From NCBI RefSeq assembly GCF_965363235.1, contig NC_134842.1, positions 37,848,458-37,912,457 of the forward strand: a DNA stretch of 64,000 nt. Direction: 5' to 3'. Both the position numbers and the translations under genes were made by a program. Below the pieces are notes generated by a model. The model was not told the DNA's origin, ran no database searches, and saw only the letters and a program-made list of their open reading frames with translations. Below, piece by piece: positions 1 to 64,000 of the stretch. This stretch comes from Mytilus galloprovincialis (taxonomy: Eukaryota; Mollusca; Bivalvia; Mytilida; Mytilidae). Every line of letters starts with the position of its first letter. The stretch's first letter is position 1.

Positions 1-245
1 AAGTCAGAGCCTGTAATTTAGTGGTTGTCGTTTATTGATGTGTTACATATTTGTTTTTCGTTATTTTCTTGTACATTTGTTATGCCGTTAGTTTTCTCGT
101 TTGAAATATTTTACATTTGTCATTTCGGGACTTTTATAGCTGACTATGTGGTATGGGCTTTGTTCGTTGTTGAAGGCCGTACGGGACGTATTGTTGTTTA
201 TTTTGTCTCTATGACCAAAATTTTCTGCCACAATATCTTCAACTA
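1..245 (-). repeat. Dispersed repeat family R2, truncated by window edge
   Basis: This is the reverse complement of the family seen in forward orientation at 3,222, 41,065, 46,215, 50,955 and 54,318. Diagnostic pieces are the phrase about ATTGCCAATGAGACAACTCT in better copies, then GGCCTTCAACAATGAGCAAAG and AGTCAGCTATAAAAGG. Here they appear inverted as tttatagctgactatg and gttgttgaaggccgtacgg. The open frame across it is repeat-derived and is not called as a gene. Confidence 0.75.
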
Positions 246-409
246 AGTTATTAAGAAACTTCGAAGTAAAATCGGCACTATTTGATAAATCCTAGGAACA
301 ATGTTAAACTGTATTATCAAATCGACTTTATTCAACTTTCAAATTCATGAATTCTAGAAAAACAGCATAAATAAACTTGCCATCTAAAATATTTTTGTAA
401 CAAACATGT

Positions 410-955
410 ACATAGCCCCTAAAAGAGGAGCGAAAGATACCATAGAGACAATCAAACTTATAGATCGAAGATAAATTGACAACGCCATGGCTTAAAATGA
501 AAAAGACAAACAGACACAGGACACACCATAGAAACATAGAACATAGAAAACTAAAGACTGAGCAATACGTTTCTCACCATTAAATGGGGTAGATCTCAGG
601 TGATCATGATGGGTTAGTAGATCATGTTTAATATGTGGCACCCGTTGTGTTGCTCATGTTATTTCAACCCCGGTAAATAGTCTTATTCGGTAGGTCAAAT
701 TTATGGAAAGGGAAGGGGTTGTACTTACGACATGAGGAACATATCCTATATCATATGCTAAACAGTTATTCCAAAGGGTCAACCAACTCCTTATGGCGTC
801 TGTAAAATTTACGGAGGAATGATTTCAACTTCACCATTTAGAACTCCTGGTTTAATAGCGTCCTTGTGAGCAGTAACCTTCTATCAAGGAAATCATGATA
901 GGAAATACAAGCCCGGGAATATCGTATCATTTGGGAGATATATACTCCGTAAAAT
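410..955 (-). mobile_element. Penelope-like retroelement 3' fragment (family R1)
   Basis: About 545 bp match, in the same order, the copies at 10,563-10,998 and 45,050-45,290, and inversely those at 5,846 and 38,205. Read on the minus strand, the distal part (about 780-955) corresponds to the C-terminal end of a reverse transcriptase, recognisable in the family by a GVYISQL-type motif. The rest is a 3' untranslated tail containing GCCATGGCGTTGTCAGTTT. The reading frame is broken. It looks like a 5'-truncated, dead insertion. Confidence 0.65.
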
Positions 956-3054
956 GATGCACTAAGATTTGCACAATTGTCTGATATCACACTGACATAA
1001 GCAATGTTACATATATAGACAGAAAGTTATCATGAAATACGCATTGTACTACCTTTAAATTACAAACAGTCACGCGTCGATAACATCGGACATTTTGAAA
1101 AAAAGTTTAAAAAGAGAACCATATTTCTTTATATTTCATTTTCAAATTGTTGAGAAGTTACCACCATTTATAAATTAAAATTCATGTATTTATCTGTTTT
1201 TTTTTAAAAATTTACATATATCAAAATCTGCATTACTCTGATTGATATTTCTTTTTAAAGGGTAAACACACACAAGCTACTTAATCAATTGACGCTTGTC
1301 ATTTACATTTAATATCAGCACCCGATATTTCATATAATATCAATATTAATAGCGACTTTCAAATTATGATTGTTTCTAAAATATTATTTATGAAAGACAT
1401 CAATGTATTGCTACAGATAAAGGCACAGTTCAAGCACAACAATGAACAAGAAGGCCAGCCTGCATCAACGCAATTGTAAAAGTAAGACACTGTTATCCTT
1501 CATGATAATGAACCCAGCGTATGTGGTTAACAAACACTATACATCATGTAATTTGCCTATATTCAGCCGTTAATGAAACACATCACACGTCGAAAGATAT
1601 ATTCTATATGGATAAAGTCTAAGGTTGTTTACATTGCAGTTTAAAGTTATTCATTTTATGAATAATATTATATTGACTTTAATTGGTAGCTTTAAATGTG
1701 TGTTTTCATAATTTATTTCTCAAACTAGGATTTCTAGATTCAAACTTCATAAATGAATTAAAGAAGTTAAAATCAGTAAAAGGTTTGTAAATTATATCTG
1801 ATATTTATATCTTGAAGAAAGCGTTTATAATGTGTATTGAAGAAAGGTAGCATGACTGGAAATCCAATGCACAAAATGGTTAAACGATAATAGGTTATCA
1901 AATCAAAAAGCAACATGGAATCAGCATTTTAAGTATTTTTAATGTTTTAAGGTAAGAAATTCGAAGTAATTTTTTTCATTTTCAGATAAGATAGATGTTA
2001 ATGATTCTAAATAATATTTCAGTGAGTATGTTTAGTTAAATTTGCAAAAAAAAGGATTTCTTTGTTTTTAATTGAATTCTAAAATAAAATATAAAAAAAC
2101 CTTGATTGTCAATAAGGTACCGCAGTCAACGTTGTTGTATTATCTCAATCACTAAAAAACAAACAGATATATAAACAAACATTTACCTTGACACAATAGC
2201 ACAATGACGGGATGTATAAGTAATAAGGGCCGAATCATATGAAAGAACGAAACACAAAAAGGCACACAGACAAAACACTTTTACTAAACCGAAATACAAG
2301 AATACAGAAATATCATTTAAATAAACCACAAACAATTGATTATATCAGTCTTTGCTTCGATAACAGCAGTATATCCGTAAAGGACCACAATATTTTTAAA
2401 AGTGATTTGAACAGCGTCATCCTTATAGTACCAATCTACAAAGTCACTTTCTATAAACATTTAAAAAAGATGTCAAATAGTACTATAATATAACAATAGT
2501 AATGATGATAATGAAAACAATGTTTCTGTAGATCAAGAAGATTTAAAGAGGAGATAATGACAAAGAAGAAATAAAAACAATTTGTTCAGACATTATGTCA
2601 CGTTATACATGATCAATTTATATGTAAAATATGTCTGCATTTATATATGTAATGTGTTTTCATTTTAAATCATGTGTCTTACATTTAATGATTTTTGTAC
2701 AATAAACTGTTTTTTTTTTTTAATTATCTTAGTTGTTTTATTGAAAAAGGTGGCGGGGGAGGAGGCGGCTTTGTTTAGTTTAGTTTTGATTTGTTTTTGT
2801 TTGTTTTTGTGTGTTACTGTAGTGTAGAGGAATTGTGAATTCTCATCGATTGATAAAGTTTTGTTTAAAATAATGTGATCTCGATACATATTTCTTCAAT
2901 GTATTTTTATCATAAGGATGTCATCGACTAATGGAGTATTTGAGTATCCATCCAGCTAGGAGTATTTTTTGTTTTCATTTACTTGTTATATACATGTACA
3001 TATTAGTTAACATAAATGTATAAACTGTATTTGTTCAAAGCTAAAAAATGTCAA
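956..3054. other. Gene-free A+T-rich stretch
   Basis: I see no exon with believable codon use, no RNA gene and no long repeat here. The short open frames are A+T-rich chance frames with lysine- and asparagine-rich translations. A purine-rich run lies near 2,750-2,775. Confidence 0.6.
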
Positions 3055-3120
3055 GTAAAAGAGGGGCGAAAGATACCAAAGGGACAGTCAAAATCATAGA
3101 TCGAAAATAAAACCATAGTC
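3055..3120 (-). repeat. Short R1 fragment
   Basis: A piece with AGAGGGGCGAAAGATACCAA and GGGACAGTCAAA, the R1 end also seen at 10,565 and 45,055. It is only about 60 bp long. Confidence 0.6.
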
Positions 3121-3221
3121 CAAAAAAAAAAAAGCCAAAATTTTCGTTTTCTTATACTAGTCATTAGAAAAATGTTTATCAAAGAAATGGATCACTTGGT
3201 GAAGTAACTGTTTTGTGATTA

Positions 3222-3450
3222 TAAAAAAGAAGATGCGGTATGATTACCAATGAGACTGTCATCAAGAGACCAAAATGACGCAGACATTGACAACTATAGG
3301 TCATCGTACGGCCTTCAACAATGAGCAAAGCCCATATCGCTTAGTCAGCTATAAAAGGCCCCGATATGACAATGTAAAACAATTCACACGAGAAAACCAA
3401 CGGCCTTATTTATATAAAAAAAATGAACACCAGAAACACGTGTTTTTGGT
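3222..3450 (+). repeat. Dispersed repeat family R2
   Basis: It begins AAGAAGATGCGGTATGATTA and continues through the GGCCTTCAACAATGAGCAAAG and TATAAAAGGCCCCGATATGA blocks shared with the other R2 copies. The predicted 80-residue frame inside it is not a gene. Confidence 0.75.
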
Positions 3451-3927
3451 TTTACTAAACACATGGTTTGTGTTAATGTTTGTCATGATTCGACGATGTA
3501 TAATGTGGATTAAATGAGTGTATGCAGCTCATCAGACTCGTGACAAGCATTATGGTAAACCTATAATTTAAGGGGTTTGTTTGAGTAATTCAGGTTATTT
3601 GAAGTTTTTCTATGGTGATAAAGCAGCATTTCGTTATTGTGGCATTTTTGACTGCGGGAAATCAATTGATTCCAACCATGAATACGTTGTCTGTGGTTAA
3701 TTCTTCACACTGTTGATAGCGACTTGGTGTATACCTCATTGGGATTAAGACATAGATTGACGAAAAGACTTGTACATTTCCTATAGCCAAATAAAAAGGC
3801 ATTTATTATTGGAATGTTGCAACTAAACTTAGGCAAGAAGTTTCAGTCAATCTTTAAGATGAAAAAAAACAGTATAGTTTCAATTGTATGTGATATCATG
3901 AGCGACCTTGTTAAGTGGTTGATGTGA

Positions 3928-4224
3928 AACCCGACAGAAGATACAGCAGGTCGTAAATTTCTATTCGGTGCTATCCTCAACGTTAAGAAGCAGAATAAAC
4001 TCATCCGCATCGAACAAAAAGTATTCCGTAAGCTTAAAAACCGTCTTGCGGCCGATCCAAAAACCAGAAACGCACAAGTTTAGCAAACAACCCGTGCTAT
4101 CATGAGTTTTCAGGAGAGGAAACTATCTCTTCCTTATAAAACCGCTGCTCTTACTGTTTCAGTTTTTAATTCACAACATCACGAAATCTACAGTAGCCCT
4201 TCATTTGGACCAGCGGATAATGGA
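3928..4224 (+). pseudogene. Decayed coding-like fragment of unknown origin
   Basis: One frame stays open for about 51 codons from 3,928, meets a TAG at 4,081-4,083, and continues open for another 46 codons to a TGA at 4,222-4,224. Unlike its A+T-rich surroundings this stretch has balanced base use and many C- or G-ending codons (CTC, ATC, CGC, GCG, GCC). The first half is rich in lysine and arginine. I do not recognise the family. It may be a fragment of a transposon- or virus-derived gene or a dead host exon. The stop means it is not intact as read. Confidence 0.35.
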
Positions 4225-5845
4225 AACCTTATCTGATGGCATCTATTACAACTGCACCAAGTTTGATCACTGTCGAATTTAATATAACCTCTTCAGTGGT
4301 TCCGTGTTTTCATTTTAGGAAACTTCTACATTTGAGAATTTTAGAATAACAAATCTAAAAATAATCATTAAAATTGAAAATATGAAGGTGATGCACTTTG
4401 AGAATAACTGAATTTCGTAGGTGTTATTGAAATTCCATTTAAACCGTTGAACATGTTTAATATCAATCAACTAAGTGTTGTTGTTCAAAGTTCAGGCAAA
4501 ACATTTTGATATTAGGTTTAAGTGAAATGAATTTGTTAATTGAAGGATAAAAATTTTAAGTTTGGAATGTGAAATTATTAAAAAAAAAAGGTTGCTATAA
4601 ATATGCATTTTATTATTAGTCTGGACATTTCCTTTATCATGTTTATGGTGTATGTATTAATCAACAAATATATTCAGGATTATGATGGAACATACATTTG
4701 ACTGCTTTACTATGTTGCCGTTTCGTTTATCATTTTATCATTTTAACAACCAATCGAAAATATTGGCGTGGAAATGACGTTGATATTATATATTACTTAG
4801 ATGATGAACTTCGAGTAGGTAAAAATTAACTAGAAACTGCGAAATATCCATCTTTGAACAAACCCATGCATTACAAGCATGTGTTTCAAATTAGCATAGG
4901 CAAATCTACTGTCTAACCAGTACAATATGTAGAATAGTTCAATTAAGTTTAAGGTGTGTATGATTTCTCAATTTTAATTTACACTTATATCATTGATTGA
5001 TACTTTTAATAACTTTACACAATTAACAGCGCTGAAATTAGCTGAGGTGCCAAGATGCATAGTTTCAATATGTACAGTCATTGGTAACATAAAACTGTTA
5101 ATAACCTGTAATTTATACTTGTTAATAGAGATCAGACTGAAATTAGATTTAAAGTTAACTCACATTTGAGCTAAAATTAAGCAACAGAAGAGTTAAACAG
5201 AATTTTTTTAAGCTGTTTATTGTTTCGTCAAGTGCTGGTGTTTTCTGATACTAGTTACGTAGCTGCTTGTACGGTTGCTTGATCGCACGTGGATATCTAC
5301 AAATTTTTTCCATCCTATGGCAAAATGTGGCTAACCTGTTTAGATTAACTTCACAAAAAACTGTAATGTCAACAGTGAACGGAAGAGCTGTTTAAATCTC
5401 TTTTTATGTGACATAACATGAACATTTTTCAACCTTATATAAGAAGTAACTTGTGGGATAGACGAGACGAGGTAATTACAGAAGAAATCAAGAACATCTT
5501 CACCGCTTTCTTGAACCTAAAAAAGATAAAGTTTGATTTACCAACATTTGGATTAGCATTATCACAATTTACAATTAATAAAATTGCAATCACTTGAAAC
5601 CGTTCAGAAACAGCCAGGACTATCCCAGAAGCAATGTAAAATATCCCGTGAAGTTCAGCAATTATTTTGGATAGAAATACATCAAACCTTCTTCTCGGTC
5701 TTAATGACAAATATTAGGACAGGGGAACATAACTTAACTTTCTATTGATGTCATTAATATTGTCGATAAACGTCTTATAAATAAAAGGTCTCATGGTAAA
5801 CGTAAACGTAAACCGTAGTCAATGTATTAAACATCGCATACATTA
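4225..5845. other. No gene or clear repeat seen
   Basis: A+T-rich sequence with only short chance frames, including the 91-residue minus-strand frame at 5,435-5,710, which shows no recognisable domain. Confidence 0.5.
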
Positions 5846-6115
5846 TAAAATTTTCCTGAGATCACCCCTAGTTTTTGGTGGGGTTCGTGTTGTTTATTCT
5901 TTAGTTTTCTATGTTGTGTCATGTTTACTATTGTTTTTCTGTTTGTCTTTTTCATTTTTAGCCATGGCGTTGTCAGTTTGTTTTGGATTTGTGAGTTTGA
6001 CTGTCCCTTTGGTTTCTTTCGTCCCTCTTTTATAACCTATCCTGATTTCTTTGATAGAGGATTGCTGCTCACAAGGAAGCTATTTAACCAAGAGTCCCAA
6101 ATGGTGAAGTTATAG
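5846..6115 (+). mobile_element. Penelope-like retroelement 3' fragment (R1)
   Basis: An R1 copy in the forward sense. It contains GAGATCACCCCTAGTTTTTG, the GCCATGGCGTTGTCAGTTTG block, and a tail TTTCGTCCCTCTTTTATAAC. The 6,040-6,115 part (gatagaggattgctgctcac, then aaccaagagtcccaaatggt) corresponds to the reverse-transcriptase C-terminal coding segment found elsewhere in R1. The order is rearranged compared with 410-955, so this copy is itself chimeric or deleted. Confidence 0.6.
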
Positions 6116-6164
6116 ATTAAGTAATATTGTGTTTTATTTCATATCGGTTAAGAATAAGCTTCTC

Positions 6165-6340
6165 TTATTGGATAAAAAGGGACCACATTATTCTTTGGTA
6201 ATAAATTCCATCGGTCGTTAACAGAAAAAAACGGTCCAGAAAACTGGTCGTTAACGGATTTTTACATGATAATGACCGGTGGGCATAGTTTCCGTCTGTT
6301 AATGACCGTTGGGGCGTGGTTTCTCTGTTTAGAGAGATGT
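6165..6340. repeat. Short repeats of a GGTCGTTAAC-type motif
   Basis: The motif GGTCGTTAAC recurs at about 6,213 and 6,246, with variants (TCTGTTAATGACCGTTGGGG) near 6,296 and a TAATGACCGGTGGG block near 6,271. The pieces are partly inverted relative to one another. No coding potential is seen. Confidence 0.4.
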
Positions 6341-8337
6341 CTCTTTAATAAAACATTTTCCTGTTTTCAAAATAATATTTAAGTTGTTGAATTGCTTGCC
6401 ATATGTTTTCGTAAATTATAAAATTATAGAGACCTTGATTCAGTATTCATATACTGAAAAATTGCATTAAAATGAATGGCAGTATTACTACGACTACTCA
6501 TCAATCTTTGGCATAGAAATCGCACAGCTACTCAAGTTTGCTTTGGACATTTTGAATTTAATATAATTTCTAAAAACATGGTTCCTGTGGGCAGTCCATA
6601 TATCACGATAATGACAAGTTTTTCAAGAACTATTATGTAATTATCATATCATTCACCGAATAGATAAGACCAGAACAAAAAAGAAAACTAAAATATATGT
6701 GGTTTAGGCAATTTTCATATTAGGAAATTCAAACATAAATGAATTATTTAATCAAAACTGAAATGTTTACAGTACTTAGTGCATTCATGACGTCTTTATA
6801 TAAGAATATTTACAATGAACTCCTCCCCTAATTCCCCTTCACAAAAATAACTTCAAAGCACATGAAACATATATTATGGTTAATTTCTGTAACTTTGTTA
6901 TACAGATCCTGAATCACTCTAAATAAAAAAAATATTATTTTAACCATGACTCCTAATAGCTAAAAAATGTAGATGTCTAAAGTGACTTCTAAAATAGTAT
7001 AAAGTTTAAAGATATTTAAATTGTTTGTCTTATGTTGCAAAACCTTGCAAACTTATACAGATTGTAAAGATTAAGTTATATTTGACACCGCAGTATTGTT
7101 AAAATAAAGTTATCACAAAAAGACCGCATGAGTCGATTAAATCTACAACTGTCTATCACATTCTAAAATATTTCATAAATATAAAATGTGTAAGAGAATA
7201 TATTTAGGTCATCTATTGAATATGATATAAAGCTACATGTAAATGTTAAGTGTTATGATAAAATTTAAATAGACAATAATATAAATAAGAATAATACTAG
7301 TAGAAACAATGGTGCGATGTATTTGAGAAAGTTAATAAGAATAAGATATGTGACCTTAAACATCAAATACTTAAGCTTCATCAACCTTGAAAAATCACAA
7401 GACAAAAATTGAAGTCATGTTGTTCTTAGGTCAAATGATCGAAAGCCATTATAATGTCACGGGTTTGGGTAGCGTGTACGTGATACATTTAACTCTACTA
7501 ATAAAAATGACGTTTTTGTTCATGGGATGGGGAAAATATACGTTAATCAAATCGAGGAATAATGTAATACATGTATACAATAAATGATTTATTGAACTTC
7601 TAATGCTATTTTTTTGACAGGATTTCCAAGAGTTACAATAAAGTTGATTTGTTCTTTAGTTGTCTTTTTCTTTACTTTAACTTCATAGACCAATCTTTTC
7701 AAACGGGTTACTCTGCCTTTTACCAAATATTCGAGCCTTATACCAAATCAATATATCGGGATTAACCCCGTATATGGATATAGGCAACTGTTCTCTTTTC
7801 GGAATTATGTCCGACTAGAATTCACTTTAATGTTGAAATTATAAATATTTCGTCCTGAATAGCTTGTTTCTCCTTAATATTTGCAACGAATTATGAGAAT
7901 CACCTCAGTAAAGTAATTGTAAAGCTTAAATAAGCTATATAATATACATGTATCTTGCTTTTATATTAAATAAAATAAATTTTCTCTGTACCTTTTCTTT
8001 TTGTGAATATCTGTATTTTTTTCCGTATGTCCTTTCCTCTTTGACTGTCGAATCCCAGAACCCCGAATAAGCCAAACGGTCTTGTTTTTATATGACGACG
8101 CTATGTAGCTATATCAATTGCTAAAATTAAGCTATCCCTATGGTGTCCCCATAGTTACAGCTAAGAGTGGCGCGAAATTCGCCATCTCTTAGGTAACGAT
8201 AAGAATCTCGTATTTGCATCCCAACAACATGTTACTTCTTTGTACTATCAATATTATTCAGCTTCCGTTAAATAAACCTCAAATAAACTTTATTTCATTG
8301 AAAACTATTACCAAATATAGAATCAGGATAAATTTAC
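6341..8337. other. No gene or clear repeat seen
   Basis: A+T-rich sequence with short frames only. I found no exon with a good splice pair and no repeat shared with other parts of the window. Confidence 0.5.
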
Positions 8338-8499
8338 CCATATCGAGCCTCTGAAAGTTTCCTTCTTTTTTCATCCAAGTACGCACATGCGCAAAGTCAA
8401 CTTTCGAATACACATCCTCTATGGAATTTTGTACATCAGGAGTTTGTAAACATTGACCGATAAGACAACAATTTGAAACAAAAATGAAATGTTGACATG
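8338..8499 (-). CDS. Possible orphan exon, cysteine-containing, phase 1-1
   Basis: On the minus strand a pyrimidine-rich acceptor (cttacttttttag) is followed by 162 bases that are fully open and end at a GT donor (gtaaat). The translation has 53 complete codons with CxxxxxxxxxCC and GQC cysteines and ends in a charged stretch, KVDFAHVRTWMKKEG. A symmetrical phase 1-1 exon is typical of shuffled domains. I cannot name a family and see no second exon next to it, so it could be a relic or a chance frame. Confidence 0.3.
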
Positions 8500-8929
8500 C
8501 TAAAAAAGTAAGACCAAAAGAAGTCCGACCGACGCATAACCTCAGAAACAGCTGCCATGTGCTTAAACGAAAGAAATCCTCTAAAACCAGATGTCCCACT
8601 TCGTACACAAAATGTATGTTGACTCCTCCACATGTGCTTACATTTACCAATCTCATATACCAAATATTTATGTAAATGAACTATACCATTACCTATAACA
8701 TATGTTACTTTGGTATAAGTAATGGGCAAAGTTAATAACTTGCACAACCTCTTGTAATAAAAAGGGGGGGGTCAATTTGTAGATCATTACAATAATTAAC
8801 GCTATAAACCCAATTGACAATTGACAATCGACATAATTTCTTTCTAAAACAGTTCATACAACCATTCTTCCTATTAATCTATTGCTAATTATAGAGAAAT
8901 TCATCCATTATTGTTATTCATATGTAAAA

Positions 8930-9440
8930 TTGAGAATGGAAATGGGGAATGTGTCAAAGAGACAACAACCCGACCATAGAACAGACAACAGCAGAAGGTC
9001 ACCAACAGGTCTTCAATGTAGCGAGAAATTCCCGCACCCGATGGCGTCCTTCAGCTAGACCCTAAATAAATAGATATTCTAGTTAAGTGATAATGAACGC
9101 CATACTTAACTCCAAATTGTACACACGAAACTTAAATGAAAAATAGTACAAGACTAACAAAGGCCAGAGGCTCCTGACTTGGGACAGGCGCAAAAATGCG
9201 TTGGGGTTTAACATGTTTATGAGATCTCCACCCTCCCCCTATATCTCTAGCCAATGTAGAAAAGTAAACGCATAACAGTACGCACATTAAAATTCAGTTC
9301 AAGAGAAGTCCGAGTCTGATGTCAGAAAATGTAACCAAAGAAAATAAACAAAATGACAATAAATAACAACAGACTACTAGCAGTTAACTGACATGCCAGC
9401 TCAAGACTCTCATTAACCTGAAAGATTATGTCTTCATCAT
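8930..9440 (-). repeat. Dispersed repeat family R3
   Basis: About 500 bp that reappear in the opposite orientation at 48,440-48,930 and partly at 61,130-61,240. Shared blocks include GGCCAGAGGCTCCTGACTTG, GGGACAGGCGCAAAAATGCG, AGTCCGAGTCTGATGTCAGA and AGTTAACTGACATGCCAGCT. I recognise this as an abundant mussel repeat. No open frame is preserved. Confidence 0.75.
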
Positions 9441-9556
9441 ATGAATATCAGGCAAATCCTTCCCGTTAGGGGTTTAGTATCATACCATCATAACATATAT
9501 GAGAAGAACATAACCCCGCGTCATGCCAACAACTGTTTTTAAAAAAAATGTGTTTA

Positions 9557-9940
9557 GTACCTTAGATAACTATTTACACCACTGGGTCGATGCCACTGCT
9601 GGTGGACGTTTCGTCCCCGAGAGTATCACCAGCCCAGTAGTCAGCACTTGGGTGTTGACATGAATATCAATTACTAGTATATGGTCATTTTTATAAATTT
9701 CCTGTTTACAAAACTTTGAATTTTTCGAAAAAACTAAGGATTTTCTTACCCCCAGGAGTAGATTACCTTAGCCGTATTTTGAATAACATTTTGGAATTTT
9801 GGGTCCTCAATGCTCTTTAACTTTGTATTTGTTTTGCTTTTTAACTGTTTTGATCTGAGCGTCACTGATGAGTCTTATGTAAACGAAACGCGCGTCTGGC
9901 GTATTAAATTATAATCCTGGTACCTTTGATAAGTATTTAG
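9557..9940 (+). mobile_element. Retrozyme-like repeat, copy A (5'-truncated)
   Basis: It starts inside the block GTACCTTAGATAACTATTTA and runs to a hammerhead core at its 3' end. The internal body with CCACTGGGTCGATGCCACTG and GGTGGACGTTTCGTCCCCGA matches the copies at 36,178 and 47,400. The 5' hammerhead that would complete a full 353-bp unit is missing. No protein is encoded. Small hammerhead-bearing non-autonomous elements called retrozymes are known in plants and animals, including bivalves. Confidence 0.75.
9859..9902 (+). ncRNA. Hammerhead ribozyme core, weakened stem II
   Basis: In order: stem I strand GCGTCA, catalytic CTGATGA (9,865-9,871), stem II GTCT-TATGT-AAAC with one C/A mismatch, conserved GAAA (9,885-9,888), palindromic stem III segment ACGCGCGT, then C9896 as the predicted cleavage base and the second stem I strand TGGCGT. 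The mismatch in stem II should lower activity. All invariant core bases are present. Confidence 0.75.
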
Positions 9941-10049
9941 TTCCGATGCAAAGACCCTTTAAGTGAATCAATATTAACGCCAAAATATACAATCTTTAAT
10001 GACCTGACAACAGTATCTTAACTATATCTTTTCTTTAATAGTCTATTTA

Positions 10050-11335
10050 AAGGTTTTGTTAGCTTCTGAGGGGAATACTGACATTTTTGTGCTATATAAA
10101 GAATATTTCCATAAAAAAAAAATGGATGTGAAATACCTGAACGTATAAAAAGTCTGCATGTTGAGCTATATTTACGAATGATGTCCTTATACCGATGATG
10201 ACATTTAGTAAATGTTTGTGATATCGAAAACCTTGGTATAATAATTTTTCAGTTATACATAAGTTTCTCTCGTTAAAATCTAAAACATTGTTACATACAC
10301 GAGCTAATCGTACAAGTTGAGATATGTAAACACCGTAAGATGGTGACAAGGGAACTTCACCTTCTAAAAATGGATAATTAACGATAGGAAAATGAAAAAT
10401 CATCTCTTTTATCATAAATTTTAGTGTTAAGCTTTCCGTTAATGATAAAGATATAATCAAGATCGAGGAAAGGGCAGTGGTCATTGTTAGTATTAGCTTT
10501 ATTTAAAGTAAGTTCAACAGGATACATTTCTTTAGTATACATGCTGAAGTCGTCATTTTTGATAGCCAAAAGAGGGACGAAAGATACCAAAGGGACAGTC
10601 AAACTCATAAATCTAAAACAAACTGACAACGCCATGGCTAAAAATGAAAAAGACAAACAAACAACAGCACACACGACACAACATAGAAAACTAAAGAATA
10701 AACAACACGAACCCCACCAAAAAACTAGGGGTGATCTCAGGTGCTCCGGAAGGGTAAGCAGATCCTGCTCCACATGCGGCACCCGTCGTATTGCTTATGT
10801 GATAACAAATCCGGTAAATAGTCTAATTCGGTAGGTCACATTCAGGAAAGGGAAGGGGATTGTAGTTACGACGTAAGGAACATATCCGATATCATTTGTG
10901 ATACGGTTATTCCATAACGGTCAACCAACTCGTGATGGCGTCCGTAAAATTTACGAAGGGATGATTTCAACTTCACCATTTGGAACTCTTGGTTTAATAA
11001 ACATCATCCAAATATCTAAAAGTATTATTTAATTTGTGTATCAGATGTTGTTTTTATAGGTCTTTGCTGATTCTTTTGTATAAATTGTTACTCATAGCAA
11101 TACAAGAACAGGTCTGCAATAAGTGGTGCACAGTTAATCCCCATTGGAATTCCGATAACCTGACGATATACGGAATCCCCAAAGCGAACAAAAATGTTAT
11201 CTAGTAAAAATTCAAGGGCAAATATAGTATCAAAGCATTTCCAATTGACAGAGTTTGTTTGTTTATTGCTACTAAACAATTGTGCATTTTTAAACATTTG
11301 ATCGGTATACTGCAAAGTCTTAAATAACAATCTTT
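10050..11335 (-). pseudogene. Penelope-like reverse transcriptase, fragmented
   Basis: Read right to left, 11,330-11,088 encodes an RT palm segment with GIPMGINCAPLIADLFLY. A frame continues, with a stop, to a catalytic-type YLDD near 11,010. The element is then split by the R1 insertion at 10,563-10,998. It resumes at 10,562 with KANTNNDHCPFLDLD, GKLNTKIYDKRDDFSF and GVYISQLVRLARVCNN, and ends near 10,050. Beyond the RYHK motif near 10,220 the frame shifts. Family assignment to Penelope-like RTs is from memory of this motif set and may be wrong at clade level. The element is dead (stop, frameshift, insertion). Confidence 0.65.
10563..10998 (-). mobile_element. R1 element nested inside the reverse transcriptase
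   Basis: The 436-bp R1 copy sits between the YLDD-type codons near 11,005 and the continuation of the RT at 10,562. It is colinear with 410-955 (shared AGGTGCTCCGGAAGGGTAAG-type, GGAAAGGGAAGGGG and GATGGCGTCCGTAAAATTTA blocks). The long frames here on both strands (10,378-10,782 minus and 10,484-10,834 plus) are fusions of RT and R1 sequence and not genes. Confidence 0.7.
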
Positions 11336-14300
11336 ACAATTTTGCATAAATACAAAAAACTTTTTATTTTTCTTCGCTTGAAAACGCTTCTTCTTTGCTT
11401 AATTAAAGATCAAATTCATCCTCTTCATGAACAGTACTTCTTCTTCAAGAATGGTGATAGTGAATATAAAATACCTGTTTAAGGTCATGAAAAGTCTTAC
11501 GTTGTGATAAACCACATTGATTCCGAAAACTAATATATTGAAGATGATTTTATCTGAAGGCTTGATGTTTTGATCGACACCATATTACCTTAATTTAAAG
11601 AATTGATGATTCAATAGTAAACAGCTGGTATTGTAAAGGGTTCCAATTTTTCATTTCTTCTGATCGACTTTTTCATATATTCACAATGAAACACAATTCC
11701 CTCAAGTCATTTTGAAATATAAAGTGAAAACTATCTTGAGAAGCTCTTTTATTTCAGTTTAAGTTGTGTTTCTAAACGCCCTCTTTGGTTTAAATAGATT
11801 GAACTTATGTTATGTGTTTTTGTTTTATTAATGATTTTTTTCGTAGCCCTTATAGTATTATCAATATAGTTAATAAGCAGTCAATGAAGATTCGTTCAGT
11901 CTATTTTCAGACTGAAAAGTAGCCATTATGAACCTTTATTGAGCATAACTGTTTTTAATTTACATGAAAAGTGACCAAAAAGTTGTGTTTTTACACCAAG
12001 AAAAGTTAATTCATCTCACTTAATTGACGCAACACATATTTGCTTAAAATTAATTAGAATGATCAATGCTGTAATACATTGGTATGTTAAGACTATATTT
12101 AAGATAGCTTTTAGCTCAAATTCACCGATTACTCATACAAACTTTTGACTGGATAACATGAGTACATGAAAATGAAATGTTTGGAAACACAAACTTCCAT
12201 CAATATAGGTTTAGTAGCAAATATTTCAGTCAGATCAGACGGCCATGCATGATATACGGTTAAAACAAATAAGTAACGGGACGCACGCAAGTAAATAATA
12301 AATGATAAACGCTAATTTAAGTAACAAAAAAAAAGTTGTATCCAGAAATTAAAAAAAAGTTCAGTACATAGATGGATGTGGAAAACAATTAAATGTGTCA
12401 TAAAATCATGTTCTACCTTATATTACTTAATCATACATTGATATATCTTTTAACCTGTCATAACATAATGAAAAGATAACTTGATACTATATTGGATTCA
12501 CTAAAATGATTCTACTGGTTTAACTCAATTTCACTGCTTTTATTTCTACTGGATTTACCTAACTGAAACCTAAAAAATATCACCCCCTTTATATCCATCG
12601 CAGAGATATTGATTAGTACAAATTGAATACCAAAATATGTGAATTTAAATGCTGCGTATGTTTGTTGTATTTTTCAGCTGAAACAATTAGTCTTGTTCAT
12701 AAAGTGATGATAAGACATTTTAACGTTTTTGAAAGACTTAAACATTTGTGTCAGATGTAAAGTAATTAGGCAAAATCAAAATCATCATTTCTTAGTGCTG
12801 TAAACGTTAAATTTAAGTTTCAGCAATGAATGAGGAAAATCGAAGAGCTTTGAGTTGGCGGTTTTGGGAGACAATAAACGGACATAGAAATGTCCCCTCT
12901 GTCACATACATACTTCAGTCCCTATGTTAGAGGGTATATAATATTTCTTCTGGTAACAATTGCATCTCCGCAGTACACGTAATTCAGGTCGTTTTTGTAG
13001 AGGTGTGTTTAAACTGAGAATTTTGTGTACAATCATTATTGCACGTAGTTAAGATATGTTTTTACTCTGAGTTGCACATAGGGTCCTTATTATATTCTTT
13101 TTAATTCATTGGCTATAAGATTGTTTGTCTCCCTGGAACTGGCAAAACATTTTCATCTGTCCTTTTAAAATATCAAATATTAAACCTGATGTTGGTTATA
13201 CACTTAATATAAAGGCCTTGTCAATGAATTACTCCGTTACTTGAATGTTTAAATGGATAGTGATTCCTATTGATATCATATCTGATTTTATGTTTAACAC
13301 ACAACCAACTTCATAATGCAATAAGAAGTAGAAAGTGCATATTATGTTTTTACCCATACGGTAAGGTTGAATATGTCACATGGTTTGGAGAAAAAAATCT
13401 GTCAATTCAATATTTAAATATGTTACATTACGATTTTACCTAACATTTAAATTTTGAATTGAATAAAAGACAACATCAAAATTACCATTCGTCGGATTGG
13501 AATACTGATTTCTAAACAGTAAGTGTATTTCAAATATATTCATTTTATATCTAAGAACATCAATACAAACATAATATTTTAAAAAGTGAATGAAAAAATC
13601 AGATAAATACAGAAACATCAGCATGTTCAGTACAAATGATATCGCCCTGTTGATATGAATCATGCACGAGTTAAAATTGATCCATAACGAGGAAAAACTT
13701 ATTTGAAATTTAAATAAAAAAAATCGGACACAGTTTTTAGTTACAAATGACACGACTTAAATCATAATGATCCGTTTTTGATTTGAAGGGAAAACATTCC
13801 ACAACCTTCCTGAGTAGAATTTTAAATTGATCAACATTGTTTCTTTTGCGTCATTTAAAAACACAAGAATGCATACGTTACGAGGGTATTCTCATTATTC
13901 TTCTAAGGTAATAACTATTGGTGCTAGATAATATGAATTGCATAGGTATAATTGAAGTGCCTAAAATAAATTATCAATATTGAAAAAACAATTCACTGTG
14001 ACTAGAAAAGGTGAAGTTCAAAGTAATTTCCTGTACCAACAATGTATCTATCGATAAGATTACAAGTGAGTACGAAGGGTTAGACTAGCTGTTTCTTTAT
14101 TGACCCTTCTATAGTTATTTGTTCAGCTGTATTTCACGTCATCTCGTCGGTTCTTGGGGATATTATAGCTTCAATTGAATCTATACTAGAAACAATAATA
14201 CAGAAACAGCCAGTAAATAACACTATTATATATCTAAGTTATAAACCAATTATATCGAAACCTAGATGACAGTTAACAACAAATTAATCAAGAAGAGACA

Positions 14301-17300
14301 TTTAAACCTAGCGAACAGAACAAACGCAAACGCACACAACGGGAGTTATATAAGTACATGTATGCTTGCTTATAAAATGTAAATACATCATGCTTGACAT
14401 ACAATATTCATGGCATTCCCTAGCAGGTAATATAGTGATTTTAACATGCTGTTTCTGTAATTGGCCAGATATACATTCGAGGTTCACAGGATTGGCACCG
14501 AGTTATCGAATAGAGGGCCCAAACAAATGACCGAGAATTTAAAAGATATAGAAAATGGAGTTTTAAACTTTTTGCAGTTACCTTGCACTATGAAATTTCC
14601 AATTTCTCCTCCAAGTACTTTATATGTGCTATTTCAGTTCATTTTATCTAGAAAGTGTAAAGTAGGATTAATCAAATGAAATTCTCTTAAATCCGTTTCA
14701 AATCGTCGAATAATATTTTCTTATTTTATTTAAAATCACAAAATATTGAAATGTATGATATGAATATTGTAAACGTCCAGAGTAAAGTTAGGCATTCTTA
14801 AGTTTAACCGGAAGTGAACGTCCCGAAATAGCAATCGGGTCAATACGGTTTAACAATGTAACAGAAGTGAATTAGTTCATAATTTATTCTAAAAAGCCGT
14901 AATGGCCCTGTTCGAAAAGCAATATTAACTTAATATACTGATTTGTACATATCAGCTAAAAAATCCAAATATCAATCAATTTTGTTGATCGTTAATGGTT
15001 CAGTATGCACAAGTGATGCAGGCGTGCTCTGCATCAGGTAAATAGGGCAGAGTAAATTGTGAACCTGGGTCTTATTCATAATTTGTAGTGATATACTTTC
15101 ATTTTAACTGAATATTACCCGAACTCAAAGATCTGTGAAAATAATGAATTCTGCATCATCAAGGAAGTGACAGTTGTGGAAATATTCAAAGTATAAATCA
15201 ACTCATATATGGTTTATAGATATGAGATAAGAGTTGCGTCGGGTAGAAATCGACCTTATACAAATGAATAGTACAATGTAATACAGCTTTATGCAAAGTC
15301 TTTAACTGTTAGACAGTTTGGTTGCTGTAAGAAGTCTAACAGAAGGTGCACTAATGCTTTTGTAACTAAAATAAGTGTTCTTAATTTTTACGTATCAACC
15401 TGTCTTAGAGTTATGCTTTTTTGAATACGTGAATTATTTGTTTCTACTTTTTGAGCAAACGACAATAATGTAAACAGAAAGACATTTAAAGGATTGGAAT
15501 GTTGCATTTTGTAAATATCACAAACCACGCCTCTTTTGTGGAGACATATAATACTCATAAATAATTTGCTTTATTTACGTACTGTATGTTTCATCTCATA
15601 GAGAAATAAAGTGAGAATATTACCATTATTAGAAAAATTATTGTGGTGAAAATTGAAATTCTGAAGTTGACCAGTAGGTTAGTAGAGATATCTAGTTAAA
15701 GTTTAAACTCTAACACGTTCGGGCATTTACATGTTGATAATATGCCTCAAAGTCCTATGCTATGACCTTTTGATAAAGTAGTATTGTCTATCAATTTTCC
15801 ATTTTAGGATATATTTTTTTACAAAACTTAAAAGTGACACAGGTTTAGCCGCAAAGGAAGTTCCTTTGATAAATTGCATTGTCTATATTTACAGAAATGC
15901 AACCTGAATGCGCATTGCATTGCGACGATAATGATAAACATGTTGTTGTGGTAAAAATATAAACAAAAAGTTTTTTGGTTATAGATAAGTCATTTTGATA
16001 TCATAATAACTTATCAATTATGTTAAATAAATCACAACAGCTGAAAAGTATTAGCTCAATCCGTTAATTTTACACAACAAATGCCGGATTCAGGCATCAA
16101 TTTCTTAGGAATGTTGCAGAGCAGTTGAAATGAAGTTAAAATTAAGATACTATATCATATACATCTGTCAATATGTTTGCCTTCTGACCTGTCCTGTAAA
16201 TATACTCATCATAGACACTAGGATTAAATTTGAATTTACGCTAGATGCGCGTTTTGTCTACAAAAGACATGTCACGTTATGATCAGACTTGTTTGAAGAT
16301 CTGTCCGTTGATATCTTGTTGTGATGAAATCAAATTTCTCAATAAATTTATTTTATCTAAAAGCTTTATGCTATAATGGTAAAATGGTAAATTATGCAGT
16401 AAATGAAGCTTCAGTTTCATTTTCAATGACACTGTACTGTCTTCTATGACAGTTTCCCGTACAAAACATAACAAAAAAACGAAATCAATCCAGCGTCAGT
16501 AAGAAGTAAATGAATAGTTTCTTATAGTGTCACGCGAAAATATACATAATCATATTTAATATCGTACCATTAATCATATCATTTAAATGTTGCATCCTTT
16601 TCAAAATAAAAATATTTTCTATACTGTAGATTAAATAGTTAGATAAGAAAAGCAGTTTTAATATGATACTCAAAACTTTAAATAGATGTTTTTTTTATCA
16701 ACTAAATAGTTGATAACCGATATAATGTTTTAAATTATTTTTCCAAAAGCATTTTGCATATTTAAGGCATACCAGTAAACGTTTGAAAAGAAAAGCTAGA
16801 CAGAATAGATCTTTATCACTTTCTGACATGTTTGTTCGTGAACCTGAAAATGTTAATAGCTACAATGCATAGTGCTATTTATATCTATATTATTCGGTCA
16901 GTAGAATGTAGAAAACAACTTTACAATTAACCGTCATATTGCCATTGTGTGCATAACTGATAAAACCTTTAAATACAGCACCCCATTATGACATAATATA
17001 GGAAGAGTCAGTCATGTGCTCAACTGGTTTACATTTTCGAATCGATTTACAAGGTTGATATTTATTAGATAATCTATTTAATAATGAGACTTTTAATGTA
17101 TTTTTAAAATAATCGTTGCATATTTTTTTTTTTATATCAAACGTAAAATTTCTGCATTACACTGATCTTGGTAGCTGGTTTTAATACCTTTTTTCTAAAT
17201 GAAATTTTCCTGTTTGCTTAAGCAACACATTATAAATTATATACATTTGAAGCGCTTAAATGGATGAACAGGCATCAGGAATGATCAAAGCCAAATATTT

Positions 17301-19021
17301 GAAATCCAAGGGTGTATAAGAATCGAAACAGTTGAAAAGCTTTTTGATCAAAACAACATAAAAAATACCCAAACCCATCTAAGGTAAACTTTTATTGAGG
17401 GAATTTAAGGGCATACGGTACAGATTTGTTCCCACGATGATTTATTCACTTTCAACAATTTTCATACAAGCTATGTTCACCTAGTCAGTTCAAATATATA
17501 ATACAGAGAATACCTGTATATGCTAAATTTTAAGATAAATGGGATCGAATTTTAGACATTTACTAAAAATTTGGTTTGCTGAACAATTTAATCCTTTGGA
17601 CAAACAAACTAAACTGTTCGTTTCAAAAGATTAACACATGCGAATTTTTGTGAAACGATTCCTAACATTTACCTTGCTAAAGAATGCTATTAATTCGTAA
17701 AACAATTGTTTATGAATAACTACTTTTTTATGATCAAAATCTAAGATTTAATTGTGAAGTTGTTGTCTATCTTCTACTCAACGAATAATATAAAAATAGA
17801 TTACAACACTAACTACAAATTTTCGTTTTCTCTCTTTAAACAAAGACTATTTATTGTATATGTTATGATTTTTAATAAATTGTTAACACGGAGACACAGA
17901 AATATGTGTCGCAATTACATAATTTGATAATTTAATGAACATATTTTAATTAAATTCAAACAATTTAAATGTCGCATGCAAAAATATTCACGTTTCACAT
18001 CCGACATTTTGTTTGAAGATAATCATGTACTGTTCTGAAGCTTTACGGACAATAGGTAAACAATAACAACTTTGCCATTTTTTTATAAAACAGACAGGAC
18101 AGAACTTCGTTCACCGTAAGCAAACAGTACTGAATTTACCGCAGTCTGAAAATGGACCAGAAAACGTTTTAATAATTTATTGCTCCGTCGTTAAAAGCTG
18201 GTCAGACCAGCATTACTGGTTAAGTTTAAATTGACACTAGTACACAAATGATAAGATCTAAAATTATTGAAAGACAAAAATAAATGGTCATCTATAAGAA
18301 TAGTTGTCAATATGAAGAATGCTTTCTCTAACTGTTGTGCTAATTTCACAGTTCTTGATCGGTGTGAGAAAAATCTTTCTTCTCGCTTGTGAGATTTCTG
18401 CTCATGGCGATTGATTGGTCTAAATGTAATTATGATGTCAATTTTTTTAAGTTTCTTCTGCATTGTCCAATGTTGACTTAAACCGAAATACTATTCACGA
18501 CAGAAATCTTTGAAAAAAGTCTAGTCTCGGTAGTAATCTTAGATGATTCCTACTTGCATTTTTATTGAAGTTAAAAATAAACAATAACTAAATAATACAT
18601 AATTTATTATGTAAACAACACATATTGTCCACCTGAAATTATATATGGCTTTCTAAGTGTGTTCCTTGTCACTTGGATATGACAAATATAAGGAAGTGTA
18701 TATAATTAAAAATATGATTTTTACCCTGTCGACAACTCTGAGGTAATGGAATTACGATAATGTGTCCTTTTTAAAAGTTAATCTACCATAATCTAGACAT
18801 ATACATGTACTACTATTATAATAATCAAGTTCATTTGAATAACGACCTGTGAATATATTGTCTTTAAAAAGATCAACATTATTATTAAGATTTTAATGAT
18901 TTGGATATGTCACATATATGTATCACACAGGTTGTTACGTTTCAAATTACTTTTATTTTTAACTATGATTATATTGTACTTGTGAAACATTCAAATAGAA
19001 TAAAGATTATTCAATTTATAG
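11336..19021. other. Long stretch without a recognised gene
   Basis: About 7.7 kb of A+T-rich DNA. The frames at 13,436-13,753, 14,461-14,679, 16,283-16,474 and 18,191-18,463 lack domain motifs, convincing splice pairs or neighbours. One small relic of interest lies at 16,224-16,263, reported separately. The promoter of the gene that follows probably lies in the right part, but I see no element I can call. Confidence 0.5.
16224..16263 (-). repeat. Minus-strand hammerhead relic
   Basis: On the minus strand the order GTCT-TTTGT-AGAC, AAAA, CGCGCATC, TAGCGTAAAT mirrors the stem II, GAAA, stem III and stem I part of the hammerheads at 9,859 and 36,506. GAAA is mutated to AAAA, and the CTGATGA box is not recognisable. 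It is a decayed fragment and the only one in this orientation. Confidence 0.5.
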
Positions 19022-19176
19022 GTATGACAGCAGTTTCGAGTTCAAAAGATGATTTTAAAACGGAGACATCAAATATTTCTCTTGGTGAAACATCGAGAAC
19101 AAGCGGGTTTGACGACATCTTGCAAGCACAGCCAGTCAAAAAAGAACAAGACGACTATACATATGACCTTATATCT
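19022..19176 (+). CDS. Exon 1: acidic N-terminal segment, possible start
   Basis: Acceptor tttatag is followed by GTATGACAGCAG and the donor is GTATGT. The ATG at 19,024 opens a 51-codon segment rich in Ser, Thr, Asp and Glu (for example SSSKDDFKTETSNISLGETS). It ends in phase 0, matching exon 2. The same frame also extends upstream of the acceptor, so the exon may be 5'-terminal with its own leader. No domain is recognised; it looks disordered and phosphorylatable. Confidence 0.5.
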
Positions 19177-22100
19177 GTATGTTAATTTCTATATTGTATG
19201 TCCTTGAACTTCTTTTCGAGTTCATCATTTCATCCATTTTTGTTAAGTTTCTTTACTTATTCTTCTTAGAGCTTAATACTTGGTAACATAATATGAATAA
19301 AATATATACATGTTTAACTCGGTCTATGCATGTATCAATCTGAATAGCATTGCTTGAGCTAAAGTTTATTTAAATAAAAGCAATAAAGCCAATTTCATAC
19401 ATAATCGTATCCAGGTTTTAAAAATAATCATGTCCATGAACCAATAACTGCAAAACTTTCGAATATCATTGTTTATAAGAGATGTTATTTCGTGTCCGTA
19501 TCTATAATACTAAAATAACGAGGTCCAATTTGTCAGCCTTCATCACGTTAAAACGATGAATCAAAGAATTCAACTTTATATATAACTAATATAGTACAAT
19601 GCTGTTGATTAAAAATTACACCACTCCAGACCCTTTTGTTTTCCACATAATTAATATTGCCAATAATTAAGAAGTTCCGGGTCGAATCCGATACCGATAC
19701 CAATAGTATATTCACCTGTTACCTATTACCTTATCTGTACGTTCCGCATCTGACAGGCGCACCACCAAACGCTGTATTTAGGATTTTGATATATACACGG
19801 GTCGTAATCACAGGGTTGACACTACTTAATTCAATCATTGTCACATTGTTCCCGATCGTAGTATTTTAATCAGTATGACTTTCTAAGATGACAATACGAT
19901 TAATAAAAAGTCTGGACTTAAAATAAGGCGTATAGGTACGTAACAGTTTTCAATTTGTTAGCCGGAATGACGTTAAACAGCAAATTGAAGAATTCAACTC
20001 TATTTATAACTCATAAAGGACATTGATGTGGATTAAAAAATACTCCTTTCCAGGCCCTTTTGTTTTCCAAATAAATAATGATACCAATAATTGATAAGTT
20101 CCAGGTCGACGGGTTCAAACAGAAAGATGTTGAAAGCAGAGAAAACTGTGCATCTTATAATCGGCATGACTTTATGAGATGACAATACCAATACTAAAAT
20201 AAGGCTTACGCATAGTTATATACTTTAATTCAGTCACAGACCCGCGAAATCACGGGTGTGTTCTAGTATAGATTATATAACTACTTTCCAGGTCTCGATA
20301 TGTATAAGTTATATGCATATATGTGTTTGCCTCCAAAAGGAGATTGACATTTTTAAAGATATCATGAGACTGCTTTTTTCGCTAGTAGAAAAAAAAACTT
20401 CTAGAAAAGGAGATTGATTTACAATCATAATATACAAAATAGACAAACCGATAGATGTCATCTGTGATAAAACCTTTTTCGCAATGGGGAAAAAATTCCT
20501 AAAAAGGAGATTGATTAATATTTTATAGAAATTCAGTATATATGAGAGATTATCAGTAACTCAATATCAATCTGAATCTTATCTTCACAAGCATATCAAT
20601 TCACACCTGTGTTTACTAAAATCACGATAGAGAATTTTATATTCGTATGACCACACACAGAGTCAGCAAACACCATTACACAATAAAATAAATTGTACAG
20701 GAAAGACTATAGAAATAAAAGATCGTTCAAACAATTGGGAAGACAAATGAGAAAGGATTGGCAGTTGATTGAAAATGACTCAATTTCTAGAGACCTATTT
20801 CCCAGACCGCCTATAATTATTTATCGGAAGCACAAGAACAGTAAGGAGTACTTGACCAACCACAGTAAACGACAACAGTATAATTAAATAAGAAAGGACA
20901 TAAAATAATAAGGTTTTTACAGATTCACCAGGTGTAGTGCCCCCAAAATTTAACTGCATTTGATACGGTACACGGTAGACACATATTGATAACTTTCCAA
21001 AAAATCCTTTCAAATAAATAGATGTTTAAAAGTTAATAATAAACCACAGAATAATCTACCGAGAAAAGGTCAAATCATAACAGTTAAAGATAATATGCAT
21101 AATTTAAAATGAATATATATATAAGCTAAACATGTAATATATTTATGAATCACCATTCGTGCATAAACAAACATGGAAAAGCAATAACAAACTAAGCCTG
21201 TAATTTAAGACAAACATTTAAATGCACATAGAATTGCAAATAACGTATACACAGCGATGTACCTATATCTTGTTAAACATTTGGTTAATAAAGAATTCAA
21301 ACATTGAAAATAATTAAAGAAACTCGATATAGACACTAATTTTAGTAGGTTTTGCTAAGATTTGTTCATGGACAGGATTATTTATACAACGTCTTACTGT
21401 ACAAATAATTATAAACTAGCTCTTATAGAATTGTGCTTTTGACACTGTTGCAAATATATATGTGTGCAACTTATTGCGTTTTTGATGTTTTCATTATACA
21501 AAGTAAATTTTGCAAATGGTGAATTATTGTACACCAGATCAATATATGTGGTGCACCGAACAGCTTGAAAATATTACATAAACCAAAATTGTTTGCTTAA
21601 TTAGACACCACATTTTTTAAAAACACGTAAATAAATGCAACGAGAAAATTACAAAATTTATATTCATTTCAATAACGAAAAACAGCCAAGTTGTGAACAT
21701 ATTTGAGTAGCATGAACCAACAAAAACTACTGCAATACAAGCTCCTGGCTTTTAGTAGGCATTTAAGGAATATGGAATTTTTTATATATGTTTTGAGCGT
21801 TCAATCCTTCCAGAATCTCAGAAAGCACAATAAATCGTTAAAAATAGTTGTGAACGGCTTAATTAACTCAATAGATAAGTTCGAAACACACAAAATAAAA
21901 CTACTAGCAAACAACAATTGACTCAAATATTCGATATAAAAGATTTATCGCTCTTGCCATCGGCTCATTGATAGCAAATTATAACAAATAGGTACACCAA
22001 GTTCACTTAGCGAACTAATATGACAGACATTATTGAACCAACTACACACACTTTATTACAGACACTAGACTTTGGACAGGCACATAAATAGAATTGAGAA

Positions 22101-25100
22101 TGGGAAGACGGTTAGGTAGTTAAGAGATATTGTGTAATGCTGTTTAATTTACGTTAATATATTTCAAAATTAATGCATGCAATGGTTAAGATAATCGGAA
22201 AATAATGTAAATTGAAGTTAATATTTTGATAGACAGAGATTCAAGATAAACCACGAGTCCAGGGTTATTTATCACATTTTTTAACTTTTGCTGGTGAACG
22301 AATTACTGATCGCTATGCTGGAGGTAAGTGTCTTTGTAATTAATGTTTGTATTCATATATACAAATAAAGGATTGTTTTTGAATTCTAAAAATCATAAAT
22401 TAAAAAGAGTGTTATCAAAACCTTTGAGGCTATACATATTTTCAGAATAGTTTAGCGTACACTTTATATATAGAAATGGAGATGACATTCGATGCGGTTT
22501 TTTTGTGTTTTGTTTTGTGTTTTTTTTAAACTTTAAAACGTTTATAAGATTAGATTATGCTTACACAGCTATGACATCGATTAAAAACCTTCTTTTCTGT
22601 AAAATTTAACATGATCACTTTAAATAAATATTTGCTAAATTTAAAAAAAAAGCAGAACTATGGGGAAATCAGATTTTTATCAAATTAATCATCATGAATG
22701 TCTCAAAATACAGAATTATAACATGTCTGTTCAATATAAAGTTACCAAAATTCAAGTTTTTGAATTTGTCGAATTATTTTCGTTACTGGTACCGTTTAAG
22801 ATTAAAAACATATGTCAGGGCATTGCATGTGTTTAACATTTTTAAATTCTTATCAGGTTGATCCTTTTCTTGACCTGTTGATTATTGTTATGTTACTAAC
22901 GTGTGGGATGTCAGTACTTTATTGGCCAAAATCATTCATTGCGTTACATTTTCATGCTCTCCTCTGAATTTCCTATTGTCTTGTGCATTTTTTTTGCAGA
23001 TTACAAGGAAAAGAAGTTAAAAGTTTGTCTGAAAATCGACTTATTTAATTAGAGAGAAAAACGCATTTTAACACAAAATTTATATCTTCAAAGTATCCAA
23101 CTTAGAAAAAAGACAACACAAAAAAAAAAAAACAACACATAAATGTTTACAATATTTGCAATTAAGATTGGAATATTTGAATAACTTCTTACATTTATAG
23201 AAAAAATCAAACCGAAATCACGAGTTGTAAAAACATCATGGTCACCAAAGGAAGATATGCAGTTAGGCACAATAGTCAAGGTGAAGAGATCAGGAAATGA
23301 AGTCCATGTTCAATGGGACAAAATTGAAGAAAAAGTGAACCTGCTTGATCTACGCTTAGTTGCAGCAACAGGTATTCACCAATTAGATTGTTTAACTTTT
23401 TATCATGAACTATGTTTATATCAGATTTCAACAGTAGCAGGACCTACATGTATTGACCATTCCGAAGCACCCGTGTTAACCACAGTTTCGTGTTTGTTAC
23501 TTGATGCTAAATCTATAGTTTTCTTTGGTTATCTGCGAAGTGATTTGCACCTCTAATGTTTTATACAACTTTTTATTTGTTTATTTCGCCATCATGGTGT
23601 CTCTTCTATGGTTTATATTGTTCTCTTGGCATTCTGTCATTAATTTAATGAACAGTAAATATTACGAAGTTTGTTTTTTTTATTTTCCAAAGGTCAGCAT
23701 AAGGTATACAAAATTGAAATTTACTTCTAATGCTGTACTTTGTTTCTTAAAATGATGTCTAAAAAATGTAGAAAAAAAATTAAAAAAACAAACAATTACC
23801 TTGTGCACAACCGTTTTGGGACATATAGGTATTATATTATATAACTGCTATAACTTTGGCTTGGCTGTAGGACATTGTTTTCCTGGTGTCTCTTTTTTGA
23901 AAACGATAAGTACAAAGTTATAGTTAGTTTGACTTTATTGTTGTGCTAAATCTTATCTTGTTACATTCAATGTAATCTCTCATATGCATCTTATAGCTAT
24001 ACTCTCTTTGTTGAGCAGTAATGTTCAGTTATCCATACAACAATTAATTAAAAAAAAATACAAGAATGAAATTTTTGTTGGTACAGAGCTGATTTAAATA
24101 TAGATGGTGCTTTGTTATTTATAGATTTTTCAAAAGCTTTTGACTCGTTAGAATGGTCATTTATGTATGAAGCTCTTTTAAAATTTGGTCTCCCGCAGTC
24201 GTTTATTAAATGGGTTAAAACTTTATATAATGGTGTCAAAGGTTGTATGCTAAATAATGGGTGGATTTCTGAAACCTATAGCATTTTTCGTGGTATTAGA
24301 CAAGGGTGTCCCTTGAGTTCGATATTTTTTGTTATAGCTGTAGAGATTCTGGCATGTAGAATAAGACAAGATACAGGTATTAAAGGATTTCAAATCAAAC
24401 TTGATTCTAAAACACATAGTCTTAAAATATCACAACTTGCAGATGATACTACTCTCTTTCTTAAATCAAAACAAGAAATAAGCCTGGCATTAAATTTAAT
24501 TGAAGAATTTGGAACTCTTTCTGGTCTAAAACTTAATAAGTCAAAAACTGAAGGAATATGGCTAGGTAAATTAAAACATTCTAAAGATAAATATGAAAAC
24601 ATTAGTTGGAATAAAAGCCCCATTAAAAGTTTAGGTGTATATTTTGGAACTAATAAAATTGAATGCCAGAAATTAAACACAGAAAATATTTTGAGGAAGT
24701 CAGAAAAAGCAATTTCAAATTGGAAGAAAAGAAAGCTTACAATGATTGGACGAATAACAGTAATAAAAACATTAATTATACCAAACGTAACCTTTTTAGC
24801 ATCAGTAACTAATTTATCGAGAGACTTTCTAACACAATTTAAAAAATTAATATTTAACTATATATGGCAAAACAAAAATGAGAAAATCAAGAGATCTACT
24901 CTATGTAATGATTATCAGGATGGAGGTTTAAAAATGATTGATATAGATAGTTATATAACATCAATCTATATATCTTGGGTTAAAAGGTTAACAACAGAAG
25001 AATTTTCAAATTGGAAGGTTATACCCTTATATTACTTTAACAAATTTGGAGCAAACTTTGCTCTATTTAACATGAACCCTGAAAATATATATGACATACC

Positions 25101-28100
25101 AAATTTAAAAAAAAATTATGCCAGAATTTTATTTTGAAATTTTAAAAAGTTGGTATAAAGTACATAATAGTTCAAAGATAAGCAAGGGGTTAAATTTCAA
25201 ATGTATAAGACAGCAATTTATTTGGGGTAATCAATCAATTAAATTAAATGGTAAAAGTCTTGTTTTTCCAAACTGGATAGAAAGTGACATTCTTTTTATT
25301 AATGATATCATAGATAAACAAGGAAATATCTCCCAAAAAGTAATCTTAAATAAATTGAAAGAAAAATCAAACTGGATAGCAGAACTTTCTAAACTGAAAT
25401 CTGCAATTAAAAAGGAATGGAAACTCATGTTAAAATCAAATCAATCAATTTCAACTAAAGTTCAAATAGATAGAAATCTTTACTTAGAAACAAAAAACAA
25501 AGCCAAATCAATTTGCATTAAAAAATTAAAACCTAAAGATATGTATAATTATATCAAAGGTATAGAGAGTGACACACCTATTGGTTTCATAAAATGGAAA
25601 AAAAATTTCAATCTAAATTCCTCAAATCAATTACATGATATATTAAACTTTACATTTCACCAGTTAATTGATAACAAACTAAAAATGTTTAGGTGGAAAT
25701 TGATCAATTATATATTGCTATGTAAGCAACTGCTTTATCAATGGAAAATAATGAAGGATAATCAATGTCATATATGTCACCAAGTAGACAATTATAATCA
25801 TTTTTTCAAAGAGTGTGAATTTTTACAAGAATTTTGGATTAAAGTTGGGTCATTACTAGATAAAATAAAAATAGGTACACATATTTTATCAATGCAAAAT
25901 TTAATACTTGGATACAAAATTCATGACAGTTCATATTTTGATATTAATGTGTTGTTAACAATTGTTTTATTTGCTGTTTACAAAAGCAATTATGCATCAG
26001 AGTTAAAACACAAGTACATAGATGTATACAGGGTTTTTAAATTAGAATTCTTAGAATGGTATGAAAATAGTATACTCTTAGAAAGAAAATGTAGTAAATT
26101 TTTGAAAGAAACATTTAAATATATATAATTCACCACAATGTAATTAAATAGCTGAGGCGTACAAGTACTTATGATTGAGTAGTTGTGTGACAGAGAGTGT
26201 GTGTGTGTGTGCTAGTTTTGTGACCAAGTTTGTGTGTAGGCACATGTGTGTGTGTCTGTTTATGTGAAAGTTAAGACATTATACTCCATGTACTCGCAGA
26301 GCAATATTATGTTTTTCATTTATGTTTTATGTATACTGTTTCTCTGTTTACACGAAACGATTGTCAATACTTTATACAAAGTATAAAAAAAGTCTCATTC
26401 TTTATCCATCATGTCCATGTTTTGAACATGTTAACTTTATACCATCAGAATGTCATCAATGTTTGATACTCATAATAGGCTAATGCATCAAGTTTCTCAG
26501 TATTCTGTAGCGCATTCAAGTAATCGTTAAAGAATACAAAACAGTTATTTCATTAAATTTAAAACTTACCAAATTAATTAAGAATATTCCAACATACAAG
26601 AATGAATAAAACGCACGTGTTCAAGATACATAATAAACATCTATACCACGTGATATACAATTAAAATAAGTAGAAAAACGTAAACAGAGAGAACGTATGT
26701 TTTCCGGATTTTATTGCTATGCAGTTTTTGTAAACTATATAGATTGTAATAATATATTAACCACTTATAATAAGTTTATCTTGTGAATCCCCTGGTTCAT
26801 TTGATAATTCACACACAGGGATAAACCTATCTGGGATAGTTGTACCTTTTAGGGTATTTGTTAACAACCAATAGTGCAATAAACTGAATAATTATTAAAA
26901 AAAAAAAAAAAAAAAAATGTTGATTGATTTGTGGTGGAATCATCTTTGACAAAATAAAATATCATAACTATCTATTTTATCAAATCTTTATACGTCATCA
27001 AACACAGATGAATCCAAACATAAATTATATTTTTAGCATATTTTAAATTAGTGATGAAATTTTAATTTTCAAATTACATGTCTTTTTTATCTGCATTTTA
27101 ATAAAATTGCATGTTTGATTTGTTTTTACATAATTTATATTACGCATTTCCTGATGATAGTATTATTTTATAGAAAAGAGTGCAGGAGTAGTTTTGATGT
27201 CACGAACTATCGTATCCAGCAGTACAGTAAGCGACATGCAGGACGGAAAAAACGTTAACCTACGTTTATTAGACAATGCGCCAATAAGTATGCACTTTTT
27301 TTCCTTTAATTTTCTATTTCGATTGCAAACTCGTCGTTGCTGTAAAACAGAGAGCTTAAATGAAATAGATGATTTCGCGTATTCTATATTATTACGGTAA
27401 AGTATACAATTCAATAAATATGAAGGTCTGCCTTTTCATCAGGTTATATAAAATATAAAAAATAGCAGTACTAATAAGGATTAAAACGAATTGAGAACTT
27501 GTTAGTTTTTTATCAAAGCGGGTTCTGTCTGGGTCAAAATCATAGGATCCCGAAAGTTTTTTAACAGAATATTCGTTTAGATCGTTGTAAGATCGATTCT
27601 TGTATTCAAAGCATACACTTAGAATCTGTATTTTAATCAGATTGAGTTCCGATTCAAGTGTCATCGATGATAAGCGTTAAGACGAAAAGCAAAAAGACTT
27701 ATGATAAGCCTTGTATATTTGGTGAGTTGTTTTGACCAGTATAGAGGAATGCAAAGCCAGTTTGTCTATGGTAATTAAGTGGGATATGAAAACACGATTA
27801 CATGTTATTCAAATGTGATGTTTCAAAATTTAAGAAATTATTTCATGTTAAGGATTATGTAGCTCCTCTTGCAAAGCTCTTTGTTTTGGACGTATCGATA
27901 TTAGTAAACACAAAAGCGTCTTCAATGTTCGTAAGCTTTACTAGTGAGACGTCGGCAAGTGACGACGTTGCGGGCCTATTGTTACGTAAATGGCGGTAAA
28001 ACGTTAAACAAATAAAAGAGTATAAAGTAACTATAACTAATTCACAACATTCTGGGGGCCGCAAAATGCAATTACTGTTCATGTATTGGTCATAAAAAGG

Positions 28101-31100
28101 GTATTGAAAAAACACTTTAAACAATTAAAGTTCATATTTCCAATGGCACCAGTTTCACAATTGGTCTCGTGGTAATCAGTCCATTTGATGTCCGAAGTTT
28201 CACTGCTCTCACTACTCCATCATTCCCGGTGATTAAATCTTCAATAACTGCTAGTTTCCACATCATTCTCGGTGAATTGTCCATGATTTGTACGACGGAA
28301 CCGATTTTCAGATGTGCGCTTTGGTCTCCGGGGACGCGATGAAATTCTCTTAATCCGGTGAGGTATTCCATTCTCCATCGTTTTGCAAAGTGATCAATCA
28401 AAGTTACTTTATGATTAAAACGTTTGTTTGCCTCTGTGAAATCTAAATTAAAATTATTGTCCTCTGAATCAGAATTGTTGTCTTGCGATAATCTTCTTCC
28501 CTGCAGTAGATGTGACGGCGTTAGCGGCTCTGGATCTCGGATGTCGGACGACACATATGTAATCGGACGATCGTTGATTACACGTTCAATTTCTATCAAA
28601 GTTGTTCGTAATACGTCAGAATTTACTTGTGATTTTCCAAGCACTTTTTTCAATGTTGTTTTCGTAATTCCAACTAGTCTCTCCCACCATCCGCCGTACC
28701 ACGGTGCTGCTTTCGGGATAAATTTCCAATTAATTTGAATGTTCATTTCCTTCGGAATGTCATGTGAGGCGGAAACAAAGGTTGGTGCATTATCGGAATA
28801 CACAGTACTCGGAATTCCTCTCCTACTAACGAATCGTCTAAACGCTAATTTGAATGATTCGATTGTCATATCTGTAACAAGTTCAAGGTGTACGGCACGA
28901 ATACAAGCACATGTGAATAGGCAAATATACGATTTTGTAACAAGTCCATTATCTTTAACGAATAATGGTCCAGCGAAATCAACACCAGTTGTCGTAAACG
29001 GTATCATATCGGTGACTCTATCCTTTGGTAGCGGAGGCGAAATTTGCTGTGGAAATGCTTTCCCGGTCACTTTTCGGCACTTTACACATTTCTGTACGAT
29101 GTGGTTAACGCATTGTCTAATGGAAGGTATCCAATATGATTGGCGGATTTGCGTAATTGTCTGTCCAGCACCAGAATGTAACATCTGCAGGTGCGCGTTC
29201 AATATAACTAAGTCCGTAAATTGATTCTTCTTCGGTAGTAACACTGGAAACTTCGCGGAGTCGTCTAACTGTGAATTGTGTATGCGCCCGGCGCATCGAA
29301 TGACACCTTCTGTATCTATGAACAAGCGCAGTTGTCTTACTAACGGTAGATTCTTGTCATGTGACGGGTTTGCGAGTTGCTGCTTTTCATTACTGAATTT
29401 TTCATTTTGAATATCTGTAATCCATGTACAAATTGCGCGGTCGATTTCATCTTTCGTAATATCTTTTCCGTGTCTAGCATATTTCCTCAAATTATACGGT
29501 CGCTTACTTTTACATATATTCACAAATTTAAACACGTAGCATGTAACTCGTAGTAACTTCTTCAATGACGAGAATCTTGATAGGTCGATTATTTTCGAAA
29601 TTCCATTTAATACACACGGTTTCATCTTTTCGTTGTCATCTGTTGTCGTTAACAAAAGAGTCTCTTGTTTAACTTGTGGGGTCCATGTAGGCCAACTGTT
29701 CTCATCTGATATCCATGATGGTCCTTGTATCCACAAAGTCGATTCTTTGAATTGCATTGATGATATTCCTCGAGTTTGAAGTTCGGCTGGATTTGATTCT
29801 GTTGGTACGTATTTCCAGTCGTAATTTTGTGTCGTTTCTTTAATTTCTAACACACGATTCTGAACAAATCTTCCAAATGATTTTAAAGACGAAATCCAGT
29901 GCAGAACGATCTGACTGTCACTCCATTCGAGCTCCTATTACTGCAGCCATCAATTCAAGCTTTGGTAATGTCATTTTGGTGAGCGGAGCGATCCGGTTTT
30001 TTGCAATTACAAGAGAAGAAGTGTTTCCTTTACATAAGTAGGCACTGGCTCCATAAGCGCGTTGGCTGGCATCAACAAAGACATGTAATGTGATTTTCTC
30101 GTTGCTTTTGTTCTCATTTTGATCGTTGAAATAATGTCGTGCGATTTTCGTATTAACTGTTACATTTCGGATGTCATCTAAAATTTCATACCATGATTTA
30201 ACTATGTTGCTAGGCAACACCTGGTCCCAATCATATCCTTCTTTCCATAATGTTTGTACCAGTAGCTTAGCTCTTACGGTCACTGGTCCAAGAATTCCGA
30301 GTGGGTCGTAAATTGACGATGATTTACTCAATATTTCTCTCTTTGTCGCTTGTGAATTATCAATATCTATACGATCTTCATTTAATTTCGCAAATGTCAA
30401 TATGTCTGACTTCGCATCCCAACGCATTCCAAGAATTTTCGTCTCGCTATCCGTATCAAGTACGTTTGCCTTTGTAGCTTCGTTGCTAAGTTGATTGCTA
30501 TTTGACTTCCATGTTCTCAAATTAAATCCTGCATTTGTCATGAGTTCTCTAGATTCTTCAAAGAAATTTAAGGCGGCTTCTTCCGTATTAACACTTGTAA
30601 GTACGTTGTCTACATACAAATCACGCTTAAGTATTTCAGCAGTAGCACTTTTAACCGTTGATAAATGTTTCAATAATGTAGCGTTAAGAATAAATGGCGA
30701 ACATGTCGCTCCGAATAAAATTACCTTGAATCTGTAAGTCTCAAGTTCACTCTTGGGGTTGCTTGGATCTCTAAGCAAGAAAAATCGGGTGGAATCGCGG
30801 TCTTCTTCGTCTAGTCCAATCTGGAGGAATGCTTTCTCAATATCCGTTGTTAAGGCGTATTTCCCGTAGCGGAATCTTGTAAGTATATCTGTTAGCTTAT
30901 TAAGCTGCGGCGGTGTAGAAGAAAGACAATCATTTAAGCTGGGTGATTCTGAATCTTGACGACAACTGCAATCATATACTATACGTATCGGTGTAGTCGA
31001 TGAATCTTTTTTCACTGGGTGGTGCGGAATATAATGTATTCGATTAGTAGTCTCATCCGGGGTCTCAACCTTCTCTATAAAACCTCGATTTTCTTGGTCG

Positions 31101-34100
31101 TTGATTATGTTACCGTATATCTTAAGCATCTCTGGTTCTTTAGCAAGTCGGTTTATTACGTTGTATGCTCTCTTTCTGACGATCATCTCGTTGCTAGGCA
31201 ACTCCAGATGTTCTGGTTTCCATGGAAACTTGGCGATGTACCTATTGTCTTTCAAATGAATGTTATTCTCTTGGTAAGTGGTCATTTCTTGTAAGTCTGT
31301 TTTCGCTTTCACTTCGCTGTCTGTTTCTGTTCCTATGGATTCGATTTCCCAAAATTTATGTATTTCACATTCTTCTAGTTTGTGTGGGGTCAACATGTTC
31401 ATAATCGATGACGTTGATTGATTATTACTGTTAGTGTTCAATTGTATAGGTCCTGATAGCAAGTATCCAACTTTGGACTGTACAGCGGTTGGTCCGGAAC
31501 CTCTAATTACTCTGTCTCCAACTATATCCCAATAATAATCGGCGCCAACTAAGACTGATATATCAAAATCCTCGTCCTGTAAAGCTGGGTGGGCTAACTT
31601 CAATCCATTTAAATGCTGAAAACTCGACTGGTTCCTTGCGTAAGTATGTATCGGATAAGCAATCTGTGGTACTATAAGAACTTCAATAGGGATAAGTGTA
31701 TTCGTCAGACCTTTTATATAGATAGTAGCAATTTGTAAATTTCTAACCTTCTTGTTGGATTCACCGAAACCGGATATCGTTATCGCTTCTTTCCTGTGTG
31801 GTCTCAGGTTCAATAAATCGGCCATCTCTTGAGTGATAAAGCTTCGCTGGGCTCCTTCGTCGAATAGTATATTGGCGGTGTTAAAATGTGTCTTGTCATA
31901 CGTGATAGGTGCTATCGCGGTTTTCAACAATACCTGCGATCTAACCGATGATATTGATGAATGCATGCTTGCGACTGCGGCATCGGTATCTGGTTTTGAT
32001 GTAATGCTATCTTTAGACTTGGTATACAAGTGTGTTTCATTCTTTGAACAAATGCTAGTATGGTGTCGTTTATTACAGTTTTTACACGTTTTATCGGATT
32101 TGCAATCGGCAACTCTGTGATTTCCTAAGCAATTGAAACATGCCTGTTTCTCCTTAACAATGCGTTTTCGAGCTTCAATTTCCGTAACAGTTTTACAAGC
32201 TAATGGGGCGTGAACTCCTTGACAAAAGATGCACGGTTTCTTGGTTATGTCTCTTTTCCCTTTCTGATTTGCGTAGTTGCGATTTGTACCCGTAAAGAAT
32301 GCTGATGTGGGTGTGTAATTTGGCTCTATATCATCACCGTTTACCGACTGACCCGCTTCCTTAATCGTTATCTCATGTTGAATAGCTTGCCGTAACGACG
32401 GCAAGTTCCAGTGGTCGCCTCCGTGGGCACGTACCATGTTTTCTCGTATATTCCCAGGTAATTTATTTAATATTATGGGCACTAAAAGGCTCCCGAACGA
32501 CTCGTGAGACTCCCCTATACTTTCAAGGCCACGGATGTAGTTTTCCATACTGTCGTAGAATTTTTTCAAATGTGTAATATTTGACGTTGGACTAGGAAGG
32601 CTGATTAAACTCTGCATGTATGTTTGTACTATCTTATGTGGTTGACCGAATCTTTGTTTCAGTACATGTAATGCTTGTCCGTAATTTGTGTTAGTTATTT
32701 GTAGACCTGCTATGCATTGGGTGGCTTCTCCGAACAGTTGAGATTTCAAATAATTAAATTTCTGTACATCGTTTAAAGACAGGTTATCATGGATGGCAGC
32801 ACTAAACGAATCCCAAAAAGGTTGCCATTCTAACATATTCCCACCGAACGTTGGTAAATTTAATTTGGGAAGTTTGTGGTACATGCTGGAGTTTGAAAAA
32901 ACGGACGCTGATGTATTTGCGTGCATGAAACTGGGCTGTGGCTGACTTTCTTGATGATTTGTGTAATTAATAAACTCGTATGCATTTGGGTTTAGCAATG
33001 ACTTACTTGACTGTTTGACTGTGATTTCCGATTCCTTAATGATTTTTGAAAGTTTAGTTACACTCATTTCTATGTCATATGTGTATCTGTCGGCTTCCTC
33101 TATTTCTTCGCTCACTTCCTCTTCCGATAGTTCCTCCACAATCTTCTCGTTCAGTTGATCGATCGTTTCCTGCTTCTTCACAATAAGTCCTCGAATGGTT
33201 GAAAGTTCACTAACGTCATATTCCTGCAAAAGTTCCTCGGAACTCGGTTCCACTTTCTTCAGTAACTTTGTAAGAACTTCCCGATGTCCAGCTCGTCTGG
33301 TCTTCATCTTCGCGGTACTCATCTTTCGTATTCTTCTGTTTTTGTCACGGCACCAATGTTTTGGACGTATCGATATTAGTAAACACAAAAGCGTCTTCAA
33401 TGTTCGTAAGCTTTACTAGTGAGACGTCGGCAAGTGACGACGTTGCGGGCCTATTGTTACGTAAATGGCGGTAAAACGTTAAACAAATAAAAGAGTATAA
33501 AGTAACTATAACTAATTCACAACACTCTTATTCGTTGTCTGTCTTTTACTACTCTATATGTTCATTCTGGTTTGATCGGTCTTCAAATTTGAATTAGTTT
33601 TGGATTTCAAATACTTTGGTTTATGGTAAAACAAAATACTAATTCGTACCCTTTCAGAAAGAACATACAAAGAAGTTCTACATATCAAACAGAGAGTTTT
33701 CACGTATACAAGGAGCTGTAACTTTGTCAATAGGTTTAACATTTTGAAAATTGTAATACTGAATGAAAACGTAAAGGGGCACTAGCTGTCAAATTATTGT
33801 TCACCGATTGTAATCAAATTTTCATATCTAATTTATAACAATGTGATGCATTTATCCAAACTATTAAAAGTCTGAAATAAACAATTAACAGGGCACGGGC
33901 ATGACAATATGTAGCTTCGTTTTGTGCAATCTAATTAAAAACCGATCTCTCATCGCTCCTGTTTCTGATATGTCGCGTGGGAGATCTAACGAATCCCGCT
34001 TTGAGGTCACATGTGAGTGACCTCGTAGGTGTGTCCTTTTCGACCAATGAAATTGAGTCTTCCACGATCTTGGAAGTTTAACGTAAGGCAAAGGGATGTA

Positions 34101-37100
34101 ACTCATTTTATTTACGACGAAATCGTCAGTCATAATAATTCATAAACTTTTTTGATTGGCTGATTAATAGGTCGTCAACTCATTTGCATATCTTTATAAA
34201 TTCATGACTTTTAGTTCACTCACATGTGACCTCAAAGCCGGTTTCGTTAGATCTCCCACGCGACATATCAGAAACAGGAGCGATGAGAGATCGGTTTTTA
34301 ATTAGATTGCGTTTTGTGTGTATTATAGTCTATACGCCATCCAATTAACTATCGAGTTGATCTTTTCAGTAATCCGATGACCATATAATCGATGTAAACA
34401 TCAATATAGATATAAATAGATTAAGCAAATGCGTGCTGTTGGATATTTGTAGGTCTATTTGATGTCATATTATAGATGAAGAATAAATATTATCATCGTT
34501 TGTTTCACTTTCAATGTTAACATTCTTTTTCTTTAAATAACTTTACACATACAATTCACGTGTTATCCATCCAAAGCTAAGGGGGTAAATTGAAGTTCAC
34601 ATGAGTACGGATTTAATGAGGTCGAATTATTTACTTGCAAGTTAATAATTCATAATCAATGTTTTTATGTCTTATTTTGACAAAATTGAACAATACTGGC
34701 TGCTAAAAGCGAATCATTATTTCACTATTTGCATTTGATTAATGATTGAGCAATAAAAATAATATATTAGATTTTTGTATATCTCGTAGCTAGTGCCCCT
34801 TTAAGGACTTTGGATCACTGTAGAATCCTTTTTGAGATAGAATCCATGGCCAAGGATAAACATTACACCAATTATAAAATGTAGGAAAGTTGTAACTAGC
34901 ACTTACAGTTTTCGATTATTTTGTCTCTATAAAACACTGCAAGGTCACTTGGCCAAATTCAAATTATGATATAAGTTGGTAACTTTAACATCCCTTTCAC
35001 ATTTGTGATATCTACCCACACTTTTTTGGGCTGTAATTTTAGTCATCTACAAAAAAAGTATATTGTTATGAATTAAGTGCCACTGGTGAGAGTTGTTTTA
35101 CTTTACGTATTGTAGTATATTCAGCTAATGTTTGTTATCATTTGATTTCTTTTTGTCAAATCGTTCTCATATATCCTATCTACTCTTTGAAAGAAAAAAA
35201 AACTAAAAAAAACTAAATTTTCACAGTATATTTTGTATTCGTGTAAACTTATAATTGAATTCCATCTTTTATTTCGAAGTTACATGACGATACTTTATCA
35301 TGTGTGTATATTTAAGCCAAAACGTTTCAGGAACAAACGGTTGTACTTTGACATAATACAACTTTACATGGTTATATTTGACTTTTTCGGATGTTTTAAT
35401 TCATAGAAAAAATAAGACAAGGTTCAAGAGTAGTAAAAAAATCATGGATTCCCAAAGAAGAAATGCCTTTAGGCACAATAACTATGGTGAAGACATTAAG
35501 AAGAGAAGTGTATGTCCAATGGGACCAGATTGAAGAAAAAGTTAATCTTCATGATATACGTTTAGAGTCTAATCAACCATGCGCCAACAGGTATTACTCA
35601 TCTAAATTATTTATGTTTTGATTGTGGCTTTTGTATATTTGTTATTCAGAGAAAATGATGATTTCTAGTTTTGCGAAAAGATCAAAATGAAAAAATATAT
35701 AATTAAGTCTGCGTATAACAATGAACATTATGTCGTCTAATTGACAATGACTATTTATCACGGGTAGTGACGTCGTCATATCGAGGAGCGTTTAGTACAT
35801 TTTGATTTAGCCATAGTTTGGTTAAGTAGGTCATAGTTTAGTTAGGTTCGAGGAACGATTGCTTCCAATATTTTCAAATTAAGAAATAGAAATCAAATAG
35901 TCTAAATAGAAATTGTTCTTTTTAAAAAATTAACACAGGATAACTAAAATATTGAAATTGATTTGTTTTGGTTAGGCGATTGACCAGGTTTAGTGAAGTG
36001 GTTAGAGATTTGTCATGGTGTTGATCAAATTTGTCATGGTTTAGTTCAAATACGTACATATGTGTTTCATATTGATATTGATAGTCTGTAAACAATATAA
36101 CAATTGACTACGAAGAAATTATCCTTTTTTAACCAAATTTGGTGGTCGTAATTGTCAAACTGTAGCTTATTGGCAAACGAAACGCGCGTCTGGCGTACTA
36201 AATTATAATCCTGGTACCTTTGATAACTATTTACACCACTGGGTCGATGCCACTGCTGGTGGACGTTTCGTCCCCGAGGGTATCACCAGCCCAGTAGTCA
36301 ACACTTCGGTGTTGACATGAATATCAATAATGTGGTCATTTTAAAAATTTCCTGTTTACAAAAGTTTGAATTTTTCGAAAAACTAAGGATTTTCTTATCC
36401 CAGGCATAGGTTACCTTAGCCGTATTTGGCACAACTTTTTGGAATTTTGGATCCTCAATGCTCTTCAACTTTGTACTGTTTGGCTTTATAAATATTTTGA
36501 TATGAGCGTCACTGATGAGTCTTATGTAGACGAAACGCGCGTCTGGCGTACTAAATTATAATCCTGGTACCTTTGATAACTAATTATACATTTTTTGTGT
36601 GTTTCATTAGGTAGAATTTATGTTGCCACTGCTCGTTTAAACTGCAATTCAATTGAATTAGTTTTTTTCTGTTTCAATAAGAAACTTTACTCTGTATTTC
36701 TATAATGAACTTTGCCGGGAATACCGCAAGTCGTGTCACTAATCAAATGGTTAAAGACGTCTACCTAAAATTAGAAAACGTAGCAGCTAGTCAAAACATA
36801 ATGTTTGTTTGAAAAAAAAGTATATTTTGTATTAGTTTAGATTGAAATTTATTTGGCTCCCACTTGGCACAAATGGGAATGGAATAACTTATTAATAAAC
36901 TTTAAAAGTCAAGAAACAAACTCTCACAGTTTTACTTACACTCAACTTTAGCATTTAAGAATAATTGTTTACTTGATAGAGAAAAAGAAGAAGGTTCAAG
37001 AATAGTTAAAATAGCATGGACATCTGAAGACAAAAGTTATGTAGGTACAATAGTTAAGGTCAACATAACAAGACAAACAGCTCGTGTTCGATGGGACAAG

Positions 37101-40100
37101 CAACATGTAGAAAAAGTGCAGCTTTATAAACTACGTTTAGTCGGCAATTATCTAACACATGTAACAGGTATATACCAATAATTATTTTTTTTACTGTTAC
37201 CTGTCTGCTATTCATATGTTTTAAACAATGGAATGGAAAAAAGATGACTTCATTTTTGGAAAACTTCAGCATACAATTCAACATATTCATATATATGAGG
37301 ATCTGTCTCACTACAAGCCACCGAATTTATTTCACAGCTTAAAATCATTCTATTTAAGTGTTATAGTATTTGGGCAAGCGTAAACATGAATTAATAAGCT
37401 GCTTTTGATGAGTCATGTTTTTTTTCTTAAAATGTTCTGTTTCAAGTCAAGAATATAGCAGTTGATTTCAACTAGCTCGTTTTCATGTATATAGGCGTTT
37501 GTTTTTGTTGAAGTTCAGTGTTTCTACTGTTCTGTTGTTTTACTCTTATAAAGAATGTGTTTCCCTCGGTTTTAGTTTTTGACCCGGATTTGTTTCCGCT
37601 CTATGGATTTATGATTATTGAAAGTCAGTATTCTACTGTTGCCTTTATGGTACGCGAGACGCCCATATATATCAAATATCAGTACCAATATTGGTAATAT
37701 GTATATTCATTAAACTATCAATTAATTCTTAAATATGCGAAACACCTAAGTAACTGTTTTTTTTTATATTGTATGACTATAACAACATTCAACTTGCCGT
37801 CACAATATATTTAAACGAAGTAAATTCTGAAATGATTTAAAGTTATTTTATCTACGAATATTTGTGGATGTAAATATAGAGCTGCATATATGGAGAGATT
37901 TTAAATACGTAAACGAAAAATATATATATTTCATGTCATTGAGGTACTCTAATGAACGCAATAAAGATTAGAACTGTATTGACTATCGTTTACGATTAAA
38001 AAATGAGCCCCTAATTTATGCATTTTTGTATACATGTCAAGAGGGATGACCTAACTATATAGATGATGTTCCGAACTTCCCTCACTAAATAACTCAAGTT
38101 TTGGTGACTATGTTGTTGAACGTATCTATATCATCGAACTTGAAATAAAGGATTCAACAGATACAGTTTAGTCTGCGTCATATCTTGAGTAACATCTAGA
38201 AATTGACAATGAGGGTCGGTTGAAAACACAACTTTACGACAAAAGAGATGATTTCAGCTTTCCAAATGTGAATATTTCATTCCTATATATGTAGCAATAT
38301 TTCGGCAGCGCCTGCATTCGGAGTATATATCTCCCAATTGATAGGAATAACTGTTACACAGACGATATCGGATACTATGTTCCTTATGTTATAACTACAA
38401 TCCCCTTCCCTTTTGACGAATGAGACGTATCTTATTAGACCACTTACATTAACCAGGTTTGTGATAACATGAGCAACACGACGGGTGCCAAATGTGGAGC
38501 TGGATCTGCTTAAACTCCCGGAGCACCTGAGATCCCCCAGTTTTTGGTAAAGTACGTGTTGCTAAGTATTTAGTTTTCTATGATGTGTCTGTGTACTGTG
38601 ATTTGTCAGTTTGTCTTTGTCTTTTTCTATATTAGCCATGGCGTTGTCAGTTTATTTTCCATCTATGAGTTTGATTGTCCCTCTGGTATCTTTCGGTCCG
38701 CTTCTACATATGTGACATCTTATAATATTTGTTTTAATTTATAGATAAAATAGAAAAAGGTTCTAGAGTAGTTAAAAAGACACAGACAACTCGAGAAGAA
38801 GTACCTTTCGGTACAATAGTCAACATAAACCAATCCACGAAAAAAGTTCAAGTTAAATGGGACAAGACTGAAGAAAAAGTTAACCCGCTTGACCTTCGCT
38901 TATATGACAATGCGCCATCGGGTAATGAATAGTTATACTGTTTAACGTATTTTAAAATGTGAACTATATACATTAGATTTTATAAACCGTTTTATAAAGC
39001 GTTGTGTTCAACATATCTGGAAGATATATCCTTTTGTGGCAGGTCAGATAAAGATAAAAAAGAAAGATTCCAGGGGAATTAAAATTGATCAGTCAAAGGA
39101 AAGCAGCAAACACCATAAACTTTAAAAAAGAACAAATGCAAGGTGAATTTTATCAACATTTTACACCCCCGAACCTTTTAAAAAATAATCTTTGCTCCTT
39201 GTTATATTTTGCTGTCTATATACTGATTTTGTGTCGTAGGTGGATGACACATATTCTTTATTTTCTTTTATATCATTCTTATTTGACAAAAAAAAAAAAA
39301 AAAAAAAAAAAACACAGACAAAGGGATATCTTGTGTAATAATATGATGTGTATGAAGTTAAAAACCAGCAAATTTTGCAAAATAAACGCAATACTTGTGT
39401 TAAAAGGTTCTCTCTAGTTTATCTTCATAATATATGCCTATTGGATAATGTATATATTTCTTTAATTTAATTAACTGTTTGTTTCAGGAGTGAAGCATAT
39501 TAACGTAACATGTGATGAATGTTATGCGTATTCTCTGCGTGGCATACGATGGAAATGTCTTCGCTGTGACAGCTACGACCTTTGTTCAGTCTGCTATATG
39601 GCTGATGAACACAATGTCAGTCACATTTTCAGTCGCATTCAAAGTGAGGATTCGAAAGGGTAATGCTTTGCTTTTGTTGGCATACATTTTGTGTCACCCA
39701 AACGTACTTAAGTAATTCAAGACTTCTGAACGCATTTAATATAATTTTAATAGTTATTAAAGGTACCGGGCTTATTAATGCCTCATAAACCAAGAGCACA
39801 GAGTTGACAAACTCAATAGTCTAGTTAAAGTTAAATATACTATTTTCGAAAAGAAGCATACTGTTAAAAAGATTTTTTTGTCGAGTTATCCGCTGTATGT
39901 AACTGCAAAAGTATATGCATATTTTTTATTTACTTTATCAACCTTCTTTTAGAGAAGAATCTCCTGACACTTTCTAGAAAACTAAGGTCACTCTAAATTG
40001 TTGTATAACTTGAGATCATTAGTTTCCCGTTTAAAGTGTTTTGTAGACATTTGTTTGTTTTGTTTATGAATTAATACTACAAAATCATGAAGACATAAGC

Positions 40101-43100
40101 GAATTTCATAAGAATTTTATTTTCTTTGCGTTTCAGTAAAGAAATGACAGCACGGATGGATGTAAAATTGACAGGCTATGCATTTGCATGGGGTATTCAA
40201 GAGAATGCAGAAGTGTCGCTTCGGAAAGATAACAGAAAAAGAGGTAACACAGTTACGGAATGATTGCCAGGTTTTGTTTTTGAATTCGATCTTTATTTCT
40301 CTTGTGTATTTTTTTTTAGAAAATGATTTAATTCTATAAAAGGTAAAATACCAAAAAAAAGGAAAATTCAAAATATTAAATCAGTCATGTGTGAAAAATC
40401 TTTACGATGTCGCAATTCTAACAATGATTCATCTATAATAATTTTCGTATCATAGAACTTTTATGAATTTGATAATGCATGATCACTCTAGGTTTCAGTA
40501 TATATGGTGTTGCTATTATACCCCTATTTGTGACAGTTATGCCTATTTTGTCTGTTTGTTTTGTTCACACATCGTTGTCGATAAAAAGAAATTTGATACG
40601 ACTTTCATACAAGTGAGAGGTTTTTATCTAGCTTTAAAACAGTTTAATACTTGGAATGCCCTTCACTGGTGTACTTGTTTGGATTTCTATTTATTTTTAT
40701 ATGAGCGTTACTGATTAGTGTAATGTAGACGGAACGCGCGTCTTGTGTATTAAATTAAGCCTGGTGCTTTTGATAATCAATAAATCCACCATTTTCTACA
40801 TAGGAAAATGCCCGTACAAATTCGTGAATATGACAGTTGTTATCCCTTCGTTTGATGTAATTGGCAGTTTGATTTTGTCAATTGATTGGGGACTTTCCGT
40901 TTTGAATTATCCTCGCATTTTTTTTTGGTGATTTTACTTTTTGGATATTAAATTGTTTTACAAAGATACGTGTAGTATGAATGAACACAGAAGGTGATTA
41001 TTATAAATCAAAAACTTGCAGTATTTTTGTGCAGTCGATTGTCATTTGATTACTTTAATATAAAAAAAAGAAGATGTGGTATGATAGCCAATGACACAAC
41101 TGTCCACAAGAGACCAACATGACACAAAAATTAACGACTATAGGTCATTGTAAGACCTTCAACAATGAGCAAAGCCCATACCGCATAGTCAGCTATAAAA
41201 GGCCCAGAAGTGACAATATAAAATAATTCAAACGAGAAAACTAACGGCCTTATTTATTTAAAAAAATAAACGAAAAACAAATATGTAAGACATAAACAAA
41301 CGACATTTGTATGTATAGATTACAATTGATTACTTAATCAAATGTTTAATTTTGTTTCCTTAAAAACTGCCAATAACTTGCTAAAACATGTATAATATAA
41401 AACAAAATAATAAAAAAAAGTTCACCACCGTTCTTATAAGTTTGTTGGTATTTGTTCCCTCTAGAATACCATTTTGAATTGCAATTGTGTGCATTAACGT
41501 ATAACAAAAATGTCGAAATCGAAGATATATCCGAAAAGGGAAAGCTTTTGTAAGAAATATGAACTTGGAAGTTCGATTGTTTTCCATTTTATATTCTTTT
41601 TACATTTTTCGTCCTATTCAAATTAAGCAGTAATATTTCACAACTATAAAGAGATAAATATGCTTTTTTCTTCGATTTTCAGTTGAATGCAAAATTTTCC
41701 CGTTAATCAAATCAGATTGACTGTTCTTTCACCTTAACATGCTATAAAAGTTTAATTTAGGTAAATTATGTATAACATGAGGCGTTGTTGATTTAACCAT
41801 TCGATATTATATTTTGATGATAAAATTTTCACTGCATTTCTTGATGTAAAAAAACAAAGCACCATTCTCGTTTTACTGTTAATATTACCTAAATGATGTT
41901 TCAATTCTAGGCGTAGTACTAGCAATGCAAGATGACGAAATTCAAGTGCAATGGTCAGCCAATCACAAAACAAGTAAACACAATATACTGGAACTACAAT
42001 GCGAGAGCACAGTAGCACGGCAATTTTATCCTGAACATCTCCCGATACTTGGAAAAGGTAACCATAATTTACCAATCAAACAATGTACTTAGAATACAAA
42101 GTTATGACTATACTAAAATAAATTAACAATGAATCCTCAAAACATAACACTATGGACCTACACCAGACTATTGATAGAAATTGTATGTATAACCGCTAAA
42201 ATTGAAGGAAAAGTTGGAAATACCATTAAAGAATAAGTTACATCTTAATATTTGACATTAAACATATGATTCCTTTTGAAAGTCCCATCGAAAAGTAAGT
42301 TCTCGCATCTGTATTATGTTAAAAAAAAATTCCCGGTCAAATTTATGAAAGACCAATAGAGATTAATAGACATTGGTATTTTATATCATACTACTATATA
42401 AAGATTTGTTGCGCGATTCTTATAAAAGTAAATGAGATAATTATATACTTGATATATGAATAACAGAAAATAATACCGTATTGCCAAACCTTTCAACAAC
42501 AGTTTAAATACTTCTCTGCATGCAATGGTTCAACTTGTATATGCTTAAGTTCTTGTTCAGTATTGTCCGACCTCATGCCAAATTCTAAAATTAAAATCAG
42601 TAAAAGAGAAGTAGGAAAACAGGGAATATTAAATTTTGTCCTTTTTCTCCCCATTAATCTGAGTGTTAACCATTGAAGGAAAAATTCTGTCAGAAGGTAC
42701 AGAAATGTGACGGTAGTAAAATAGCACAATTAGTTGACGCAAAGAGCAAAAGGGTCTTCGAACAAGCATATTTATCAAGATGTATCTTATTGGACTCGAT
42801 TTGAGTCGAATACATATATAGGTATTCGAAACATATTTAACCTTTAAGTGTTCAAAACGCTCATCAACGATCGATAAACTCTCATACAATAAAGTGTGGC
42901 GTGACTGACCGTACCATAATATACTTGACTATCAAATATGTACTTTGATAGCTTTTAAATACATTTGATTATGATTATTTAAATAGATACTCTAGGCCAC
43001 CTTGACGTTGATTTCAGCCACAACAATACAAAACAAAAGGTAATTGATATTTGTATGTTCACTGTAAGCTTTTTGATTAAAAGAAAAAAAATATACAATT

Positions 43101-46100
43101 TCATACATATATTGACTATCCCTCTGGTATCTTTCGTCCCTATTTTTTAACGATATAAACAGAAATCCCCTCCCCCACAAAAAAAAAAAAATTGTCTGTT
43201 CGTGGTCCGTATCCGCACTGGATATAAGTCGCTATGAATATAAAAAAGAAGATGTGGTATGATTACCAATGAGACAACTCTCCACAAGAGTTCAACTATT
43301 TTTTGCCTTGGTAGTTTCAATTCAGTCACTATGGAACTGTTTTAAATACATCTATAGCTTACTGCATCTTGGATTAATCAATTTTGTGAGTTTTACTTTT
43401 TCAAATGGAGTACATAATTAGGAAAGTGACATTTTAGAATAGCCTCTTCATGCTCTTAGCTAACGAAGGTATGTACCAACTTAGAAAACGGCTCTATTAT
43501 ATATTATTCGAAAGTCAATTAGTTAAATAGACGATTGCTGTTCACAAAAAATCTATTAAACTAAAAGTTACAAATGTCGAAGTTAGTTCAAAATAATGGA
43601 ATATCCGTTTCAGATGATAGCGGATATGTTCTTAATGTCGTTACTACAATCCCTCCTCCTTTTCACGAATGTGACTTACATTATTAGAGGTGATTTTAAA
43701 CGTTTAATTAAGATACAAATTAAATTTTATAGATTCAGGTGAACATTCGGTATAATATCGATAAGGAACAGAAACAATCATATAAACCTGTGCTGTACCT
43801 CATTTTTGCAAATAAACAAAACACAGATTACAAAGACGACAGATGTCAACTGATAGATGACGTCTTTGAATATTCAAGTAGGTATTTTTAAATCTCTTAC
43901 ATAATATAAAGTTGCAATATGCATACAGGTATTTTGTGTCTATAACTCTTATTTCTGCTCTATGTCATGCAAGACGTTTTACAAGAATTCATGTTCTTGT
44001 ATCTAGACTATACTCATGTTTTCTTAATATGATTCCGTTTTCTTTAACATTAACGAAAGAGAAACGACAGATACTAAATTGACATCCAAAGTCGAAAACA
44101 AACTTACAATGTCATAGCTAAAAAAGAATGAAAAATGACAAAAAGGTCACACAACAATAAAACAAATGCAGCACAGAGTTATAAAAACTGAGCAATAATT
44201 AAAATAACAATAGTACCGAACTCAGAAGAAAAATTCCAACTGGAAAGTCCGTTATCAAAAGGCAAAATCAAAGGCTCAAACACATCATACGAATGGATAA
44301 TAACTGTCACATTTCTGACTTGGTACAGATATTATGTTATGTAGAAACAGACACCAACCCGTACTAAATAATAAAGCAACGCCATAATTATAATAACTGT
44401 TTGGAGCTTTAGTAAGTCATTATATGTTTAACATTTTACATTAACGATAATTAGTCTGATATAATAATTTGTTCACAACTCCAATTTTTTGAGACTGATT
44501 CAAATTTGATAAAAAAAGACATACTATTAAAAAAAAAAACACTTAACAAAATTCACTATATTGTTTCAGGCTTTAAAATGCACATATTTATTTTAATATA
44601 ATCAAAATTGAGGAATGTGTCTCAATTCATTTTCGCGCTCTGGCTTTAATTTGTACTTTTTGTTGTTTTTAACAACTCTCAAATAACTCGTCAGGGAACT
44701 TTTACATATTTTGACCTCAATAAACACAGAATTATAAAAGGTTATGGTTGAAATGCGCACGTATTGCAATTAAATCAATAAAACGAATTGGAAAGAACTT
44801 GACTTGATTTAAGAAAATGAGCATACATACTTGTTTATATCGTTTCGATATATGATATCTTCTCACTGAATCCATTGCTCAGACTGTTGATTTTGTTACA
44901 AAAAGATTATCGACTCAAGATGAACTTGTTTTCTAACATGAAATATAGACTTCTCTACTGTACAATACTCCAAAAGTTTAACTCTATTATAAATATGAAG
45001 TAAAACCCTGTTCCAAGAGTAAAATGACAAAACTGTAATACTAGTAGACATAAAAGAGGAGCGAAAGATACCAGAGGAACAGTCAGACTCATAAATCGAA
45101 AATAAACTGACAACGCCATGGCTAAAATGAAAAAGACAAACAGACATATAACAGTACACAGGAAACAACGTAGGGAAACTAAAGACTGAGCAACACGAAC
45201 CTGGGGGTGATATAAGGTGCTCCGGAAGGGTAAGCAGATTCTGCTCTACATGTGGCACCCGTCGTGTTGCTCATGTTCATACAAACCCGGTAAAAGATAA
45301 ATGAAAACATTTTGTTCCCAATGTCAGCTTTGAACTCAGATTGTTTGTTAATATAAATGTTTGATGCAGTGAACTTGAACGTTATATTATTGTCGCTCTT
45401 ACATTACATTTACATACGTTATTAATTCCATCACATTTACAGATGCTCCTCAATTTCGTTACATTTACATGTTATAACGTTCCGTCACATTCACAGATAT
45501 TTCTGTTTTCCTTCGACTTATAAATTTTTATAGTCCACTTTTGGACCTGACCCCTTTGTTTTTTCAAAAACGATTTTAACTATGAAAAATGAAGATACTG
45601 TTATATCAGATCAATGAAATATTTTGATACGATTCTTCGACGATCATCTTACAGAAAGGACAAAAATACCATGCCATGTCATCGAAAAGAAGGTACTGTT
45701 TCTGCAAGGTTCTTCGAGTGTTGTATGCATTCACCCTACCACTAGTGATCATACAATCAAGGTAACTGTACATATGTAGTTCATGTTTTAAATAGCAAAC
45801 GAGTTGTTTTTATATACAGACTTTCTTTAAACCCGCCGGACAATGTTACTTTGCATATTTAATTCATATTCATATTTTGAAAGGAAACTTCCTCAAAATG
45901 TGTGTTCATATGCAATTGATATAACATGGTTCATTACTTACTCTAATTCGCATGGTGAACATTCCTGATCTGTCTATGCCATGTTACGAAAGGTAGAGTT
46001 TCACCATCGTCAGGAAGCATTGGTTAAATATATTTTACGTCTTAGTTGGGTTTTTTTTGCACACTTTATGAATCGATAATGGCGGTTATTCTAAACACGT

Positions 46101-49100
46101 GTCCATGAAAATTGGTATCACAGTTTGTTTTACTCTTTTTCTAATTAAAAATCAAAGAAACTAATGGTGAAAAACATGTTTGATAACACTCTCTGTCATC
46201 ATATCACTTACGCGTTTTTATTACAAAAAGAAGATGGGTATTATTGCCAATGAGACAACTCTTCAAAAGAGACCAAAATGACACAACTATAAGTCACCGT
46301 TCGGCCTTCAACAATTAGCAAAAGCCATGCCGCTTAGTCAGCTATAAAAGGCCCTGAAATGACAATGTAAAACATTTCAAACAAGAAAACTAATGACCTT
46401 ATTAATGTACAAAAAGTGAACGGAAAACAAATATGTAACACATAAAAAAACGACAACCACTGAATTATAAGCTCTTGACAGGCACATACATACAGAATGT
46501 TTGTTATACGTTGCCATGCTCAAAGTTTTAGCTGTTTGTGTGTGTGTTTTATTTCGTCTTTTTTTGCATTCTTTTCTACATTTATTGTTTTCTGTTCTGT
46601 ATTGTCGAGTGCGTTTTATTTCTTATTCTCAAATTTTTAACATAATGTTTTGCCTTCCCATCAAAATGTTTTGTTTAATAGTGTTTGATATAAAAAAAAT
46701 TATCTTATATGTTTGTTTTTATCAATATAAGGAATTGGTGAAGAAAGGATTTCGAATTTTCGAAAGAGGGGATACAAACACAGAAGAAACTGAAATCAAA
46801 TACTTCATTAGAATGGCAGAATGTAAGTATTCCAATAGAACCAATATGGAGCAAAAGAGATCCTTTCAGCTTCCTAATTATGAACTTTCAATTTTTATGT
46901 AGCAATTTTGAGCAGCGCCTGTATTAAGATTGTATATATATTCAAGTCATTTTCCAGGGCTTCGTTTCTTATCATGATTTCTTTTTTTTCTTATTACGAA
47001 ACGGTTTCAGTTTATCTAATATACAATCATGATCCCCGCACATTAGCCATACAAACTACCACTTTAGGATCAGAAACATTTCTGGCTTATTCATGCAACA
47101 ATTGTGCAACAGTTTTTTAAGTTAACATTGAAAATAACTTTAAATTTTCATATGATTGTATTATAATTACAAACCCTTTTTCATTGCAGATGTGTTACAT
47201 GAGAAAGTTTTACCAGTAATTATATCCTTGCGTAATGGAGGATTGAATGAAGACGTATTAGTTAGTGCTAGTAGTTTATTACTACCGATTATTCGATTGA
47301 AGGTACGAAATTCTGGCAACAACATGATTTTGGTTGATGCATTTTTCAGGAATACACGACTTTTTTAATTTATGCAAACTTCTCATCATTGCTGTATTAT
47401 TGCGTAACTGATGAGTCTTATGTAGACAAAACGCGCGTCTGGCGTATTAAATTGTAATCCTGGTACCTTTGATAACGATTTACACCACTGGGACAATGCC
47501 ACTGCTGGTGGACGTTTCGTCCCCCAGGGTATAACCAGCCCAATATTCAGCATATCAGTGTTGACATGAATATCAAATATATGGTCAATTTTAAAATTTC
47601 CTGTTACAATACTTTGAATTTTTCGAAAATCTAAGGATTATTTTATTCCAGGAATAGATTATGTTAGCCGTATTTGGCACAACCTTTTTGAATTTTGGGT
47701 CCCCAATGCCCTTCAACTTTCTATTTGTTTGGCTTTATAACTATATTGATCTGAGCCTCACTGAAGAGTCTTATGTAGACGAAACGCGAGTCTGGCGTAT
47801 TTTAAAACTATAAACTTGATAAATATTGTACCTCTTTAAAAATGAAAAACCGAAAATTAAAAAGTGTTTCTACAATGATTTTCAATGTCACGGTCATTAT
47901 TGCTTGACATCATATATCGAATGACGTCATTGTTTGGCATTTCACATCACAAACGTCGAGCGTTCGTATTTTCTGGCACATGAAATGCAACCCTGAAAAA
48001 CACCTGGCAACAAGAGGGTTAAAAAAGAAATCTCTGTTTTACTGACAAATTATAACATAAGGGTTTTCGATATCAAAAACAAGTCAAAACATTTACTTTA
48101 TTTTATCATCGGGACGTCACAAAGGCATCATTCGTAAATATAAGTCAACATGCAGACATCTTATATTATAGGTATTTTTCATCAAAACTTTATGGTAATA
48201 TTCTATACAAAGCACACACATGCCGTCATTCACCGAAAAATCTAACCAAACCTTTAAACAGACTTATTCAGAAGGAAATAGACACGATATTGTAAGCAGA
48301 TCATTAAAGATGGTGTAGTTTGGAATTAATATTGATCTTCTCATAGGTGTTTTGCATCAGAAATGAACACTTTTATTCTGAAACCAGTTCGACGTTGGTT
48401 AAGTTTTTTCCTTAATTTTATGATGGTTCGATTCTCAACCCATAACAGGAGGGATTGAGCTTGATTTTTTTTATGATGAAGGCATAATCTGTAACTCTGT
48501 CTAATTGAGGTCTGGAGCTGGCATGCACGTAACTGCTAGTAGTCCTTGTTAGTCTATAAATCATTGTTATTTTACTTAGTTCCTTCTATGACATATTAGT
48601 ATTATGAATTTTGACTCGGACCTTTTTTCATGATTTTTTCTGAGATTCCACAAAATTTTGTTATACCTCGCCGTATTTTCGCACGTGTCTCAAGTAAGGA
48701 GCTTCTGGCATTGTTTAGTTTTTTATGTTTTCAGTTAGACTGGTTACCGATCGCAATATTCAGTATGAGGGAGTATGGCTAATAGCTACTACCTGGAACG
48801 TACTACCGGGAACCAGGATAGTTTTTAATCTATTTATATGTATCGGATGTTAGTGCGACTTCTTTTTTTCTAGTAGTTGTCACTTTGACACATTACCCAT
48901 TTTATTCTTAATTTTAAGACAAAGTTGTAAAGTAAGAGCCTCATATGGTATCACTGATGTAAGTAAGAATTTTTGTAAGTTAGAAGCATATTTTATTAAT
49001 GTTGTCATAAGGTTTAAACCTGACGATAACTCGTTTGATAATGAGACACAATTCGGGAAATTGACTTTGACAATGTTTTTTTGATATATCTTTTATCGTA

Positions 49101-52100
49101 GAAAAGCAGTCCAGACGTTACTGTTTTGACACTTGAAAACGGCTCCATTGAAAAAGCAACTGAGCATATGACAAATTTAAAGACTCCGTGGAATGTCAGA
49201 AAATCTGAAACTCTTATTGCAATTAAGAATGCAGAAACAACAGAAGAAATTTCGGCTATTAATGAGGTGCAAAGCAACTTGGATTTCGAAGCTCTAATAT
49301 GTCACGTGGTTATTGGAGGTATGTCTTTTGCAAATTACGTATCATTTAGTAAACTTTATAAATGTATGTTTCATTTCACATGTACTTCATTTTCCTTATG
49401 AGAAATGAAGCTTTTATGTAGTTTTATGTGTTATACTTATTTTTGTATGCTTTAAAAATGAGAGCATACCCTAATTACATAAGTAACCTGGACTATAGTA
49501 TTACATTCTGAAAATTCATTTTTGTTGTACCAATTCATTTTTATCTGATGATTCTCAACTGAAGATTTATCAAACGAAACACACACATTTTCCAATTAAT
49601 TTGCATAAATACTATAAATTTGATCTATCAATAAAAATACCACTTAAAAAAACATCAACTTTTCAATCCCATTACAAGAAAAACGTGTGTATTCAACGAA
49701 TTAAAACATAAATCTAGATGAAATGTGTTCAAGATTTTTTTATTTTAATTATTGTTCTATTACAAAATACTTCCTTATGTGATTAGATGGTCAGATTAAT
49801 TTTGATCGCGAATTATTGGGTACAGCAATGTAATGAAAGCGTTACAAAATGTTACAAAATGTTATATAAATTCTTTATAACATCTGAAGATTTGTTCTTA
49901 CTAATTAAGGTGGATGTCAAGTAAGCAAACTTTCAAATAAGTGTAAATTCCTAGTAGATAATAGGCCTCTTCTCAAGTAAATCCCAGGAATAGACAGTAA
50001 ATCGGACTTATTCTATAACTTATATTCTTAATTTCTTTTATTGCCAAATGTTTTCTTAAATGGAAAATTTTAATCGGCAGTCTGCTTTACTGGTATATTC
50101 TTTATGCCCAACCTACGATAGTAGAGGGGCATTATGTTTTATGCTCTGTGCGTTCGTTCGTCCTTGCGTCCGTATGTTTTTCAGGTTAAAGTTTTTGGTC
50201 AAGGTAGTTTTTGATGAAGTTGAAGTCCAATCAACTTGAAACTTAGAACACATGTTCCCTATATGATATGATCTTTCTAATTTTAAAATCAAATTAAAGT
50301 ATTGAACATGAAAAAAGATAGAACGAGTGGGGCATCCGTGTACTATGGACACATTCTTGTTTTTTTTTCATTTATGATCTATTCGATAATATTTTATTTT
50401 ACCTCAAACAATTTTTTACCCGAAATTCGCAAGAAGTATGTATGCTTACCACTTTGAGGAAGTTATAATACATATTGAAATGTGCCAAGACAATTACTGC
50501 TGTCTTCGTCAGTAAAGATTGTTAAATCTCAATATAGAATTGTATTTTTTGTAACGATTTTTGTGCATGCTCATCAGCAATGAATCTTTTCAATCATTTA
50601 TTTGAAGGTTTTTATTTCATTTCTCTATTCAACATTAATAGATTGTTCAATAAAGATCATCTTAATATTAATGTTCACAGAAGAATACCATGACATTTAT
50701 TGTTATTGACGTGGTTTTTTGTCTATGCACCAGTAACAACTTTTTTTTATAATTTGTAGCTTTAAAAAGAAAATGTTTGGCATGTGCCTGTTGGATTTAT
50801 TAAAAAAACAAACAAAATAAAATATTACTTAAAGTACATTTATACAGCTTGTACATGAAACATTCTGCCTTTATTATTTTTTCTAATTTTCTGCAAATAC
50901 AAGGTCCAACAAGTACAGACTTTTACAAAAAAAGACAACGGATTGTGATTTTTTTATCTACAAAAAAAGGAGGTGTGGTATAATTGCCAATGAGAAAACT
51001 CTCAGCAAGAGACCAACAGATACAGAAATAGATAAATATAGGTCACCGTACATTTTTAAACATTGTGCAATTCAGATACCGCACAGTCAGCTTTTAAAGG
51101 TCATAAAATTACTAATTTAAAATAATACACACGACAAAATTAACGGCATTATTTATTTGAAAAAAATGAACATTAAACAAATCTGTGACACAACAACAAG
51201 CCACATCCACTGAATAACATGCTCCTGATTTGGTACAGACACATACAAACAGAATGAAGATAGATATTTAAAACATGTTGAATTCAAGGCAGCAGTAAGA
51301 ATAATATGTCTTGCTATTGTAACAATAAAGTAATAGGTTTTTTTTCCATTGTAATACCATCTATATTGGTTGTGTCTCGTAAATACACTATCTATTGTGA
51401 CATTATTTATTTCTATTGCAGTCTCAATTGAGAACAAACAAAAAGTAAACGTAAGTTTTTATTAACATGCTGATAAAACATTGGGTTTCTCCAAATAAAT
51501 ATATATTGGATTGGTGTACTAAATACAGAGCAAAGTGAAACAGAACAAACTCCCGGAGTGATCACGGATGCTCCGATATCCTTTATGTTAGAAATGAAAA
51601 CTGGCATATAACTGAGCTCGGAAAAGTTTGTAAATGTCTCTTTTCCAACAATTATTCAATCTTAAACCGGTAGCAAACGGAATATTCTTAATACAAAACA
51701 ATGTCGGCGTAAATATATATCTTTTTAAATTATGTAAACACACAATAACGCTTATCGATCACTCGATACATTTCACAATTTCTTGATATTGATTGAGTGA
51801 TGATTGGTATTTTAAGCTATTCTGAGCTCTATTTGTTAATTGATGATGGTTTGTATTGTATTAGCGGCGGAAACCGGAGAGAACAAACGACCTTCGACAG
51901 GAATGTCGACTTGATATACATAGATAAGCTTCGATTATTTTGTAAATGTTTATATATATATTGACTTTTATGATGATTGCTCCTCTGTTTCAAGATAAAA
52001 ACCTTTAGAAAAAGACTGTTAAAAATGGATGGTTTATGTAGTAGAGAATTGATAAGAAGTAGTGGATTCGTAAACGATAATCAACGAGCGACTTTAGTCG

Positions 52101-55100
52101 CGAGTTAATTATCGTTTTCGAATCCACTACTTCTTAACAATTCTCTAGCTTAACCTATTTCTAGTAAAACGACTATCTGTTTCATGATCTGACAATGAAT
52201 CAACAAAATTTCATGAACATAATTTTGTATTTTCTCTTCTTTATTCTCTAATAGCTGGAAATGATTAGATCCACACGGTTCACATTTATATTTAACTTAA
52301 TATAAGTTTAATTTAACTTAAATTGGTTGTTATCTCCCCTTTCAATTCCAGATTTTATATTTGTAAATAATTATTTCATTAAATGTTTAATCATTACAAA
52401 TTTTGTATATTGATTAGATTTTAGTATTCATAATTTATTCAAAAAGACATATAATTAATATCGGATTTAAAAAAAAATCTTTTTTGAAAGTTAAAACAAA
52501 TTAGTTACCAACATTTAAAAACCTTTAATACTTACATATATAGTATTTAGCAACCAAACGAGCAAGTCAATATTGTTAATATATTCCATTTGTTTGGATT
52601 TACTTAATAAAGATAAAAAAAAAATTGTTTGGATTTACAACATATATTCAAAATGACTAGGATTATTTAAATTCTAAATGAAGTATAAATACCACAATAA
52701 CAACACCTCACAAGACTCCAGTTGATGACAAAATAAATACAATGATTGGTCTTGATTTAACAATAATATATACATATTGTGTAAACTGGTTCGCTTTCAA
52801 TATGTTTAGATTATTTCAACGTTATTGCATTTGGCATCCATCGTCAATCCGTAAATAAACTAGTATTATTTTTGGTACGCATTCTGAAACCCAAGCATAA
52901 TTGCGCAATTCATAGCCGTGATCGTCTAGTCGTTGGCACCGAAAGAAACAAATGTGATACTAACAGTACCATGTTCAAGTCTAGTACCGGGAATTTTTTT
53001 TTTTTTAAATTTAATGTTTTTCTCTACCAAAATATTTTTTTGAATCTTAGAGGTATTTATACTTCATTTTTCATATCAAGTTGACTATTTTGTGTCTGGT
53101 TTTACAGTCAAAGAAATAGTTTCATAGTCGTACCTTATCACAAATCATTCACATAAGAGGCAGTTAAATGTTGATGCGTATATATTTATAATCAAACAAA
53201 CAAAAATTAAGTGATGGTATGATAGCATTATTATAATAATTCCAAAAGTAAGAATTTGCTATGATGAAAAAGTAATGGCCTTGTACATTAAAAGTGCTAA
53301 GTGTAATGTGTATATGGATGTTTATTTTATCAAGGAACTGTACTAATACGTAATATTTACAATTCCTTGAATGTATAGTATTTATATATTTTATTAGATA
53401 TCAAAAAGACAGAAATACAGTTTATTGACATGTATTGACAAATATACGCTTTAAGAGTAATATTTAAATATTACTATATATAAGCACTCGTGGTCTAGTG
53501 GTATCATGCTTAGACTATGATAAGAACAAAATGCCTAGACTCAAGACTTTACTGACGAAAATACGCGGGTTCGAACCTTTCATCTGTCACTCGTTTTTGA
53601 GAGAATTCGTAAGTTAAAAAGCTTAAAGTTATGACATAAGTTATCTTAAGTTAATCTGGTGGTCAGTGGAATTTAAAAAAATAATCCACTGTTAAAACAA
53701 TAGACTGACTTCAGAGAACAGAACTAAAAAAGCACAAATGATGTGGTCCGTGAGCTGTCACAATTGACATCTTTTTTCTTTAAAAAACTATGAAAATAAC
53801 AAAGATATTATACTATTTTCATCAACACCTCTTGCAATATATGACCTTAAATAATGGAAAAAAGTAGAAGTAGACGTAAATTTGTTCGTTGGCATTAAAT
53901 GAATAAAATTGAGGCTGTCGAATATCTGACAAAAAGTAAAAAACAGGAGAAGCGAATATTCTTAAGTAAAAACAATGCAAACAATTTTAGGAGACAGACA
54001 AAGAAATCTATGTAAACGTATTATCGATGTACCTTTTGAAGATTGAAAAATGGCGAATTCCAGAAGACGCCTTTAAAATATCATTTGATCATCGATCTAT
54101 TGAATACATTTATGAACAGGTATTTAAAGTAAAGAAATATATTAACCTAGTTGCCTTATTTATATGATAGCGCAAGATAAATTGTACATCATTCAAGTAA
54201 ATTCTAAAGAGAGCCATTAGCAAACCAATGGTTGTTATTAAGGACAATTAGTTCAATAACTTATTGATCATGAGCAGTTATAAACTGGTGCCGATTCTTA
54301 TATGCTTTAGTTTTACAATAAAGAAATGAGACGTGGTATGATTGCCAATGAGACAGATATCCACATAGTTTCTAATAAAGTGGATGTTAGCAATAATAGG
54401 CAACCGTACGCTATTAAACAATGAGAAAACCCCATATCGAATAGTCGGCTATAAAATGTCCTGACATGCAAATTATGAAATAATTACTTTAATACATTTA
54501 TTTGCCTATAGATATAGGAAGATGTGGTGTGAGTGCCAATGAGACAACTCTCCATCCAAATAACAATTTATAAAAGTAAACCAGTATTGCCTTCAACACG
54601 GAGCCTTGGTTAATTCACTTGTTATTGATAACAAAAACATTTCTATGATCCGTTGACTTAATTATGTACTAATTTAACGTCTTTTTGATGCAATACAGTT
54701 ATCTTAAGAAGAATATTTATATATATATACATGTAAAAGTACATATAAGTAGCAACACATATTAACATACACATCTATTTGAATGTGGATATATTAGTAA
54801 AAATATCAATTTAAATACACAAAATAATAAAATTGCCTAGGAATGTAGTTACAACGTCGTACAGAAGACCAATCAATGACCATGGGCTGTTTTCAGCTCT
54901 TTGGTCGGGTTTCTGTCCCCTTGGACAGTTTTTACTATTTGCATTCTCAATTTATCACCCTCTAAGATATGTTTTATTTTTTTCTGAATATTCTGTTACT
55001 ATGTATCCAATTTTAAATTTAAATTAATACACTTTGACGTCTTTTACATAACAACCATCCGTATTTAATAAAGTGTGCTATTAAACGTCTACACGAAGGG

Positions 55101-56160
55101 ACATATAGTACTAGCCTTGGGAAAGAGTTAATTATATCCCCCGTATTAACCAATCAAAAGTGGCCTTCTAACATGAAGTTTAGTAAATCAAGATGATGAC
55201 CCAGATGACTGATAGAAACTTCAATAATAGTGGTCCTTTTTTTTTTATATAAGCAATGTGTAGACACATATTGTAATTTTTGAGGTGTAGCTTATATTTA
55301 TCGTTAATAAATGGGGTAATTATATATAATATATAACTGCTATAGGATTTGACTACTGCATTTGCCAGTGGATTACGGGGTGACTTGGAAGCTTTGTCAA
55401 GGTTAACTGATGTGCCAACAGATTGGAAGGAAAAAGGTAGAATATATTATATTGATAATAGTTTGAAACATTTGTAGATAATCTTAGTTACAATATATGA
55501 AAATCATAAACAAATTTATGTATTAATGCACATTAATGATAAAAGAATATAATTGGAAAGAACAAAATGTCAATTGACACTACCCCCAATTACAACATTT
55601 GCAGTTAGTTAATCCATTTTCGTTGTTTGCTTGATAAATATATGTGATACTTATATAATGATTATTTTTGAACGGTCGAGAGAAGACATACTGAAACTGG
55701 TGGCCATATAAATGTTATCGTTAATATATCCATCTATGTTTTCAAGTAAGTATGTATTCAACTTTAAACTTTATTTCAAATAAGACAATGATTTGTAATG
55801 ATCTGTTCCTTACTGTATTATTCTTTATTAGTACCTTTTTACACTATTTTGTGCAATAAAATATTTATTATTTTCCAGTAAACATAAGTAGATAATGAAG
55901 AATACCAATGTGGCTTAAAGATCATACAATGTTTTAGAAAAAGTAACCATCCTCTTATCTTTCATAGAACTTTTGTGTTTTAGCTACACTGTTGTCACAA
56001 CAAAAGATATTTCAGTTTACTATAATCTTCGAAAGCCTGATTTATTTTAATAGATATCAAGCAGGCAATCTGGAATTCTGATGTCATTGGACTCATATAT
56101 TTAGCATTACTGCGGAAAAAGTTTTATTCCGGGGCAGCTCAGCTTATAGATACAGGATTT
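19022..56160 (+). CDS. MIB/HERC2-like, ZZ zinc-finger protein gene (18 inferred exons)
   Basis: The gene model was built from open exons bounded by AG and GT sites. All 17 junctions agree in phase, and the summed length from the ATG at 19,024 is 2,334 bases, exactly 778 codons with no stop. Order of parts: acidic, serine-rich N-terminus; five tandem modules with an RVV...GTIV...VQWD...LRL pattern resembling MIB/HERC2 domains; a ZZ zinc finger; a further MIB/HERC2-like region; and about 290 residues of mostly alpha-helical sequence. Mind bomb proteins are E3 ligases with MIB/HERC2-ZZ-MIB/HERC2 at the N-terminus, followed by ankyrin repeats and RING fingers. The RING is not visible here, so ubiquitin-ligase activity is not supported. 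The 3' end may lie beyond 56,160. The introns hold many mobile elements. Confidence 0.75.
19500..20215. repeat. Two imperfect direct copies of a repeat
   Basis: The block at about 19,510-19,690 (CAATTTGTCAGCC, GAATTCAACTTTATA, CCCTTTTGTTTTCC, CCAATAATTAAGAAGTTCC) recurs in order at 19,945-20,115. The trailing block (ATGACTTTCTAAGATGACAA) at 19,875 recurs at 20,165. The duplication unit is about 430 bp with indels. It lies in intron 1. No coding function is seen. Confidence 0.7.
20328..20530. repeat. Three spaced copies of a GGAGATTGA motif
   Basis: AAAAGGAGATTGA occurs at about 20,335, 20,406 and 20,504, with intervening segments sharing TTTTTTCGC and a run of A. It looks like a worn minisatellite with a unit of roughly 70-95 bp. 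Confidence 0.5.
22233..22323 (+). CDS. Exon 2 (tentative), linker
   Basis: Acceptor ttttgatag and a strong donor GGAG|GTAAGT bound 91 open bases, phase 0 to 1, exactly what is needed between exon 1 (ends phase 0) and exon 3 (starts phase 1). The translation includes FAGERITDRYAG. The upstream pyrimidine tract is weak, so an alternative is that this is a different first exon using the ATG at 22,315 in another frame. Confidence 0.45.
23201..23371 (+). CDS. Exon 3: MIB/HERC2-like module 1
   Basis: Acceptor acatttatag, donor G|GTATTC, 171 bases, phase 1-1. The translation carries SRVVKTSW, LGTIVKVKR, VHVQWDKIEEKVNLLDLRL. This order (RVV, W, GTIV, V-V-WD, DLRL) fits the beta-barrel MIB/HERC2 domain pattern, although the domain's usual DW and DGG residues are absent. 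It is the best-conserved template for modules 2-5, which suggests tandem exon duplication. Confidence 0.75.
24085..25137 (+). pseudogene. LINE reverse transcriptase, N part
   Basis: About 350 residues. Motifs in order: IDFSKAFDSLEW (metal-binding Asp), GIRQGCPLSSIFFV, and the catalytic QLADDTTLFL at about residues 112-121 of the open frame, then LSGLKLNKSKTEGIWLG. The start is not natural because the element is truncated. The frame ends by running out of register at an A9 run (25,107-25,115) and meets a stop at 25,135-25,137. Confidence 0.85.
25118..26128 (+). pseudogene. LINE reverse transcriptase ORF, C part with zinc-ribbon
   Basis: This frame is the continuation of the preceding one after a one-base indel. 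It contains the typical C-terminal region with KMFRWKLINYILLCK followed by a zf-RVT-type cluster, CHICHQVDNYNHFFKECEF (C-x2-C-x7-H-x4-C). It ends at a TAA. The predicted Met at 25,118 is only an artefact of the frame break. Confidence 0.8.
26129..26260 (+). repeat. LINE 3' UTR with GT microsatellites
   Basis: Two short (GT)n tracts at about 26,198-26,211 and 26,245-26,256 lie in the 3' untranslated part of the LINE. Confidence 0.6.
26895..26918 (+). repeat. Poly(A) run
   Basis: A run of about 22 A residues follows AATAAACTGAATAATTATT, with a polyadenylation-signal-like AATAAA about 18 bases upstream. This could be the tail of a small retroposed copy occupying part of 26,750-26,918, but its body was not recognised. 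Confidence 0.4.
27174..27287 (+). CDS. Exon 4: degenerate MIB/HERC2-like module 2
   Basis: Acceptor attttatag, donor A|GTATGC, 114 bases, phase 1-1, fully open. The ends resemble the other modules (start GVVLMSR, end NVNLRLLDNAPI, compare LRLYDNAPS in module 5), but the central GTIV and VQWD strands are missing. The exon is 57-72 bases shorter than the other modules. It may be an internally deleted module that stays in frame, or an exon no longer spliced in. Confidence 0.5.
27882..28049 (-). repeat. 3' LTR of BEL/Pao element
   Basis: 168 bp, starting TGTTTTGGACG and ending TTCACAACA in plus-strand reading (TGTTG...CCAAAACA on the element strand). It is flanked on the left by the target duplication CTCTT and on the inner side by a run rich in G (plus strand) where the polypurine-type priming site is expected. 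Confidence 0.95.
28132..29934 (-). pseudogene. BEL/Pao pol, RNase H remainder and integrase
   Basis: This frame is open from 29,934 to the stop at 28,132. It begins in RNase H at WSDSQIVLHWI. It continues with an integrase zinc-binding region (HLQMLHSGAGQT ... CVKCRKVTGK), a DDE core with Asp in GVDFAGPLF and YSDNAPTF and Glu in WWERLVG, and a C-terminal domain of the DUF5641 type near TGLREFHRVPGDQ. Integrase joins element cDNA to host DNA in the nucleus. All three DDE residues are present. It is out of frame with the preceding gag-pol frame. Confidence 0.9.
29918..33322 (-). pseudogene. BEL/Pao gag-protease-RT polyprotein, truncated in RNase H
   Basis: I place the start at the ATG at 33,322 (MSTAKMKTRR), just downstream of the primer site, rather than the longer frame running into the LTR. 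In order: coiled-coil-rich gag N-terminus with many Glu; a DUF1759-type region (LPKLNLPTFGGNMLEWQPFW); two CCHC zinc knuckles (CFNCLGNHRVADC and CKNCNKRHHTSIC); an aspartic protease with FDEGAQRSFI (DEG in place of the usual DSG or DTG); and RT with LTTDIEKAFLQIGL and catalytic YVDN. The frame meets TGA at 29,918-29,920 directly after GARME, within RNase H. Confidence 0.9.
33340..33356 (-). promoter_or_regulatory. Primer-binding site of BEL/Pao element
   Basis: Directly inside the 5' LTR the element strand reads TTGGTGCCGTGACAAAA, a pattern complementary to a tRNA 3' end as in other BEL elements. It is where minus-strand cDNA synthesis would start. Confidence 0.75.
33357..33524 (-). repeat. 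5' LTR of BEL/Pao element
   Basis: Same 168-bp sequence as 27,882-28,049, followed by the second CTCTT at 33,525-33,529. It would hold the element's promoter. Confidence 0.95.
33774..34801. mobile_element. TA-flanked inverted-repeat element (MITE-like), 1,028 bp
   Basis: The ends are AAGGGGCACTAGCT (33,774-33,787) and its exact inverse AGCTAGTGCCCCTT (34,788-34,801), each flanked by TA, which suggests a TA target duplication as in Tc1/mariner-type insertion. Nested inside are 95-bp inverted arms (33,926-34,020 and 34,216-34,310) around a 195-bp spacer. The 82-residue frame inside is an arm artefact. No transposase is encoded, so it would be non-autonomous. Confidence 0.8.
33926..34310. repeat. 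95-bp near-perfect inverted arms
   Basis: The left arm 33,926-34,020 and right arm 34,216-34,310 match as reverse complements with only a few differences (around gaatcccgct versus gaaaccggct). Shared text includes AAAAACCGATCTCTCATCGC and GATATGTCGCGTGGGAGATC. Transcripts would form a long hairpin. Confidence 0.9.
35407..35590 (+). CDS. Exon 5: MIB/HERC2-like module 3
   Basis: Acceptor aattcatag, donor CAACAG|GTATTA, 184 bases, phase 1 to 2. It carries GSRVVKKSWIPKEEMPLGTI, REVYVQWDQIEEKVNLHDIRL. It is close to module 1. The extra bases near the 3' end (between LES and CAN) shift the end phase from 1 to 2, which exon 6 accepts through its upstream acceptor. Confidence 0.75.
36178..36585 (+). 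mobile_element. Retrozyme-like repeat, copy B (one monomer plus partial second)
   Basis: It starts inside a hammerhead (ACGAAACGCGCGTC, predicted cleavage base C36190) and contains the complete body. It ends with a full hammerhead (cleavage base C36543) followed by the shared trailer AATTATAATCCTGGTACC and TTTGATAAC. The two cleavage positions are exactly 353 bp apart. It is non-coding and lies in sense in intron 5 of the MIB-like gene. Confidence 0.85.
36506..36549 (+). ncRNA. Hammerhead ribozyme, intact core
   Basis: GCGTCA (stem I) - CTGATGA (36,512-36,518) - GTCT TATGT AGAC (4-bp stem II with 5-nt loop) - GAAA (36,532-36,535) - ACGCGCGT (stem III, self-complementary) - C36543 (cleavage) - TGGCGT (stem I return, pairing with GCGTCA through two wobbles). 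Every invariant hammerhead base is present. The very short stem III suits a type I motif acting as a dimer. Confidence 0.85.
36980..37167 (+). CDS. Exon 6: MIB/HERC2-like module 4, dual acceptor
   Basis: Donor ACAG|GTATAT. The acceptor region reads gatAGAG, giving two possible starts, 36,980 (phase 2, fits exon 5) and 36,982 (phase 1, fits the phase of exons 3 or 4). The translation has EEGSRIVKIAW, VGTIVKVNIT, ARVRWDKQHVEKVQLYKLRL. Ends phase 1. Confidence 0.75.
37490..37640 (+). repeat. Dispersed repeat R4
   Basis: Contains TTTCTACTGTTCTGTTGTTT and GTTTCCCTCGGTTTTAGTTT, a block I recognise as common in mussel DNA. Only one copy is in this window, so this rests on recognition alone. Confidence 0.45.
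38205..38715 (+). mobile_element. Penelope-like RT C-terminus plus R1 tail
   Basis: The left part encodes GRLKTQLYDKRDDFSF, the same RT segment as at 10,400, then a stop and a shifted FGVYISQLI. The right part (38,400-38,715) is the R1 tail with CGGAGCACCTGAGATC and GCCATGGCGTTGTCAGTTTA. This copy shows that R1 is the 3' end of a Penelope-like element. It is inactive because of stops and an internal deletion. Confidence 0.65.
38745..38921 (+). CDS. Exon 7: MIB/HERC2-like module 5
   Basis: Acceptor aatttatag, donor G|GTAATG, 177 bases, phase 1-1. The translation has KGSRVVKKTQTTREEVPFGT, KVQVKWDKTEEKVNPLDLRL, ending YDNAPS. The conserved Trp after RVVK is replaced by Gln. Confidence 0.75.
39043..39142 (+). 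pseudogene. Vestigial sixth module exon with in-frame stop
   Basis: Acceptor tttgtggcag and donor GCAAG|GTGAAT are both present. Read in the phase used by the other modules, KDSRGIKIDQSKE resembles KGSRVVKKTQTTRE, but the frame meets TAA at 39,123-39,125. Inclusion would truncate the protein before the ZZ finger. It could be a dead duplicate or a regulated poison exon. Confidence 0.45.
39488..39659 (+). CDS. Exon 8: ZZ-type zinc finger
   Basis: Acceptor tgtttcag, donor GG|GTAATG, 172 bases, phase 1 to 2. The translation contains INVTCDECYAYSLRGIRWKC, then LRCDSYDLCSVCYM, then EHNVSHIF. This is the full ZZ pattern: C-x2-C, C-x2-C, C-x2-C and two His. ZZ fingers bind zinc and recognise peptides. 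In Mind bomb proteins one lies between the two MIB/HERC2 domains, which is the position here. Confidence 0.92.
40137..40243 (+). CDS. Exon 9: start of MIB/HERC2-like region after ZZ
   Basis: Acceptor gcgtttcag, donor AGAG|GTAACA, 107 bases, phase 2 to 1. The translation includes MDVKLTGYAFAWGIQENAEV and SLRKDNRKR. Phase agrees with both neighbours. It resembles no single motif strongly but leads directly into the VQW strand of exon 10. Confidence 0.7.
40480..40950 (+). repeat. Dispersed repeat R5 interrupted by a retrozyme-like piece
   Basis: Left part (TGTGACAGTTATGCCTATTT, ATACAAGTGAGAGGTTTTTA) and right part (CACCATTTTCTACATAGGAA, ATGACAGTTGTTATCC) belong to one mussel repeat. The right part recurs inverted at 44,210-44,400. 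The middle 40,625-40,780 is a 3' piece of the retrozyme-like family, so that insertion is younger than R5. Confidence 0.6.
40625..40780 (+). mobile_element. Retrozyme-like repeat, copy D, decayed
   Basis: Only the 3' half is present. The hammerhead region at about 40,705-40,748 reads GCGTTA-CTGATTA-...GTAGAC-GGAA-CGCGCGTC, so both CTGATGA and GAAA are mutated and activity is not expected. Confidence 0.65.
41065..41310 (+). repeat. Dispersed repeat R2
   Basis: It begins AAGAAGATGTGGTATGATAG and continues through the ACCTTCAACAATGAGCAAAG and AAAACTAACGGCCTTATTTA blocks. Confidence 0.8.
41911..42057 (+). CDS. Exon 10: second MIB/HERC2-like region
   Basis: Acceptor tcaattctag, donor AAAAG|GTAACC, 147 bases, phase 1-1. 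The translation begins VVLAMQDDEIQVQWSANHKT, whose VV...VQW strand pair matches the core of the upstream modules. It goes on to STVARQFYPEHLPIL. This gives the MIB-ZZ-MIB order of Mind bomb proteins. Confidence 0.8.
42987..43039 (+). CDS. Exon 11 (tentative microexon)
   Basis: Acceptor tttaaatag, donor CAAAAG|GTAATT, 53 open bases, phase 1 to 0. Exon 10 ends in phase 1 and exon 12 starts in phase 0, so an exon with exactly this phase change is required between them. The translation is TLGHLDVDFSHNNTKQK. Confidence 0.5.
43105..43290 (+). repeat. Fragments of R1 and R2
   Basis: GACTATCCCTCTGGTATCTT near 43,111 is an R1 tail piece, and AAGAAGATGTGGTATGATTA with CAATGAGACAACTCTCCACA near 43,245 is an R2 start. 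Another R1 scrap lies at about 43,608-43,690 (GATAGCGGATATGTTCTTAA). Confidence 0.6.
44060..44400 (-). repeat. Dispersed repeat R5, inverted copy
   Basis: Reverse complement of the R5 right half, with GACAGTTATTATCCATTCGT, ATGATGTGTTTGAGCC and ACGGACTTTCCAGTTGGAAT on the minus strand. The left part (44,060-44,170) resembles R1-type sequence (ATGTCATAGCTAAAAAAG). Confidence 0.55.
45050..45290 (-). mobile_element. R1 fragment
   Basis: Contains GAGCGAAAGATACCAGAGGA, TGACAACGCCATGGCTAAAA and GGTGCTCCGGAAGGGTAAGC, matching 10,565-10,800. The 120-residue minus-strand frame over it is not a gene. Confidence 0.7.
46215..46500 (+). repeat. Dispersed repeat R2
   Basis: Opens AAAAAGAAGATGGGTATTAT and includes TTCGGCCTTCAACAATTAGC and TCAGCTATAAAAGGCCCTGA. 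It ends with GCTCTTGACAGGCACATACA. Confidence 0.8.
46732..46822 (+). CDS. Exon 12: helical C-terminal region
   Basis: Acceptor tcaatataag, donor GAAT|GTAAGT, 91 bases, phase 0 to 1. The translation starts ELVKKGFRIFERGDTNTEET and ends FIRMAE. It is charged and helix-prone, and I do not recognise it as a family. Confidence 0.65.
47190..47302 (+). CDS. Exon 13: helical C-terminal region
   Basis: Acceptor tttcattgcag, donor AAG|GTACGA, 113 bases, phase 1 to 0. The translation has VLHEKVLPVIISLRNGG and LVSASSLLLPIIRLK. The pattern of Leu and Ile with a NGG turn looks like a pair of armadillo- or HEAT-type helices, a weak inference. Confidence 0.7.
47402..47445 (+). ncRNA. Hammerhead, left copy, GAAA lost
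   Basis: GCGTAA-CTGATGA-GTCTTATGTAGAC-AAAA-CGCGCGTC-TGGCGT. Stem II is perfect, but the conserved GAAA reads AAAA and stem I has an A/T mismatch position changed. Probably inactive. Confidence 0.65.
47755..47798 (+). ncRNA. Hammerhead, right copy, stem III altered
   Basis: GCCTCA-CTGAAGA-GTCTTATGTAGAC-GAAA-CGCGAGTC-TGGCGT. CTGAAGA still fits the CTGANGA consensus and GAAA is intact. The stem III palindrome is broken (ACGCGAGT), and GCCTCA pairs less well in stem I. Activity is uncertain. Confidence 0.65.
48100..48290 (+). mobile_element. Penelope-like RT C-terminal scrap
   Basis: The segment GCATCATTCGTAAATATAAG, TCAACATGCAGACATC corresponds on the same strand to the end of the RT seen on the minus strand at 10,140-10,190 (gcatgttgagctatatttac). 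Open only in short pieces. Confidence 0.5.
48440..48930 (+). repeat. Dispersed repeat R3, forward copy
   Basis: GAGGTCTGGAGCTGGCATGC, ACTGCTAGTAGTCCTTGTTA and TTGTCACTTTGACACATTAC are the inverse of blocks at 8,930-9,440. Diverged, with a 20-30% difference by eye in places. Confidence 0.7.
49102..49318 (+). CDS. Exon 14: helical C-terminal region
   Basis: Acceptor ttttatcgtag, donor GGAG|GTATGT, 217 bases, phase 0 to 1. The translation contains DVTVLTLENGSIEKATEHMT, NLKTPWNVRKSETLIAIKNA and FEALICHVVIG. It is the longest exon of the C-terminal part and a strong candidate because of its clean frame and good sites. No named family is recognised. Confidence 0.75.
50125..50360. repeat. Dispersed repeat R6 with GGGGCAT ends
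   Basis: It starts near AGTAGAGGGGCATTATGTTT and ends near GAGTGGGGCATCCGTGTACT, with GGTTAAAGTTTTTGGTCAAG and AACTTGAAACTTAGAACACA inside. I recognise it as widespread in molluscan genomes. It is the only copy here. Confidence 0.55.
50955..51250 (+). repeat. Dispersed repeat R2
   Basis: Opens AAAAAGGAGGTGTGGTATAA and contains CAATGAGAAAACTCTCAGCA, a diverged AGTCAGCTTTTAAAGG block and GCTCCTGATTTGGTACAGAC. Confidence 0.75.
51422..51450 (+). CDS. Exon 15: microexon
   Basis: Acceptor ttctattgcag and a consensus donor AAC|GTAAGT enclose 29 bases, phase 1 to 0 (SIENKQKVN). Exon 14 ends phase 1 and exon 16 starts phase 0, so it bridges them exactly. Confidence 0.65.
52041..52148. repeat. Long hairpin (about 50-bp arms)
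   Basis: The left arm (GTAGAGAATTGATAAGAAGT, AGTGGATTCGTAAACGATAA, ends GAGCGAC) pairs with the right arm (GTCGCGAG ... CGAATCCACTACTTCTTAAC, ends AATTCTCTAGC) around a loop of about 4-5 bases. There are only a handful of mismatches. It could be a foldback remnant of a DNA transposon. Confidence 0.85.
52905..52995 (+). repeat. tRNA-like SINE head, diverged
   Basis: TAGCCGTGATCGTCTAGTCG resembles a polymerase III A box context, and GTTCAAGTCT about 60 bases later resembles a B box. Too diverged to be a working tRNA gene. Confidence 0.4.
53483..53600 (+). repeat. tRNA-derived SINE head
   Basis: CGTGGTCTAGTGGTATCATG (A box) and GCGGGTTCGAACCTTTC (B box) are clear, but the spacing is stretched and no cloverleaf closes. 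It is a tRNA-derived repeat rather than a tRNA gene. Confidence 0.55.
53991..54119 (+). CDS. Exon 16: helical C-terminal region
   Basis: Acceptor caattttag, donor CAG|GTATTT, 129 bases, phase 0-0, 43 codons. The translation has ETDKEIYVNVLSMYLLKIEK and DHRSIEYIYEQ. It is helix-prone with amphipathic spacing. Confidence 0.75.
54318..54620 (+). repeat. Two consecutive R2 fragments
   Basis: First at 54,318-54,480 (GAGACGTGGTATGATTGCCA), second from 54,515 (GGAAGATGTGGTGTGAGTGC, CAATGAGACAACTCTCCATC). They are in the same orientation and both truncated, so they may be two insertions or one duplicated copy. Confidence 0.7.
55346..55436 (+). CDS. Exon 17: helical C-terminal region
   Basis: Acceptor ctgctatag, donor AAAAG|GTAGAA, 91 bases, phase 0 to 1. 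The translation has DLTTAFASGLRGDLEALSRL followed by TDVPTDWKEK. GDLEALSRL resembles the second helix of an ankyrin-type repeat, but the match is weak. Confidence 0.7.
56054..56160 (+). CDS. Exon 18: helical C-terminal region, last exon found
   Basis: Acceptor attttaatag, donor TTT|GTAAGT, 107 bases, phase 1 to 0. The translation has SDVIGLIYLALLRKKFYSGA followed by AQLIDTGF, an arrangement reminiscent of an ankyrin helix pair. The strong donor implies at least one more exon. Ankyrin repeats and RING fingers expected for a full Mind bomb protein would lie further right or outside the window. Confidence 0.72.
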
Positions 56161-56794
56161 GTAAGTCAGTTTTTAAGTTAAATTTTCAAATATATAATTT
56201 GCTAGGCAACTTCAATGAATCAAAAGGTTGCACAAAGTTTACCTTTCACCTCCTTTTTTTTTAGAGGTATTGTTATTCTGTGTAGTATGCAACCTGTTCA
56301 TATGTTAATTTATGTTATATATGCTTTTGACTTTTTTCTCATTTCAGCCTTTATCAGAAAAAATAACCACGTTTTACTAAAATTGGTGCCTTTTAAAGAG
56401 AATAATTCAAGGTTACCGTTACAGATCAACTGATTTATTCATAACATCTAGTGGTATTCTTAGATTACCATTCTTAATGTCAGCCATTTTTGTTTATGTT
56501 GTTTTATATTTGATTTAAATTGGGAGTCGTTATAACTTTACCTTTTCAATTTGCATTTGTTATTTAATCTATTCCCGTACTTTATATGAGCTGAAAGCTT
56601 TTGCTATAAATTTAACTCCAGCTAGATTCATTCGCTGGGTTCTTTGGAACGGAAATGATAAACTAATGTCAAAATGCAAAAGGAGGTATAAACGGATTAT
56701 TTATGAACCTAACCCGTGATATACAGCTAGCTTTAAACGAGTTAGATTTGTAATTTTAACAACAGTGCACACTACTGTTTTCTTTTATATGTGT

Positions 56795-57625
56795 TATATG
56801 TATGTTCCGGACCATATGAGAATTGGGCCATTCGCGTATGGTCATGACCGTATGGCTATATACTCATATGGTCCGACTATACGCGTATGGTCGGGGTAAT
56901 TAACAAGTTTGCAGTTAATACTTAACTCTTAAATAAGGTATGACCCTTCTTGTTGTCACGTCATTAAAAAATACGGTACCAAAGGTCATTTTATTATACT
57001 ATAATGATAAAAAGATTAACTAAATAAAAAGAAGCAGTTTCACACATTTGATTTTACTTACTATAATAAACACATTTTATACCTAAATGTATGGAACTTC
57101 CCGATTTGTTATTACGCTAGAATTGCAACATGTCGACTTTGAAAGATATTTTCCAAAATTTCCTAAGAACTGTTATGAAATTCCCAAGACCCCAGTATCA
57201 CTACACGAAGCTGCTAAGAAGGTTGACTTTTCACTCTAAAGCGCAAAGAGTAACTGCGAAACAATCTGATTAAAATATATATCTATGATATAGTTATACT
57301 ACTTTACACATGTACTATTGATATTTAGTAAAACGTAGTATAACGAAATCCGAGATAAATATTTTAATTAGATTAACTGCGAAGGATCGTGCACAACCAA
57401 GACGTGCAAATGGAGACAAGATATTGTACCGTTACTACCGTGTGAAATGAATTTCACCTCACGCATGAAAAAAAAGAATACAATTAGCAATGCAAACTAA
57501 CTACGGCATCATTATTTAATGTTTTTGTAGCCTTTGAATTATGAGGTTTATTGTATTATTGAAACGATTCTAATGCATATTTGAAAAAATACTTATATGG
57601 TCCAAATACTCATATGGTCTGGCTC
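56795..57625. mobile_element. Element bounded by palindromic GGACCATATG-type clusters
   Basis: At the left, 56,798-56,905 holds repeated and inverted versions of GGACCATATGAG, CGCGTATGGTC and CATATGGTCC. At the right, 57,595-57,625 has TATGGTCCAAATACTCATAT and GGTCTGG. The body is about 700 bp and has no open frame. The same design is seen at 63,310-64,000. It looks like a non-autonomous foldback-type element. Confidence 0.6.
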
Positions 57626-57679
57626 GGTAATAACCAAACTAGTATATACAGTCCGTGTAACGTAAAAGTTAACAATACG

Positions 57680-58060
57680 AACGATTCCCGAACCATGTAC
57701 GGACGATGACCGAACGATGTACGGACGATGACCGAACGCTGTACGAACGCAAACGAAACGCTGACCGAATGTTGTACGGACGCTGAACGAATGATAAACG
57801 AACGAAACCATGTACCATCAACCGTACCATAAACGTTACTTTAAGTGCTCTTTCAGCGTGCATCGTATGAATGTTCGTAGATCGTATATGGTTTAGCGTA
57901 CATCGTATGGTTTAGCGTACATCGTATGGTTTAGCGTTCATCGTAATTGTTTTGCCTAAATCGTATATGGTTTGCGTACATCGTATGGTTTTGCGTACAT
58001 CGTTTCGTTTAGAGTATATCGTATCGTTTTAGCGTTCATCGTATTATTCGGCGTACTAGT
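57680..58060. repeat. Two adjacent tandem arrays in opposite orientation
   Basis: 57,680-57,840 repeats a unit of about 22 bp containing GATGACCGAACGATGTACGG. 57,880-58,060 repeats a 19-21 bp unit GTATGGTTTAGCGTACATC about nine times. GATGTAC in the left units is the inverse of GTACATC in the right ones, so the arrays could fold together around 57,860. Confidence 0.75.
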
Positions 58061-59779
58061 CGGTTTGTGGTTGGTCTAACGTACATGGTTCATGTAGGAT
58101 TAAAAATTCCGAAAGAATTAATCGTGTGGTTCGTGTTAGGATATGCATTTTTTGAAGGTTATCACGGACATTTATTTAAACATTAAATTTTGTCAATTTA
58201 TTTATTTGTTTGCAATTATTCAAGAATCATAATTTAACTGACACTTGATTTGACATGAAAATACTTATTGTGTGTATACAACCATCCAGGTGATTTTTTT
58301 ATTAAAGATTATAAGAAATTATGTTTCTTTTTATGTCAGGTTTCTAACGCTTACTTTCGTATATATATGCATGTATTGACACGTGATATTAGCTCCAGGA
58401 ACACGTGTGTGGTCTCTTTTTTTCGAGGTTTAATTTCAGAATTTGCCTTTTCTCTCGCCAACTGCGAACTGGTCAAGTTCGAGTATAATGTTGACTCATT
58501 ATTTTATACGTTTTTATCATTTGTACTATATAGGTATATCATTTATATTAATATACATTGTCACCTCCAATTGCAATGAAACGGGATTATTATCATTTAA
58601 ATAATTATTAAATAATAAATATGATTCTACATTGGTTATATGTTCTATATATACGTTTTATTTTTGTATTATATAATTTTATTTTATTTTTGTATTCTAT
58701 TATTTTTTTTTTTATTCCAGTTCATTTTGTATATTCGATATAAGTTATTCACTTTACTTATATATTAGATTTCTATTATTTGTATCTCATGGTATATGTA
58801 GATTGTATACGTTGTAGCTAGTCTTTTTACAGACTAAAGAAACTCACCAAGTAGATCAGCACCTTTGGTTAATTATTCATATATATAATGAAAAGACTTA
58901 TTGTCTTTATTCACGTGATCTAATCTATCATAAATCTACACGAGATCTAATAGAGATAGTAGAATTATCAGTGCTATACTATGGTATTCAACAGCAGATT
59001 GTCGTGTATGTTTTAACACCTATTGGATAATATACAAATGTCTCCATGTTTAACAATTGAAGAGGTTTGTGTAGATACCATATCGGGTCTATACATGAAT
59101 ATAACAGGAACCATTCGGTTTTCCTTGTACGTGATCTCTTGAAATAAAACGGCATCACGTCTTTTTACATCTGTTTCACAGTATAATGATTGTATACTAA
59201 AGCCTCCCGGGTTTGGGTATGTGAATCAATGCCTTTGGCTTAATGATTAATTATAATGTTGCCAATATTCTTATTGTTTTTTAAACCACTATCTGGTTTG
59301 GATTTAGATAGTTTTTTTATTTATTTTTTTGGCAATCGGATCTTTCCGAATTATATGCCAAAATTTTGTTAATACCGTGTTAGGATATTCAAAAATATTT
59401 CAGTCATTTGTTTTCTAATCTTTGCAAGTTGCTATATGCATCTATGCTAACTTAGTTTAACTGTTTCGTTAGGGTGAAATGTGCAAGACTTGTATAATTT
59501 AGACCGTATATGTACAATTTTGACATAAGAACATGTTGCTATTGTTTCTAGGAATTCTCGTACCTTCAGAAGGGACGAAAACAATGTACTATTTCAAATA
59601 GTTGTTCACTTTGTTCACCTTCTTCATTAAATTTATTAAATCCATCAATTCTCATTCTTAAGTGGAATTTAATATTATTTTTATAGCATATTTCTCTGTT
59701 TTATGTGTATAATTATGGTCAAATATAGCAGTATCAGATATTTCCAGGGAGGCAACTCTGCCCATTGAAACGTCACCGA
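58061..59779. other. No gene or shared repeat seen
   Basis: A+T-rich DNA. The 103-residue frame at 58,268 has no recognisable motif and no matching splice site in the phase left by exon 18. Confidence 0.45.
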
Positions 59780-60045
59780 TCTGTTGCTAGTATAGTAGTA
59801 TATTAACTTTCGTTGTTCATTGACAATAATATTTATTTCTTATTAGTTTCTATGTAACCTTAAACGGATTGACATACTAAATATTATCGATATTAGTTGC
59901 TTAACGTCCTGTTGCCAATATTTCATGTATATTTAGGACTATGATATAGTAATGACAAGGTTGTTTGTTAGTATAATAGTATAACTTCCATGCATAGTTC
60001 ATTGACAATCATAATTGTTTTAGTCAGTTTCCATGCTACCTATAT
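59780..60045. repeat. Two imperfect direct repeats
   Basis: TTCATTGACAATAATA with TTAGTTTCTATGTAACCT at 59,816-59,860 recurs as TTCATTGACAATCATA with CAGTTTCCATGCTACCT at 59,998-60,041, preceded in both by a TAGTATA-rich stretch. Confidence 0.5.
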
Positions 60046-60169
60046 ATATATATGAGAATAATGATGTTTGCTTTATCTTACATCATGTACAAATCGGTCG
60101 ATTAATGTTGTCCCTCAAACCAACAAGTCTAAAATTTCAATTAATCTACGTATTTGCTTCGAATGTTAA

Positions 60170-60705
60170 CAGAAAGTCACAGGACAAAAAGTCTCAGACA
60201 AAAAGTCACGGACAAAAAGTCACAGGACAAAAAGTCACAATTCATTTTTTCTGATTATTTTCTTTGAATAAAAACCGCTTATTTCTACAAAATATTTTTT
60301 TTCTGGAACTATTGTATATAAACTAACTTTATAAACAAAAATGTTCAAAAAAATATATCAAAGATGATCAAATAATTGTTAAAAAACAAAGTGTCAAAGT
60401 GGCTTGGCACTTAAATGGCTTCATGGTACCACGAAATCTTTCTTTTACATGATTAAAATAAACTAAATCTTTCTTTTACATGATTAAAATAAACTAAATC
60501 TTCATTTTTCAAATATAATGACACATTTCCTAAATTTTAATACGAATATATGTATCAAAAAGTAAATATTTCAAGATATTTCTCTTATATATTCAAACAA
60601 TTGTCAACAGTGTATTTGTGACTTTTTGTCCTGTGACTTCTTGTCTACCAAATTTCTGACTTTATGTCTTGTGACTTTTTGTCCTGTGACTTTCTGTCCG
60701 TTTAC
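60170..60705. mobile_element. Foldback element with tandem 15-bp termini
   Basis: The left end 60,173-60,240 is several copies of GTCACAGGACAAAAA. The right end 60,615-60,700 is the inverse, several copies of TTTTTGTCCTGTGAC. Between them lies about 370 bp of A+T-rich spacer with a direct duplication of CTTTCTTTTACATGATTAAA at 60,437 and 60,467. No protein is encoded. The overlapping open frames near 60,626-60,933 are artefacts. Confidence 0.7.
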
Positions 60706-61129
60706 CTTTGCTTTGAGGCCAGAAAATTGTCGTTTCAATGTAAGAAAGAATCCTGGAAATGCTCAGAATGCACGATTTTGCGTAATTTTTTCAGTGCTTC
60801 TATGTGCCTTGAGCGGCCCAAGACCCCTCGCCGAATTTTTTTTTGGCCTCGCTACACTCAGCGAATATACTTTGCCTCACTTTTAAGAGAGGCTAGCTAC
60901 GGTCCGGCAGGTTTTAGCAACTACCAGACATAGTTCCTCATTTCTGCATAAAAACATAACGTGTTCGTCATTAGAAAAGTTATAAAATTTATCATTATGT
61001 TTAACTGCATCATTTACAATATATTTCGAAGGTGTGCATATAAAGGACATAAAGTAATTACGTGTTTTTCCTCTTCAATTTCACATTTACACATTTAAAA
61101 CAAGATTTTTAAGTTCATATAAACTTCTG

Positions 61130-61240
61130 AAATTAAAAAAAAAAATACAACAGAAACAAAGGCCAGAGGCTCCTGACTCAGTGCGACAAGCGCAAAAATG
61201 CGGCACGTTAAACCTTCCCCTTATACCACTATATATATAT
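61130..61240 (-). repeat. R3 fragment
   Basis: AAAGGCCAGAGGCTCCTGAC and GCGCAAAAATGCGGC match 9,155-9,205. Confidence 0.65.
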
Positions 61241-61745
61241 ATCCTGTATGCGGTGATAAAAAAGAGACATTTTTGATAATCTAACAAATATTTCATGACA
61301 CAAATATTCCAAATTAAAGTTCTTTAAATTTAAAAAAAAACAATATAATCGATAAAAATTGATTCTGGTCATTGATTCAATATCCTCGTCCGATTTTGTT
61401 TAAAAAAAATAAAGGCAAACAATTTATTTTTTTAATCCTAAGATAGTCTTCAATGAACAATTTTAGATTTTTTTTTTAATCCCCGCTAAAAATCAAATAC
61501 AAACTTTTTGAGTTTAAAATATGATGAGAATCGTTGTACTGAATGATTCGATTTAATAATATAATTATTTTTTTAACAATTGTCTTGCTGATGAACGATT
61601 TTTGTCCAATTTTGTTAAAATGTGCAAAAACATTTTCTTTTGATCATGCAAAGTGCATCTTTCGCGTCTTAAACATCAGTTTCTATGATAAAAAGTGTCC
61701 TTTTATAAATAATAAAATCATGAATTTATGGTTTACGTCCTTCCC

Positions 61746-61800
61746 AAGGATTTGTATACTATACAAATCCTCCCAAGGATTTGTATACTATACAAATCCT
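61746..61800. repeat. Duplicated palindrome
   Basis: AAGGATTTGTATA-C-TATACAAATCCT, a 12-bp-arm palindrome, occurs twice in direct order at 61,746-61,771 and 61,775-61,801, separated by a few C/T bases. Confidence 0.9.
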
Positions 61801-62373
61801 TGTCCTTCCTAAAATTAACATAAGTAAAATTTTGATTATTTCATAGTCGGAGAGTAAACTATAAAATTAACTATAATTTTTTTTTTATTTTTCATTATCT
61901 AGAGCAAAATTTGTATACATGTACACTGCTGTGAGAGCCAAAATATGATAGGTATAGCATTCATTTTCAACAAGAGCATTGTTACCGATTTCTTTTTTAA
62001 TTTTTTTTGTTTAAATATATCAAATTTATCTACCTGTATAATTACATTTTGGAGTCTAGAGTCTGAAAAATCAGTGAATATACATGTATGGCATTAAACA
62101 ATATCTAGGGATATCACAAACAAAGAATGTCCGGTCTTTCGTTGTGTCAAAGCGACTGTTTATTAACACCTGCTTCGTGTCAATTTTCTTGTTGTGTTCG
62201 TCTTGACCGTATGTTTTTACAATCAACAAACTATACACCGTTCTGCATCATTGAATTGATGATTGGTTACAAAATTATTAACAGCAACAACTTCAACTAA
62301 GATTTATATCAAAATAAAAAAAAAAATTATGAGATGATACATTAAGAGACTTTTAAATCATATATATATATAT

Positions 62374-62510
62374 AGGCTAAGCGATTGGTGCTGTAGTGTA
62401 TCAAAGGTGTGAGTTCGAATCCCGCTGAGGGACGGACAAAAATTTGTCAGTATAAAATCTAACTCTAACACCGTTTGATGTAATTTTCAGACTTATATAT
62501 ATATATAAAA
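62374..62510 (+). repeat. tRNA-derived SINE, copy 1
   Basis: B box GAGTTCGAATCCCGCTGAGG, followed by the body ACAAAAATTTGTCAG ... ATCTAACTCTAACA and a (TA)n tail. The A-box side is diverged. It shares its body and tail with 63,137-63,312. Confidence 0.65.
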
Positions 62511-62585
62511 CAAATCATCGTCCTTTTTATCCCGTAATACTGGCCAATGGACGTTGCTAACTTCAACTACCAATTATGTATTTTT

Positions 62586-62750
62586 AAGGTAGCTAAATCC
62601 AAGTGCAACATATACATTGAGCTGCAAAATTTTCTTATTTTCAAAGCAGCTAAATTCAAGTGCTCATAGACATTGAGCTGCAAAATTTTCTTATTTTAAA
62701 GGCAGCAAGTGCAACACAGACGTTGAGCTGCAAAAGTTTCTTATCATCTA
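62586..62750. repeat. Three tandem copies of a unit of about 50-57 bp
   Basis: Each unit holds AGCTAAATCCAAGTGC (or CAGCAAGTGCAACA), then CATTGAGCTGCAAAATTTTC or a close variant. The predicted 68-residue frame starts inside it and is not a gene. Confidence 0.75.
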
Positions 62751-63136
62751 CATCCGATTTCACCTGGATAGATGCACGCTTGATAAAGCTAGTTGGTCTA
62801 GCGAAATATTGCGTTTATTTGCATCATTTTGTAAATATTTTAAACATTCTTATATTTACATACTAAATAGTGTGTTAAAATTACATTGTTAGGCAATCTA
62901 TATATATATGGATACATCTGTTGTAGGGTTGTCACTGACTCAGACGTACTTATAAATATAATTTTTTTCTGTGACTGTATCTTACATTAATTTGTAGGAT
63001 CCTTTACTATAGATAATTTAGCTGATCTGTAACAATAACATCTTCATGCCTTATATGTCATGTACTGCAATACGCCGCTAGGTTAAAACTGACGTTGAAA
63101 GGTAACACACGGCCAGCGCAAGCTCTATTTTTAAGA

Positions 63137-63312
63137 GCCCAGGTGGTCGTGTGGTCTAGCGGGACGGCTACAGTGCAGGCGATTTGGTGTCACGATATCA
63201 CAGTAGCATGGGTTCGAATCCCGGCGAGGGAAGAACCAAAAATTTGCGAAAGCAAATTTTACAGATCTAACATTGTTGGGTTGATGTTTAGACGAGTTAT
63301 ATATATATATAT
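63137..63312 (+). repeat. tRNA-derived SINE, copy 2
   Basis: A box GGTCGTGTGGTCTAGCGGGA, B box GGGTTCGAATCCCGGCGAGG, then body AAAATTTGCGAAAGCAAATT and ATCTAACATTGTTGGG, and a (TA)n tail at 63,298-63,312. Intact polymerase III boxes suggest a younger copy than 62,374. It is not a functional tRNA because the interval between boxes is too long and does not fold as a cloverleaf by eye. Confidence 0.75.
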
Positions 63313-64000
63313 GTTCCAGACCGTATGATTATTTGGACCGTACGCGTACGGTCTGATTAATATTAAGAAGTTAGTCAAGTTTATTAGATACAAATGTATA
63401 TAACAGATCAACAGAACTTATGTCTCAAATTAATATAAAAAGTTCAATAGTAATGGAAATAAAAACTTATTATTTTAACTATTTAAAATATCACGCTTAT
63501 TTAATCTGTTAATCTCCTGTATTTAGCAAGTCAGTAATTCGTTAACTGCATGCAGCCCATTATGCTCATTGAAATTGAAGTTATCGGAAGTAAACATAAT
63601 GTGGGGAGACAATTGTTATAGAATATTTAGGAACTTTACAAAAAAAGACAAAGGAACATGCATGAACAAATCATGTTAATGTAAAAGAAAATATGACGTT
63701 CTTTGTGGTATATTTGTAGCAAGTGTCACCTTGGTCCAGAGTAACAAAATAGGATTCAGATAAACAATTAAACAAATATTTAATGTCAATTGTTCGCTTA
63801 TTCACTTTATTCATCTATATGTAATAATAACAATTTGTATAACTAAAAATAAAGATTTTGATAAATGTTTGTTTAAATTTAACCCATATGATCCCAAAAC
63901 ATGTCTGCTCAGCTGGACCGTACGCGTATACTCATACGGTCCGACCGTACGCGTATGGTCGGACCGTACGAGTATACGTATACGGTCCGGACCGTACGCG
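63312..64000. mobile_element. Second element with palindromic GGACCGTACGCG clusters, cut by window end
   Basis: Left: TTCCAGACCGTATGAT and GGACCGTACGCGTACGGTC (63,316-63,352). Right: from 63,914 nested copies of GGACCGTACGCGTAT and ATACGGTCC that continue to the last base. Layout and left-edge wording parallel 56,795-57,625. Confidence 0.6.

Follow-up and report, generated by a model that had tools for sequence, protein, structure and literature searches.

The locus raises three connected questions: whether a hammerhead motif in a short repeat of Mytilus galloprovincialis is a genuine ribozyme, what kind of element carries it, and how that element came to lie where it does. We addressed them in a 64-kb window, the whole stretch of DNA that was analysed, and compared the repeat with published systems (PMC7229834, PMC11167929 and PMC7761336). 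The element is of a kind already published for M. galloprovincialis (PMC7229834), and thus known in the genus. The possible importance of the locus lies in a 3' end common to its copies, which may hint at the enzyme that moves them.

The focal hammerhead and the element that carries it

The focal repeat contains a complete type I hammerhead (Table 1), and each of the parts listed in the original prediction—stems, core, GAAA, GTC and two G-U pairs in stem I—is present. The type I assignment and the expected cleavage after C36543 are backed by Rfam, by a strict descriptor and by the published family (PMC7229834). Family RF00163 matches at 33.0 bits (E 2.4e-4 for the 64-kb window and all 4227 Rfam families), narrowly below the gathering score of 34 bits; judged by the original prediction's own demand for a match above threshold, the hammerhead just fails. 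Rfam returns no match at gathering threshold in the whole window, and the two further hammerheads that it recognizes, at 30.6 bits in copy B and 30.1 bits in copy C, are under it too. The strict descriptor—fixed core bases, a stem I of at least five pairs, and paired stems II and III—finds a single site on the two strands of the window, the focal hammerhead, so the focal copy is the only window copy to pass it. It is silent in 200 dinucleotide shuffles, and a chance hammerhead was rejected on that ground. A looser pattern (CTGATGA..GAAA..GTC) has two matches against 0.20 expected, the second of which, at 9865, belongs to another copy of the element. RNAfold, applied to a 70-nt context, gives -12.6 kcal/mol unconstrained vs -6.7 kcal/mol with the hammerhead pairs enforced; folds other than the hammerhead are thus favoured by an energy model from which tertiary contacts are absent. 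In the explanation favoured below, the focal hammerhead can probably make a single cut, at C36543.

Table 1. Features of the focal element and its other copies, in window coordinates
Feature	Position	Strand	Description
Focal retrozyme copy A	36177..36589	+	~1.2 units; blastn, nhmmer, local alignment
Partial second hammerhead	36177..36190	+	only end of stem II 3' strand, GAAA, stem III and GTC; lacks CTGATGA
353-nt unit	36191..36543	+	from base after first cleavage triplet to cleavage-site C; 39.4% GC
Stable double stem-loop	36236..36322	+	unit 46-132; directly 3' of common end point
Complete type I hammerhead	36506-36549	+	core bases present; all three stems can form
Stem I	36506-36511 and 36544-36549		GCGTCA with TGGCGT; 6 pairs, 2 of them G-U
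Hammerhead core	36512-36518		CTGATGA
Stem II	36519-36522 and 36528-36531		GTCT/AGAC; 5-nt loop
GAA of hammerhead	36532-36534
Stem III	36535-36542		ACGCGCGT
Cleavage-site base	C36543		predicted cut after it
Element 3' end	36584..36589	+	unit position 41-46
Copy B	9557..9939	+	1.06 units; 93% to unit; stem II of its hammerhead carries one C-A mismatch
Copy C	47402..47821	+	1.18 units; 88.5% to unit; both hammerheads altered
Copy D	40655..40776	+	5'-truncated, 0.35 unit; hammerhead core mutated
Copy E	16195..16268	-	diverged, 0.20 unit
Copy F	39749..39775	-	27 nt, tail only; weakest match

The original prediction placed the element at 36178..36585, which is right as to location; the element extends slightly past these limits, to 36177-36589 by blastn, 36178-36586 by nhmmer and 36166-36589 by local alignment. 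The proposed 353-nt unit was borne out by a direct repeat with a spacing of exactly 353 nt (36177 and 36530; 97% over 60 nt). Unit size and GC content match the range of metazoan non-LTR retrozymes (170-400 nt, GC below 45-50%), and the unit and the type I hammerhead both fit the family type described in PMC7229834; the identification of a retrozyme-type element holds. The longest copies in the window reach ~1.2 units, compared with the dimer or more of the retrozyme criterion. The original prediction's remark that the repeat is often left as anonymous mussel DNA overlooks the work of Cervera and de la Pena (2020; PMC7229834), in which elements of this kind are described from M. galloprovincialis. 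According to that work, the species has ~5000 type I hammerheads, usually in repeats of ~350-390 bp; a cloned repeat cleaves with a kobs of ~0.1 per min; circular RNA was detected by northern blot and RT-PCR (circRNAs MN642551-MN642576); and the monomer of the dimeric construct DRtz_Mg353 was circularised by RtcB to ~30%. The focal element resembles these non-LTR retrozymes in its type I hammerhead, its size class (353 vs 350-390) and its genus, and is likened to them by these features, not by sequence identity. Plant LTR retrozymes share with the mussel element kind a hammerhead, a circular RNA and a non-autonomous way of life, but differ in having a type III hammerhead, LTRs, a PBS, a PPT and a 4-bp TSD (PMC7229834, PMC7761336).

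Copy A has only one complete hammerhead because its upstream partial copy begins within the 3' strand of stem II. A 353-nt monomer would therefore not be released by double cleavage from copy A alone: as read from its sequence, this copy would be unable to make a circle by itself, its transcript being cut once, at C36543, and never twice. The 353-nt circles that the original prediction sought from this locus are thus not to be expected from a copy that spans ~1.2 units and has just one hammerhead that is complete.

The element has no evident coding capacity of its own. All six frames contain stops, the longest open stretch is an antisense one of 85 residues, and no inner frame reaches 90 aa; no frame of the size of a reverse transcriptase, with or without a GIY-YIG endonuclease, lies within it. 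Folding of the unit (354 nt) gives a z of -0.90, with 17 of 100 shuffles at least equally good, so that a description of copy A as highly self-paired is unsupported. Exact matches were absent from viral contigs (3 patterns) and prokaryote genome contigs (2 patterns), as were blastn matches from plasmids and phages; these are non-animal collections, and their silence says little about relatives outside mussels. Strings from the element had no match in the literature text searched.

Copies in the window and their common 3' end

Five further copies, B to F, were found in the window by blastn. In copy C, the upstream hammerhead has AAAA in place of GAAA, and the downstream one is changed in stems I and III. 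Copy F is supported by a blastn E of 7e-4 and by nhmmer E values of 0.061 with the whole element as query and 8.5e-5 with the tail. The flanks of the six copies show no clear target-site duplication by eye; one imperfect candidate of 9 nt (TTTAGTACC/TTTAGTTCC) lies at copy B, its left arm overlapping the element's own sequence.

All six copies terminate 26-46 nt past the cleavage site (unit positions 46, 43, 26, 36, 45 and 41 for A to F by local alignment; the value of 26 for copy C comes from strict alignment and becomes ~39 only if a gap is allowed). Under a null model that takes the copies as independent and their ends as uniform, none of 400,000 random sets of six had a span of 20 or less; with copy F left out, 26 of 400,000 random sets of five did. 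The 5' ends are widely different (331, 24, 316, 267, 329 and 15), and are at the same time less scattered than chance, a span of 110 or less occurring in 7,354 of 400,000 random sets. Copies A, C and E, together with the protein-level copy P0121 described below, start near unit 316-335, a clustering for which a stop induced by structure, or transcription beginning near unit 335, could account.

To check the end point outside the window, predicted proteins were searched with the antisense frame of the tail, candidates being considered at E up to 10. The tail is carried by 3 of 8 candidates in one search and 5 of 6 in another, with one shared, giving seven distinct metagenome-derived proteins, each match being weak by itself (E 2.9e-4 to 0.15). 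The query held the tail, so these copies were forced to include it to about unit 38, and only their end beyond that point is free. By eye, six of the seven leave the element at unit 41 (P0123, P0125, P0126 and P0127) or 44 (P0122, with a flank of only 6 residues, and P0124) and pass into unlike flanks; the seventh, P0121, carries on into the following unit, its 5' end lying near 335. The end-point result is thus based on 6 DNA copies and 7 protein-level copies. No statement of a common 3' end of retrozymes was found in the literature examined (PMC7229834, PMC11167929, PMC7761336 and PMC11722881), and this property of the mussel copies may be new.

Directly 3' of the common end point lies the double stem-loop, which is more stable than its shuffles in copies A (z -4.6), B (-3.2) and C (-2.6), and for which an alignment of 3 sequences shows no covariation. 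A fixed start site beside such a stable structure would offer a handle on the retrozyme's partner enzyme.

How the copies may have arisen

The explanation that we favour, and consider likely, is that the focal repeat is a 5'-truncated single insertion of a Mytilus type I hammerhead retrozyme, with a fixed internal start of reverse transcription. Multi-unit copies elsewhere, the presumed source, would be transcribed and cut by their own hammerheads, and the unit-length RNA would be circularised, as others have reported for M. galloprovincialis. A reverse transcriptase borrowed from another element would then start at a point ~41-46 nt beyond the ribozyme cut and immediately ahead of the stem-loop, cross the ligated or uncut cleavage junction to make up to ~1.2 units in the copies seen, and stop at varying points, as the copy ends suggest. 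Since copies A and C are both longer than a unit and run through the cleavage junction two times, the template from which they were made was either circular or uncut. Target-primed reverse transcription produces copies whose 3' end is fixed and whose 5' end varies.

The same pattern of ends is standard in LINE and SINE insertion, and a LINE enzyme acting on a linear transcript that was never cut might have inserted the copies in SINE-like fashion, in which case a circle would be unneeded and the common 3' end would be the LINE recognition tail. This account shares the fixed 3' start with the retrozyme insertion that we favour, and the probabilities of the two overlap. It gains from the observation that mutants of the hammerhead in Anolis Penelope-like RNA inserted equally well in vitro, cleavage being unneeded there (PMC11167929). 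Yet the retrozyme 3' ends carry no poly-A or simple repeat by eye, and a 19-nt likeness to the retrozyme tail at 26791, 3' of a LINE reading frame (E 0.17), is within chance and lies ~90 nt before the LINE poly-A; a link between the tail and this LINE (24070-26128) was rejected, the match being at chance level only. We regard insertion by a LINE enzyme as rather unlikely.

Two other accounts deserve mention. Transcription of a Pol III SINE would begin near unit 335, shortly before two box-like motifs, TGGCGTACTAA for the A box (unit 1) and GGGTCGATGCC for the B box (unit 51), and would account for the starts near 316-335 in copies A, C, E and P0121. The B box has a single mismatch to the consensus, a score reached in 108 of 5000 shuffled units, but the site at unit 1 is outside the four best A-box sites, all of which have 2 mismatches to the consensus, and the unit contains six runs of 4 or 5 Ts, at which Pol III is expected to stop. 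Retrozymes apparently lack promoters, according to PMC7761336, and a Pol III origin seems improbable. That the copies are what is left of a tandem satellite after DNA recombination had split it up, without an RNA step, recalls the related newt repeats, which were first named satellites (PMC7229834), but is hard to credit for dispersed copies on both strands, with unlike flanks and one shared 3' end region.

If the copies are indeed retrozyme insertions with a fixed internal start, the likeliest donor of the reverse transcriptase would be a Penelope-like element, an analogy that we put forward tentatively and hold to be nearly as probable as not. In Anolis, the enzyme of the Penelope-like element PAc starts reverse transcription inside its own RNA, past the hammerhead, after a cut that falls most often at ATT, and requires RNA on the 3' side of the start; the start is 111-118 nt into the ORF, ~85-92 nt past the hammerhead's own cut (+26), and a second site lies 30-40 nt off (PMC11167929). 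The common 3' end of the mussel copies would fit reverse transcription from a fixed internal site of this sort. PAc and the retrozyme are alike in their hammerhead and partial tandem copies, the genomic ends of PAc being set by the internal start; they are unlike in that the retrozyme is without a frame of at least 90 aa, has a stem III and ends ~41-46 nt, not ~85-92 nt, past the cut. The likeness is one of anatomy and does not extend to the distance past the cut. Of the window frames examined, none was recognised as a Penelope-like gene. More specifically, a Penelope-like enzyme could move mussel retrozymes by binding the stem-loop at unit 46-132, cutting an AT-rich target and starting reverse transcription in the circular RNA 41-46 nt past the ribozyme cut, a proposal that is possible but on balance doubtful. 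If true, the circle would be a template without end, and the missing partner of animal retrozymes would be named.

Neighbouring features in the window

Several other features were observed in the window. A BEL/Pao LTR retrotransposon occupies 27882-33528 on the minus strand, with long open frames at 28132-29934 and 29918-33412 and terminal direct repeats of at least 172 nt that are 99% identical; it is probably a recent insertion. Over the region searched, the Pao frame 29921-33412 shares 97% identity with a protein of Mytilus trossulus and 96% with one of M. edulis, vs 93% with one of M. galloprovincialis at a query coverage of 76%; the window is thereby placed in the genus Mytilus. A LINE fragment at 24070-26917 has RVT_1 and zf-RVT in two overlapping frames (24070-25137 and 25109-26128) and a poly-A at ~26897-26917. 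Two covariance matches are probably due to chance: MIR4380 at 63920-63989 on both strands (35.1 and 33.1 vs a gathering score of 83 bits) and a sub-threshold SECIS_1 at 48411-48475 (E 0.29). Tandem repeats of short period based on ACGAACGATG and TATGGTTTAGCGTACATCG lie at 57676-58044, and an inverted repeat at 34000-34236, with 24-nt arms that are 96% complementary and 189 nt apart, is perhaps a small DNA transposon. Finally, coding-like repeated segments (GTIVKV..WDK..KV..LRLV) recur at 23185-23556, a member added to the group by eye, and at 35392-35565, 36964-37140 and 38730-38903; Pfam points only weakly to a UBE2O SH3-B domain (E 0.12), and the segments are perhaps tandem exons or gene duplicates.
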